DNA of 64,000 nucleotides from assembly GCF_032854445.1 (NCBI RefSeq), contig NC_088300.1:77367966-77431965 (forward strand), in the 5' to 3' direction. Shown here in pieces: positions 1 to 64,000 of this stretch (its first letter is position 1; every line of letters begins with the position of its first letter). This stretch comes from Liolophura sinensis (taxonomy: Eukaryota; Mollusca; Polyplacophora; Chitonida; Chitonidae). The notes under the pieces are model-generated. The model was not told where the DNA came from, searched no databases, and was given only the letters and a program-made list of their open reading frames with translations. The position numbers were made by a program, and so were the translations under genes.

Positions 1-3000
1 TAATTCTTGAGTATGGCGTCCTTCGCATGTAAAACTGACCACCATCGTATAAGTGTTATAATTCTTGAGCATGGCGTTCTCCATGTGTAAAACTGACCAC
101 CATCATACATGTATAAGTGTTATAATTCTTGAGCATGGCCTTCTCCGCGTGTAAAACTGACCACCATCGTATAAGTGTTATAATACTTGAGCATGGCGTC
201 CTCCGCGTGTAAAACTGACCACCATCGTATAAGTGTTATAATTCTTGAGCATGGCGTCCTCCACGTGTAAAACTGACCACCATCGTATAAGTGTTATAAT
301 TCTTGAGCATGGCGTCCTCCACGTGTAAAACTGACCACCATCGTATAAGTGTTATAATTCTTGGGCATGGCGTCCTCCGCGTGTAAAACTGACCACCATC
401 GTATAAGTGTTATAATTCTTGAGCATGGCGTCCTCCACGTGTAAAACTGACTATTATCGTATAAGTGTTATAATTCTTGAGCATGGCGTCCTCCGTGTGT
501 AAAACTGACCACCATCGTATAAGTGTTATAATTCTTGAGCATGGCGTCCTCCACGTGTAAAACTGACTATTATCGTATAAGTGTTATAATTCTTGAGCAT
601 GGCGTCCTCCGCGTGTAAAACTGACCACCATTGTATAAGTGTTATAATTCTTGAGCATGGCGTCCTCCGCGTGTAAAACTGACCACCATCATACAAGTGT
701 TTTAATTCTTGAGCATGGCGTCCTCCGCCTGTAAAACTGACCACCATCGTATAAGTGTTATAATTCTTGGGCATGGCGTTCTCCATGTGTAAAACTGACC
801 ACCATCGTATAAGTGTTATAATTCTTGAGCATGGCGTTCTCCATGTGTAAAACTGACCACCATCATATAAGTGTTATAATTCTTGAGCATGGCGTCCTCC
901 GCGTGTAAAACTGACCACCATCATACATGTATAAGTGTTATAATTCCATGGCGTTCTCTACATGTAAAACTGACCACCATCGTATAAGTGTTATAATTCC
1001 ATGGCGTTCTCCATGTGTAAAACTGACCACCAGGGTATAAGTGTTATAATTCTTGAGCATGGCGTCCTCTGCGTGTAAAACTGACCACCATCGTATAAGT
1101 GTTATAATTCTTGGGCATGGCGTCCTCTGCATGTAAAACTGACCACCATGGTATAAGTGTTATAATTCTTGAGCATGGCGTCCTCCGCGTGTAAGACTGA
1201 CCATTATCGTATAAGTGTTATAAGTCTTGAGCATGGCGTTCTCCATGTGTAAAGCTGACCACCATCATATAAGTGTTGTAATTCTTGAGCATGGCGTCCT
1301 CCGCGTGTAAAACTGACCACCATCGTATAAGTGTTATAATTCTTGGGCATGGCGTCCTCTGCATGTAAAACTGACCACCATCGTATAAGTGTTATAATTC
1401 TTGAGCATGGCGTCCTCCACGTGTAAAACTGACCACCATCATATAAGTGTTATAATTCTTGAGCATGGCGTCCTCCGCGTGTAAAACTGACCACCATCGT
1501 ATAAGTGTTATAATTCTTGGGCATGACGTCCTCCGCGTGTAAAACTGACCACCATCATATAAGTGTTATAATTCTTGAGCATGGCGTCCTCCGCGTGTAA
1601 AACTGACCACCATCATATAAGTGTTATAATTCTTGAGCATGGCGTCCTCCGCGTGTAAAACTGACCACCATCATATAAGTGTTATAATTCTTGAGCATGG
1701 CGTCCTCCGCGTGTAAAACTGACCACCATCGTATAAGTGTTATAATTCTTGAGCATGGCGTCCTCCGTGTGTAAAACTGACCACCATCATATAAGTCTAA
1801 TAATACTTAAGCATGGTGTTCTCCGCGTGTAAAACTGACCACCATCGTATAAGTGTTATAATTCTTGAGCATGGCGTCCTCCGCGTGTAAAACTGACCAC
1901 CATCGTATAAGTGTTATAATTCTTGAGCATGGCGTCCTCCGCGTGTAAAACTGACCACCATCGTATAAGTGTTATAATTCTTGAGCATGGCGTCCTCCGC
2001 GTGTAAAACTGACCACCATCATATAAGTCTAATAATACTTAAGCATGGCGTTCTCCGCGTGTAAAACTGACCACCATCGTATAAGTGTTATAATTCTTGA
2101 GCATGGCGTCCTCCGCGTGTAAAACTGACCATTATCGTATAAGTGTTATAAGTCTTGAGCATGGCGTCCTCCACGTGTAAAACTGATCATCATCATACAT
2201 GTATAAGTGTTATTAGTCTTGAGCATGGCGTCCTCCGCGTGTAAAACTGACCACCATTGTATAAGTGTTATAATTCTTGAGCATGGCGTCCTCCGCGTGT
2301 AAAACTGACCACCATCATATAAGTGTTATAATTCTTGAGCATGGCGTCCTCCGCGTGTAAAACTGACCACCATCGTATAAGTGTTATAATTCTTGAGCAT
2401 GGCGTCCTCTGTGTGTAAAACTGACCACCATCGTATAAGTGTTATAATTCTTGAGCATGGCGTCCTCCGTGTGTAAAACTGACCACCGTCGTATAAGTGT
2501 TATAATTCTTGAGCATGACATTCTCCGCGTGTAAAACTGACCACCATCGTATAAGTGTTATAATTCTTGAGCATGGCGTCCTCTGCGTGTAAAACTGACC
2601 ACCATCATATAAGTGTTATACTTCTTGAGCATGGCGTTCTCCGCGTGTAAAACTGACCACCATCATATAAGTGTTATAATTCTTGAGCATGGCGTCCTCT
2701 GCGTGTAAAACTGACCACCATCATACATGTATAAGTGTTATAATTCTTGAGTATGGCGTCCTTCGCATGTAAAACTGACCACCATCGTATAAGTGTTATA
2801 ATTCTTGAGCATGGCGTTCTCCATGTGTAAAACTGACCACCATCATACATGTATAAGTGTTATAATTCTTGAGCATGGCCTTCTCCGCGTGTAAAACTGA
2901 CCACCATCGTATAAGTGTTATAATACTTGAGCATGGCGTCCTCCGCGTGTAAAACTGACCACCATCGTATAAGTGTTATAATTCTTGAGCATGGCGTCCT

Positions 3001-6000
3001 CCACGTGTAAAACTGACCACCATCGTATAAGTGTTATAATTCTTGAGCATGGCGTCCTCCACGTGTAAAACTGACCACCATCGTATAAGTGTTATAATTC
3101 TTGGGCATGGCGTCCTCCGCGTGTAAAACTGACCACCATCGTATAAGTGTTATAATTCTTGAGCATGGCGTCCTCCACGTGTAAAACTGACTATTATCGT
3201 ATAAGTGTTATAATTCTTGAGCATGGCGTCCTCCGTGTGTAAAACTGACCACCATCGTATAAGTGTTATAATTCTTGAGCATGGCGTCCTCCACGTGTAA
3301 AACTGACTATTATCGTATAAGTGTTATAATTCTTGAGCATGGCGTCCTCCGCGTGTAAAACTGACCACCATTGTATAAGTGTTATAATTCTTGAGCATGG
3401 CGTCCTCCGCGTGTAAAACTGACCACCATCATACAAGTGTTTTAATTCTTGAGCATGGCGTCCTCCGCCTGTAAAACTGACCACCATCGTATAAGTGTTA
3501 TAATTCTTGGGCATGGCGTTCTCCATGTGTAAAACTGACCACCATCGTATAAGTGTTATAATTCTTGAGCATGGCGTTCTCCATGTGTAAAACTGACCAC
3601 CATCATATAAGTGTTATAATTCTTGAGCATGGCGTCCTCCGCGTGTAAAACTGACCACCATCATACATGTATAAGTGTTATAATTCCATGGCGTTCTCTA
3701 CGTGTAAAACTGACCACCATCGTATAAGTGTTATAATTCCATGGCGTTCTCCATGTGTAAAACTGACCACCAGGGTATAAGTGTTATAATTCTTGAGCAT
3801 GGCGTCCTCTGCGTGTAAAACTGACCACCATCGTATAAGTGTTATAATTCTTGGGCATGGCGTCCTCTGCATGTAAAACTGACCACCATGGTATAAGTGT
3901 TATAATTCTTGAGCATGGCGTCCTCCGCGTGTAAGACTGACCATTATCGTATAAGTGTTATAAGTCTTGAGCATGGCGTTCTCCATGTGTAAAGCTGACC
4001 ACCATCATATAAGTGTTGTAATTCTTGAGCATGGCGTCCTCCGCGTGTAAAACTGACCACCATCGTATAAGTGTTATAATTCTTGGGCATGGCGTCCTCT
4101 GCATGTAAAACTGACCACCATCGTATAAGTGTTATAATTCTTGAGCATGGCGTCCTCCACGTGTAAAACTGACCACCATCATATAAGTGTTATAATTCTT
4201 GAGCATGGCGTCCTCCGCGTGTAAAACTGACCACCATCGTATAAGTGTTATAATTCTTGGGCATGACGTCCTCCGCGTGTAAAACTGACCACCATCATAT
4301 AAGTGTTATAATTCTTGAGCATGGCGTCCTCCGCGTGTAAAACTGACCACCATCATATAAGTGTTATAATTCTTGAGCATGGCGTCCTCCGCGTGTAAAA
4401 CTGACCACCATCATATAAGTGTTATAATTCTTGAGCATGGCGTCCTCCGCGTGTAAAACTGACCACCATCGTATAAGTGTTATAATTCTTGAGCATGGCG
4501 TCCTCCGTGTGTAAAACTGACCACCATCATATAAGTCTAATAATACTTAAGCATGGTGTTCTCCGCGTGTAAAACTGACCACCATCGTATAAGTGTTATA
4601 ATTCTTGAGCATGGCGTCCTCCGCGTGTAAAACTGACCACCATCGTATAAGTGTTATAATTCTTGAGCATGGCGTCCTCCGCGTGTAAAACTGACTATTA
4701 TCGTATAAGTGTTATAATTCTTGGGCATGACGTCCTCCGCGTGTAAAACTGACCACCATCATATAAGTGTTATAATTCTTGAGCATGGCGTCCTCCGCGT
4801 GTAAAACTGACCACCATCATATAAGTGTTATAATTCTTGAGCATGGCGTCCTCCGCGTGTAAAACTGACCACCATCGTATAAGTGTTATAATTCTTGAGC
4901 ATGGCGTCCTCCGCGTGTAAAACTGACCACCATCGTATAAGTGTTATAATTCTTGAGCATGGCGTCCTCCGTGTGTAAAACTGACCACCATCATATAAGT
5001 CTAATAATACTTAAGCATGGTGTTCTCCGCGTGTAAAACTGACCACCATCGTATAAGTGTTATAATTCTTGAGCATGGCGTCCTCCGCGTGTAAAACTGA
5101 CCATTATCGTATAAGTGTTATAAGTCTTGAGCATGGCGTCCTCCACGTGTAAAACTGATCATCATCATACATGTATAAGTGTTATTAGTCTTGAGCATGG
5201 CGTCCTCCGCGTGTAAAACTGACCACCATTGTATAAGTGTTATAATTCTTGAGCATGGCGTTCTCCATGTGTAAAACTGACCACCATCATATAAGTGTTA
5301 TAATTCTTGAGCATGGCGTCCTCCGCGTGTAAAACTGACCACCATCGTATGTGTTATAATTCTTGGGCATGGCGTCCTCTGCATGTAAAACTGACCACCA
5401 TCGTATAAGTGTTATAATTCTTGGGCATGGCGTCCTCCGCGTGTAAAACTGACCACCATCATATAAGTGTTATAATTCTTGAGCATGGCGTCCTCCGCGT
5501 GTAAAACTGACCACCATCATATAAGTGTTATAATTCTTGAGCATGGCGTCCTCCGCGTGTAAAACTGACCACCATCGTATAAGTGTTATAATTCTTGAGC
5601 ATGGCGTCCTCCGCGTGTAAAACTGACCACCATCATATATGTCTAATAATACTTAAGCATGGCGTCCTCCGCGTGTAAAACTGACCACCATCGTATAAGT
5701 GTTATAATTCTTGAGCATGGCGTCCTCCGCGTGTAAAACTGACCACCATCATATAAGTCTAATAATACTTAAGCATGGCGTTCTCCGCGTGTAAAACTGA
5801 CCACCATCGTATAAGTGTTATAATTCTTGAGCATGGCGTCCTCCGCATGTAAAACTGACCACCATCGTATAAGTGTTATAATTCTTGAGCATGGCGTTCT
5901 CCGCGTGTAAAACTGACCACCATCATATAAGTCTAATAATACTTAAGCATGGCGTTCTCCGCGTGTAAAACTGACCACCATCGTATAAGTGTTATAATTC

Positions 6001-8458
6001 TTGAGCATGGCGTTCTCCGCGTGTAAAACAGACCACCATCATATAAGTCTAATAATACTTAAGCATGGCGTCCTCCGCGTGTAAAACTGACCACCATCGT
6101 ATAAGTGTTATAAGTCTTGAGCATGGCGTCCTCCGCGTGTAAAACTGACCACCATCGTATAAGTGTTATAATTCTTGAGCATGGCGTTTTCCGTGTGTAA
6201 AACTGACCACCGTCATATAAGTCTAATAATACTTAAGCATGGCGTTCTCCGCGTGTAAAACTGACCACCATCGTATAAGTGTTATAATTCTTGAGCATGG
6301 CGTCCTCCGCGTGTAAAACTGACCACCATCGTATAAGTGTTATAAGTCTTGAGCATGGTGTCCTCCGTGTGTAAAACTGACCACCATCGTATAAGTGTTA
6401 TAATTCTTGAGCATGGCGTCCTCCGCGTGTAAAACTGACCATTATCGTATAAGTGTTATAAGTCTTGAGCATGGCGTCCTCCGTGTGTAAAACTGACCAC
6501 CATCGTATAAGTGTTATAATTCTTGAGCATGGCGTCCTCCGTGTGTAAAACTGACCACCATCATATAAGTCTAATAATACTTAAGCATGGTGTTCTCCGC
6601 GTGTAAAACTGACCACCATCGTATAAGTGTTATAATTCTTGAGCATGGCGTCCTCCGCGTGTAAAACTGACCATTATCGTATAAGTGTTATAAGTCTTGA
6701 GCATGGCGTCCTCCACGTGTAAAACTGATCATCATCATACATGTATAAGTGTTATTAGTCTTGAGCATGGCGTCCTCCGCGTGTAAAACTGACCACCATT
6801 GTATAAGTGTTATAATTCTTGAGCATGGCGTTCTCCATGTGTAAAACTGACCACCATCATATAAGTGTTATAATTCTTGAGCATGGCGTCCTCCGCGTGT
6901 AAAACTGACCACCATCGTATGTGTTATAATTCTTGGGCATGGCGTCCTCTGCATGTAAAACTGACCACCATCGTATAAGTGTTATAATTCTTGGGCATGG
7001 CGTCCTCCGCGTGTAAAACTGACCACCATCATATAAGTGTTATAATTCTTGAGCATGGCGTCCTCCGCGTGTAAAACTGACCACCATCATATAAGTGTTA
7101 TAATTCTTGAGCATGGCGTCCTCCGCATGTAAAACTGACCACCATCGTATAAGTGTTATAATTCTTGAGCATGGCGTCCTCCGCGTGTAAAACTGACCAC
7201 CATCATATATGTCTAATAATACTTAAGCATGGCGTCCTCCGCGTGTAAAACTGACCACCATCGTATAAGTGTTATAATTCTTGAGCATGGCGTCCTCCGC
7301 GTGTAAAACTGACCACCATCATATAAGTCTAATAATACTTAAGCATGGCGTTCTCCGCGTGTAAAACTGACCACCATCGTATAAGTGTTATAATTCTTGA
7401 GCATGGCGTCCTCCGCATGTAAAACTGACCACCATCGTATAAGTGTTATAATTCTTGAGCATGGCGTTCTCCGCGTGTAAAACTGACCACCATCATATAA
7501 GTCTAATAATACTTAAGCATGGCGTTCTCCGCGTGTAAAACTGACCACCATCGTATAAGTGTTATAATTCTTGAGCATGGCGTTCTCCGCGTGTAAAACA
7601 GACCACCATCATATAAGTCTAATAATACTTAAGCATGGCGTCCTCCGCGTGTAAAACTGACCACCATCGTATAAGTGTTATAAGTCTTGAGCATGGCGTC
7701 CTCCGCGTGTAAAACTGACCACCATCGTATAAGTGTTATAATTCTTGAGCATGGCGTTTTCCGTGTGTAAAACTGACCACCGTCATATAAGTCTAATAAT
7801 ACTTAAGCATGGCGTTCTCCGCGTGTAAAACTGACCACCATCGTATAAGTGTTATAATTCTTGAGCATGGCGTCCTCCGCGTGTAAAACTGACCACCATC
7901 GTATAAGTGTTATAAGTCTTGAGCATGGTGTCCTCCGTGTGTAAAACTGACCACCATCGTATAAGTGTTATAATTCTTGAGCATGGCGTCCTCCGCGTGT
8001 AAAACTGACCATTATCGTATAAGTGTTATAAGTCTTGAGCATGGCGTCCTCCGTGTGTAAAACTGACCACCATCGTATAAGTGTTATAATTCTTGAGCAT
8101 GGCGTCCTCCGTGTGTAAAACTGACCACCGTCATATAAGTCTAATAATACTTAAGCATGGCGTCCTCCGCGTGTAAAACTGACCACCATCGTATAAGTGT
8201 TATATGTCTTGAGCATGGCGTCCTCCGTGTGTAAAACTGACCACCATCGTATAAGTGTTATAATTCTTGAGCATGGCGTCCTCCACGTGTAAAACTGACT
8301 ATTATCGTATAAGTGTTATAATTCTTGAGCATGGCGTCCTCCGCGTGTAAAACTGACCACCATCGTATAAGTGTTATAAGTCTTGAGCATGGTGTCCTCC
8401 GTGTGTAAAACTGACCACCATCATACAAGTGTTTTAATTCTTGAGCATGGCGTCATAC
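1..8458. repeat. 58-bp minisatellite, about 145 units, with kilobase higher-order repeats
   Basis: A near-uninterrupted tandem array of a 58-bp unit (core ttgagcatggcgtcctccgc, then gtgtaaaactgaccaccatc) runs from the left edge to about 8458, so its true length is unknown. Unit variants include a 6-bp acatgt insertion and a ctaataatacttaag variant. Two long blocks are themselves duplicated: 1-2740 recurs at 2741 to about 4690 (offset 2740), and about 4980-6550 recurs at 6550-8120 (offset 1570), both almost without mismatches. Short open frames inside the array repeat with the same offsets and are not genes. It lies in the last intron of the gene ending at 8698. Confidence 0.95.
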
Positions 8459-8611
8459 AAGTAAATTTACGACGTGCTGCGAACGGGTTCTCAAACTTTT
8501 GTTAGGAAATATGTTTTGAAACTGTAGACGCTGACAATTTATTGGGGACAATTGAGGTACAGTATTCTTTCCAGGTATCAGGAGTTTAATGTGGATTTGA
8601 TTTCTTTGTAG

Positions 8612-8698
8612 GAGAACATAGACACGTTGGGTGAGGAAATAGCTCGCCTCTCGCAGGAGAATCGGCGCTTACAGCTCTCCATCCAGGGCCTGTCCTGA
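8612..8698 (+). CDS. Final coding exon of an unidentified coiled-coil protein
   Basis: A pyrimidine-rich acceptor (tttctttgtag) ends at 8611 and is followed by an 87-base open frame ending in TGA at 8696-8698. The other two frames hit stops within a few codons, so the frame is settled. The 28 residues begin ENIDTLGEEI and end LQLSIQGLS; their heptad-like pattern of Leu and Ile with Glu and Arg suggests the end of an alpha-helical coiled coil. The rest of the gene lies left of the window beyond the minisatellite, so the last intron is longer than 8.6 kb. I do not recognise the protein, and the fragment is too short for a family call. It could be a chance open frame, but the acceptor, the composition and the poly(A) signal 1.9 kb downstream support a real terminal exon. 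Confidence 0.6.
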   Translation, partial: ENIDTLGEEIARLSQENRRLQLSIQGLS

Positions 8699-10650
8699 CC
8701 TGGACTAGGCTGGCTGTCATCACCTCTTCTGTGAGCCACACAGATGCATGTATCAGATCAGTGCATAACTTCTGATATTCATATAACAACAAATTTGATT
8801 GGTTGGCTGTGATGTCATGTGAACCATACCAAATCTTACTCAATGCTTTCATATTTCTAATGTATTCGTGTTTTGTGGGGATGATTGAATTAAGTTGTGC
8901 ATTAAATGTAAATTTACCTACATGTAACCGGTTAATATTATATTACATTACTGCATTCCATGTGCCCCAGTGGATGCAGTGGGGTGTGGGTTACTATTAC
9001 CAGCTATATAGCAGGTTTGGTAGATGTGAACTAAGTATTCATCCTTATGTGCTGCTTAAAAATACGTTTGTAGAAACCAGTATGCATGTGTTTAGAAGAA
9101 ATCAGGATTAAGACTTGTGAAGGCCTGAAATGACACAGTGGTGCCTCACTGCTGCTGCATTGGGCTATTTACCTTGACCTGCACAGACTGAAACAGTAGT
9201 TCATGTTACAAATTCTCAGTATGAGATATGTGTATGTTTTTTTTATGTATGTTTTTTAAAAAACCGTGAAGTGTACAATCGCTGGTGACATGCTGTACAA
9301 GAACTTATGAAAAAGCATGAGCCAGTCACCCTGATGTTTGTTAGATTTGGTCCTCTGTAAGGTTAAGATTGAAGCTTGAAGAAATATACAGTCAGTACTC
9401 TTTCTCCACCAACCTTTGGATCTGCGACACATTTGACATTCTATAAACTGTACCAAAACCCGAGAGCATTTTGGAATACATGTATGAATTCAGCTGCTAG
9501 TTTTGCCAAATTCCAAATGCATGTAAAGTAAAATTGTTATTGGAAAGTATTTTTCACTTATCAGATTAAGATGAACTAAGAATATATTACCTGAGTACAG
9601 TGTCAGTGAGCAGAAATTCTCTCTCTGTTCTTGTAATATGTGCATTTACATTTACTGCTTAAAGTTTGTTATTATTTTATTTCTGTGTTAAGACCTGTTA
9701 TATTACGGTGTTGTGAAAGAGTTTTTGTTTGACCTTCATTTTAAGGAAGTATCCAATCTCAAGAGTATGATCACTATTTACAATGTGTGCAGCAGTAAGA
9801 GGGTTACTTGAGCTTCACAACGTCATATTGTAGATTGATCCCTCTGGCAGATTGAAACAGGCATATTGGGGAGTGGCGGTAATTATGTGGTAACATTAAA
9901 ATGCCTCACCCTGCATTAGTGGCAGATACACCATTACTTAGATAAGTTACTAAACCTCATGGATAGTGTATATCTGCAGGAAGGGACAAAACATTACCTT
10001 GTTTTTAAACCTGTTGTTTTGGCATGACAAATGTGCTGGTGAAGTCGACCAAATGTACACATACTTTTGTGCCGTTTCTTCTTTGCTGTATTTCTGTGTT
10101 TGTACTGCCATTGTGTAGCACGAGAGGCAGTATTTGTTCAGTGTGCGTCATGTACACAGTATGGTTGGTGTACTTGTGAGTGTTTGGTGTACTTCCGTCA
10201 GTGTCCGTACTCTTTGTGCACGTGTCTGTAGATTGTGTTCTAAAAGTCTGCTTTACAAGCATGATTACTTCTGGATTTTCTCAGCCTTAGCATCTCCACA
10301 CTATGTGTATTTATCTTGTGCTCTCTCTGACCTTCATATACATGCATGCAGCAAGTGGTTTGCATTTTGTATTGTTTCTCCTAGCTGACCCTGTTGTTAA
10401 GCCCTAACCCAGACTGCTCTGTTACAACCCTGTACCAATGAATGTATAGTTTGTATTATATCACCCTTGGTACTACTCCGGTCTTTCATGTGTTGAAGAT
10501 GGCTTGGTTGACTTTTGTTGGACGTCCACTGTTTTAAGATAGTTTTATGGCATAATTGCCATTGCCAATGCTAGAACTTGTACAAAAGCAAAACAATAAG
10601 TTATTGAAGTATTCAATATATTTGATGTAAATAAAAGTTTTAAAGATGCT
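8699..10650 (+). other. Probable 3' UTR of the gene ending at 8698
   Basis: This AT-rich, repeat-free stretch follows the stop codon. I found no convincing coding exon on either strand; the short open frames have no recognisable content. A canonical poly(A) signal at 10630-10635 would give a 3' UTR of about 1.95 kb. Confidence 0.5.
10630..10635 (+). terminator. Poly(A) signal AATAAA
   Basis: AATAAA in the context gtaaataaaag, with a T/G-rich stretch some 20-40 bases downstream. It is the first well-placed signal after the stop at 8698. Confidence 0.5.
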
Positions 10651-10984
10651 TGGATCTGTTTGCCTGTTTCATCTTTGTCAACTTTCACCCATTATAAGCC
10701 CCCTTAATGGTTACAGTTACCAGTTTTCCAGGTGTGAGAATGGTTTACCATATTGTATTGAAACTGAGTATCTGGTTTCACTGTGAGCAGGTATAGATAA
10801 GTTTGAGTTTCGGTTGTGACATCCATTTACAACAAAATTATGGGCATGAAATTCACATCAGCTTTAGAGAGATTTGCAGGTTAGACCCATATTCACATGA
10901 ACATCGTATCATTTTGAACAAAAATCATGTTGAGAAGTGGGATTTCACATGACGTTTTACACAAGTTCTGTACATGTGCTGCTT

Positions 10985-11110
10985 TTTTATTTATTTATTT
11001 GTTTTTTTATGCCATACTCAAGAATGTTTCACTTATACCACTGTGGCCAGCATTATGGTGGGAGGAAACCGTTATACTTATTAATGATGACAAACCTTAC
11101 ACTGGCATGA
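10985..11110 (-). mobile_element. SINE family A relic
   Basis: Begins with a tttatttattt run, then atgccatactcaagaatg, ttcacttatacca and ggccagcattatggtggga, the conserved body of the tRNA-derived SINE seen complete at 42003-42262. The tRNA head is missing. Confidence 0.65.
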
Positions 11111-11159
11111 TTGAAGCCATATGTGGGTAGTAAATATTGTAGAGTGAGCTACCAATCTT

Positions 11160-11315
11160 CTTCTCACATTTATTTGATTGGTGTTTTTCGGCATAGCCAA
11201 GAATATGTCATGGCTAGCATTCCCACCAGGTATGGCGGGCTGAGACCCATGACCATTTGCAGGTTGCAGACAGACCTACCCACGCACGACCAAAGAGGAA
11301 GCCAGGATGAGATGG
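11160..11315 (-). mobile_element. SINE family A relic
   Basis: Contains tttatttgattggtgttttt, a diverged catagccaagaatatg block, caggttgcagacagaccta and aggaagccaggatgagatgg in the same order as the complete copy at 42003. It is truncated before the tRNA-like head. Confidence 0.65.
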
Positions 11316-11399
11316 ACTCATTGGCAAAAGACAAACAATATTCTGATTAAATAACTCAATAATTTTATTATACAAATTTTCTTATGACATGTACTAAAG

Positions 11400-12075
11400 G
11401 TAGCAAAAGGAACAAATTGGCATAATGGTCGGTTCAGAATCGACAAGCAAATAAGTACAAAATGGCATATGGTGGGTTCAGGATCGACAAGCAAATAAGT
11501 ACAAATTGGCACAATGGTCGGTTCAGAATCGACAAGCAAATGAGTACAAATTGGCATAATGGTCAGTTCAGAATCGACCAGCAAATCAGTACAAACTGGC
11601 ATAATGGTCAGTTCAGAATCAACCTGCAAATGAGTACAAACTGGCATAATGGTCAGTTCAGAATCAACCTGCAAATGAGTACAAACTGGCATAATGGTTG
11701 GTTCAGAACCAACCAACAAATGAGTACAAACTGGCATAATGGTCGGTTCAGAACAACCAGCAAATGAGTACAAACTGGCATAATGGTCAGTTCAGAATCA
11801 ACCTGCAAATGAGTACAAACTGGCATAATGGTCGGTTCAGAACCAACCAGCAAATGAGTACAAACTGGCATAATGGTCGGTTCAGAACCAACCAGCAAAT
11901 GAGTACAAATTGGCATAATGGTCAGTTCAGAATCGACCAGCAAATCAGTACAAACTGGCATAATGGTAAGTTCAGAATCAACCTGCAAACGAGTACAAAC
12001 TGGCATAATGGTCAGTTCAGAATCAACCTGCAAATGAGTACAAATTGGCATAATGGTCAGTTCAGAATCAACAAG
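11400..12075. repeat. 45-bp minisatellite, about 15 units
   Basis: Tandem units of 45 bp with core gagtacaaactggcataatg, then gtcagttcagaatcaacctg. Because 45 is a multiple of three, several frames stay open on both strands and look like proteins with a 15-residue repeat. There is no start context, splice site or varied composition to support coding. The array lies downstream of the HAUS8 stop codon, so it could be in a long 3' UTR or intergenic. Confidence 0.95.
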
Positions 12076-12084
12076 CAGAGCCCA

Positions 12085-12150
12085 TGTGGGAAACCATGCC
12101 TGACCAGGTTGCTGGGACCTTCCCACATATGGCCAGAGGGGAAGCTGTGT
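12085..12150 (-). mobile_element. Small SINE family A fragment
   Basis: Shows caggttgctgggaccttccc followed by acatatggccagaggggaag, matching the central part of the family A consensus. Too short for detail. Confidence 0.4.
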
Positions 12151-12303
12151 ATATGTCTTTAAATATGCATACACTGCTGGGTGAGTGAAATTTCCAGCTA
12201 TCTGGAAAACTTCCAAACAGTTCAATATGTCTACTGATTACTTCCCAATGAAGGCCAGACATCGTCATTTTCCAGTACAGGGTTCCCACATCAAATCCAC
12301 AAA

Positions 12304-15300
12304 CTAAGCCTTTGCTGTGTGAGCGACTTTATTTTCTTTATTGAAGCTAACAGTCAACTGAGGGACCTGTAGCCTGATGGGTTTCCCAGCAGCCGTGACT
12401 GACAGTCTCCTCTGGGCCTGTATAGCTTGTATTTTGAGGCAGGTCTCTGCTGTGGTGAGGGAATGTGCCGCTGTTAACGCCCCCTGGCAGTCCCTGTGTA
12501 GCTGACTCTCTCGCCCGGCTGCCATCTCCAGGGCATGAAAGGCACGCGAATACTCAGTCACTTTTGGAGTGTGTCGCCGTGTTAACATGCTTAGCTCTCC
12601 TAGAAGTCGCTCACTCTCATTTAGAGCACTGATAAGGCTCTCTGCAAAGAACGTAGAAATTTTATATTATAGAAACACTATATATATATATGTATGAAAT
12701 GTATGGATTGTAATTCAAAACTACATGTACATGTGTTGACACTTACTGATCTAACAGACAACGTGCAGATGGTCATGGGTTTCTCCCACCATAATGCTGC
12801 CCGTCAACGTATAAGTGAAATATACTTGAGTACAGTGTACACCACCAATGAAATAATGAAATAAAATACTGTTCTAATATGAATGGCATTGAAGAACAAT
12901 TTCATTAATATCTAAAGAATTCTACAGTGAAATGTGCACATTTCCCTAAAGGCAAACCATTTTACTGTGAAAACATTTTCTGTCTGATTCAAGTACAACT
13001 TCAGTGACTTTTAAACTCTCTTGTAAATTTACTGACAATTCAAATTTCCTGTACGTACTTGTGAATTCACTGTTCCATTATACTGGTCCCAGTGTTATTC
13101 TTTGTATTTATCATTTCAATTGTTCTGTAATGTTATCCATGCTCAGGTTAATTTCACAAGTACTAAGAGTATTATGTTTATGAATGGAGGTGTCTTCAAA
13201 GTGATTTACATAGCATATATAGCAGTACGTTCATAACATCAGCGGGTATACCTCAGCAGGCTTTCACCTCACCTGCTGATAAAGGTAGCAGCATTTCTCG
13301 TTATTGAACCTGGTGGCCCAGTTATCAAAGAGCCAATCAAATGGCCGAAATGCCCCAGAGATAAGGAAAATCCTTACACAAAATGTTATTGGATGGTTTA
13401 GTCACGTGATGAACTAACCACTCCTACAACATTGCCAACTCAGCTTACCAGCTGGAGTAGTACAAGAGATTGAACAATTTTTCAACACTAGTGAATTGAA
13501 AGCCTTTCAAAAAAACTTTCCAAAAAAATACAACGGTACTGAAAAATGATAATCTGGTGTGTATACCGACTGGCAGTGGGAAGTCATTGTGTTTTGAAGC
13601 GCTGCCTATCATGTATGACAGGGGGCCAATCTCCAAGCTTGGTTGTGAAGGTTTCCTCTGTGAACTAGGCCTATTAGCACCAGCGTCAGTGAAAGAGACC
13701 CTGGATCGGGGACTAGCAGGTAAGTAGTTCCTTTTGAAGTGGCTTAATGAATCTTGAACGTTTTCCTTTTCCACCTCCAACTGGGCTTGCCATTTTTCCA
13801 GTTGTTTTAGTCAGATGTCTACTTTATTTAATTTATTTGTACACGCAGTGCAAACATACAAAGTTCGAACATGCGACAGTCAGTACTTTGTCATAGAATT
13901 CTGGGTCAGTTATTCGCATTAGCTTTTGTAATTGGCCCTGTTTTCCGACATTAGCACAGCATAAAAGGCAGACGTTGGATATGTTGGCAGCACCTCTCGA
14001 AGAGGTAGCCATCTTGCGCGCCAGTAAAGTTTGTCACATCCCCGTCATCTAGGTAAATATTGTTCGACCAAACAGCCTATGCGAAGCAGTGTTTCACTGG
14101 TTGATGCTGCTTGTAAATATTCATTGTGCTGGGCTTGCCAATAATGAGAAATGCTACTACCTTTATCAGCGGGTGAGGTGAAAGCCTGCCGAGGTATATC
14201 TCCTATGTTATGAGCGTAATTGAGCAAGGCCTGACCTGACATTACAACCACAAACTTTACACCATAAATCTCAATATACCCTGAACATGAACATGGTAAA
14301 GAGCCTTTGCAGTCAGAATCAACTTGCCCCACCACTGCCATGAGGAACTTGGCCCAGGTCATTTATCCACATCCCTTATGTTGACAGTGATTGGGTGACT
14401 GATAATCATGTATATTCATGAGGAAGATAGAGGGCATTAAACCTGTCCTTATCCAGGTTACACAAGCATGAGGAAGATAGAGGGCATTAAACCTGTCCTT
14501 ATCCAGGTTACACAGCATGAGGAAGATAGAGGGCATTAAACCTGTCCTTATCCAAGTTACACAGCATGAGGAAGATAGAGGGCATTAAACCTGTCCTTAT
14601 CCAAGTTACACAGCATGAGGAAGATAGAGGGCATTAAACCTGTCCTTATCCAGGTTACACAAGCATGAGGAAGATAGAGGGCATTAAACCTGTCCTTATC
14701 CAAGTTACACAAGCATGAGGAAGATAGAGGGCATTAAACCTGTCCTTATCCAGGTTACACAGCATGAGGAAGATAGAGGGCATTAAACCTGTCCTTATCC
14801 AAGTTACACAGCATGAGGAAGATAGAGGGCATTAAACCTGTCCTTATCCAGGTTACACAAGCATGAGGAAGATAGAGGGCATTAAACCTGTCCTTATCCA
14901 GGTTACACAGCATGAGGAAGATAGAGGGCATTAAACCTGTCCTTATCCAGGTTACACAGCATGAGGAAGATAGAGGGCATTAAACCTGTCCTTATCCAGG
15001 TTACACAGCATGAGGAAGATAGAGGGCATTAAACCTGTCCTTATCCAGGTTACACAGCATGAGGAAGATAGAGGGCAGTTGTTTAGTTCAATGCCGCACT
15101 TGTGGATTCCCACTCAATGCTTGTAGTGGTCTCATTACAATAAGCGGTTGATGACATCACAACTACAGCATGGGAAAGCTTCAGCCTATGTGTCCACATG
15201 GTGATCTCCCCTGACACAGATAAACAGTAACTGAACGGAATGGGACGGGCTCACCTTGGTAACTGTCCTGATCCATGGGTAGATGTACTCCCTGGGCAGG

Positions 15301-18300
15301 GATCTGGTGACGTGTGGTGTCCAGGGCATGGGCTAACAGTTTGTGGTCTGAGCTCAGCTGTGGTAGCTTACAAATCACAGGGGAAAGGCCAGAACTCTGA
15401 AACAAATGGCTACAGACAGTCCAGTGCCTACACTAACATACAGTTGTATCATCGCACGGGGAATAGAAGCATATTTGTCACAATCAAGACATTCCATTTT
15501 CCTCCAGGAATCTTCAGTAAACAAGCATCTACACTTAAAGAGAAATGCAAAGAAGAATTGTAATATGCCCATCAAGGTACATTTATTGGACTATGACTTT
15601 AAAGAGAGGATGGGGGTGGGGGGAAATGCAGTCACTGAGAAAATATTCTCTACAAGTACACGATATATTTGTTACTTATTACGTTTAATGGAAGACAAGC
15701 ATATGTTTGTGGCTCTAACTTGAGACATCAGATAACTCTATAGACACTATCTTGCTGATGTTACCTGTAAGTCCAGCTGTTCATCCAGCAAGTTTGCCCG
15801 TTTAACTTGCTGCAATTCAGATCTGAGCTGTGTTTCTGTCTGTCTCAAGGACTCCAGCTCCTCCCATAAACTGTTTAGCTGACCCTGTTTGAGAAATGGT
15901 TACAATGTTGGTATAGGAAGTCTAGAGTCACACAAACTCTTCAGCTGGCCCTGTTTGAGAAACGGTTACAATGTTGGTATAGGAAGTCTAGAGTCACACA
16001 AACTGTTCAGCTGGCCCTGTTTGAGAAATGGTTACAATGTTGATATAGGAAGTCTAGAGTCACACAAACTGTTCAGATGTTCCTGTGTGAGAAATGGTTA
16101 AAATGTAGGTATATGAAGACTAGAGTCACACAAACTGTTTCAGCTGACTCTTGCATGAGAAATGGTTACAACGTTGATATGTGGAGACAAATAAACTGTT
16201 CATATGACACTGTGTAAGAAGTGGTTAAAATGCAGGTATATGAAGACTAGTCACACAAAGTGTCTCATTTTGTGTGTGAATGGCTACAATGTTGGCAAAT
16301 AAAGTCATGAGTCAAACCAACTGTTCACCTCATTCTGTGTGTAAATGGTTACAATGTTGGCAAACAAAGTCATGAGTCACACAGTTCAGTTCAGTTCATG
16401 CTGTGTGAGAAATGCGCTAATATAGTCTTGGCATATGACATCAAGAGGTTTCAGACTGTTAACTGTTCAGAGGTTTCAGACTGTTAACTGTTCAGAGGTT
16501 TCAGACTGTTAACTGTTCAGAGGTTTCAGACTGTTAATTGTTCAGAGGTTTCAGACTGTTAACTGTTCAGAGGTTTCAGATTGTTCAGAGGTTTCAGACT
16601 GTTAATTGTTCAGAGGTTTCAGATTGTTCAGAGGTTTCAGATTGTTCTGAGGTTTCAGACTGTTCATTGTTCAGAGGTTTCAGATTGTTCTGAGGTTTCA
16701 GACTGTTCATTGTTCAGACATGCAGCACATACACATGAATTTAATACATACTGTTATGAGGTAAGTCATCATTTCAAAACAAATCAGTCACAGGGAAATG
16801 ATTTATAGAACATAAAACCATATATTAGTTTGCCAGTTAAAGACTTGTCACATAACGTCAGAACTTGAAACAAGTTGAATATTTATTTAGAATGAAACAT
16901 CAAGATCTTCTTTGTAAATATTTTGGTGACAATCACTTCAACAATCATTACTTTTGGACTGTGAAAGTGAATTAAACTAGTTGATAGCAAGTTGAAATGG
17001 CCCCTCTTTTATTTGCCTTTTTTATCATGTATCCTTATTCATTGCTGAATATAACTGTCTCCAAGACAGGTCAATATCATATTACAGGCACAGCCTACAG
17101 AAAGATTTGCCTCCTGCACAAGTGAGATAGCTTTGGCTTACCATGGCACATTTCTCCTGATCATGCAGTGTTTTCCTGGCTGCTGCGTCCAGATACAACC
17201 ACTGTAAGTATCCACTATACGTGATGTCCAGATCCAGTTGAGTCTCCTTACTCCGCTCAATTGTAACCTGCAAGATAATCACTGTCTTCATACACACAGT
17301 CGCTGGAGATGACCGCTTTGCAATAAAGACTGGCAAAATATGTGTTAGCACCAAAACTGTTTTAAAACGATTGGGACTGCAAGACATGAAAGCAGTAACA
17401 AAGCACTTACATATCCTTACACTCTGTTGTCATTACAATGGACACAAATGTGAGGGGTCTGATTTCATTTCACAGCCATTTTATCAAGACTGAAAAAGCT
17501 GATTTGGTTGTGAAGGTACATGCAGGAGTTCATGAGTGGTGTTAAATGATCAAAACAATGTTCATGTACTAAACAAAGACCTCACAGCTGTGAAATCCTT
17601 GCACTGTTCTGCTAGCTTATTTCCAGGTAAACTAAACATTATAAGAGGCATAAAATTACACCTCTCTGTCATTAACACAAAAAAAGCCACGCATACATGC
17701 ACACACAAAACTGACATACCATTCAGCTTCTTCCGACATTACCCTAATATGCAAATGGAGAATCATCAAGGCCTGGGCCTGCTTGTACGAAGCCTTCTCA
17801 ACCAGCAATGTAGGCTTTACACTGCCATGGCCCTTATATGCTCGTAACGTTAAGGGGTCTTCGTGGGCCCAGGTGGTTAGTGTGCTAGCCCAGCTAAATG
17901 ACCTAGGAGCCTCTCGCCAGTGTTATTGCTTCCTCTCTGGTCATATGTGAGAAGGTCTACCAGCAACCTGTGAATGGTTGTGGGTTTGCTCCAACCATAA
18001 TGCTGGCCGTCATTGTACAGTAAAATATTCTTGGGAATGACGTAAAACAACTGTCAAATACATTAAATCCAGTCAAATAAGCTAATGCATTTATCTCGTG
18101 GCTGTGAGCTCATATCCCATGCTGTGAGCTCATATCCCATGCTGTGAGCTGTGCACATGACACGCTGTACAGGGACTTTACCTTCTTAGCTGGAGCCCGC
18201 TCATGGTTATCACCGCCTGTACAACACAAATTGAAAAAACACAATAGCAAAATTGACCACAATACAGATTCCAGTTTTTCCAAAATGGCAACAACGAAAC

Positions 18301-21300
18301 AAACAGATGCTACATGTATCTGACACTGGGACTGAGGACACACTGACCATTTGCTTTACAGGGCTAACATTGTAAACTACATTACAAAGCAAAGAAATAA
18401 ACTGTACACAACTCCTCAAATTCCACGCAAACATGACGTTGTGTCATAAGATTAATATACAGTCTGACAGTCTCCTCTGTAAATAGTAGAAATTCTCAAA
18501 AGTTAATCAAGATTCAACTAAATGGGTTTCTTCATTTAGCATTTATGTGGGTGAGGTTACCTGGAAACATGGACATGGACAGAGTGGAGGCATTCTCAGC
18601 AGTGATGGCAGAGGCGTCGATGTTGTGCATGAAGGAGACCTCCTCGTGGGTGGGGGTTGAAGTCTTACCACTGGTAGAATGAGGCTGATGGGAGCCCAGC
18701 GGGGTCTGCTGAATGGCCGTGGAGAGAGCGGAGCTGGACTTTTTAGCAGATCCTTTTCTCTTTGTCACTGTCTTATTGATGCTCTGAGAGCCCCTGACAA
18801 CGGACCGATTTGAGGTAGCGCTCTGTAATAGATCACAACCGATCAGTCTGGGAACAAAATTATCTCAACATCCCACAATAGGCTTCCCTTTGGACCTGAC
18901 AATGCCATCCATTCACGTCTCTGATGTCATTTTTCTGACACATAATGCTCTTTAGCTGAAGGTGGAGATGACTTCACAATAAAATTAAGAATGATACCAC
19001 AAAAGATGATAAAACATGTAGTGACTTGGGGGGTTCATAGCAATATATATACAGGTTTAAAGCAACAAAACAGGCAGGCTGCATAGCAAAGATAGAGTGT
19101 GTCACAATGCAGACAGACTGCATAGCAAAGATAGAGTGTGTAAGAATACAGGCAGACTGCATAGCAACTATAGTGTATGTCAAAATACAGGCAGACTGCA
19201 TAGCAAAGATAGAGTAAGTCAGAATACAGGCAGACTGCATAGCAAAGATAGAGTGTCAGAGTACAGGCAGACAGCATAGCAAAGATAGAATGTGTCGGAA
19301 TACAGGCAGGCTGCATAGCAAAGATAGAGTAAGTCAGAATACAGGCAAACTGCATAGCAAAGATAGAATAAGTCAGAATACAGGCAGACTGCATAGCAAA
19401 GATAGAGTAAGTCAGAATACAGGCAGACTGCATAGCAAAGATAGAATGTGTCGGAATACAGGCAGACTGCATAGCAAAGATAGAGTAAGTCAGAATACAG
19501 GCAGACTGCATAGCAAAGATAGAGTAAGTCAGAATACAGATAGCCCACACAGCAAAGACAGAGTAAGTCAGAATACAGGCAGACTGCATAGCAAAGATAG
19601 AGTAAGTCACAATACAGGCAGACTGCATAGCAAAGACAGAGTAAGTCAGAATACAGATAGCCCACACAGCAAAGATAGACTAAGTCAGAATACAGGCAGA
19701 CTGCATAGCAAAGATAGAGTAAGTCAGAATACAGGCAGACTGTATAGCAAAGATAGAGTGTGTCAGAATACAGGCAGACTGTATAGCAAAGATAGAGTGT
19801 GTCAGAATACAGATAGCCTGCACAGCAAAGATAGAGTAAGTCAGAATACAGGCAGACTGCATAGTAAAGATAGAATGTGTCGGAATACAGTCAGACAGCA
19901 TAGCAAAGATAAAGTAAGTCAGAATACAGGCAGACTACATAGCAAAGATAGAGTGTGTCAGAATACAGGCAGACAGCATAACAAAGATAGAGTGTGTCAG
20001 AATACAGGCAGACTGCATAGCAAAGATTGAGTGTCAGAATACAGGCAAACTGCATAGCAAAGATAGAGTAAGTCAGAATACAGGCAGACTGTATAGCAAA
20101 GATAGAGTGTGTCAGAATACAGACAGCCCGCAAAGCAAAGATAGCTTTTGTCACAATACAGGCAGACTGCATAGCAAAGATAGAGTGTGTCGGAATACAG
20201 ATAACCTGCATAGCAAAGACAGAGAGTGTCAGAACATAGGCAAACTGCATTACAAAGCTAAATTGTGTTAGAATACGAGCAAAATGTACAGCACTGTCTT
20301 ATCAAGAGATCAAATCCGTAGCAGAGTAAAGAGCTCACCTTGTTGACACTGGTTTGCCGTGATCCCCCACCTGCCTTAAACTTGTCGCAACTCTGCATAT
20401 ACCTGGAGGATATCACACGTACTGGAAGACAAGATTGTCAGCCTATCAGTAACAATATAATCCACAGCCTGTTAAGAGGTTTGCTAAACCAAACTTGAAG
20501 CGCACATATCCATTGTATAAGTTACACACTCTGTACACTCTGTGTATAGAGTGTGCCTCTGTACACTTTTATATAACAGTAAACACAACTGTTCATGTGA
20601 TAGTGATCAGTTATGTTCCTCACAGTTTAAAGGAAAAATAACTCCAAATGTTACCAGGCACTGTTTCCAGGCACTGCTCAAGAATATTTCACTTATCAAC
20701 AGTGAAGAGGTTTAACGGTAAAGAAGCAGTTAAAGCAGCTTTATACAGCTGGTACCTGACAGACCTGACTAAAGGCTGGAGCAGACATTGTGTGAGATGG
20801 ACTTAATCTCATAAGCCAGGTGCCCTCTGGCTGAGGCGAGGGTGCCGTTTACATGTACATCAAAGCATGTTTTACAAAGCTGTATTAACACAAATAAATT
20901 GATTTATTTGTTTGATTGACGTCATACTCAAAAATTTTTCTCTTCTATGATGGCGTTCAGTTTTATTGCTGGAAGAAATTGAAAAGTTTTGGTTAACCAT
21001 TGACAAAAGTTTTGGTTAACCACTGACCTTTGCCAAGTTACTAATGAGCTTTCTACCTTGTGAATTCAGAAGATGGCTGGTATAAATGATACCTTTTGAC
21101 AAAAAATAACCCCACTTTGTTTTCTTTACACATAAACCATATTTACTCTAAATCTTCAACCTTTTCAACCAATAAAACACTTTTTTCAATGGCATTTATG
21201 CACACAATTATTATGAAAAATGATGATAAAAATAATTTCTTTGCATCATAAAAGAATAAATGCATGAATGCTTTGGGTTTAACGTTGTACTCAACAACAT

Positions 21301-24300
21301 TTCAGTCAAATGACTACGTGGAGCCATTAGGTGTGTGTACATATACTATGCCTTCTTGTGGCATGGGGGCGAGTCTATGCTGCCCCCAATGCAGCATCAT
21401 TCCGAAGACAGCAGACATGGCACCCCACCCAGTCGGGTTACACGGACACCGGGCCAACCAATCCTGTTCCCTTGCACTAACCTCTCAGTGCTGGGCGTCA
21501 ACAAGGCAGGAACAAGTATCTTTTAAAAAGTCTTTGATATGACCCCGTGTACCCGCTCTCCCGACTTCGAGGTGGACTCTCTAACCATTAGGCCACCAAA
21601 GCAGCTATGTCATTAAAGATGCAAGCTTTATAAAACTGTGCAAATTATTTCTCTACGCCCCATAGTTCACTCAGGATGTTTCAAAATACTGGTTGCAGTA
21701 GTAGATGAAACTGTTGAAGAATTAGGATAACTTGAACTAAAAGCAAATCTACACTTCTTATATACCTGCTTTGTGAACAGACAAAATATGTAAAAGACCA
21801 AATGTTAAATGTTTTGTCAAGCAATTGCACACAGCTGTGAAAATGTGCTCAGTTTGTGAATGATTTCTCATCATGCTGATTACTCTCACAGTCAGTTTTA
21901 TAGGTGAAGGAAATCAAAGTGTCGGTGTAAACCAATGATGTTAATGGCGAGTAACTTATGTGTGAGTGCCTGGTGTAAACCAATGGTGTTAATGGTGAGT
22001 AACTGATGTGTGAGTGCCTGGTGTAAACCAATGGTGTTAAATGTGAGTAACTGATGTGTGAGTGCCTGAAGTAACCAATGCTGTTAATGGCGAGTAACTG
22101 ATGAGTGAGTGCCTGGTGTAAACCAATGGTGTTAATGGTGAGTAACTGATGTGTGAGTGCCTGAAGTAACCAATGCTGTTAATGGCGAGTAACTTATGTG
22201 TGAGTGCCTGGGGTAAGCAATGGTTTTAAAAATTGCGAGTAACTGATGTGTGAGTGCTCGGAGTAAACCAATGGTGTTAATGGTGAGTAACTGATGTGTG
22301 AGTGCCCGGTGTAAACTAATGGTGTTAATGGTGAGTAACTGATGTGTGAGTGCCCGGTGTAAACTAATGGTGTTAATGGTGAGTAACTGATGTGTGAGTG
22401 CCCGGTGTAAGCCAATGGTGTTAATGGTGAGTAACTGATGTGTGAGTGCCCGGTGTAAGCCAATGGTGTTAATTGCAAGTAACTGATGTGTGAGTGCCTG
22501 GAGTAAGCCAATGGTGTTAATTGCGAGTAACTGATGTGTGGGTGCCTGGAGTAAACCAATGGTGTTAATGGCGAGTAACTGATGTTTAAGTGCCCGGAGT
22601 AAACCAATGGTGTTAATGGCCAATAACTGATGTGTGAGAGCCCAGAGTAAACCAATGGTGTTAATGACGAGTAACTGATGTGTGAGTGCCCAGTGTAAAC
22701 CAATGGTGTTCATGGCAAGTAACTGATGTGTGAGTGCCCAGAGTAAACCAATGGTGTTAATGGCGAGTAACTGATGTGTTTGCCAATGCATGACACACAC
22801 ATGTTCACCAGCAGTCACAAAGCAATCTCAAATTGTAAGCTAATGGAAGGCAAGTGACCTGTGATAAACTACATGTAACATACAGTGCAACCTGAGGAGA
22901 GCCACCACACCTGAAGATAAGGATCAAACTTGGGAAGAGCCACCAAACCTGCAGATATGGATCAAACCTGTGGAGAGCCACCACACCTGAAGATAAGGAT
23001 CAAACTTGAGGAGAGCCACCACACCTGAAGACAAGGATCAAACTTGGGGAGAGCCACCACACCTGAAGACAAGGATCAAACTTGAGGAGAGCCACCACAC
23101 CTGAAGATAAGAATCAAACTTGAGGAGAACCATCACACCTGAAGATAAGGATCAAACTTGAGCAGAGCCACCACACCTGAAGATAAGCATCAAACTTGAG
23201 GAGAACCACCACACCTGAAGATAAGGATCAAACTTGAGCAGAGCCACCACACCTGAAGATAAGGATCAAACTTGAGCAGAGCCACCACACCTGAAGATAA
23301 GCATCAAACTTGAGGAGAACCATCACACCTGAAGATAAGGATCAAACTTGAGCAGAGCCACCACACCTGAAGATAAGGATCAAACTTGAGCAGAGCCACC
23401 ACACCTGAAGATAAGCATCAAACTTGAGGAGAACCATCACACCTGAAGATAAGGATCAAACTTGGGGAGAGCCACCACACCTGAAGACAAGGATCAAACT
23501 TGAGGAGAGCCACCACACCTGAAGATAAGCATCAAACTTGAGGAGAACCATCACACCTGAAGATAAGGATCAAATTTGAGGAGAGCCACCACACCTGAAG
23601 ATAAGGATCAAACTTGAGCAGAGCCACCACACCTGAAGATAAGCATCAAACTTGAGGAGAACCATCACACCTGAAGATAAGGATCAAACTTGAGGAGAGC
23701 CACCACACCTGAAGATAAGGATCAAACTTGAGGAGAGCCACCACACCTGAAGATAAGGATCAAACTTGGGGAGAGCCACCACAACTGAAGATAAGGATCA
23801 AACTTGAGGAGAGCCACCATACCTACAGACACGGATCACACTTGGGGAGAACCACCACACCTGCAGATACGGATCACACTTGGGGAGAACCGCCACAACT
23901 GCAGATACGGATCACACTTGAGGAGTACCACACCTGCAGATTGGGGAGAACCACCATACCTGCTGATACGGATCACACTTGGGAAGAGCCACCACACCTG
24001 CAGACACGGATCAAGCCTGAGCCGTGTAACCACACCTGAAAATAAGGATCACACTTGGGAAGAGCCACCACACCTGCAGATACGCAACACATTTGAGGAA
24101 AACCACCAAACCTGCAGATACGGATCACACTTGGGAAGAGCCACCACACCTGCAGATACGCAACACACTTGAGGAGAACCACCACACCTGCAGATACGCA
24201 ACACTCTTGGGGAGAACCACCACACCTGCAGATACAGATCACACTTGGGAAGAGCCACCACACCTGCAAATACGCAACACATTTGAGGAGAACCACCACA

Positions 24301-27300
24301 CCTGCAGATACAGATCACACTTGGGAAGAGCCACCACAAATGCAGATACGGATCACACTTGGGGAGAACCACCACACCTGCAGATACAGATCACACTTGG
24401 GAAGAGCCACCACACCTGCAGATACGCAACACATTTGAGGAGAACCACCACACCTGCAGATACAGATCACACTTGGGAAGAGCCACCACACCTGCAGATA
24501 CGGATCACACTTGGGGAGAACCGCCACAACTGCAGATACAGATCACACTTCAGGAGTACCACACCTGCAGATTGGGGAGAACCACCATACCTGCTGATAC
24601 GGATCACACTTGGGAAGAGCCACCACACCTGCAGACACGGATCAAGCCTGAGCCGTGCAACCACACCTGAAAATAAGGATCACACTTGGGGAGAGTCACC
24701 AAACCTGCAAATACGCAACACATTGGAGGAGAACCACCACACCTGCAGATACGGATCACACTTGGGAAGAGCCACCACACCTGCAAATACGCAACACATT
24801 GGAGGAGAACCACCACACCTGCAGATACGGATCACACTTGGGAAGAGCCACCACACCTGCAAATACGCAACACATTTGAGGAGAACCACCACACCTGCAG
24901 ATACAGATCACACTTGGGAAGAGCCACCACACCTGCAAATACGCAACACATTTGAGGAGAACCACCACACCTGCAGATACGGATCACACTTGGGAAGAGC
25001 CACCACACCTGCAGATACGGATCACACTTGGGGAGAACCACCACACCTGCAGATACAGATCACACTTGGGAAGAGCCACCACCCCTGCAGATACGCAACA
25101 CATTTGAGGAGAACCACCACACCTGCAGATACAGATCACACTTGGGAAGAGCCACCACACCTGCAGATACGGATCACACTTGGGGAGAACCACCACACCT
25201 GCAGACACGGATCAAACTTAATGTAAGTTTGCAGTCTGATTTGCATGATCTCAAGCACACAACCTCGCTGATCAAGGGTTTACTTGGACACAAAACAATA
25301 TCAAAATATACACACTACCTTTCTTCTTGCCAGTCCCGCTTTTCTTTGCTGAAGTAGGGCTGAAAGAAATTGGAACAATAAATCACATTTTGAGTAAAAA
25401 TTTTTGAATCGCTAAATGAAAACAGATTTGCTGATAAAGTTTTATAGCTGACTAAAGGATGGGCGAGTTGGGGATTGACAATTATCCTAATTCCGCATAC
25501 ATAAGATCAACTTTCAGTTCAATTTCTGCACATTTTTAATTTGATTTTGGAGACAAAATATTGGTTGAAATGGCCAGTTTCAAGGCTTCACAAAAAAAAC
25601 ACAACTGTAGCAGTCTACAGAGAATAATGTCTTCAGAATGTGTTTGAATAAACACCTTGCAAAAATGCGTAAAGGTCCAAGAATTACAGTACACATTCTG
25701 TGTAATCAACCCCTCATACATTAACGGAAATTTCTGGATTTAAAAGTTTTTGAGGTAGAGGCTTTCAAGACGTGCTGAGTATTGCCCGTCCGTACCCCTA
25801 AACAACTAACCACAAGGTACAACACTCACCAGCTGGCTGAGCTTCCCAGCATTTCCCGCAGTGAGCTGGTCTGGCTGACATTACTGACAACTGACATCTG
25901 GTCATCAGAATGGTCACCTCCTTGCCTCAGCTGTCCCTCATTCCCCGGGCTCTGCGGCTTCAGAGAGTCATCAAAGTTAGGCTGAGGGTACCTGTTTGAG
26001 CTGACAGGCAGGTGTGGAACATGCCTGCCACTAGGGGAGATAACTGCACCATGCTCACCTGCTTTAACCTCTCGACCTGTTCCATCTGTGAACAGATCAC
26101 TGGTACATGTAGACTACCACTGAAGTGTTCATAAGATTGGTAATAGTGAGTGAGTGAGTGCTTTGGGTTTAACATCGAACTTAACAATTTTTCAGTCATA
26201 TGACGACGAAGGAATCCTTAGAGTGCATGTATTGTGCCTCCTTGTTGCAGGATGGATTTGCACCGCTCTTTTATCTTGTGCTGATTCACTGAGATGCCTT
26301 ACTGAAGGCAAGTAAGCTGCCCCGCCCGAGCCATTATACTGATACGAGTCAACCAATAACTGCACTATCCCTTCATACTGAACACCAAGCGAGCAAGTTA
26401 CAACTTTCTCTTTTCAGTCTTAGGTGTGACTTGACCCAGGATTGACCCTGGATCTACTGCTCCCGAAGCGGACGCTCTATGGTGATAGTGTCACAGATTA
26501 CTGATGCCACAGCAGCCACGTTCATGGTGGAGTTAAACAAGCCAAACATGACGCTATATGTCTGATATACAATGCTGAGGATGAACAAGGGGAAAACATG
26601 TGATCTAGTGTGTATCTGCACCTTAGCTTCTGCCTGTAGACTGGGCATTAGCTACCAAAACACATCTGATTTTTAACCAATCTTTCAGGACTAGGTTGAT
26701 TTAATTCCTGTAATTCTCCCTTCCTAATGCACATGATTCCGCTTACCTTGGACAGTGATATCTTTGTCATTCCATATCACCAAAAAACAAAGGTATGCTT
26801 TCAAACAATATGTGGGATACTTTATTGATATATATAGTCTAGTGTTATCTTTTCTTTTAATATAAAATAAAATATATGTAAATTCTATTTTGAAATGCCA
26901 ATCCTGTTTATATTTTAAACAGTTTGCTTGAAAAATTAGATGTACGAGGGTTGAGAAATGGGTAATTATTTAGCAGTTGCCTAAATGTCCCCATGACACC
27001 TTATTGCCACTACGGCATCCAGGAGCAGTGGCCTAAATGGCCCCATGACCCCTTACTGCCACCAAAGCATCCAGGAGCAGTTGCCTAAATGGCCCCATGA
27101 CACCTCACCAAGAATTTTCCTCACCAAAGCTCTGTGTGTTGTGATCGGCAAGATTGACAGGGGGAGGTAACTCAGACTCTCTGACAATAACTCGGGGTAC
27201 ATTGTCTACTGGCACTCGGCAGCCCCTAGCACCACTCCCTACCCTCCTGAAAAAACAAAAGGCCATACAGTCGTAAATGCTATAGGAATATCTCACCGAT

Positions 27301-30300
27301 TATTGACAATTTACTTTGAGGTAAAAAATATACAGAAAACGATCAAGCAGATATAACTTCCATCATAACAAGTTGCTAAAAAAACAACTCGAAAATGGGA
27401 GGCTAACAAAAGCGAGATTTACTAAGTCAGTATCCATCTTTTCAAATGAAACGTCTGAAACATAGACCAAAAATCCTCTCCAGGAGTCAAAACAATTGTA
27501 ACTGCAACCATCTTTTAAAAATTCTAAGCTTTTCACAAGGGTTTGTCGAGAAGGAAAATATAATCAGTAAAGCTGGCAAAGCTACCAATCCTAATAATAA
27601 TAACTAGTCCAGGCATTACCATGTAAATGTAAAACACTTGATAATGATCCCAGCATGTGAAGCAAAAGCTTGTGAAACCTCTTACATTTACATGGTGATG
27701 CCTGTACTTCATTATTATCATTATTGAGCCTATGTACAGCTGAGAGTCTGAAGCAGTATATAATATCAATACTGTTGATGAAGATAACAGAGGTGAACTA
27801 ACGAACACAGAAATGAAAACAAATAAATCCAGACATACACCATGGGTCAAAATGACAAATTCAGCCATGTTTGATTTAGCATACTGCAGGTCCAGAACAA
27901 CACAAACCTTCTCAACAACAAATTTCCACACACTACATCTGCCTACAGGTATGTCTTTAAGCAAACTGTCTATTCCACAATTTTGGGGAATATAAAATAT
28001 CCCAATGAGATCACACCTTCCTAAGATCTAGCTGTTGCCTTATACCACAGTCCATACTACAATGAGTTTACAAGGCTGTGTCCAGTCATACTGCTTAAGC
28101 TATTACACTCCTCAAATTTGTTATCATTACATCAAGCTCAACAGAAATTCTATTTCACCTACATTTTTTAAATTAATTGACAGGTGTTTAACGTCATAAT
28201 GAAGAAATTTTGCATTTAAGTGATAGCCTTCTGCTTTAGGGGTTGAGGAAACACATGTGCCAGGAAGAAGCCACCATCAGGTACCAGACAAGTGATAGCC
28301 TTCTGGTTTAGGGGCTGAGGAAACCTGTGCCAGGACGAAGCCACTGTTAGGTACCAGACAAGTGACAGCCTTCTGGTTTACGGGTTGAGGTAACACGTGT
28401 GCCTGGAGGTAACCGCTGTTAGGTACCAGACAAGTGATAGCCTTCTGCATTAGGGGTTGAGGAAACACATGTGCCAAACAAGTGATAGCCTTCTGGTTTA
28501 ACACATGTGCCAGGAGGTATCCACTGTTAGGTACCAGACAGGTGTGCCAGGAGGTAGCCACTGCTAGGTACAAGACAGGTGTGCCAGGAGGTAGCCACTG
28601 TTAGGTACCAGACAAAACCTCTGACTTAAAGCTTCAGTCTAAGTACCTTAATTCCTCAACCTTTATCAATCTACACAGAAAAATGCCTTCAGAACATGCT
28701 TGAATCCACACCTTGTAAACATGTGAATTGCAGAAACAAAGGCTAGATCTGAACACATGGCATCATCGTATATCAGTTTCACATACAGAAAAGAGAGGAG
28801 GCTCACACTCGTGGAGAATGACAGATGACTTTGACGGGAGACTGGACATATCCTGTGACCGTATCAACATCAGATCGGCTGAGGTCTGTGCTCTGATGAG
28901 GGGCGTCCACAAGCAGAACACTCGGCTGATCCGCGTTGTACTTTACTCGAGACAGAGTGCCCTATAAACAAATAAATATGCACGACACGTTAACTCTGAT
29001 GAGGGGCGTCCACAACCAGAACACTCGGCTGATCCGCGTTGTACTTTACTCGAGACAGAGTGCCCTATAAACAAATAAATATGCACGACACGTTAACTCT
29101 GATGAGGGGCGTCCACAACCAGAACACTCGGCTGATCCGCGTTGTACTTTACTCGAGACAGAGTGCCCTATAAACAAATAAATATGCACAACAAGCGTTA
29201 ACAAGCGTTCTCTATTATCTCTGCTTAACCAAACATTAACATCCTTCAATTGCTTTATCTAATTTATTTACACCATCCAGCAGTCTCTAAGGGAAATCTG
29301 AAGATAAATAATATCCTGAATTTATCTCATCACATATATGCTTTGGCTGTATGTGGAAGGGTCTGACAGCAACCTGCGGATGGTTGTAAAACACCAATCA
29401 AATAAATAAATAAATATATGCTTGAACTAACAAATGGCATTTAGGCTACATTTAATATAGTTTAATAACAGACAGATCATTTGCAGCTTAACTCTGTATG
29501 CTTGGAGTTCTACATGTCATTTAGAATCATTGTTATGCAATGTGTGTTACGTGTTGCATAAGTGCTGCCGCCACTGACGTATCATGCCGAAGACTCCAGA
29601 CATGACATCCCCCACCCACTCACATTATACTGACACCGGGCCAACCAGTTGTGTTTCCTTGCTCTAACCACTTAGTGCTGAGCGCCAAGCAAGACAGCAA
29701 TAAGTACCATTTTAATAGGTTCCAGCCTGGATTTCCGAAATTCAGGACGACGCTCTAATCACTAGGCCACCGAAGCAGTTCTGCAGACGAAGGTGCTGTA
29801 CCAGTAGCCATATTTTATCAGAAGGTCTCATGACAGCAAAAACCAGAGCCGAAAATCATGTGCCTAAACTGACACTTCTAATGATACCGCACATGACAGA
29901 AAACTGATAGGAATACATAATATGCTCAACAGTTTAGCACAAAGTCACTACACCAGCTTAAGTGATAAGGTTTCTGCATAAAATAGACAGCAAAGTCCCG
30001 AACTAACTTATCTAACAGGTATCCCTGAGATCCAGGTCACTGTCTGACAAGTCTAGAACACCAGATGGCTCAGAAAACATTGCCAGTCTCTCATTTGACA
30101 TCAATCCCCGGCTGACTTACCTTATCATTGTGATCTAGGTCACTGTCTGATAAGTCTAGAACACCAGATGGCTCAGAAAACATTGCCAGTCTCTCGTAAG
30201 TCATCAATCACCCGCTGACTTACCTTATAATTGTGATCTAGGTCACTGTCTGACAAGTCTAGAACACCAGATGGCTCAGAAAACAACACCAGATTGCTCA

Positions 30301-33300
30301 GAAAACAACGCCAGTCTCTCGTAAGACATCAATCACCGGCTGACTTACCTTTTCATTGTGATCTAGGTCACTGTCTGACAAGTCTAGAACACCAGATGGC
30401 TCAGAAAACAACACCAGATTGCTCAGAAAACAACGCCAGTCTCTCGTAAGACATCAATCACCGGCTGACTTACCTTTTCATTGTGATCTAGGTCACTGTC
30501 TGACAAGTCTAGAACACCAGATGGCTCAGAAAACAACGCCAGTCTCTCATAAGACATCAATCACTGGCTGACTTACCTTTTCACTGTGATCTAGGTCACT
30601 GTCTGACAAGTCTAGAACACCAGATGGCTCAGAAAACATTGCCAGTCTCTCATAAGACATCAATCACTGGCTGACTTACCTTATCATTGTTATCTAGGTC
30701 ACTGTCTGACAAGTCTAAAACACCAGATGGCTCAGATAACATTGCCAGTCTCTCATAAGACATCAATCACTGGCTGACTTACCTTATCATTGTGATCTAG
30801 GTCACTGTCTGACAAGTCTAGAACACCAGATGGCTCAGAAAACATTGCCAGTCTCTCATAAGACATCAATCACTGGCTGACTTACCTTATCATTGTTATC
30901 TAGGTCACTGTCTGACAAGTCTAGAACACCAGATGGCTCAGAAAACATTGCCAGTCTCTCATAAGACATCAATCACCGGCTGACTTACATGTACCTTATC
31001 ATTGTGATCTAGGTCACTGTCTGACAAGTCTAGAACACCAGATGGCTCAGAAAACAACGCCAGTCTCTCATAAGACATCAATCACCGACTGACTTACCTT
31101 ATCATTGTTATCTAGGTCACTGTCTGACAAGTCTAGAACACCAGATGGCTCAGAAAACATTACCAGTCTCTCATAAGACATCAATCACCAGCTGACTTAC
31201 CTTATCATTGTTATCTAGGTCACTGTCTGACAAGTCTAGAACACCAGATGGCTCAGAAAACAACGCCAGTCTCTCGTAAGACATCAATCCCCGGCTGACT
31301 TACCTTTTCATTGTGATCTAGGTCACTGTCTGACAAGTCCAGAACACCAGATGGCTCAGAAAACAACGCCAGTCTCTCGTAAGACATTAATCACCGGCTG
31401 ACTTACCTTATCATTGTGATCTAGGTCACTGTCTGACAAGTCTAGAACACCAGATGGCTCAGAAAACATTGCCAGTCTCTCATAAGACATCAATCACTGG
31501 CTGACTTACCTTATCATTGTTATCTAGGTCACTGTCTGACAAGTCTAGAACACCAGATGGCTCAGAAAACATTGCCAGTCTCTCATAAGACATCAATCAC
31601 TGGCTGACTTACATGTACCTTATCACTGTGATCTAGGTCACTGTCTGACAAGTCTAGAACACCAGATGGCTCAGAAAACAACACCAGATTGCTCAGAAAA
31701 CAACGCCAGTCTCTCGTAAGACATCAATCACCGGCTGACTTACCTTTTCATTGTGATCTAGGTCACTGTCTGACAAGTCTAGAACACCAGATGGCTCAGA
31801 AAACAACACCAGATTGCTCAGAAAACAACGCCAGTCTCTCGTAAGACATCAATCACTGGCTGACTTACCTTTTCATTGTGATCTAGGTCACTGTCTGACA
31901 AGTCTAGAACACCAGATGGCTCAGAAAATATTGCCAGTCTCTCATAAGACATCAATCACCGGCTGACTTACCTTTTCATTGTGATCTAGGTCACTGTCTG
32001 ACAAGTCTAGAACACCAGATGGCTCAGAAAACATTGCCAGTCTCTCATTTGACATCAATCACTGGCTGACTTACCTTATCATTGTGATCTAGGTCACTGT
32101 CTGACAAGTCTAGAACACCAGATGGCTCAGAAAACATTGCCAGTCTCTCATAAGACATCAATCACTGGCTGACTTACCTTATCATTGTTATCTAGGTCAC
32201 TGTCTGACAAGTCTAAAACACCAGATGGCTCAGAAAACATTGCCAGTCTCTCATAAGACATCAATCACTGGCTGACTTACCTTATCATTGTGATCTAAGT
32301 CACTGTCTGACAAGTCTAGAACACCAGATGGCTCAGAAAACATTGCCAGTCTCTCATAAGACATCAATCACCGGCTGACTTACATATACCTTATCATTGT
32401 GATCTAGGTCACTGTCTGACAAGTCTAGAACACCAGATGGCTCAGAAAACATTGCCAGTCTCTCATTTGACATCAATCACTGGCTGACTTACCTTATCAT
32501 TGTGATCTAGGTCACTGTCTGACAAGTCTAGAACACCAGATGGCTCAGAAAACATTGCCAGTCTCTCATAAGACATCAATCACTGGCTGACTTGCCTTAT
32601 CATTGTTATCTAGGTCACTGTCTGACAAGTCTAAAACACCAGATGGCTCAGAAAACATTGTCAGTCTCTCATAAGACATCAATCACTGGCTGACTTACCT
32701 TTTCATTGTGATCTAGGTCACTGTCTGACAAGTCTAGAACACCAGATGGCTCAGAAAACATTGCCAGTCTCTCATAAGACATCAATCACCGGCTGACTTA
32801 CCTTATCATTGTGATCTAGGTCACTGTCTGACAAGTCTAGAATACCAGATGGCTCAGAAAACATTGCCAGTCTCTCATAAGATATCAATCACTGGCTGAC
32901 TTACCTTATCATTGTTATCTAGGTCAGTGTCTGACAAGTCTAGAACACCAGATTGCTCAGAAAACAACGCCAGTCTCTCGTAAGACATTAATCACCGGCT
33001 GACTTACCTTTTCAGTGTGATCTAGGTCACTGTCTGACAAGTCTAGAACACCAGATGGCTCAGAAAACAATGCCAGTCTATCATCGCTTTTCTTTGGTGT
33101 GATTCTAATTAAAAATGAAAAAGCAACAAATTGTATTCAAGCAATCATTACCTAACATGGCACACAACAATTATAAAATACATCTTAATCACTAATATTT
33201 GGAATGTGAAGTAAGAATAAGTATGTACATGCTTTGGCTTTAAGTTGTACTTCACTATTTTTCAGTCATACGACGATGAGTAGTCATTCAGTGCGTGATA

Positions 33301-36300
33301 ATGTGTGTCTTCTCCTAGCCGGATCATGCTGCTAAAGGGCTGCCTCAACTTTAGCATCAGGCAAGACACCCCACCCAGTCACATTATACTGACACCAGAC
33401 CAACCAGTCCCTTTTCCTTCATTCAACCTCTTGGTACTGGCACCAACAAGTATCATTTTTAAAGACCTTGATATGAACTGACTTCAAGGAACATGAAGAG
33501 AAACAATAGATTTCCTGATTTGAATTACATCAGGTTTAGGGCACTGTTTCCAATTCAGCTAGACAGAATTTCTGAAACACACAACCCTTCCTAAGACGCA
33601 ACATATGGCTTTACACAGAAGACAGTGTAGAAGGGTCAGTCCGTCGTGGAACAGTTAACCAACCTGCGTGGTGTAAGCCGAGTGTCACTGGGAGGTCGAG
33701 ACACTCGAGAGTGCAATCTTGCTCGGGGACTGGATGTCAGCTGCTCTTGTTCAAGGCTGTGAAATGCATCAGAATCTAAAAGCACATGTATACAACTTGT
33801 CATTCACTAATTACAGGAAACAACAGCTGTAGAAAATATTAACTTTCATTAAAATAATGCATGATTTTGATCCAAAGTTAGTGAAATTTTATATGGTTAA
33901 GAGCTCAGTGCTTCAGAAGGGGCATACAAGCACAAATACCCTTAAAAAATTAGATGATATGCATCTGAAATTAAAACACAGCGTACTATATACAACTGAA
34001 GGTTTGTATGTACGTCTAAGTGTCTGAAACTAACGTACATGCAAGATTTAGAGCAGAAAGTCCTGTCAAAATCAAAAGTAAATCTCCACAGTGAACCATG
34101 TGCTCAACGTTCCCCACCACGTGTTAGTTTTCACCCACTCTAGGCTACAGCAAAAGCTTCTGTGCCACCACCCACAGCCAGGGAAAATACATACTGTGAT
34201 ATTTTTTGTGACATTCTCGAGTGTTTGCCAAGAAGATGTAGCAAAGGGTTAAAAATAGTCTTTTTAGTTCTAAACTAGTAACAAGTTTATAGGGGCCAAG
34301 AAATGTTTAGACAGGTATAAGAGAATTTACCAGTTGCATCAGGCAGGTTACCACAGAAAAAAATAATACTGCAACCCCTGCTATCAAAGCACAAGGAATG
34401 AAAAGTACAGAATAAAATTGTCAGTGAGCGATTTATTGAAATACACCCCACACAGGTTGATGCAAAATGTATTAACTTCATCCAAATTCATTCCTCTTGC
34501 AGAAGAGCTGAAATAATTACTTTATTCTAGAATGTTTTGAGGTAATTTATATGTAGGCCTAAATTTACTTGTATACCGGGTAGTCCTATATAACTACAAA
34601 GGAAAGAATCTCTGCACGTGTCGGCCTATGTATACATGTATGCACACGTAGGCCTATCCCTTTTCTTCACCCCCTTTCACTCAATCAGACACAGAATGTC
34701 TTCTCAAATGATCCTGTAAACTAAGCTGCTGTATTCCAGTGTTAATGGGAAACAGGTCACACATGATTTGACAACAACCCATCTTATCTCACCAGCTGGA
34801 CGGGGCTTTGCAGCAGTATTCACAAGACGGCCCTGAGCTAGTGGTCTCCTTCAAAACAAACAAGAACATAACATCATAGGTGCGATCAATTGGGTTACGA
34901 AAACTAACACAGACATAACATGTTAATTGTTAAGATACTAAACATGGCAAGGAAATTTTTTATCAGCAGGGTTTTGTGCCTTACCCGTACTAAGAGTGTT
35001 CAAATGGCCTAAAAGGACGACCACTCAGAAGGCCTGTGCATAGGCATGAGAAGTTTTCTCCCATAACAAGCCTTTCAAAGAGTATTTTATTTATTTCATC
35101 GATGTTTTGTGCCGTACTCAAGATTATTCACTTAAATGCCGGTGGCCAGCATTACAGTAGGAGGAACCAACGACCATTTGCAGGATCATTCAAACAGTAG
35201 TATATATTTATATACAAATGGACAGGCATGAAACACTGTTAATCTTTGGTTCCCAATCTGTATTGCTCCTTCTAACACTAGACTTCCTCGTCAATCCAAC
35301 ACATTAGAAGTAGTTATTCTTCGTAACTCTCCCAACACTATGTGTTCATCCATACCGTGAGTTACATTCTGCAATCTTGGCTACAATGTACAAAACCACT
35401 TGTTGCACGAATGTGCCTCAACTGATCTAACGATGCACTGACGTGCCAAGCAGACAGAGCCGCACTGACTTCTGATATAAGACAGGATGTCCAACATGCT
35501 CTCTGAGTATTGGTTGCAGAACATTAAGTTTTCAACGCTGTAAAGACACAACATGTAAAAGGGTGCTTCAAAACAAACACTCATTGTCCCTACTCCAATA
35601 TTTATGACATAAACGATTCCTGCGCACAAGTTGCCTCCACTCTGATGGGTTGGTCTCCATATTCGTCGGGTGTCCGTATTCATAAGGTGTCAAGCTATCA
35701 ATACTTCGCACATCACACAGAGCTTCATGCATATTCAGTTTATCCTGACCGCAAAGGCTAAAAATAAATCACATAGAACATCCCTCAGTTCTTTTGATTC
35801 GTTGACAAGTCGTTGCAAACAAACTCTTTGGACATGTCCCCATGCTGTGGCAAAATGACAGCCTCAATTAATACAGTTCCCACTCGACAGCTGGCTCTTC
35901 TGACGTTTCGCCTGTACTGCATGTGACCCTTTGACAAAGGTCAGGGAAGCTCACTAAACAAAACCATGCGAGGCAAAGACTGAGGTTTCATGATTTGATG
36001 AAACTGATTATTGCGTGAAGCAAACACGTTTCGTCAAAACACCAAGGATTTACTCCAGCCGTTCATCAGAACATAAAAACATGTATGCAGACATGATTTA
36101 TCTGTCATTGATGAATACATCTACAAGGTCAGGGTTTTATTAAAGATTTAATAATTAAGATTTAAGGCCGTTATTAAGATTAAACAGTGAGTTTCTCTGG
36201 GATCATTCCAGGGGTGCGTGAAGCTGTCTTAGCAGCTCGGTATAGTAGCACACTGTTAAATCTAATATTTAACTAATAATAATTCACTCGAGGAGCTAAC

Positions 36301-36500
36301 TAAACCACATGTTATTACTTGGCTAACCATTGCATTAACGTCAGTATAAATGGGGAAAATTTAGAAAGTACACTTTCATGAACTGGCCAGTGAATTAGGA
36401 TTCCAAATGACGATACTGATATTACATCCATTTACCTATTTCTCCTTATCGCGGCTTTGTCTTCAGGCACAGGCTTGTACAGAGCTCGCTTCGACGCCAT
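12304..36500 (-). CDS. HAUS8: HAUS augmin-like complex subunit 8 (15 exons, 626 residues)
   Basis: HAUS8 is the microtubule-binding subunit of augmin, which recruits gamma-tubulin to spindle microtubules. Coding exons in order: 36500-36436, 34848-34793, 33775-33664, 33104-33008, 28961-28807, 27246-27109, 25991-25830, 25359-25319, 20370-20339, 18822-18561, 18216-18182, 17267-17142, 15884-15765, 15396-15255, 12641-12304. All introns are GT-AG, phases match at every join, and the sum is 1881 bases ending in TAG. Identification rests on exon 14: ALDTTRHQIP (about residues 491-500) matches ALDTTRHELP of vertebrate HAUS8 with equal spacing from LSP, and RLLGEL follows in exon 15. Residues 1-385 are Ser/Lys-rich and basic (KRKGSAKK, KKSGTGKKK), as expected for the microtubule-binding tail; 386-560 look coiled-coil. 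It is longer than the human protein (about 410). The N-terminal exons are less certain than exons 10-15. Confidence 0.88.
12750..12870 (+). mobile_element. SINE family A fragment in HAUS8 intron 14
   Basis: Reads gatggtcatgggtttctccc, accataatgctgcccgtc, cgtataagtgaaatatactt and gagtacagtgtacaccaccaa, the tail half of the SINE in plus orientation. Confidence 0.65.
13231..14213. repeat. Inverted repeat, arms of about 75 bp
   Basis: The arm at 13231-13306 (tcataacatc ... ctttcacctcacctgctgat ... ttattg) is an imperfect reverse complement of 14139-14213. The arms are about 830 bp apart and enclose the helicase fragment. The right arm lies inside an open frame, so this looks like inverted duplication of element sequence rather than simple terminal repeats. 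Confidence 0.75.
13440..14365. mobile_element. Decayed protein-coding mobile element with helicase fragment
   Basis: In HAUS8 intron 14. On the plus strand around 13540-13620 a frame reads IPTGSGKSLCFEALPIMYD, a Walker A motif followed by the Q-family helicase style LCFEALP. An adenine-run frameshift precedes it and the frame ends soon after. On the minus strand 14045-14362 is an open frame of about 105 residues (MTWAKFLMAVVGQVDSDCKG at its start) that I cannot name. Part of it (the QAFTSPADKGSSISHYW region) recurs inverted at 13231-13306. The combination suggests rearranged pieces of a mobile element carrying a RecQ-like helicase; the element class is unknown. Confidence 0.45.
14417..15080. 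repeat. 49/50-bp minisatellite, 14 units, in HAUS8 intron 14
   Basis: Fourteen almost identical units starting catgaggaagatagagggca and continuing ttaaacctgtccttatccag, alternating between 49 and 50 bp (acacag versus acacaag). Its homogeneity implies recent expansion. It does not contain HAUS8 exon sequence. Confidence 0.95.
15860..16130. repeat. Minisatellite copying the HAUS8 exon 13 acceptor
   Basis: Units of about 63 bp carry aaactgttcagctggccctg and tttgagaaatggttacaatg. On the minus strand each contains the acceptor TCTCAAACAG plus the first 18 or so bases of exon 13, followed by repeat-specific sequence. Three clear copies lie immediately upstream of the real exon, with weaker copies further out to about 16250. 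Confidence 0.85.
16445..16715. repeat. Short minisatellite in HAUS8 intron 12
   Basis: Units of about 17-25 bp built from cagaggtttcagactgtt and aactgtt, roughly a dozen in all, with mixed unit lengths towards the right end. Confidence 0.9.
17860..18065 (+). mobile_element. SINE family A copy, near full length, in HAUS8 intron 11
   Basis: Starts with a tRNA-like head (gggcccaggtggttagtgtg, an A-box-like stretch), then cctctcgccagtg, a body with gtgagaaggtctaccagcaac and ctccaaccataatgctggcc, and a tail gaatgacgtaaaacaactgtcaaata. Orientation is plus, opposite to HAUS8. Confidence 0.7.
19075..20250. repeat. 39-bp minisatellite, about 30 units, in HAUS8 intron 9
   Basis: Tandem 39-bp units with core acaggcagactgcatagcaa then agatagagtaagtcagaat. 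As 39 is divisible by three, open frames of up to 246 codons run through it on both strands. Their content is a monotonous 13-residue repeat and they are not credible genes. Some units carry a variant (cagatagcccacacagc), which shows that blocks of several units were copied together. Confidence 0.95.
20875..20995 (-). mobile_element. Weak SINE family A relic
   Basis: Reads ttgatttatttgtttgattg, acgtcatactcaaaaatttt, ctatgatggcgttcag: a degraded tail and body in minus orientation. Otherwise 20380-21260 shows nothing recognisable. Confidence 0.35.
21262..21606 (-). mobile_element. SINE family B, full length, in HAUS8 intron 8
   Basis: The right end, read on the minus strand, is tRNA-like: GGTGGCCTAATGGTTAGAGA as A box region. 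The left end is a tail with gctttgggtttaacgttgta and ttcagtcaaatgactacg. The middle carries gacatggcaccccacccagt and acaccgggccaaccaatcct. Several other copies occur in this window. Confidence 0.75.
21910..22790. repeat. 48-bp minisatellite, about 18 units, in HAUS8 intron 8
   Basis: Units of 48 bp with core gtgtaaaccaatggtgttaa then tggtgagtaactgatgtgtg. Being a multiple of three it leaves several frames open on the minus strand (up to 228 codons), but these are repeat shadows. Confidence 0.95.
22880..25215. repeat. 38-bp minisatellite, about 60 units, two subfamilies, in HAUS8 intron 8
   Basis: About 60 units of 38 bp. The left part (to about 23820) is mostly of the type cctgaagataaggatcaaac; the right part is mostly cctgcagatacggatcacac or cctgcagatacgcaacac. 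A compound block (shortened units, then cctgagccgtg) appears at 23910-24040 and again at 24540-24670, showing block duplication about 630 bp apart. Long open frames here, including one of 377 codons, are repeat shadows. Confidence 0.95.
26148..26480 (-). mobile_element. SINE family B relative with a different tRNA head
   Basis: Left end gtgctttgggtttaacatcg and ttcagtcatatgacgacgaa is the family B tail. The right end, on the minus strand, contains AGATCCAGGGTCAATCCTGG as a B-box-like region, unlike the head of the copy at 21262. Confidence 0.6.
26950..27108. repeat. Three-copy 52-bp repeat abutting the HAUS8 exon 6 donor
   Basis: Units contain gcctaaatggccccatgaca and atccaggagcag. On the minus strand the real donor reads GTGAGGTGTCATGGGG (first base at 27108). 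The next copy reads GTAAGGGGTCATGGGG (from 27056) and the third has ATAAGG in place of the donor. The repeat therefore begins with the intron side of the splice site. Confidence 0.8.
28215..28610. repeat. About 69-bp minisatellite, roughly six units, in HAUS8 intron 5
   Basis: Units carry gtgatagccttctggtttag, aaacacatgtgccaggag and cactgttaggtaccagac, with internal deletions in the right part. It contains no HAUS8 exon sequence. Confidence 0.9.
28893..29200. repeat. Three 103-bp copies of the HAUS8 exon 5 acceptor and exon start
   Basis: A 103-bp unit (gatgaggggcgtccacaa, gaacactcggctgatccgcg, gagacagagtgccctataaa) occurs three times. Each copy holds the acceptor TTTGTTTATAG and the first 65-70 bases of exon 5 on the minus strand, at 28961, 29064 and 29167. 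Only the leftmost copy continues into the rest of the exon and a donor. Confidence 0.93.
29540..29800 (-). mobile_element. SINE family B, partial
   Basis: Contains atgccgaagactccagacat, acaccgggccaaccagttgt, cttagtgctgagcgccaag and, at the right end, CGGTGGCCTAGTGATTAGAG on the minus strand as head. The tail is degraded. A 3' piece of SINE family A lies just before it at about 29340-29415. Confidence 0.65.
30010..33060. repeat. About 29 tandem copies of the HAUS8 exon 4 donor region (103 bp)
   Basis: Each roughly 103-bp unit (a few are about 121 bp) contains, on the minus strand, about 78 bases of exon 4 ending in AATGATAAG followed by GTAAGTCAGCC. The segment encodes LAMFSEPSGVLDLSDSDLDH. 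The right-most unit is the real exon 4 (33104-33008), which differs by having LALF and HTEK. The left-most unit (about 30010) has lost the donor. Nearly every copy keeps the GTAAGT; one near 32590 has GCAAGT. The unit length is not a multiple of three. Confidence 0.93.
33228..33480 (-). mobile_element. SINE family B, partial
   Basis: Reads catgctttggctttaagttg, ttttcagtcatacgacgatg, gacaccccacccagtcac and ctgacaccagaccaaccag. The tRNA-like head is absent or degraded. Confidence 0.6.
35085..35195 (-). mobile_element. SINE family A relic in HAUS8 intron 1
   Basis: Contains tttatttatttcatcgatg, tgccgtactcaagattattc, and ggccagcattacagtaggag then accatttgcagg, matching the tail and body in minus orientation. 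Confidence 0.65.
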
Positions 36501-38468
36501 CTTAAAATCTCCCGCCCGGAAAAAGTGCCGTAGACTTTATCAGCTTCAATAAAAACGGTTGTAAAGATTTAACCCGGTGAGCTGTAGAATGAAATCTCTC
36601 CTTGGTTGCACTTGTAGGAGCCCTACGTAAACTTCTACACTACAGTAGCTAAGTAGACTAGTAAGCAGATTTGGTCAAGATTGATACAAAATCATTGGAA
36701 GGCCCCATAACCAAATATTTAAGAGATATTTGCCTCGGGTATCTCACATCGATCCCTTTACTTAAATACCAGTCAACAATGTATCACGGAAACAGATGTC
36801 ACTTTAGATTTGTACTGTACGTTATTAACTGGAATAAGATTAACTGAAGTGATGATATGTAATAAATAATTGCATGTTTTGTTTTTTTTTTTTTATATCC
36901 CAAGATATTGTAACTTGGGAGAGTGCTTTAATCCAAGTTGTACTCTTTGGTAAAGGAGGGGATAAAGTGAAGTCGTCTGAACAATGAATATTCAGGAAAG
37001 ACGTTATATGGTCGCAAGAAGTACAGGTATGAAATATCTCGGAAGTCCAAGAAGTGTCATAGCTTCCAGGGCCCAAGATTTCTTCTCATTTCCCTATATT
37101 AACCCATACTTTGTCTGAACATCCCGTACAATGTCTGCTGCGCGGGTATTTTTTAGTCGTAACTGCGTACACTGCTCACGCCAAGCAGGCCTACGTAACT
37201 AACACCACAATCACAGGACACCGCGATTGTCAGTGCACTGCACTGTACAGAGGCAATATATTGTAGGCCTACCGCCACCACTGCGGGACTGAACAGTTAA
37301 AGGAGCTACATTAGTAACTTTTTCTATGCATAAGGTAAGGTATATATTTTAAGACTCCGACGTTCCTAAGTTTAGGAAGTGTGAGCAAGAAACTATGCGT
37401 TCGTAATTTTCATACTCGTTATCCCTGGCATGTAATATGATGGATACAGAACGTGATCACCCCGTGTGTCAGCCTGCCTGCCTGCCTGCCTACCTGCCTA
37501 CCAGCCTGCCTGTCTGTCTGACTGTCTGCCTGCCTACCTATCTCTGTCTGTCTGATCTGTTTTATCTTGTCAATGCAACTCCTCCAGATTTTTTCTATGG
37601 ATTTTGTAGATGTAGACGTATGTGAGCTATTTTACACTTCCCTTCTGTCATTTATTTTCCAAACTTATAGTACCCGTTTGAAAACAGAAATTGGATTTGA
37701 ATGAAATAGGACCTTGTCAAATGCAATTCCTCACCATGAAAGATAATGTCTAAATCCAAAATGGGACTGCCATGAAATAATAATAATAATACTTTATTTC
37801 TGAGGGAGATCAGTTAGTTAGAAATCCAGATTTATGGATTCCAACGGCCAGTATATTTATGTGCATCTATGATATCCCTAAAAGATTGGAATTTGTCCTT
37901 TCATTTCGTATTTCTTTACATCTCCTTTGTTTTATACATATTCTCCTTCACTGATATCACAGATGAACATTCTGGGACCTCGACACCAACTTAGCACCCC
38001 TGATTCGGGCTCTCCCCCCAATGAAGTCATTCGACTTTCAGACTGACCGCTGATGCCTTAAGACTCAGTAGTTTAAATTCATTTTTATATTCTAAAGAAG
38101 AAAGCTGATAAGCTTTTTTTGTACTGTTACATATATTAGGCATCATATACTAAGCATCAATAAAAGAAAAACAGTCTCTTCATGTATCCAATAATATAGG
38201 TTTAATCTTGATGAAATTCATTTTCAGTTTTTTTGCTGTTAATATTGATATTCTGGTAGACTTGAATTCTAGTAATAATAATCAGATTGTTCTGATAAAC
38301 AGTGAAAACTTTGAGTGGTTCTTTCTGACAACTTAATTTCTGTTTCAACAGTTGAAAATAGCCTTAATTAGTTTCAGGTACTGGTAGATTAAATGTTCAT
38401 TTTGGGTTTTTTTTTAAGAAAAGAAATTGTGTTAACAGGTAGAGGTTGCTGGGTTTCTGGCCATTAGG
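36501..38468. other. Divergent intergenic region between HAUS8 and BRF2
   Basis: Holds the HAUS8 promoter and 5' UTR (minus) and the BRF2 upstream region (plus). I see no TATA box that I would defend. An acceptor-like ttgtgttaacag at about 38427-38438 suggests that BRF2 may have a spliced 5' UTR. A short-period microsatellite lies at 37470-37557. No coding exon is evident. Confidence 0.5.
37470..37557. repeat. Tetranucleotide-type microsatellite
   Basis: Runs of cctg, cctac, ctgt and tgcc (gcctgcctgcctgcctac and similar). Imperfect. Confidence 0.85.
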
Positions 38469-39689
38469 ATGGAGTGCTGCTCTGTGTGTGGAGAAACTGC
38501 GATTATTGAGGATGTTGGCACAGACGGAATTACACAACAGGTGTGTGCTGAGTGTGGCGTGGTCTTCAACTCCACACTGGACCACTTTGTTCTGGAGCCG
38601 GTACCCCATGCTAACCAACCCAACTGGTTGTTTGAAAACCAAAGCCTGCCAAGAAACATGCGAAGGATGCTACATGAAAGGCAAGACTTAGAGGCCCATA
38701 AAACTGGTTTACAAAGAATTAGTGAGCTTGGCAGTATTCTAAGCTTGTCAGAAGTCATGGTTCAAGAATGCAAGGAGATGTTCTCTAAAGCTTACAAAGA
38801 ACAGTTTTTGAATCGACTGGCAAAGTTTAAACTTGTTCTGTCTGCATGTTGTGTTTACTGTGTGTGTCGACTTCACAATGTGTCTATCACCATCCACCAA
38901 ATATGTGACTTGGCTCAGTGTGGGCCACAGGAATTTGGTCAAGTTTATAAAGAACTGCGTAAAACCACAGGTTTGGTGTTGCCTGCTTTCAGTGTTGGAT
39001 CCGCTGTTGCTGCAGTCATTAATAAACTCGACTTGAACAATTCTGAAGTGATAGCAAAAAAAACGGAGGAGGTTTTACAGCTGTTTGAGAAGAACTGGTT
39101 GGTGACGGGCCGACATCCTGTACACATTATAAGCCCAGCTTTGTTCATTGTCTGGAAGAGTCTGGATTTTCCATCACGTAGAAAATCTTCTTTCATTGAA
39201 TTCTGCAAAAATAAAAAATTACCCTTTGGCAGTGCTGCAAAGCTTAGATCATCAGAAATGCATGATTTGCTAGTACGGCTGTCTAAAAAAATACCATGGG
39301 TGTCTGCAGACAAAGTTAGATCCCAAAATGTCGCCTTTTTTTTGGATGACATTCTGAAATACCAAAGATCCCTAATGATGGCAAAGTTATGCAATAACGG
39401 TGATAAAACTTTTGATGAAGAAGATAGTTCTGAAAGTGAAGATGATAAGGAATCTGTGCTACCCCCAATTCTGAAGAAAAGAAGAATGCAGAATTCCAGT
39501 GAAGTAGCAGAGGACACTGAAGGAGAATCTGTGGTTAAGATCTGCCATGATTTAGATGCTGAGGAGTTAACAGAGGCAGATTTAGAGGACTCTAAGCTGG
39601 ATGAATACATACGGAATCCTTCTGAGGTGAAGGAGATTGCTCAGATTATGCAATTCTCACACAGCAAATGTAAAATCAATGATCTCTGA
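38469..39689 (+). CDS. BRF2: BRF2, RNA polymerase III transcription factor IIIB 50 kDa subunit
   Basis: A single 406-residue open frame without introns; human BRF2 is about 419 residues. BRF2 is the TFIIB-family factor that, with TBP and BDP1, recruits Pol III to promoters with upstream elements such as U6. Residues 4-31 form a zinc ribbon (CSVCG then CAECG). Two cyclin-like repeats follow; the second contains WLVTGRHPVHII, closely matching WLVTGRHPLPVI of vertebrate BRF2. An acidic Ser/Glu segment lies around residues 315-330, and the C-terminal LDEYIRNPSEVKE matches the conserved SEIEQYLRTPQEVRD region. An in-frame stop at 38433 supports the chosen ATG. The absence of introns could reflect retroposition, but the frame is intact. 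No clear poly(A) signal was found nearby. Confidence 0.92.
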   Translation: MECCSVCGETAIIEDVGTDGITQQVCAECGVVFNSTLDHFVLEPVPHANQPNWLFENQSLPRNMRRMLHERQDLEAHKTGLQRISELGSILSLSEVMVQECKEMFSKAYKEQFLNRLAKFKLVLSACCVYCVCRLHNVSITIHQICDLAQCGPQEFGQVYKELRKTTGLVLPAFSVGSAVAAVINKLDLNNSEVIAKKTEEVLQLFEKNWLVTGRHPVHIISPALFIVWKSLDFPSRRKSSFIEFCKNKKLPFGSAAKLRSSEMHDLLVRLSKKIPWVSADKVRSQNVAFFLDDILKYQRSLMMAKLCNNGDKTFDEEDSSESEDDKESVLPPILKKRRMQNSSEVAEDTEGESVVKICHDLDAEELTEADLEDSKLDEYIRNPSEVKEIAQIMQFSHSKCKINDL

Positions 39690-39839
39690 TATAGCAGACA
39701 GAAATAGTAGTGTTGCATTTCTATAAATTTTCGGGGAATCTTTTCGAGTACATATTTCTAAAAAGGATTTTTGCGTCTTCTTCTGTTTATATTATTCCTG
39801 ATAACTTAATGTTGGCCTGTTCCAGCTACAAGTGGATGA

Positions 39840-40085
39840 ATTGGCCTCCATGGCCCAGTGGTTAACATGCTAGTGCTCCACAATGAATCCCCTCGCCAGT
39901 GCTATCACTGGGAGTTCAAGTTCAGCTAATGCTGGATCCAGTGTGATCTTATGTGGGAAGGTCTGTCATAGACGTGCCAATGGTCATGTTTTCCCCTGGA
40001 TTTCCTCCTAGCATAATGCCAACCACTGTCATATTAGCGGAATATTGTTGAATATGGTGTAAAACTCCAATCAAAACAAAATAGA
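39840..40085 (+). mobile_element. SINE family A copy, near full length
   Basis: Head ggcctccatggcccagtggt then taacatgctagtg, a B-box-like gggagttcaagttcag, body tgtgggaaggtctgtcatag and agcataatgccaaccactg, tail aatatggtgtaaaactccaa. Plus orientation, about 150 bases downstream of the BRF2 stop. Confidence 0.75.
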
Positions 40086-40444
40086 AACAAAAGTAGGGAG
40101 AACATTTAGACATACTGTAATTTTTCAATGTTGTAATGTGTTTGCATGGTGTTTATTCCAGTATATTCTGAAGGCATCATTCTGTGTTGACTGATAAAAT
40201 TATAATTTTTGTAAAGCCCTGAACTTGCTCTTTCCCAACGTAGTTCTAAATGAATATTGATGAAAGTTAATGGGGAATCATATAGCAAAGTTGCCATACT
40301 GTTTTTTTTTTGTTTTTTGTATGTTAAAGAAATAACAAACGAGAAGTGCATGATTGATATGTGCTAGAGTGTGAACACTGCGTAATAATGACCTGCTACA
40401 GGATTTCAAACTTGAAGTCAAAATGTACAAGTCAGACTCCTCAC

Positions 40445-40770
40445 TTGTGTTGATTACTTGATTCCAGTCCAGAGGCGGGCTTACTTGAGCTGAGACCTGG
40501 GATCAAACACACGTAGGTTCGTACCAAAGATGTTAAAAATCGCTTGGCGTTCAGCGCTGGGAGGCTAGAACAAGGAAATATGACTGGTTGGCCCGGTGTC
40601 AATATAATGTGACTGGGATGGTATCCTGTCTAGTATCTTCAGCGTGATACTTCAGTAGCAGCACTTTTGCGACTCGGTCTGTCACAGGAAGATACAGTAT
40701 ATGTATACACTCCTCCTCGTCACATGACTGAAAAATTGATGTACAGCATTAAACCCCAAACATGCATGCA
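40445..40770 (+). mobile_element. SINE family B copy, plus orientation
   Basis: Contains cgttcagcgctgggaggcta, gactggttggcccggtgtca, and cgtcacatgactgaaaaatt then tacagcattaaaccccaaac, the reverse complement of the family B tail. A B-box-like stretch (aggttcgtacc) lies near the left end. Confidence 0.65.
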
Positions 40771-41119
40771 TACATAAGACAAGAAGACATATATTCAATG
40801 TTTGCATCTTTAGTATTAATTAGGATATCAAAATATGGTGAAGATATGAAAAGAAACTAGTTTTAATATAAATGTACACATGACATTTAATCCAGCCGCA
40901 GAAGAGAACTTAAAGGGATACAGAATTGCTTCTGATTGGTTGGTGTGCTGGTAGGCTGAATTTTAGATATGGTACATTTATTCAAGCTTGACTGAGGTTG
41001 CAGGGTTTAACTCAGGGAACCCTGTCTCCACTGTAATTCACTCAGCATTGATTCTGTGTCCCGTTAAGATAGATATAGTAGTCTCAACAATACTATTAGA
41101 AACAAGAGGGAATTTGAAG

Positions 41120-41890
41120 TTGGTTCCGCTGGGAGTGACGAAATAGTCATGCAATAGTTTTATTAACATGAGGCATTCTTGGCTCCAGTTTAGATGCAAC
41201 CGTACTAAAATAGTCGTTTAACTTATTTGCAATTACACTTTTATCTTCAGTAGTGACACCATTGGTGCTGAAAGTAAAATGCCTGTTCATGAGTTCATTT
41301 AAGCACTTTTCACGTTTCTGATGCATGTCTGCATTGTGTGTGTTGAGAGCATACATGTCGTAACTCATGGTTTGATAATACGAGTTTTGGTATAAGGCAA
41401 GCTAATCACTGGGAAGCACTCGTTGTGAATGTTAATAAACTTATCACACAGCGACATTGATATCGGAAGTCTAGTTTAGGATCGTGTCCCGGTTAGTTTC
41501 TAGCATTTGTTCTTTGATAAATTTTTGTTCAGTTTTAGTAAATGTTCTGATATGTACAGTGTGTATTGATGACTTGAGTTGGCATTAGGTTTTAAAAATA
41601 TGGAATATTGGTTAGTGGTCAGTGATATCAGTTAACAATATTCCAGAAAGGAGATGGTCATTGTGAAAGCTTGTAAAGATATTATCATTCAAGGCGGCTG
41701 AGCGAGACTGTACTGTTTTGAATGAAAGTCTTTATTGGCTGATGTTAATCTGTTTCGAGCAGGTCGATATAAAAATCTCCCGTAATTATACACTTTGCTC
41801 TTTTCATGCTGACACTCCTGTAAAATAGATGGTGGGTGCTCATTAAACTCATTTACGTCTTTGCCAGGTACAAATTCCAAAGATAAACTT
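41120..41890 (-). mobile_element. Decayed LINE (non-LTR retrotransposon) fragment
   Basis: On the minus strand, broken frames give LLTDITDH then PIFHIF, the end of an apurinic-type endonuclease domain (DH and P of the SDHxP motif). Next come RTFTKTEQKFIKEQML and DKFINIHNECFP, and then VTTEDKSVIANKLNDYFSTV, the linker typically found between endonuclease and reverse transcriptase. Internal stops and frameshifts show it is dead. The family (RTE, CR1 or Jockey group) cannot be decided from this piece. Confidence 0.7.
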
Positions 41891-42002
41891 CACCTTAGGA
41901 TTCACCCTCAGCGAAAAAACTTTTATGGCAATCATTATCTTTGAAGTGAGAAAGGTTATAAGAATTGTCATTAATATATATTTATTTATTTATCTGATTT
42001 TT

Positions 42003-42262
42003 TTTTTTTTGATTGGTGTTTTACGCCGTACTCAAGAATATTTCACTTATACGACGGCGGCCAGCATTATGGTGGGTGGAAACCGGGCAGAGCCCGGGGG
42101 AAACCCACGACCATCCGCAGGTTGCTGGCAAACCTTCCCACGTACGGCCGGAGTGGAAGGCAGCATGAGCTGGTCTTGAACTCACAGCGACCGCATTGGT
42201 GAGAGGCTTCTGGGTCATTACGCTGCGCTAGCGCGCTAACCGACTGAGCCACGGAGGCCCCT
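42003..42262 (-). mobile_element. Complete tRNA-derived SINE, family A
   Basis: Best copy in the window. On the minus strand it starts with GGCCTCCGTGGCTCAGTCGG, an A box almost matching the tRNA consensus, then TTAGCGCGCTAGCGCAGCG. A B-box-like GAGTTCAAGACCAG follows about 60 bases later. The body carries the reverse complements of gaaacccacgaccatccgca and acggcggccagcattatggt. The left end (tail) is tttgattggtgttttacgcc preceded by a T run and tttatttatt. Confidence 0.9.
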
Positions 42263-42420
42263 ATTTATTTGGTTGGTGTTTTAAGAATATTTCACCTATA
42301 CGACAGCGGCCAGCATTATGGTGGGAGAAAACGGGGCACAGCCCAGGGGAAACCCATGATCATCCGCAGGTTGCTGCAAGACCTTCGCACACATAGTTTC
42401 GGAGAGGAAGCTGAATATAA
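42263..42420 (-). mobile_element. Second SINE family A copy, truncated, head to tail
   Basis: Directly abuts the complete copy: tatttatttggttggtgttt, acgacagcggccagcattat, acccatgatcatccgcaggt. It lacks the tRNA-like head and a block after the tail. Confidence 0.8.
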
Positions 42421-42899
42421 GCGTCAAGTCCGACATTCATATACACCATTCGTAGTCCGTAAAGGGCGTTCCAAGTCGATAATCGCAAGATCCATTTCCA
42501 AAACAACGTTTAACACTAACTCCCAAAGACAAAGGTATGTAAGAAATTATACAAATAAGAAATAAAGCCGGTAACACACAAGAGAGAAGCGGACATCAGT
42601 TTTCAATGATGCCGGGCAGACAATGAATATTCCAGGCATGAATTCCATATCAAAGTTCAAATTCGTAGTCCGTGAGTGAGTTCCATGTCAAATAACAATT
42701 AAACAAGTATCTCAGTCGCGCTTTAATTGCAACTGTACATAAAGGCATCATGCTGATGTAATTAGCATGGCTACCTTTACGGCCCCTAGCCCCAGGTTAA
42801 GCGGTATTAGATACAGTTTGAAAATGACGAGCGTTACAGACCCTAACCGATCAGATTGTGATTCAAAAGTAACGGACGATTACGTCTTTCCCGTTAATA

Positions 42900-43060
42900 T
42901 GTAAAGAGCTCATGCTACAAGAGGTGCCATCTATGATGTTACACATGACATACAAGATAGACGGTTACAGTGGGCAACCAGCACCATCTATGTTGTTAAA
43001 TACCATGTACGTGATAGATATGTACGTAGGGATAACAGCGCCGTCTGTGTGGTTGATCAC
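42900..43060. repeat. About 56-bp repeat, three diverged units
   Basis: gaggtgccatctatgatgtt, cagcaccatctatgttgtta and cagcgccgtctgtgtggttg begin successive units, each followed by a tac-gatagat-like stretch. It lies just beyond the 3' end of the reverse transcriptase relic. Confidence 0.7.
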
Positions 43061-44600
43061 AATGCAGATCGCCAGAGATTCTGAACGCTCTGTCCATACC
43101 TGCCAACGAGAGTGTTATACTCATTGTAAAATTTGTGAAACTTAGAATGAAGGCGTTTGATGGAGTCTCCTTGACAAACTACTTTTTGAACTAGCAGCTT
43201 GTGACGCAGATTAAAGTCATCACAATTAACGCAAGATCTGACAAATGCTACAAGGCGAGATATGTATACGCCATCTGCAGGACTCTTTGGTATATTGCTA
43301 TGTAAATAAGGATAATTTACAATATCAAAATTGAAATTATCCCTTTTCTCGTAAAGGCGGCGTGAAAGGAGACTTTGTTCGTCTTTGTACAGATATAGAT
43401 CCAAATAAGATGTACCATCAGGACTATCTGTTGTCTCCTTTAAATCCAATGAAGGCGGATAGATTTCCTTCACCGCTTCAGCAAAATGGGGATTATTTAA
43501 CGCCAGTAGATCATCAATATACCGCTTGGTAAATGAAAAGGATCGAGCTTTAAAGATATTACTTTTAAGTAATTTCAGCATATAGTCGTATTCATATGAA
43601 AACAGGTATAGGTCTGCCAAAAGAGGCGCACAATTGGTACCCATTGGAATACCTATGCACTGTTGGTAAATGGTATCTCCGAATTTCACATAGATGTTAT
43701 TAATGAGAAATTCAAGTAATTCAATAAATAATGTAACATCCCATGAGTGGTAATCTTTATAAAAAGTAGAACTAAAGAAAGCCTTATTGCTTCTGACGTT
43801 AATGTAACGGTGACATGTTTTAGTAAATACCGAGACAATTAACGACGATATTCTTTCAATAAGATCTTTGTGAGGAATCGTAGTATAGAGAGTAGAGAAA
43901 TCCCATGTTGATACGTCTTTGTACGGTATATGCATATGAGCATCGAGTTCTTCTGTAAGACGTTTGGAGTTGTTAAGAATCCACATGCAGTTGACACCTG
44001 AATTTTTTGTTATGGCACAACAATACTTATTCCAACATGACTTTACTTCTTGTAACGCTCTCGTAAGTAGGGTTGACAAAAGTTTGGTGGTACAGCTTCT
44101 TGAACCCGCAATAAATCGAGCCTTGTATGGGGATATATGCATTTTAGGAATCCAGTAATGTTGTGGTATTTCTGTGTGACGAGTAGGTATATTTATGCGC
44201 CTTTCTTTAAGAAAGGTTTTGTGTTTGTTAAATAGTTCCTCCAGAGTACATGTAGTAGCAGAAGACATTGATGTCGTTGTAGATGCACATAGCTCTTGAA
44301 CAAGAATTTGATAATAATAATTCTTGAAAAATAAAGATGACATTATTAGGAGCCTTGTCTGCTACAGTGATGACAAATTTACTATGAAGGTCAGCGAGTG
44401 TTTCCTGCACAGTGGGATCCTTCAGAACCTGTTTAACTTTAGGTAGAGCATCAATGTCTAGACGGTGTATAGTTAAACTAACTTCCTTTTTGACAATCTC
44501 AAACCAATCGTTAAGTACCGAAGAATCCACTTTCTCCCGTTTTGACCATTTTTTAACATACTCCTCAAGTGCCGAGATGATATTTTTTTTTTTGTTTTTT
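43057..44600 (-). pseudogene. Frameshifted reverse transcriptase, Penelope-like type
   Basis: The minus-strand frame 44343-43057 (428 residues) is a reverse transcriptase. It has YWIPKMH, DFSTLYTTIPH (region with the first catalytic Asp), GIPMGTNCAPLLADLYL and RYIDDLL (YxDD box, about residue 275), then a C-terminal stretch including NFDIVNYPYLHSNIP. A second frame, 44647-44228, carries the upstream part with FVITVADKAPNNVIFI. The two meet at a short T run near 44330, where a one-base shift separates them. No endonuclease domain is visible. The LPKIHK-like WIPKMH and the DFSTLYT pattern resemble Penelope-like elements, but I am not certain of the family. As it stands it cannot make a full protein. 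It is bounded on the right by a T run and a SINE head fragment (about 44580-44650). Confidence 0.75.
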
Positions 44601-44644
44601 TTTTTTTGAAGGTTTGAGGCTCCTGGGTCATTGCGCCGTGCTGG

Positions 44645-47150
44645 CATCAGGTGTGACTAGATGGGCCATCAGGTGTGACTAGATGGGCCATCAGGTGTGC
44701 AGAATCGGGTCTAACTTCGGGTGTGGGTGGCGCCTCATGTTTGACTCATTGGCATTGAATGTGACTGGGTGGGGCATCAGGTGTGACTGAGTGAGACATC
44801 TGGTGTGTGGATGGAGCGTCAGGTGTGACTCAGTGAGGTATCAGGTGTAACAAGGTGAGACATCTGGTGTGAATGGATTGAGACATCTGGTGTGAATCAG
44901 GTGTGAATCAGGTGTGACTGATTGGGCATTGAGTGTTACTGAGTGGGTCATCAGGTGTGACTGGGTCAGACATTCGATGTAAATGGATCGAGTGTCAGGT
45001 GTGACTGGATGGGCATAAGGTGGGACTGGGATGGGGCATTAGATTTGACTGGGTGAGACATCTGGTGTGAATGGATGGTGCGTCAGTTGTGACTGAATTG
45101 AGGATCAGGCCTGATTTGGTGGGGCGTCAGGTGTGACTGGATGGGCATCAGGTGTGAGTGGGGCATCAGGTTTGAATGATTGGGAATCAGGTTTGGCTGA
45201 TTGGGCATTGAGTGTTACTGGGTGGGGTATCAGGTGTGACTGGGTGAGACATCTGGTGTGAATGGATGGAGCATCAGTTGACTAATGACTGGGTGAGACA
45301 TCAGGTGTGACTGATTAGGAATAAGGTTTGGCTGATTGGGCATTGAGTGTTACTGGGTGGGGTATCAGGTGTGACTGGGTGAGACATCTGGTGTGAATGG
45401 ATGGAGCATCAGTTGACTAATGACTGGTTGAGACATCAGGTGTGACTGGGTGAGACATCTGGTGTGAATGGATGGAGCGTCAGGTGTGACTGGATTGAGC
45501 ATCAGGTGTGACTTTACGAGGCGTCAGGGGTGACTGGATAGGCATCAGCTTTGACTGATTGGGCATTGAGTGTGACTGGATGGAGTATCAGGCGTGACTG
45601 TGTGGGTTATCAGGTGTGACTGGGTGGGGTGTCTGGCGTGACTGTGTGGGGCATGAAGTGTGACTGGGTGGGGCATTAGGTATGACTGGGTGGGGCTTCA
45701 TGTGTGACTTAATAGGCATCAGATGTGGGTGGGCATCAGGTTTGACTGACCATTAAGTGTGACTGGTTGGGGTATCAGGTTTGACTGGATTGAGCATCAG
45801 ATCTGACTTGATGGGGTATCAGCTGTGACTTGGTGGGGCATTGAGTGTGAGTATCAGGTGTGAATGGGTGGGTATCAAATGTGACTGGACATTGAGTGTG
45901 ACTGGGTGGAACATCAGGCGTGACTGGGTGGAACATCAGGTGCGACTGGGTGGAGCATCAGGTGGGACTGGGTGAAGCATCAGGAGCGACTAGTGGAGCA
46001 TCAGGTGTGACTGGGAGGAGCATCAGGTGCGACCGGGTGAAGCATCAGGTGTGACTGGGTGAAGCATCAGGTGTGACTGGGTGGAGCATCAGGTGTGACT
46101 GGGTAGAACATCAGGTGTGACTGGGTTGAGCACTAGGTGTGACTGGGTTGAGCACTAGGTGTGACTGGGTTGAGCACTAGGTGTGACTGGGTTGAGCACT
46201 AGGTGTGATTGAGTGAAGCATTAGGTGTGACTGGGTGGATATCATGTATGACTGGACGGGACATGTGTGACTTGGTGGGTCACCAGTTGTGATTGGGTTG
46301 GGCATCCGGTGTTCATGGATGGAGCATCAGGTGTGACTTGATAGGGCATGAGGTGCGACCGGGTGAAGCATCAGGTGCGACTAGTGGAGCATCAGGTGTG
46401 ACTGGGAGGAGCATCAGGTGCGACTGGGTGAAGCATCAGGTGCGACTGGGTAGAGCATCAGGTGCGACTAGTGGAGCATCAGGTGTGACTGGGTGGAGCA
46501 TCAGGTGCGACTGGGTGGAACATCAGGTGCGACTGGGTAGAGCATCAGGTGCGACTGGGTAGAGCATCAGGTGCGACTAGTGGAGCATCAGGTGTGACTG
46601 GGAGGAGCATCAGGTGCGACTGGGTGAAGCATCAGGTGTGACTGGGTGAAACATCAGGTGTGACTGGGTGGAGCATCAGGTGTGACTGGTGGAGCATCAG
46701 GTGTGACTGGGTGAAGCATCAGGTGCGACTGGGTAGAGCATCAGGTGCGACTAGTGGAGCATCAGGTGTGACTGGGAGGAGCATCAGGTGCGACCGGGTG
46801 AAGTCAGGTGTGACGGGGTGAAGCATCAGGTGTGACTGGGTAGAGCATCAGGCGTAACTGGGAGGAGCATCAGGTGTGACTGGGTGGAACATCAAGTGTG
46901 ACTGGGTGGAACATCAGGTGTGACTGGGTGGAACATCAGGTGCAACTGGGTGGAACATCAGGTGTGACTGGGTGGAACATCAGGTGTGACTGGGTGGAAC
47001 ATCAGGTGCAACTGGGTGGAACATCAGGTGTGACTGGGTGGAGCATCAGATATGACTGGGTGGAGCATCAGATGTGACTGGTGGAGCTTCAGGTGTGACT
47101 GGATGGGGCATCTGGTCTGACTGGATTGTGCATCTGATGTGACCGGGTGG
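44645..47150. repeat. 22-bp minisatellite, over 100 units
   Basis: Tandem units of about 22 bp, core gcatcaggtgtgactgggtg, highly variable on the left and homogeneous between about 45900 and 47090. There are larger repeated blocks, such as the pair at 45225-45300 and 45350-45425. Units alternate between tgtgact and tgcgact. No credible coding frame. Confidence 0.93.
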
Positions 47151-47827
47151 GCACGTAAAGTGTTCTTGGATGAAGCCTTCCTGATGCGTCCGTAAATAAA
47201 TTCTAAATCCCGATCAAACTAGGAAATGATCATGCAGCAACATTTTTCTTTGCTGATTTTGACATTGATTTGGTTATTTTACCACTGTGTCTCCATGTAA
47301 CGGGCAAATCTTAACGTTGATACATTTACAATTATGTATTGTAAACATTTACATTTGAATTCTAAGGTGGGCTTTAACTGTCAGAGGTTAGGAACCCTGA
47401 CGTCGTAGGAAGTTTTTTCAACTCTAATCACGACACTGTATGTTGCAATAACTCTTTTTACCTATGAGTGAAAGATTACTAAAATAATGTTTCCAAAAAT
47501 CACGTCCTTCTGGTGAACATCAAGAAAGAACGTCAGAGCAGATACCGTCAGTGTGTCTCATAAAGCCCACCATAGTTTTCAAATATTTGAATGCCATTCC
47601 ACACTCTTAAGAAATGTGAAAAAAACATAAATAGGGGTATTTTTACACACAGTTTTCAGTTGTCTGTATGATGAACCTTTAACCTTTAAAAACCGCATCC
47701 TGTTCGTTATTTATACAGGCATACTCGGTGTCGTAGTTTTCAGGGTACCGTTAGTTCCTAAATAACGGGTCACTTTTCTCGTGGCGATAGTCGGTAGCTG
47801 GGTCAAGTACCACGTAGGCTGCACAGA

Positions 47828-49281
47828 ATGGCGCTACGGCGAGTAATCTGTCTTCTGGTGCTACTGCCCGGGGTGAATTCTGCCTCATATCATTGTAAGT
47901 ATTAATTACTAATATGGATTAAGAAATTTCTTTCTGTTTAGTTTGATGATAAGTTTGCCGTATTGATGTGCGTCGCTAACCTGGCTTAGAGACCATCCCT
48001 GGGTCAGCCATAGTGAACATTTGACATTCCATACCTACTAAGGACACGCCTACATTGATACTGATTGGTTAGTGATAAGATGTCGATATCTTCCCGATTA
48101 TGTAGGCGGCACATTCAATTTTAAAATTCATATATAAAGTGGCTTAATATGTAACAAGAGACAGAAGGATTTATGTCACTTGAATTCAACCCTACCAGTT
48201 AGCCATGATACAATAATTACTAGAGACACCGTACAGTGCTTTCCACAGTCACCATGCCGTATTTGCCACTGACACCATGCTGTATTTGCCACAGGCACCA
48301 TGCAGTGGTTGCCACAGGCACTATGCTATATTTGCCAGAGACACCATGCAGAACTGGTTCCAGACACCATACAGTGACTGCCACAGACACCTAGTAGCCG
48401 AGACACCATGCAATGCGTGCCACAGACACCATGCAATGCATGCCACAGACACCATGCAATGCTTGCCTTAAACACTATCCAGGGCTTGCCACCAACACCT
48501 AATACTTACCCTAGACAAGATGTAATGATTGTCACAGATATCATGCAGTGCTTGCCACAGCACTTGCTACAATCGTTGTAGCATTATCTGTTTTCCTTTC
48601 CTCTCTCAGACTGCACTGATTTCTCTGGTAAGAGGCATGGCATGGGCGAGGAGTGGGTGGAGGGCAGGAAGATGTGCATGTGCGTCTCTCCTGAGGAACT
48701 GTATGGCGGGGAAGGTCCGCCGGTGACAGAGTATTCTCCCCCTGAACCGTTCTGCAGAGACTTAGGTGAATGTCAAGGAATATGCAAAATTAATCGACAT
48801 GTATCATATGACAGCGTACAAAATAGTTGTAACATGTAGTGGGCGTTTCATCTCTACCGTTATGGAATCCTTTTAATACTGACACACTTTCTTACTCTTT
48901 TGACTTAACGAGTGCTACAGTAAATCTGGAATCATCACGTTGGAATCAGATTTGTTTTGCAAAATTGCGTTAGGAAAGACGAAGGCCTACTCATGTGATT
49001 GCAGTTCCTTCACTCAGTTTACTTATCCGTTATCTAAGAAAGCCGAGTCATAAGATGAACCACAATTCATATTTGTTGTTATCTTTTTGATTCTAAGATT
49101 AATTTTGTGAAATTTTCTAGGTTGTGTGGATCGCTATACGGATGAATTTAAGCTGCCTGGTGATCGTATGTTTAACCACGCCTTGGGCACGATCTGCCAT
49201 TGTGTAGAGGGAAGAGACCCGTACATGATGGACCTGGCCTTCCCTGACCTCTACCACTGGCAGTGTTCCGGGTCGCCATAA
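47828..49281 (+). CDS. Small secreted protein with two cysteine-rich repeats
   Basis: Three exons: 47828-47894, 48610-48765 and 49121-49281. Splice sites are GT-AG and both introns are phase 1; the join gives 127 residues ending in TAA. Residues 1-19 (basic start, ICLLVLLPG core, then NSA) form a signal peptide. The mature part has two repeats: C24, C45-x-C47, C71 and C76, C100-x-C102, C123, each starting C-T/V-D. Each repeat is one exon, so the gene probably arose by exon duplication. The C ... CxC ... C layout is reminiscent of single von Willebrand factor C type domains in invertebrate secreted proteins, but the repeats are short and I would not assign a family. Likely extracellular; function unknown. 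Poly(A) signals follow at 49372 and 49414. Confidence 0.78.
48245..48545. repeat. About 24-bp minisatellite in intron 1 of the secreted protein gene
   Basis: Around a dozen units of the type gccacagacaccatgcaatg, diverged, ending about 65 bases before the exon 2 acceptor. Confidence 0.88.
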
Positions 49282-49371
49282 CATCATCCTTATCCTGGAC
49301 GTCACCGTTTGCTCGTTTACCGAAATATACATCAATGGATATAAGTACCCAGTCTTGTTAATCGCGACAGG

Positions 49372-49419
49372 AATAAAAAAAAATATTCATAGTTGAATGT
49401 TTATAATCACATAAATAAA
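49372..49419 (+). terminator. Two poly(A) signals of the secreted protein gene
   Basis: AATAAA occurs at 49372-49377 and 49414-49419, 91 and 133 bases after the stop codon, the second followed by a T/G-rich stretch. This gives a short 3' UTR. Confidence 0.65.
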
Positions 49420-49429
49420 GTGGTTCTCA

Positions 49430-51590
49430 ATGTGTTTTCAGTCACAGTGGATTTATTTATTTGCATTGCGTATTAACTTTCCTGTCAACGGTATGTATGA
49501 TAGACATAAAACAACAAAGCCAACTCTTAGGAACCACTTCGTCTTGTGAAGAGCTCCGGTTTAAATTGTCTCGGATGTACAACGAGAACTCAACTAGATC
49601 ACAACTTCATTTGTCACTGTTACTGCAGCGCTTTAGGTAACTTGGTATATAAACCAAGAGGCAAAAGTACATCTATCTATGTATATCTCCCTCATAAGAT
49701 CCAGATGACAGATGGAAATACAAAGTACTGTCAAGAACTAAATCGTGTTGAACACCTTATTTTAACATTGCACAAACTAATACTAGTATGTCGGAAAAGT
49801 AACTACAAATATGGAAAAAGAGTAGTTTTGGCTCATGGACGCAGCAAACACAATATCAGAGACACAGTTGGCAGGGTCGAACGCCATATTTCATCCAGAG
49901 AAATGTTGCAATCTCGCAGATAAATAACACAGCAGACAGTGTGTCGTCTTGTCTAACACCAATAGAGACAGCTAAGCCTTGTGAAAATCTATATGGAGAC
50001 GCTTTTAATAAAGCACGACTTTATGTGACTATAAATAGATAAATTAGATCGAGAGATATTTCTCGACAAAATTTTACGAGGCTCCTCGATGAAGAGTGTT
50101 CATTAGTCATATATGACAGGTAATAGTGTCTGTAAGTGTGATTTAAGAGCTACATCGCAGGCCAAGTGAACGCAGCATCCTACTCGTGCATGGATCCGCT
50201 TGTCCTTGGCATCAAGCACTACAATTATGTCGTCACTATACCGCCCTGCAACAAGAAGACACCATGTGAAATGAACGAAAAATGTTGAAAGCAACTTTAA
50301 ATGAAGAAACAGGGGAAATTAGGCAATTCTCTGTGTATATGAATTCACGTAGCATTGTAGCACAAATTATTAAGTACTTAATAATGAAAAGTCACTGAGT
50401 ACACAATGTCTTATGGCAGAAACGATTTACTAACGGTGGAAAAACTAACTGTGCAGATGTGACTGAACGTTTATTTTTCATTTCCGGGCATTTTTAGGTC
50501 GCAGAGACAAAGTGCCAAACGGTCATAGCATCAGCGGTTATGTGTCCGTTATGGCCCGGTGCCAATTATTAAAGCGTTCAAGCTCGTCTGGTTTAACTTA
50601 GCTTACATTATGAATTCTCCGTACTCGAGGACATTACTGTTTTAAACTAAATTAGTTCTATATAGGACTGATGTACGCTTGTGCAAGTATATACATGTAT
50701 ATACGTAAGTGTATGTTTGTTGCACCAGTAAATTCAGTGCTCTTGTACAGGTGTTCGTACAAACTTGAGGCTTTTACACACGCTGTTTACATAACTTGAA
50801 CAAATATGTCAGCAAGCTATTTACTATGAAAGAATAAGCGACAGAAAAATGCTGTGACTCAATGTAAATAAATAGGTTGTCGAATTAATGTATGTGACCA
50901 CCAGGTTAATTCGTTTAAGAAAATTAGACATAATGAGAAGAGAATCCAGAGTCGCTTGGTTCATCTGAAGCTGTAAGTACACGGTAATTATCCTACGTAT
51001 GGCAAAAACGAAACTGACCTGTGACCAAATCTGGAAACACAATCTTCTTCTGAGGAGTAAATTACAAATTCCATATCCGTGAAGCCAGTGTTCTGCACAA
51101 GGGCAGGTAAATTAACCTTACAGGTAGCTCCGTTTTAGTATCTGTGATAACCTTATCATTTGTCATGGCCTGATTTGCGATTTCTAATCATACGCGGTGA
51201 AGGCTACTTTCTTCTGACAGTCCCATTTGCTCATACTTCTTGACCCCTAGCCCGCAGTATCTTTTGTTTATCCACTCTGTCCTCCTGTGGCATGTTTTTA
51301 TTGCTTAACATATCGGGCTAACTATGTAAGCTCTCTATGTGGAAAATGGCCACTTTCTCTTCAGCTCGAAAAAAAAGTCGATTTTTTTGTTCATTTGAAA
51401 CATTGACTTTGAGTTTCATTTGAGTTGGTAGCGCTCACTGCACAGAGTGCATTCATTATTCACAGCTATAAACAACCGTGAAAACTGCACAAGTTTGCAG
51501 CTTGTAGCGCCCACTTTTGGCAGGTGAAAATGTGTGCCATTGCTAAACATTAGTCTAGATCGTTGACATCACTGTTTTTTTATTTATTTT
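49430..51590. other. Mostly featureless region with exon-like fragments
   Basis: I see no complete gene. A 125-codon plus-strand frame at 49546-49923 has no recognisable domain, signal peptide or splice context and I do not call it. The only exon-like content is on the minus strand at 50103-50294 and about 51025-51108. Confidence 0.4.
50103..50294 (-). other. Candidate orphan terminal exon
   Basis: On the minus strand a strong acceptor (TGTCTTCTTGTTGCAG) precedes an open frame that reads RYSDDIIVVLDAKDKRIHAR, continues VGCCVHLACDVALKSHLQ and stops after LLPVIYD. The pattern of hydrophobic strand, DxKD-R, then V-G is vaguely like TPM-type domains, but this is weak. A possible companion exon at about 51108-51025 reads NTGFTDMEFVIYSSEEDCVS between AG and GT sites, but its phase does not join directly. 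It could be a gene fragment or chance. Confidence 0.25.
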
Positions 51591-51599
51591 CTTCAAGTT

Positions 51600-51760
51600 T
51601 ATGGGTGGATAAACCGACGCTCCCGGGGTAAACCACTGCCCCTTAAAGCTCCCGACTTTAAAGCCGCAGCAGAAACAGCCATTGGAACACGCGACCTCAT
51701 TGGCCAAGGCCATGAATAAAAAACAAGCGATTTAATCAACTGAGCCAGAGAGGGTTTGTC
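51600..51760 (-). mobile_element. Probable tRNA-derived SINE relic, third type
   Basis: On the minus strand the right end reads CTCTCTGGCTCAGTTGATTA (A-box-like) and about 45 bases on GGTCGCGTGTTCCAATGG (B-box-like). The left end has a tttttttatttattttc run. The body differs from families A and B. Confidence 0.5.
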
Positions 51761-52074
51761 AACATGTTTGCTGTCTAATAGAGTCAATGCTGACAAATTT
51801 TGTAGGGAGAAAATTTCAATTAATTTAAGATCACTACACAATCGATAGAAGTTAAACAACTGAACTCTGCACAAAGTCATGGATTTTCTTGTGATAGAAG
51901 TATGGCGTGCACTTTGTTTCACATTATCTCATTCTAAAGGCCCGACATTTTTAAGTCAAAAGAAGTATTTCATGAACGACTAGCAGAATGTAGTCGGTAC
52001 CGTACATAAAAACAAGAGTGACTGAGAAGCCATATACACTGTATATAGGCGAGCGTCTAATGAAGTGTTAAAGT

Positions 52075-52370
52075 GCTTTCATTCAGTCACCATGTAGAAC
52101 TCCCAAGGTGCGGGTTCAAACACGGTATTCGACAGGGATCGTGAAACTTTGTGAGCAGGCGACGGTGCTGACCATTTCACAGTCAAACGTTCGTTGAAGA
52201 TCATTTATCTTTCACCTTCATGGTGTGGGTATCGTTGCGTCATGTGGAAAACTTCCTCAGTATTGTGCCATAGGTTGTTTACACAGAACATTCAGTTTTC
52301 CATAAAACTGACATCCACCGTTTATATGGAAATTTGTGGAGTATGGCGGTAAACAACAAACAAATAAATG
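52075..52370 (+). mobile_element. Degraded SINE-like relic
   Basis: A B-box-like gcgggttcaaacacgg at about 52110 and a terminal gagtatggcggtaaacaac followed by aaacaaataaatg resemble the start and end of a plus-strand family A element, with a diverged middle. Confidence 0.35.
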
Positions 52371-52795
52371 TTTTGGAGGTTAGACTGTTTGTGGAGCTTA
52401 GACCATTGTGAGGATAGACCGTTGTGGGGGTTAGACTGTTGTGGAGGTTAGACTGTTGTGACGGTTAGATTATTGTGGAGGTTAGACTGTTGTGGAGGTC
52501 AGACTGTTGTTGAATTTAGACTGTAGTGGAGGTTAGATCGTTGTGGGGGTTAGACTGTTGTGGAGGTTAGACTAATGTGGCGATTAGATTCTTGTGGAAG
52601 TTAGACTGCTTGTGGAGGTTAGACTGTTGTTGAGATTAGACTGTTGTGGAGGTTAGACTGTTGTGGAGGTTAGACTGTTGTTGAGGTTAGACTATTGTGG
52701 CCGGTTAGATTATTGTGGAGGTTAGACTGTTGTGGAGGTTAGACTTTTGTTGAGATTAGACTGTTGTGGAAGTTAGACTGCCTTCGTTATCTATG
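52370..52795. repeat. About 19-bp minisatellite
   Basis: Roughly 22 units of gttgtggaggttagact type with variants (ttgagattagact, tggccggttagatt). Confidence 0.93.
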
Positions 52796-53099
52796 TAGGC
52801 TGTACTGAATAACTGAGTACAAATGCTATGAGCAGACAATAAACACCAACAACATCATGGCGTCAGATCTGAGAGAAATTAAATGAATATTCTCCAAGAA
52901 CACAACAGTTACAGTCTATGCACCCTACTTTACATGCTTTTAAAACCCAGTATCAAAAAAAAACTTATAGGGTTTCGGATTCAACGGTAAAGTTAATGTG
53001 TACATTAGTATAAATATATCAGCATCACTAACATTTATATAATTCGTGTCATTTGCTTGTTGTGTGTATCTACAAATGTGTAGGCACATAGTACTGTGT

Positions 53100-53590
53100 A
53101 AGAACAAGTGTGGAGGCCAATGTCACAAGACCTAAGGTTTGAGGTGTGCATTACCGGTGTTTAGGCCAATGTCATTAGACTCAAGGTTTGAGGTGTGCAT
53201 TATAAGTGCATAGGCCAGTGTCACGAGACTCAGGTCTTGGGGGGTGCATTAAAGGTGTTTATGCCAATGTCACGAGACTCAAGCCTTGAGGTGTGCATTA
53301 CAAGCGTTTAGGCCAATGTCACGAGACTCAAGCCTTGGGGGGGTGCATTACAAGTGTTTAGGCCAGTGTCACGAGACCCAACGCTCGAGGTGTGCAATAC
53401 GAAGTGCATAAGCCAGTGTCAGGAGGCCCAAGGTTTAAGGTGTGCATTACAAGTCTTTAGGCCGATGCCACGAGACGAAAGGCTTGAGGTGTGCATTACA
53501 AGTGTAGAGGCCAATGTCATGAGATCCAACGCTCGAGGTGTGCTAGTACCAATGTTTTAACTATTGTCACAAGGCCTAGGGGTGTGTAAG
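53100..53590. repeat. 49-bp minisatellite, about nine units
   Basis: Units of about 49 bp with gaggtgtgcattacaagtgt and ttaggccaatgtcacgagac. Diverged and of unequal length towards the right. Two degraded units may continue at 53740-53800 beyond an inserted SINE. Confidence 0.92.
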
Positions 53591-53604
53591 TGCAAGCGTC
53601 TAGT

Positions 53605-53745
53605 CCTATATTTATTTATTCATTTGTTTAACGGCATACTCAAGAACATTTCAATTCATTATGTTTGGAGGAAGCCGGCCTCGGACAAACCCACAACCAC
53701 CCCAGATTGCAGGAAGACCTCCCCGAAGCTTCCCAAACCTTTAGG
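53605..53745 (-). mobile_element. SINE family A relic inside or beside the 49-bp array
   Basis: tatttatttattcatttg, acggcatactcaagaacatt, gaggaagccggcctcgg, aaacccacaaccacc and gcaggaagacctcccc follow the family A order in minus orientation. Array-like sequence (taggtctgtaagtacaagtg) resumes after it, suggesting insertion into the array. Confidence 0.6.
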
Positions 53746-53799
53746 TCTGTAAGTACAAGTGCATAGACCTATATTACGAGGCCTAAGACTTTAAGTGTG

Positions 53800-54955
53800 T
53801 AAGTAGAAAATGAAAACGAATGATTTACAACCCACTCAAGTTTTTTACACTTGAGCATGGACTTAAGTACAGAAAACGCTTCTCTTTAATTTGGTACTTA
53901 TCGCATGCATATTATATATGCAGATGAAGACAGACCTTACACATGTATATATGTCTAAATGGCTGTTGTATATGCATGGTTTATGAGAGCAATACGTGTT
54001 ATAAAGATGTCACTTAACTTATCATTTAATCCAGCTAGGAAATCTAGAAACCTCTTCTTATGTATTCCTCTTCAACATAACCAGTTTGTTAGCTTTTGGG
54101 TTCCAAATAACCATGTTAAAGCATAAAGCAAAGTTATAACTTTGGTAATAAACCTTGTGTACATAACAGATATTGTGTTCACCGGCAAGCAAAAAGATAT
54201 AACGGTTCTATACAGATATTGTCACGTGCACTAATCGTGAAACAAGTAATCTGTAAGTTTATTTGCTCAACACTTTAAAATAAAACTATTCGCTGTTCCG
54301 CTATTTAACTTACAGATGTTTGCCCAGATTTTACTGGGATGCATCTCATCGGAGGGCAAACAAGGACAGATTGATACATGGAGTCCTCACGTGCTGTGAT
54401 GTGAGCGATTTATAAACCTTACATACACTGTGCAATATGAACAGTCCGGGTCACCCGCCTGTCACTGACTGCTTTCCATACCAAAGTACCCTCATAGACT
54501 CATCTAGTCCGTAATAAATTATAAATGTCAATAATACAATAAAAATGGTCACCAATAGGCCCACAATGTAAATAGCAACCTCCCTGTACATTGTGTGTAA
54601 CTCCATCAATACTTTCAATACTTATACACATGGAAAAATGTTAAGTTAATAAAATAATTCTCCTCCATTAATCACGGCTTGGTGAAATGAAAATATTCCT
54701 TATTATGCAATGGACAATGACTTCTTAAAGCAATAGGTCATAAATCAAGTTCATAGAGGTATTCTTCATGAAATAATACTCTATTAGATTCAGTTCTATA
54801 CAAAACTGGTTCAGACTGAAATACCACTGTTAATCTGTTTTTATACACATCTTGAGATTAAAAATTAAGGCTAATTATAAAACACATTGTCTTAAAATAC
54901 AAATATTAAAAATGCTAGCATTTTCTAATCGGCAAAAAATATATGTTTAAAGCTG
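53800..54955. other. No recognisable feature
   Basis: AT-rich sequence without convincing exons, repeats or element signatures on either strand. Confidence 0.5.
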
Positions 54956-54959
54956 TGAA

Positions 54960-55550
54960 ACAGGAATGCCAGCATCTTAGATTGTGAGGCCGCCTAATGA
55001 AACAAGAATGCCAGCATCTTAGAGTGTGAGGCCGCCTAATGAAATAGGAATGCCACATCTTAGATTGTGAGGTCGCCTAATGAAACAAGAATGCCAGCAT
55101 GTTAGATTGTGAGGCCGCCTAATGAAACATGAATGCCAGCATCTTAGATTGTGAGGTCGCCTAATGAAACAGGAATACCAGCATCTTAGATTGTGAGGCC
55201 GCCTAATGAAACAAGAATGCCAGCATCTTAGAGTGTGAGGCCGCCTAATGAAATAGGAATGCCACATCTTAGATTGTGAGGTCGCCTAATGAAACAAGAA
55301 TGCCAGCATGTTAGATTGTGAGGCCGCCTAATGAAACATGAATGCCAGCATCTTAGATTGTGAGGTCGCCTAATGAAACAGGAATACCAGCATCTTAGAT
55401 TGTGAGGCCGCCTAATGAAACAGGAATACTGGCATCTTAGATTGTGAGGCCGCCTAATGAAACATGAATGCCAGCATCTTAGATTGTGAGGCCGAGTAAA
55501 GAGACATGAATGCCAACATTTTAGATTGTGAGGCCGCCAAATGAAAGATT
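54960..55550. repeat. 42-bp minisatellite, about 14 units, with block duplication
   Basis: Units of 42 bp, gtgaggccgcctaatgaaac then aagaatgccagcatcttaga. A block of five units, including one short unit (gaataggaatgccacatc), at about 55000-55200 recurs at 55205-55405 (offset about 205). Open frames here are repeat shadows. Confidence 0.95.
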
Positions 55551-57040
55551 TTGAACATTTATAACGCGGAACAAAACATCAAAAAGCTATAATTTTACAC
55601 AAGACAGTATTAAATTAGCACATTTTCTAACCATATTGTGATGTGTTAAATTTGTAATACTTAGAAAGTGTTATTTTACCACTATGAATGCTTTCCTTCC
55701 TCCATCACTACTAAAATGTCGGATTTTAACATTTATACATAGCGTTTCAAGTTTAAGAGAGCACTTGAAAATATCCAGTTGCATCAATATTCTTAAATCA
55801 TATTTATTTCAATCAAGTGTATTATGTATGAAAATGTATTAATACAAGTATATAAGGATGTAACAGTTTATACTGTGGTATAAGCTGTACAGACAGTTGT
55901 TAATGGTTACATGGCAGAACTACATGATAATGGCTCATTTATCAGATATAAACATACTAAGTCCGTTAGGATGTATCTAAATATTCAGACAGATAGCGTG
56001 CTATAACCAAGAAATCCGCAAAGGAGATATTGTATGTAATCAGCGAAATAGCCTATAAATATTGCTCCTTAAGTCTAATTGCACTTTGTATTGAGTTTTT
56101 ATCCATTGAATTTAAAGAGACTATAACGTAGATTTTTAACCATAAAATTCATATCCGTAAATCAAATTAAATTTCTTTTATTTACCCTTTTCATTTGAAT
56201 TTTAAAAATCTTAAATTAAGTACATAAGTATACACGAGTAATACATTAGGCAGGAATAAAGCTCACAAGAGCTTGTTCTATCCCATTAAAAATAGAATGT
56301 TAGGTAAAAGAGTATATACATAGATTAATGGTAATGATATAACAATGTGACATATATAAAGATACATGGTAACAAACAAATGTTCGCAGTAAGGAAGCAT
56401 AAAAGATGTTGGAAACCTTAGGGTGAACTTTAGGGAACTTTTTTTGGTTTTTAACCTACATAAGCAACCAAAATGCGTCTTAATCAAATTGCTCAAGGAG
56501 ATATATTTTAAGCCTGGATTTAAAAAGAGATGTGGAATTTATAATACGAAGAGTGGTGGGTAGTTTATTCCATTCTCGGAGCAAATTGATCTTAACGAGA
56601 AGTACAATAAGTTCGTTCTGTACATAGGTCTATTATATTCCAAACGAGTTGCTCTAGTCACATAGTAATGGGTATCAGATTGTTTTAACAGATAAGTTTG
56701 GAAGCTGGGAGAAATAAGTTCGGAATGATAAAAAAAACTTGTGTGCTAAGAGTGATACAGATATAATGTTCATCTATTGCAGTGGTAAGATGGATTGTTG
56801 ATGGAACAGAGGGGACAAGTGATCATTTCTTTTTGAATGAGTGATAGTTCGAATGACGCGTTTATAAGTTTAAAATGACTGCCTTTCAGTAAATGGTATC
56901 TGTATTATTTATAGAATCAAAATGATTCTCAAGTTAGCAATTGTTAAGTGACCCGCTCTCTAAATTACAGGAACGTTAATATCTATTTTGAACGGTAACA
57001 AGTGCACAGACAAGGCTGACGTTTTGTGAAATATAATTAT
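55550..57040. other. AT-rich region without a recognised gene
   Basis: No exon is called. The stretch 56510-56780 (tttaagcctggatttaaaa, gtttattccattctcgga) looks like the tail of a retroelement, but I cannot assign it. Confidence 0.4.
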
Positions 57041-57044
57041 TTGG

Positions 57045-57050
57045 TTTATT
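57045..57050 (-). terminator. Candidate poly(A) signal of the chitin synthase gene
   Basis: AATAAA on the minus strand about 540 bases after the stop codon at 57593. It is the first canonical hexamer I found downstream. Confidence 0.4.
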
Positions 57051-57592
57051 CTAAAATAATAACAAATATTTGAAGGAAATTTTGGCTGATCGATCAAAAA
57101 ATCTCCGCTATAACCCGTTTAAATGTGTTAGAGGTCGTGTGCCGCGAAGTGAGCCTTCTAGTTCAGTAACGATCCATATTTTACTTTGTATTATCATCTC
57201 CAGCTATCATCTCCACTATTCATCTGAGGATGATAGCTCTTGGATTTCTTCATTTAACTGCTACAGTCCTGATAAAAACATGATGTCATACCATGTATAT
57301 AAATGTTTATAGTTTTATAGTAATGCTGATGCGAGTTTGGTGACAATCAGACATTCAGTAAGATTTCCAGATACAGAGTATCCCCCTGTAAAATGCTGAA
57401 ATGTTTGTGAAGCAGCTAATTACTCCATGTGAATCCAACACGGAAACAAGGACAATAAAAGAGTGCTCACAGGTCGGACATAATACCTCACTGGCAATTG
57501 GGCCTTGTCTGAGATTCGTATACGTCTTATGTAATGGTGCTCTCTTATTACCATTACATCAGTATATGCAGTTTTGCGTGACAAAGGTTATC

Positions 57593-60500
57593 CTAGCGAC
57601 GATATCTTGACATGCGTGAGATCGTTTGCTGGATACCATACTCCGGTTTATAACGCTCTAATCGTCTCAACAAGTTTTCTACAGATGTTTTTGATGGGTA
57701 ACCAACGTTTGCAAAAGGCATGAAGCTTGCGGAAGAGTTCCACCCTGGCGTTCCATTGGAATTGTGGTAGCCTGGGGAGTAGGCGCTTTCTTTGTCATAG
57801 TCCCGTCCGAGAGACGGCTGTTGCTGATTTGTGTTGAAGTCCTCATCCGGATAATCGGGGGATAACTCTGATGGCGGATTGATATTCACAGTAACCGCCG
57901 ATCCATGCGCTACGTCAACGTTTGCAAAACCTGCGGCGGTAAAGTTGTCAATACCTCCAAGCTTCACGAGGGCTTTCTTGCCCATCTCCTGCTTTGTATC
58001 TTGTTTGTGGCACTGGCAAATGCTAGTGGTAGAGAGGATGTGCGTGAAGGTGTCATAGCGGTGCATGAGCATAGCTCCAAACTGCAGGATGAGAATGATG
58101 GCGAATATCACCAGGAAAAGCAATCCTAGAGGTTCCATTCTCAGAACCTCATTCTTGTCGATTACAATGGTTATATTTACAAAACTCTTAACCTCCTGGA
58201 GGGCAATCATAATTACCAACCACAGTCCGTTCAGCATGAAGAAAGCGAATGACACATTATTCCTTAACTCGATCAGGTCGGCGCTGATTTTAGCCTCTTC
58301 TTCTTTGTTACTGGATAGAGGATGCAGATATTTCTCGATCAAACCATCGAAAAACTGTTTCTCCTTTTCTTCTAGTTGATCTTGCTTGCCGTCGCCTAGT
58401 TTTGGGTCTTGCAGCCATTCGTCAGGGTTAATCTCGGTCTCCGACTCGCAATCGTCGATGCCTGTGTCGTCCTGTTCGTCTGGTGGAAGTGGTTGGGGCC
58501 TGTGGGCGACGCTGACAGAGCTAATCTTCCTCTGCCGGGGACGAGCTGCCTGGGCGTTGGGGGCGCCGCCTGAACGCATCTCCCGCAGCGCCTGCAAAAA
58601 CGCCAGCATAACCATGTTGTTGGCGCGAGAGTTTCTGTTGAAGATGTTAAATCGCCTCATGAAGCCCGCTGGTTGGTTCTGCTGCTGCTGCTGCTGCCCC
58701 CGAATCTCCTCTATCGCCAGTGTGATGGGGTCCTCGGGTTCGCCTCCTCCTGGGCCCCGTCCCTGGGACTTGCCGACGTCATCGATGACCACCGGCTTCT
58801 TCACCTCACGAGTGCCCCAGGACACGATGTTCAGGTTACAGATACTGTAGATCATCAGGTATATGAAGGTGGACGGTACACACAGAAAGTACAGCACTCC
58901 CCACGGCAGGTCGAACATTTCCTTAGGGTGCATAAAACCGGCAACTACGAACACACCAATCACGATGTACATAAAAATAGCATTTGGTGAGTACCAGCCA
59001 TCCTGAATAATGTTTACAATTGTCCCTGCTATGACAGCCATCATGACTAATGCATAGAAAGAACTGAATACGGCGGCCACGACGAGCTGGGTGTCTGATT
59101 TGCACTTGAAACAGAGAATCACGAAGATGACGGTCGGCAGAAACGTCATACAGTACGTGAGCCAGCCGGGCACACCATAAAACACAGATTGCAGAGACGT
59201 CTGGACCATGAGCATCACAGTGGCTGGACCCAGCAGTGAGGAAGCGAGCAAGACGAACTGATAGAGCATGTAGAGATAGGAAATGTTCGGGTTTACTCTC
59301 ACCGTCTCCCGAAAACTCCCTAGAAGGTCCATAATATTGGCTGTTGTGGAAGGTCCCCATCTACGCCGCTGGTTGAAAAACTCCTTGAAGGTTTCGGGAA
59401 CGTAGGTAAGAGCGTCGGCCGCAGCGCAGTACTCGATCTTGTAGCCCCTCTGTAACAGTAGTGTGCATAACCACCGGTCTTCACCTAGAAACACAGAACC
59501 ACAAAGAACATTAGCATTAGTCACTGGCGCCTGAGTTATTACTAGAAACTTTAGTACATGTGATTATGCAGAAGAAAAACAAGCTATTACTACAGAATTT
59601 GGCTGCAGGGAAAACCTGTCCATCGGTACACAGTCAGACAAAAAGTACTCACACCGCTTGATCAGCACTGCAGCTCCCACCCGAATAATATTCTCCATCC
59701 TTCCTAATTGGGCTTTTCATCATCAAAGACCATTGGTAACCATGTATAGGTTTGTCTTTTTTATACTAAATAAAGGATGTGATAAGGGTTGTAATCACAC
59801 AGTCAGCATGGAAAATATAGCCTGTCTCTCAGATTACCGTCTTGGGTTTATTGACCTGTTCTCATATGTCATACATCTGGTTATACCAACAAGGATTTCC
59901 ACCCTTGAATAGCCATTAACTTTGTTTTTTTTATGTAGGAGCTTAGCGCCGCTCTTAACATTATTATTACTACCGTGTCTCCTTCTATCAGACCTCACCG
60001 AGGTAGTGTGAAGATCACCTTAGGTATGGTTTGATTCAGGACTGAATCGTTGTCTACCGTTTTCGAGGCAGACAACCTATCCCGCTAAGTGTAGAAGCAT
60101 GCATGTAAAATCTGTACGTACCCTGGTCGTATTGTAGGTAATGTCGAGCCTGGGTGGGTTTGGTGGCGTATGTCCGCATCACATTGTTGTCCATCAGGGC
60201 TAGGCCTCGGAACAGGCTAAAACATCCAGGACTGCACAAAACGCAGCCGTACATGTGCTCAGCGGCTTTCTGCAGCCAGTGCCCGATGGCATACTCAAAC
60301 CTCTGGTACCACATCACAGGGCCTGACAAAACCAAACAGGCAGATAAGTACCACATTGTGAAGCCTCGGTTTAACTAACATTTCCATCAGTTAGGCTGTT
60401 TTTATCTAAGTTCAGTTTGCAACGGCAAGGCGGTAAATTGGACATTGTTAACACAAACAATGAATAATAACCAAAGTCGAGTGAAGAGAAATATGGATGT

Positions 60501-63500
60501 ACATGTAACTCCGAATATTTTCATTCAAATCCATTATCATCACATGAGATAAGTAATGTTACAGAGAACACCCCTGGTTGTAAGGCATGATATGTTGGCA
60601 GAGTGAGTAAGTGCTTAGGGTTTAACGTCGTGCCTGACAATTTTTCAGTCATATGACGACGAGGGAGTGCATGTAATGTGCCTCCTTGGTGCAGGACGGA
60701 TTTCCACAGCTCTTTTATCTAGTGTTTCTGCACTCAGACGACTTACCGAAGATAAGTAAAGCGCTCCACCCGTGCTATTATACTGATCAACTATTCCCTT
60801 AATGCTGAACGCCAAGCGAGGAAACAACTTCCTGCTTTAAGGTCTTACATTTGATCCGACCCACGATTGACCCTGGATCTACCGTCCCGCCAAAAGGGAA
60901 GCTTTGATGTGAATAACACTCATCAAGATAAACTACCATAATAAATTATATATAACCGTATTCAAAGCTGCACTCCCTCTCCGGCCGTAAGGTCTGTCAC
61001 CAACCTGCGGATGGTCGTGGGTTTCCCTCGGGCTCTGCCCGGTTTCCTCCCACCATAATGCTGGCCGCCGTCGTATAAGGGAAATATTCTTGAGTACGGG
61101 GTAAATCACCAATCAAATACATAAATTCAAAGCTGCCATTCTTGTAACTATCTGAACAATGTGATAATCTTAGGCTTATCAATCAATCACGTGTCCGCCA
61201 GTTTTAGTACAAATTCTACCTATGGTGTGCCATACCTAAAAGTTTAGTTTGTTAAAAAAAAACCATTAGAAACCTGGATTGTGTGCCAGCAAACAACTAT
61301 ATATATACAAATATATATTTATATATATATATATATATATTCGGCTAATGTATACCCCCTCCCTCGTGTTTTGTCATACCTTATATATTATAAACCTTAT
61401 ATATATAGACTTAAATGACACATTAATGCTCTTCACAAAACTCTTCTGTGACTCATTTCGAGCTGTATGTAGGCGACACTCCTAAGTAATTTACACAAAC
61501 CTGAACCAATTGGTTTAATCCTTCCACAAGCTGCTCCGACCTGTTTATTTTTCTTCATCATATCGACCAATAAGAGGACAGCTTCAGGTCTGAAATCTAC
61601 ATCGCCATCCAGAGCCAAGAGGTACGTATTCTCAGCCTGTGGAAAGTCAGGTCATGCATTAAAATGGCTGATTGGTTGATTTGGTTTCAAGTTGCTAGGG
61701 ATGCATCTTTGATAGTTCTAAATCTTGTCGCAGAAATTATGCTTATTGAAACTGGAAAAGCAAATATGAATAAATTCTGGATTATTTCTTAATTAATATT
61801 ACCAGAAAAGATATTACCTTTAGCTTTATTTCTGGTGGTAACTGGTCGATGACTGAATCGTAGCTATCTCGGGGACCGGTGATTGTGGCATCTGTGTCCA
61901 AGAACATCCGGTAGCCAAGGAAATAGTACATGTACATAACCTGTCAACAGTGAGTCTGAAGTTAACAGTGGCCAATATGCTGAGTGCATGGACCATAAGC
62001 CTGTGACGGTGACGTTGTCATGATACCCATGAGCTCACGACATCCGTGACACCTTTGACGTGTTAGTTACATCGTTTTAATGACAATACTTTTCATAACA
62101 AACCCAAGTCCAGCTTATGCCGGCTTCCTCCCCGACCGTACGTGGGAAGGTCTGCCTGCAACCTGCGGATGGGCTGTGACCGGTTTCCTCCAACCATAAT
62201 GCTGGCCGCCGTCGTACAAGTGAAATTTTCTTCAGTACGGCGTAAAACGCCAATCAAATAAATATATAAATCACAACAAACCCTAAGTTAAATCAATATT
62301 ATGACAAACCCTATAGCGGGTAGTTTGAACTTAAGATTTCTGAACGTTCAACACATGAAATGTCTCAAAACACTAAGAGCACGTATTTTCCAGCATGTAC
62401 TTCATGTATAAGTTTCATGCTAAATTTTGCAGCAAACCGGGGAGTTGGGGAGGGATTCAGTCTTGACTTCACATTTTTTTTATGTTTACCTGGGACCATC
62501 TTTTTCGATGACGAATTTTGTTTTTGTCCTTGAGATGCGCGACAAGTTTGTTTCCACCGAGCAGTGTCCATTCCAGCCTGCCTCCGTATGGCGTCACCAT
62601 CTTGGAGGGCGGGTCCAGGATCGTGGCCCTCTGGTGAATTTCGCTGTAAGCAACCACCGAGACATGAAAGCGATGTCTAGTGTTAACAGACAAAACTACA
62701 AAGGAGAATTTTTTCTCATATTATAGAATCAGTGGTTATGACTACTGATTTAGAGGACGGCATGCTTAAGATGATATCAATTATATATATATATGCCGTG
62801 TTTTATGCTATACTGAAGACATACAGATTAACAGAGAAATAATGGTAGGGAATGATACCTAGCGGCCTTATGAATGACGGTGACTAGCTGCTCCACAAAT
62901 CCGTTAGGTTTGGAGAACCCATCTTCCGTCATATCCATGGAGTCGTCAAAGAATATGTGAGCTGAGGAAATCGCAAGTGAAAATCTATCTTTATAAATTA
63001 TGCCTTTAATAGTATAGGTTATGTAACAGCGAAAACCTATGAACCACGTGAAACCACGGCGGGTGGTTATACCATGCATATGGTCCACGGCGGGTGGTTA
63101 CGCCATGCATATGGTCCACTTTACACTGACATTTTGATTTACTCTATATTTATATTCTTTATTTCTCTACGTTACTCAATTCATTCAATTGTAATGTCCT
63201 TGCGTTCATTTTCATATTTTCAAAATTTTCAGTAACACCTGGCTGAAAGTTTTGGCAATAATGTTTTCAAAAATAATTGTTTACCAATGGCATTTCGTGC
63301 ATTTCGGAAACATAAGCATAATATTCTTCACAATGATATATAACAACATGCAAATTCCAAATACTAAATCCACACTGGTATCATGTCAGCCATGTCAGAA
63401 TCATTTAATTACCAAATAAGATTCACTCACCTTCAAATTCATAATAATCCGTATCTTTGAAATCCGTAACCATATCTCTAAAATGACGCCTGGCGCTTTG

Positions 63501-64000
63501 ATCTCGGTCCATCCTGGTAATCACACAAGCATACAATGGTCAACAAAAGGAGAATATCCATGTCCTCATTCTAATAAAATATTACATTGTTGAAATCACC
63601 CTTATAGAAATAATCATAGGGGTGACCATCAAAGATAAAGAGTAAACAACGATCTCTAAAGTCCAAAGATCTCCTGTCAGTATGAAAACGCCTATCGCTC
63701 CTTGAAGCTCCTCCATTGCCCATTCGGTGTGCATCTTGATATAAATACTTTCTAGGGTGTTGATCTGAATTTGTAATATATGAGCAATTACCTGAAAACC
63801 GATTTCAACATCTGCACCATTTCGTTGACGTTTTCATGCCACATGGTTGCACAGATGAAAATGGTAGTGTTCGGATCATTCTCTGTTGATTGAGATGAAT
63901 CTACAAACGCACTGTCATTAGAAATGTTATCTCCTTTCGTAACATCCTTCCTATCAAAATGGTCGTCCTTCCGGCGAGCGTACAGAAAAGATTGCTCGGA
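57593..64000 (-). CDS. Chitin synthase, C-terminal 966 residues (5' part outside the window)
   Basis: A membrane glycosyltransferase (family GT2) that polymerises UDP-GlcNAc into chitin. Eight exons: 64000-63792, 63513-63431, 62961-62859, 62643-62490, 61940-61818, 61636-61501, 60322-60122 and 59484-57593. Sites are GT-AG and phases agree throughout; they join to 966 residues. Family marks in order: TIFICATMWHE, EFEAHIFFDD, KIRHRKRWSQVMYMYY, LALDGDVDF (donor-binding DxD-type), GRIKPIGSGP, QYDQGEDRW (catalytic EDR), QRRRW (59371-59357) and SWGTREV (about 58820). After QRRRW come about five membrane helices; two more follow later, around 58250-58030. The 1.9-kb last exon also encodes a Q-rich tract and a long polar tail. 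The N-terminal membrane region, and any myosin-like domain of the kind some molluscan chitin synthases carry, would lie to the right. Likely plasma membrane; in shelled animals such enzymes are tied to shell or cuticle formation. Confidence 0.95.
60606..60910 (-). mobile_element. SINE family B relative in a chitin synthase intron
   Basis: Tail gtgcttagggtttaacgtcg and ttcagtcatatgacgacgag; right end on the minus strand has AGATCCAGGGTCAATCGTGG. This is the same head type as the copy at 26148. Confidence 0.7.
60965..61125 (+). mobile_element. SINE family A, 3' two thirds, in a chitin synthase intron
   Basis: ctccggccgtaaggtctgtc, caacctgcggatggtcgtgg, accataatgctggccgccgt and cttgagtacggggtaaatca: body and tail in plus orientation without the tRNA-like head. 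Confidence 0.8.
61296..61345. repeat. (TA)n microsatellite
   Basis: A run of alternating T and A with a few interruptions, in the intron between the exons at 61501 and 60322. Confidence 0.9.
62100..62275 (+). mobile_element. SINE family A, 3' two thirds, in a chitin synthase intron
   Basis: cccgaccgtacgtgggaagg, gcaacctgcggatgggctg, accataatgctggccgccgt and cagtacggcgtaaaacgcca, then caaataaatatataaa. Plus orientation, no head. Confidence 0.8.
63056..63119. repeat. 31-bp tandem duplication
   Basis: cggcgggtggttataccatg followed by catatggtcca is repeated once immediately with a single difference (acgcc for atacc). Confidence 0.9.

Follow-up and report, generated by a model that had tools for sequence, protein, structure and literature searches.

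Tandem copies of a splice donor at the exon 4/intron 4 boundary of a predicted HAUS8 gene in the chiton Liolophura sinensis

In the chiton Liolophura sinensis, the end of HAUS8 exon 4 and the beginning of intron 4, with the donor site between them, are repeated in a long tandem array. With a probability of roughly three in four, we consider this array to be a 'mirage' minisatellite, an expansion spanning an exon-intron boundary that would be tolerated because splicing settles on the donor that yields the shortest exon. The window analysed here is a stretch of 64,000 nucleotides (contig NC_088300.1, positions 77,367,966 to 77,431,965 of the forward strand), and all HAUS8 coordinates are given within it.

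Results

The HAUS8 gene was modelled with 13 exons on the minus strand (12304..36500). Exons 1-8 join phase-consistently into an open frame of 301 codons, and the phases of exons 10-13 also agree, as judged by reading without a script; for junctions 8/9 and 9/10, no phase fit was obtained by reading. Exons 10-13 matched the HAUS8 chain 7sqk_H (E=1.4e-4) and AUGMIN8 9nba_H (E=1.1e-3) in the PDB and the QWRF family in Pfam (E=3.6e-5, with a score of 24 bits, the cut-off being 25), while exons 1-8, exon 4 among them, gave zero matches at E<=1 in a Pfam search. The name HAUS8 is supported for exons 10-13, with the open frame as the basis for exons 1-8. No second HAUS8 copy or pseudogene was found in a genome-wide search, which weak matches may escape and which placed all matches of both gene parts at this locus.

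The true exon 4 (33008..33104, minus strand) is 97 nt long, runs from phase 2 to 0 and ends in the donor AAG|GTAAGT, which is the best-scoring of the 12 donors in HAUS8 with 8/9 consensus matches. The last 72 nt of this exon are the head of unit 1 of the array, which extends on the minus strand from 33079 to about 30029 and consists of 29 units of 103 bp, each made up of 72 exon bases (AGACTGG...AAG) and 31 intron bases. Donors are located in units 1-28, with unit 29 stopping short of the donor, and the exact AAG|GTAAGT is present in 24 of these 28. The donor of unit 5 is of the GC type, units 7, 14 and 20 have a 6-bp insertion at the donor, and a 22-bp internal duplication was found in units 13, 14, 26 and 27. 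The initial annotation had described about 29 tandem copies of the exon end and its donor, nearly all with an intact AAG|GTAAGT, which the counts bear out; its figures of 78 exon bases per unit and about 28 donor copies after the true exon 4 have to be corrected to 72 and to 27 decoys, of which 23 are exact. A DNA search with the array sequence in one assembly returned 29 matches, all 29 within this single array, and the array cannot be attributed to chance. When inverted repeats were sought in the region, a single 14-nt pair was found.

At the opposite end of intron 4, a mirror array (28891..29202, minus strand) carries the exon 5 acceptor and the 5' part of the exon in three copies. The units of the two intron 4 arrays are equal in length, at 103 bp. 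The acceptors of the mirror array lie at 29167, 29064 and 28961, and their identity over 40/40 nt makes a choice among them impossible from the sequence directly at the site. The frame is continued by the last one only (28961), which begins the true exon 5 (28807..28961, minus strand, phase 0 to 2). A third boundary array, of degenerate 66-bp copies, is found at the exon 11 acceptor (15868..16383, minus strand), where the true acceptor is at 15884 and copies with at least 70% identity are at 15950, 16016, 16082 and 16209; each of the three nearest decoy acceptors, which were the ones tested, leads to an in-frame stop. HAUS8 has tandem arrays at both donor (exon 4) and acceptor (exons 5 and 11) boundaries. 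Neither acceptor array appears in the initial annotation, nor does the recurrence in other genes.

Across intron 4, only one of the 84 donor-acceptor pairings keeps the frame, that of the first donor with the last acceptor, from which we infer that these two outermost sites have to be the ones used. Skipping of exon 4, which is required for in-frame joining of exons 3 and 5, gives a stop. All 27 decoy donors result in an identical product with a stop after residue 126, because any reading beyond the first donor ends at one shared stop in unit 2. The frame analysis agrees with the earlier claim that the end of a real exon was copied and that the first donor alone is productive. It had also been suggested that decoys would give a short N-terminal fragment, which is less likely as the stop is at least 52 nt upstream of the exon junction in the five decoys measured; the decoy mRNAs should therefore mostly be targets of nonsense-mediated decay.

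Conservation was counted in the exon 4 array after removal of the 6-bp and 22-bp insertions. The nine donor columns showed one substitution, and 31 of the 103 nine-column windows were equally low, so the donor is not conserved above the rest of the unit and donor-specific selection was rejected. The variable columns in the exon part of the unit (n=17) were distributed over codon positions as 7:4:6, without a clear bias. Of 18 tandem-donor arrays, 5 had a period that is a multiple of 3 (binomial p=0.80), which is the expectation for intronic arrays. Local RNA hairpins masking the decoys or exposing the true donor were suggested by early folds, and this was rejected when the opening cost of local structure ranked the true donor 5, 6, 6, 8 and 15 of 28 in five context sizes. 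Repeats overlapped 3 of the 24 HAUS8 splice boundaries compared with 177 of 400 random intronic positions (Fisher p=0.002), and their rarity at boundaries indicates that boundary arrays may be partly harmful.

Boundary arrays recur in this chiton genome and are apparently widespread. Among the matches listed, 17 distinct tandem-donor arrays were sampled (C1, 0.5-65.8 Mb), and 8 of them adjoin a recognisable coding exon on the donor strand, 7 identified via Pfam and 1 via PDB. By Pfam only, the comparison is 7/17 donor arrays with 0/10 control arrays (Fisher p=0.026). For the donor arrays, 20 of the 44 listed peptides were searched, at least one per array, on the sense strand and at the upstream edge only. 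As controls, 11 reversed-octamer arrays were taken; one of them, L034, was dropped for having no flank, and 20 of the 34 listed control peptides (two of the 34 lines being repeats) were searched, from either edge and either strand. In both sets, Pfam hits having 0 matched stretches were disregarded, setting aside two above-cut-off hits each in L018 and L012. PDB searches covered four donor arrays and no controls, and L005, L006, L007, L009, L010 and L015 had the Pfam search alone. L018 (kinase-like at E=0.042 only), L019 (no usable match) and L004 (no match) were not counted as exonic. In the control L039, a reading frame resembled a transposase by eye.

The first donor of the RNA polymerase III subunit gene (L014, with a POLR3A-like exon), CAG|GTAAAT, is a poorer consensus match than 10 of the 13 later donors, and its read-through stops after 7 residues. 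At the annexin gene (L003), the first donor is outscored by 22 of 42 later sites, and read-through stops after 2 residues. Among the eight exonic arrays, three (L008, L012 and L016) have a frame past the first donor that is open for 65, 181 and 91 residues, so the first donor there is not alone in avoiding an early stop.

Discussion

According to our proposal, a segment across the exon 4/intron 4 boundary was duplicated in tandem, probably by slippage or unequal exchange, and would then have grown to its 29 units through ordinary minisatellite turnover. U1 could bind many of the identical donors, and exon 4 would be defined across the exon from the intron 3 acceptor, with the donor giving the shortest exon being chosen (97 nt, compared with 200, 303 and so on up to 2984 nt). 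The later donor copies would all be removed together with intron 4. For the acceptor arrays of exons 5 and 11, a mirror rule may operate, by which the copy closest to the remaining exon wins. Rare use of a decoy would lead to the stop after residue 126 and then probably to decay. The array would be tolerated because splicing is positional. Neutral, tolerated decoys had been one of the alternatives offered in the initial annotation, and this is the best fit to the lack of donor conservation, the absence of a clear codon bias, the 5/18 periods and the same anatomy elsewhere. In mammals, when many strong donors are occupied, the intron-proximal donor can be favoured, which predicts a choice opposite to the proposed first-donor rule. 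Also counting against the proposal are the missing homology support for exon 4 itself, the scarcity of repeats at HAUS8 splice boundaries and the frames left open past the first donor in L008, L012 and L016.

It is improbable, but conceivable, that the array is beneficial as a natural U1 enhancer, with the intronic donor copies loading extra U1 just downstream of exon 4 to boost its inclusion, in the manner of engineered exon-specific U1 particles. The 27 sites inside the intron, including 23 exact ones, and the stop caused by exon 4 skipping would suit such a role. For human PAH exon 11, exon definition is improved when U1 binds on the downstream side of the natural donor, and the authors of the ExSpeU1 work suggest that normal U1 could assist from consensus sites in introns. 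However, exon 4 already has the best donor in the gene, the donor columns show no extra conservation, and the acceptor arrays would call for a separate reason. We give a similarly low rating to the wider version, in which a large set of genes would carry perfect decoy arrays, U1-binding decoys just inside an intron would strengthen the neighbouring exon, and copy number would tune exon definition, as a parallel in nature to exon-specific U1 therapy. Rather less credible is a dosage rheostat, where the fraction of transcripts using decoys is destroyed, this fraction is set by copy number, and length variation tunes HAUS8. The early stop shared by 27/27 decoys, with its distance from the junction in the five measured, is consistent with this, but the donor shows no conservation of its own, and unrelated genes share this anatomy, some with units that can be read without a stop, which argues against a HAUS8-specific device.

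The gene model could also be wrong, with exon 4 unused and the array a plain intronic minisatellite. The missing Pfam match for exons 1-8 and the two junctions that could not be fitted in phase point in this direction; however, exons 3 and 5 join in frame only through exon 4, eight exons are in phase over 301 codons, and other such arrays adjoin conserved exons, making an error of this kind very improbable. The lowest rating goes to the possibility that the array supplies material from which new exons or introns arise, or that recursive splicing takes place at AG|GT within it, with some copies acting as both acceptor and donor. AGGT sites functioning both ways do exist, and human tandem-repeat genes are described as enriched for introns spliced at dual AGGT sites (PMC10809524); for amphioxus globins, a mirage route to intron gain has been proposed. 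Against this, the HAUS8 unit has no pyrimidine-rich acceptor before AAG|GT, as judged by eye, and its 103 bp cause a frame shift.

How splicing finds the true site in a group of identical decoys is an old question that has mostly been approached with built constructs. Reed and Maniatis reportedly used duplicated splice-site constructs in 1986, with identical sites in tandem to test the choice; these were artificial with few copies, whereas the chiton arrays are natural. HAUS8 intron 4, with 28 donors, 3 acceptors and a single frame-keeping pair, could serve as a natural test of site choice, and the genome has further cases, among which are the annexin and RNA polymerase III subunit genes, where many decoys beat the first donor in consensus match.

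Tandem AGGT splice-site arrays, with dual-specific AG|GT, are likewise found in polyubiquitin UBC and VCX3A, and in UBC the sites bound coding monomers and splicing is stochastic (PMC10809524). The HAUS8 array, unlike that of UBC, is intronic, has a unit length not divisible by 3 and shows no evident acceptor; with stops in the 103-bp unit, it is not a coding array delimiting coding units. In human segmental-duplication genes, internal tandem repeats likewise lie at exon-intron boundaries, where they can alter splicing; these repeats are tied to novel introns in recent paralogues (PMC2812944), and no second HAUS8 locus was found.

The closest likeness is to the 'mirage' minisatellites of amphioxus, described for Adh3, the globins BflGb6 and BflGb9 and troponin C, with similar repeats in PGBD5, where regular splicing is reportedly undisturbed (PMC3087553, PMC3902484). 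As in those mirages, the HAUS8 unit holds exon, boundary and intron sequence, the splice signals are kept in the copies, and arrays occur at donor as well as acceptor boundaries. No boundary-spanning minisatellite named 'mirage' was found beyond amphioxus in the titles and abstract openings searched, which covered few subscription papers; elsewhere in the literature, 'Mirage' is a class of transposon. The two systems differ in phylum, the chiton being a mollusc, and in copy number, with 28 donors in HAUS8 and 6 and 3 units in the two BflGb6 haplotypes. The HAUS8 gene by itself carries three arrays, and two of these face each other across one intron. Judged by its anatomy, the chiton array is a mirage-type array in a second phylum, of a phenomenon already described in amphioxus, and this suggests that such arrays may have been overlooked in minisatellite-rich genomes.

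Results

The arrays lie in a HAUS8 gene on the minus strand, in which exons 1 to 8 (36500 to 25319) join in phase to give a 301-codon open frame and five more exons (9 to 13) continue to 12304. The C-terminal exons showed weak but specific similarity to HAUS8 and to augmin 8, the plant counterpart; all four sequences at E<=10 in a PDB search were one or the other, and the match to the Pfam QWRF family was one bit under the cut-off. No second locus for either part of the gene was found in a genome search. At junctions 8/9 and 9/10 the phases fail to resolve, and a small exon or an alternative splice site may be hidden there. Exon 4 (33104-33008, minus strand) has no homology of its own; it is required for the frame, because exon 3 joined directly to exon 5 runs into a stop.

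A 103-bp unit, made up of the final 72 bases of exon 4 plus the initial 31 of intron 4, recurs from 33079 onward in 29 units (30029-33079, minus strand). The initial annotation had recognised that the unit carries exon 4 sequence with the exon/intron boundary, its figure of 78 exon bases being corrected here to 72, and its statement that nearly all copies keep an intact AAG|GTAAGT is borne out by 24 exact donors among 28. Unit 5 has a GC donor, units 7, 14 and 20 carry a 6-bp insertion and unit 29 ends short of the donor. An additional 22-bp duplication in units 13, 14, 26 and 27 and a higher period of 309 bp, also detected, are usual marks of minisatellite turnover. With insertions taken out, the mean difference between decoy units, which are the later copies in the intron, is 4.8%, and the copy within exon 4 itself has a single private base, so the end of exon 4 has stayed close to the array, as would be expected if exon 4 founded it recently or still exchanges with it.

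The acceptor and 5' part of exon 5 are present in three copies of 103 bp each (28891-29202, minus strand), identical at 40/40 nt in the acceptor region and with 1 to 7 differences per 103 bases over whole units. Both arrays facing each other in intron 4 have 103-bp units, with an exon:intron split of about 71:32 (28891-29202) and 72:31 (30029-33079); no sequence relation between the two was seen by eye. The exon 11 acceptor lies inside a degenerate array with a 66-bp period, and its three nearest decoys reach a stop 16 codons in. In all three boundary arrays the copies are placed on the intron side, and the frame-productive site is the copy contiguous with the remaining exon.

When the 28 donors of the exon 4 array were paired with the three exon 5 acceptors, only the first donor with the last acceptor (one of 84 pairings) kept the frame open to the end of exon 8. 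Each of the decoy donors led to a stop after residue 126, at least 52 nt upstream of the junction in the five decoys measured, in agreement with the earlier claim that only the first donor gives full-length HAUS8. The exon would be 97 nt long with the first donor, 200 nt with the next and 2984 nt with the last. RNA opening cost gave no consistent advantage to the true donor, which ranked 5, 6, 6, 8 and 15 of 28 in five context sizes.

There was no evidence of selection on the exon 4 array. The greater conservation of the donor over the rest of the unit that had been raised for checking was not found, its nine columns holding one substitution and 31 of the 103 windows being equally low, and the exon part has 17 variable columns, split 7:4:6 between codon positions. 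Extra copies were found at 3/24 boundaries versus 177/400 random intronic 40-mers in the gene (Fisher p=0.002), and tandem repeats cover 9808 of its 24197 bases (merged tandem-repeat rows). Repeats are common in the HAUS8 gene and boundaries are relatively spared, a pattern that would fit weak selection against boundary arrays together with tolerance of survivors.

Elsewhere in the window, positions 1-8454 hold a satellite-like array of about 145 copies of a 58-bp unit, and tandem repeats total 23464 of 64000 bases (rows merged by hand). There is also a BRF2-like transcription factor open frame (38436-39689, plus strand; Pfam BRF2-like C-terminal cyclin repeat, E=9.9e-25), a large chitin synthase exon (57593-59563, minus strand; Pfam Chitin_synth_2, E=8.4e-11) and a 434-aa open frame (43057-44361, minus strand), which by eye we take to be like the reverse transcriptase of a Penelope-like element.

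Recurrence was sampled in the same chiton genome, first named Liolophura japonica in the part of its description consulted (PMC11068029) and since corrected to L. sinensis (PMC12441733). A haemocyanin domain family typical of molluscs has 8 matches in it. Three exact AGGTAAGT at 74-104 bp spacing gave 912 genome matches versus 464 for the reversed word, both figures being overlapping matches and not array counts. Among 17 distinct donor arrays from the head of the match list, seven had a Pfam family over the cut-off in an open frame at their upstream, donor-strand edge (annexin, core-2 branching enzyme, prominin, POT transporter, DNA-PKcs, glycosyl hydrolase 31 and EGF-like), and an eighth matched RNA polymerase III subunit RPC1 (E=1.3e-9). 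No Pfam family passed the cut-off at the ten control arrays picked with the reversed word. The comparison of 8/17 with 0/10 gives Fisher p=0.012, its eighth case resting on a PDB search run for four of the donor arrays and none of the controls, and the Pfam-only comparison (7/17 vs 0/10) gives p=0.026.

At the polymerase array, the first donor (CAG|GTAAAT) fits the consensus less closely than do 10 of the 13 later copies, and reading beyond it meets a stop after 7 residues; from these two features, the weaker, exon-proximal donor should be the productive one. Three other arrays (L008, L012 and L016), in which the frame past the first donor is open for 65, 181 and 91 residues, count against stops as a general rule; judged by their sequence, their decoy donors would add repeated peptides and not truncate at once. 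The period is divisible by 3 in 5 of 18 arrays, HAUS8 included.

Discussion

With the same local sequence at all three exon 5 acceptors and no consistent signal from RNA opening cost, position is the main remaining difference between true and decoy sites. Exon definition across the exon from the intron 3 acceptor would select the first donor and, because position is what is left, is probably the simplest chooser under established splicing models. Another, less likely reading is that the downstream donor copies act as enhancers: U1 bound 3' of a donor strengthens the exon, according to the portions consulted of PMC5933811 and PMC4822034, and U1 on the decoys could strengthen exon 4 in the same way.

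The kind of structure itself is known. Amphioxus mirages are described, in the sections consulted of PMC3087553 and PMC3902484, as exon-intron boundaries, at one end or the other, duplicated in tandem in the manner of a minisatellite; many copies keep splice signals, and RT-PCR shows regular splicing. Every structural feature of mirages that we tested was found in the chiton arrays. What is new is the phylum, the arrays facing each other around one intron, the copy number (relative to the amphioxus globin mirages) and the sampled recurrence.
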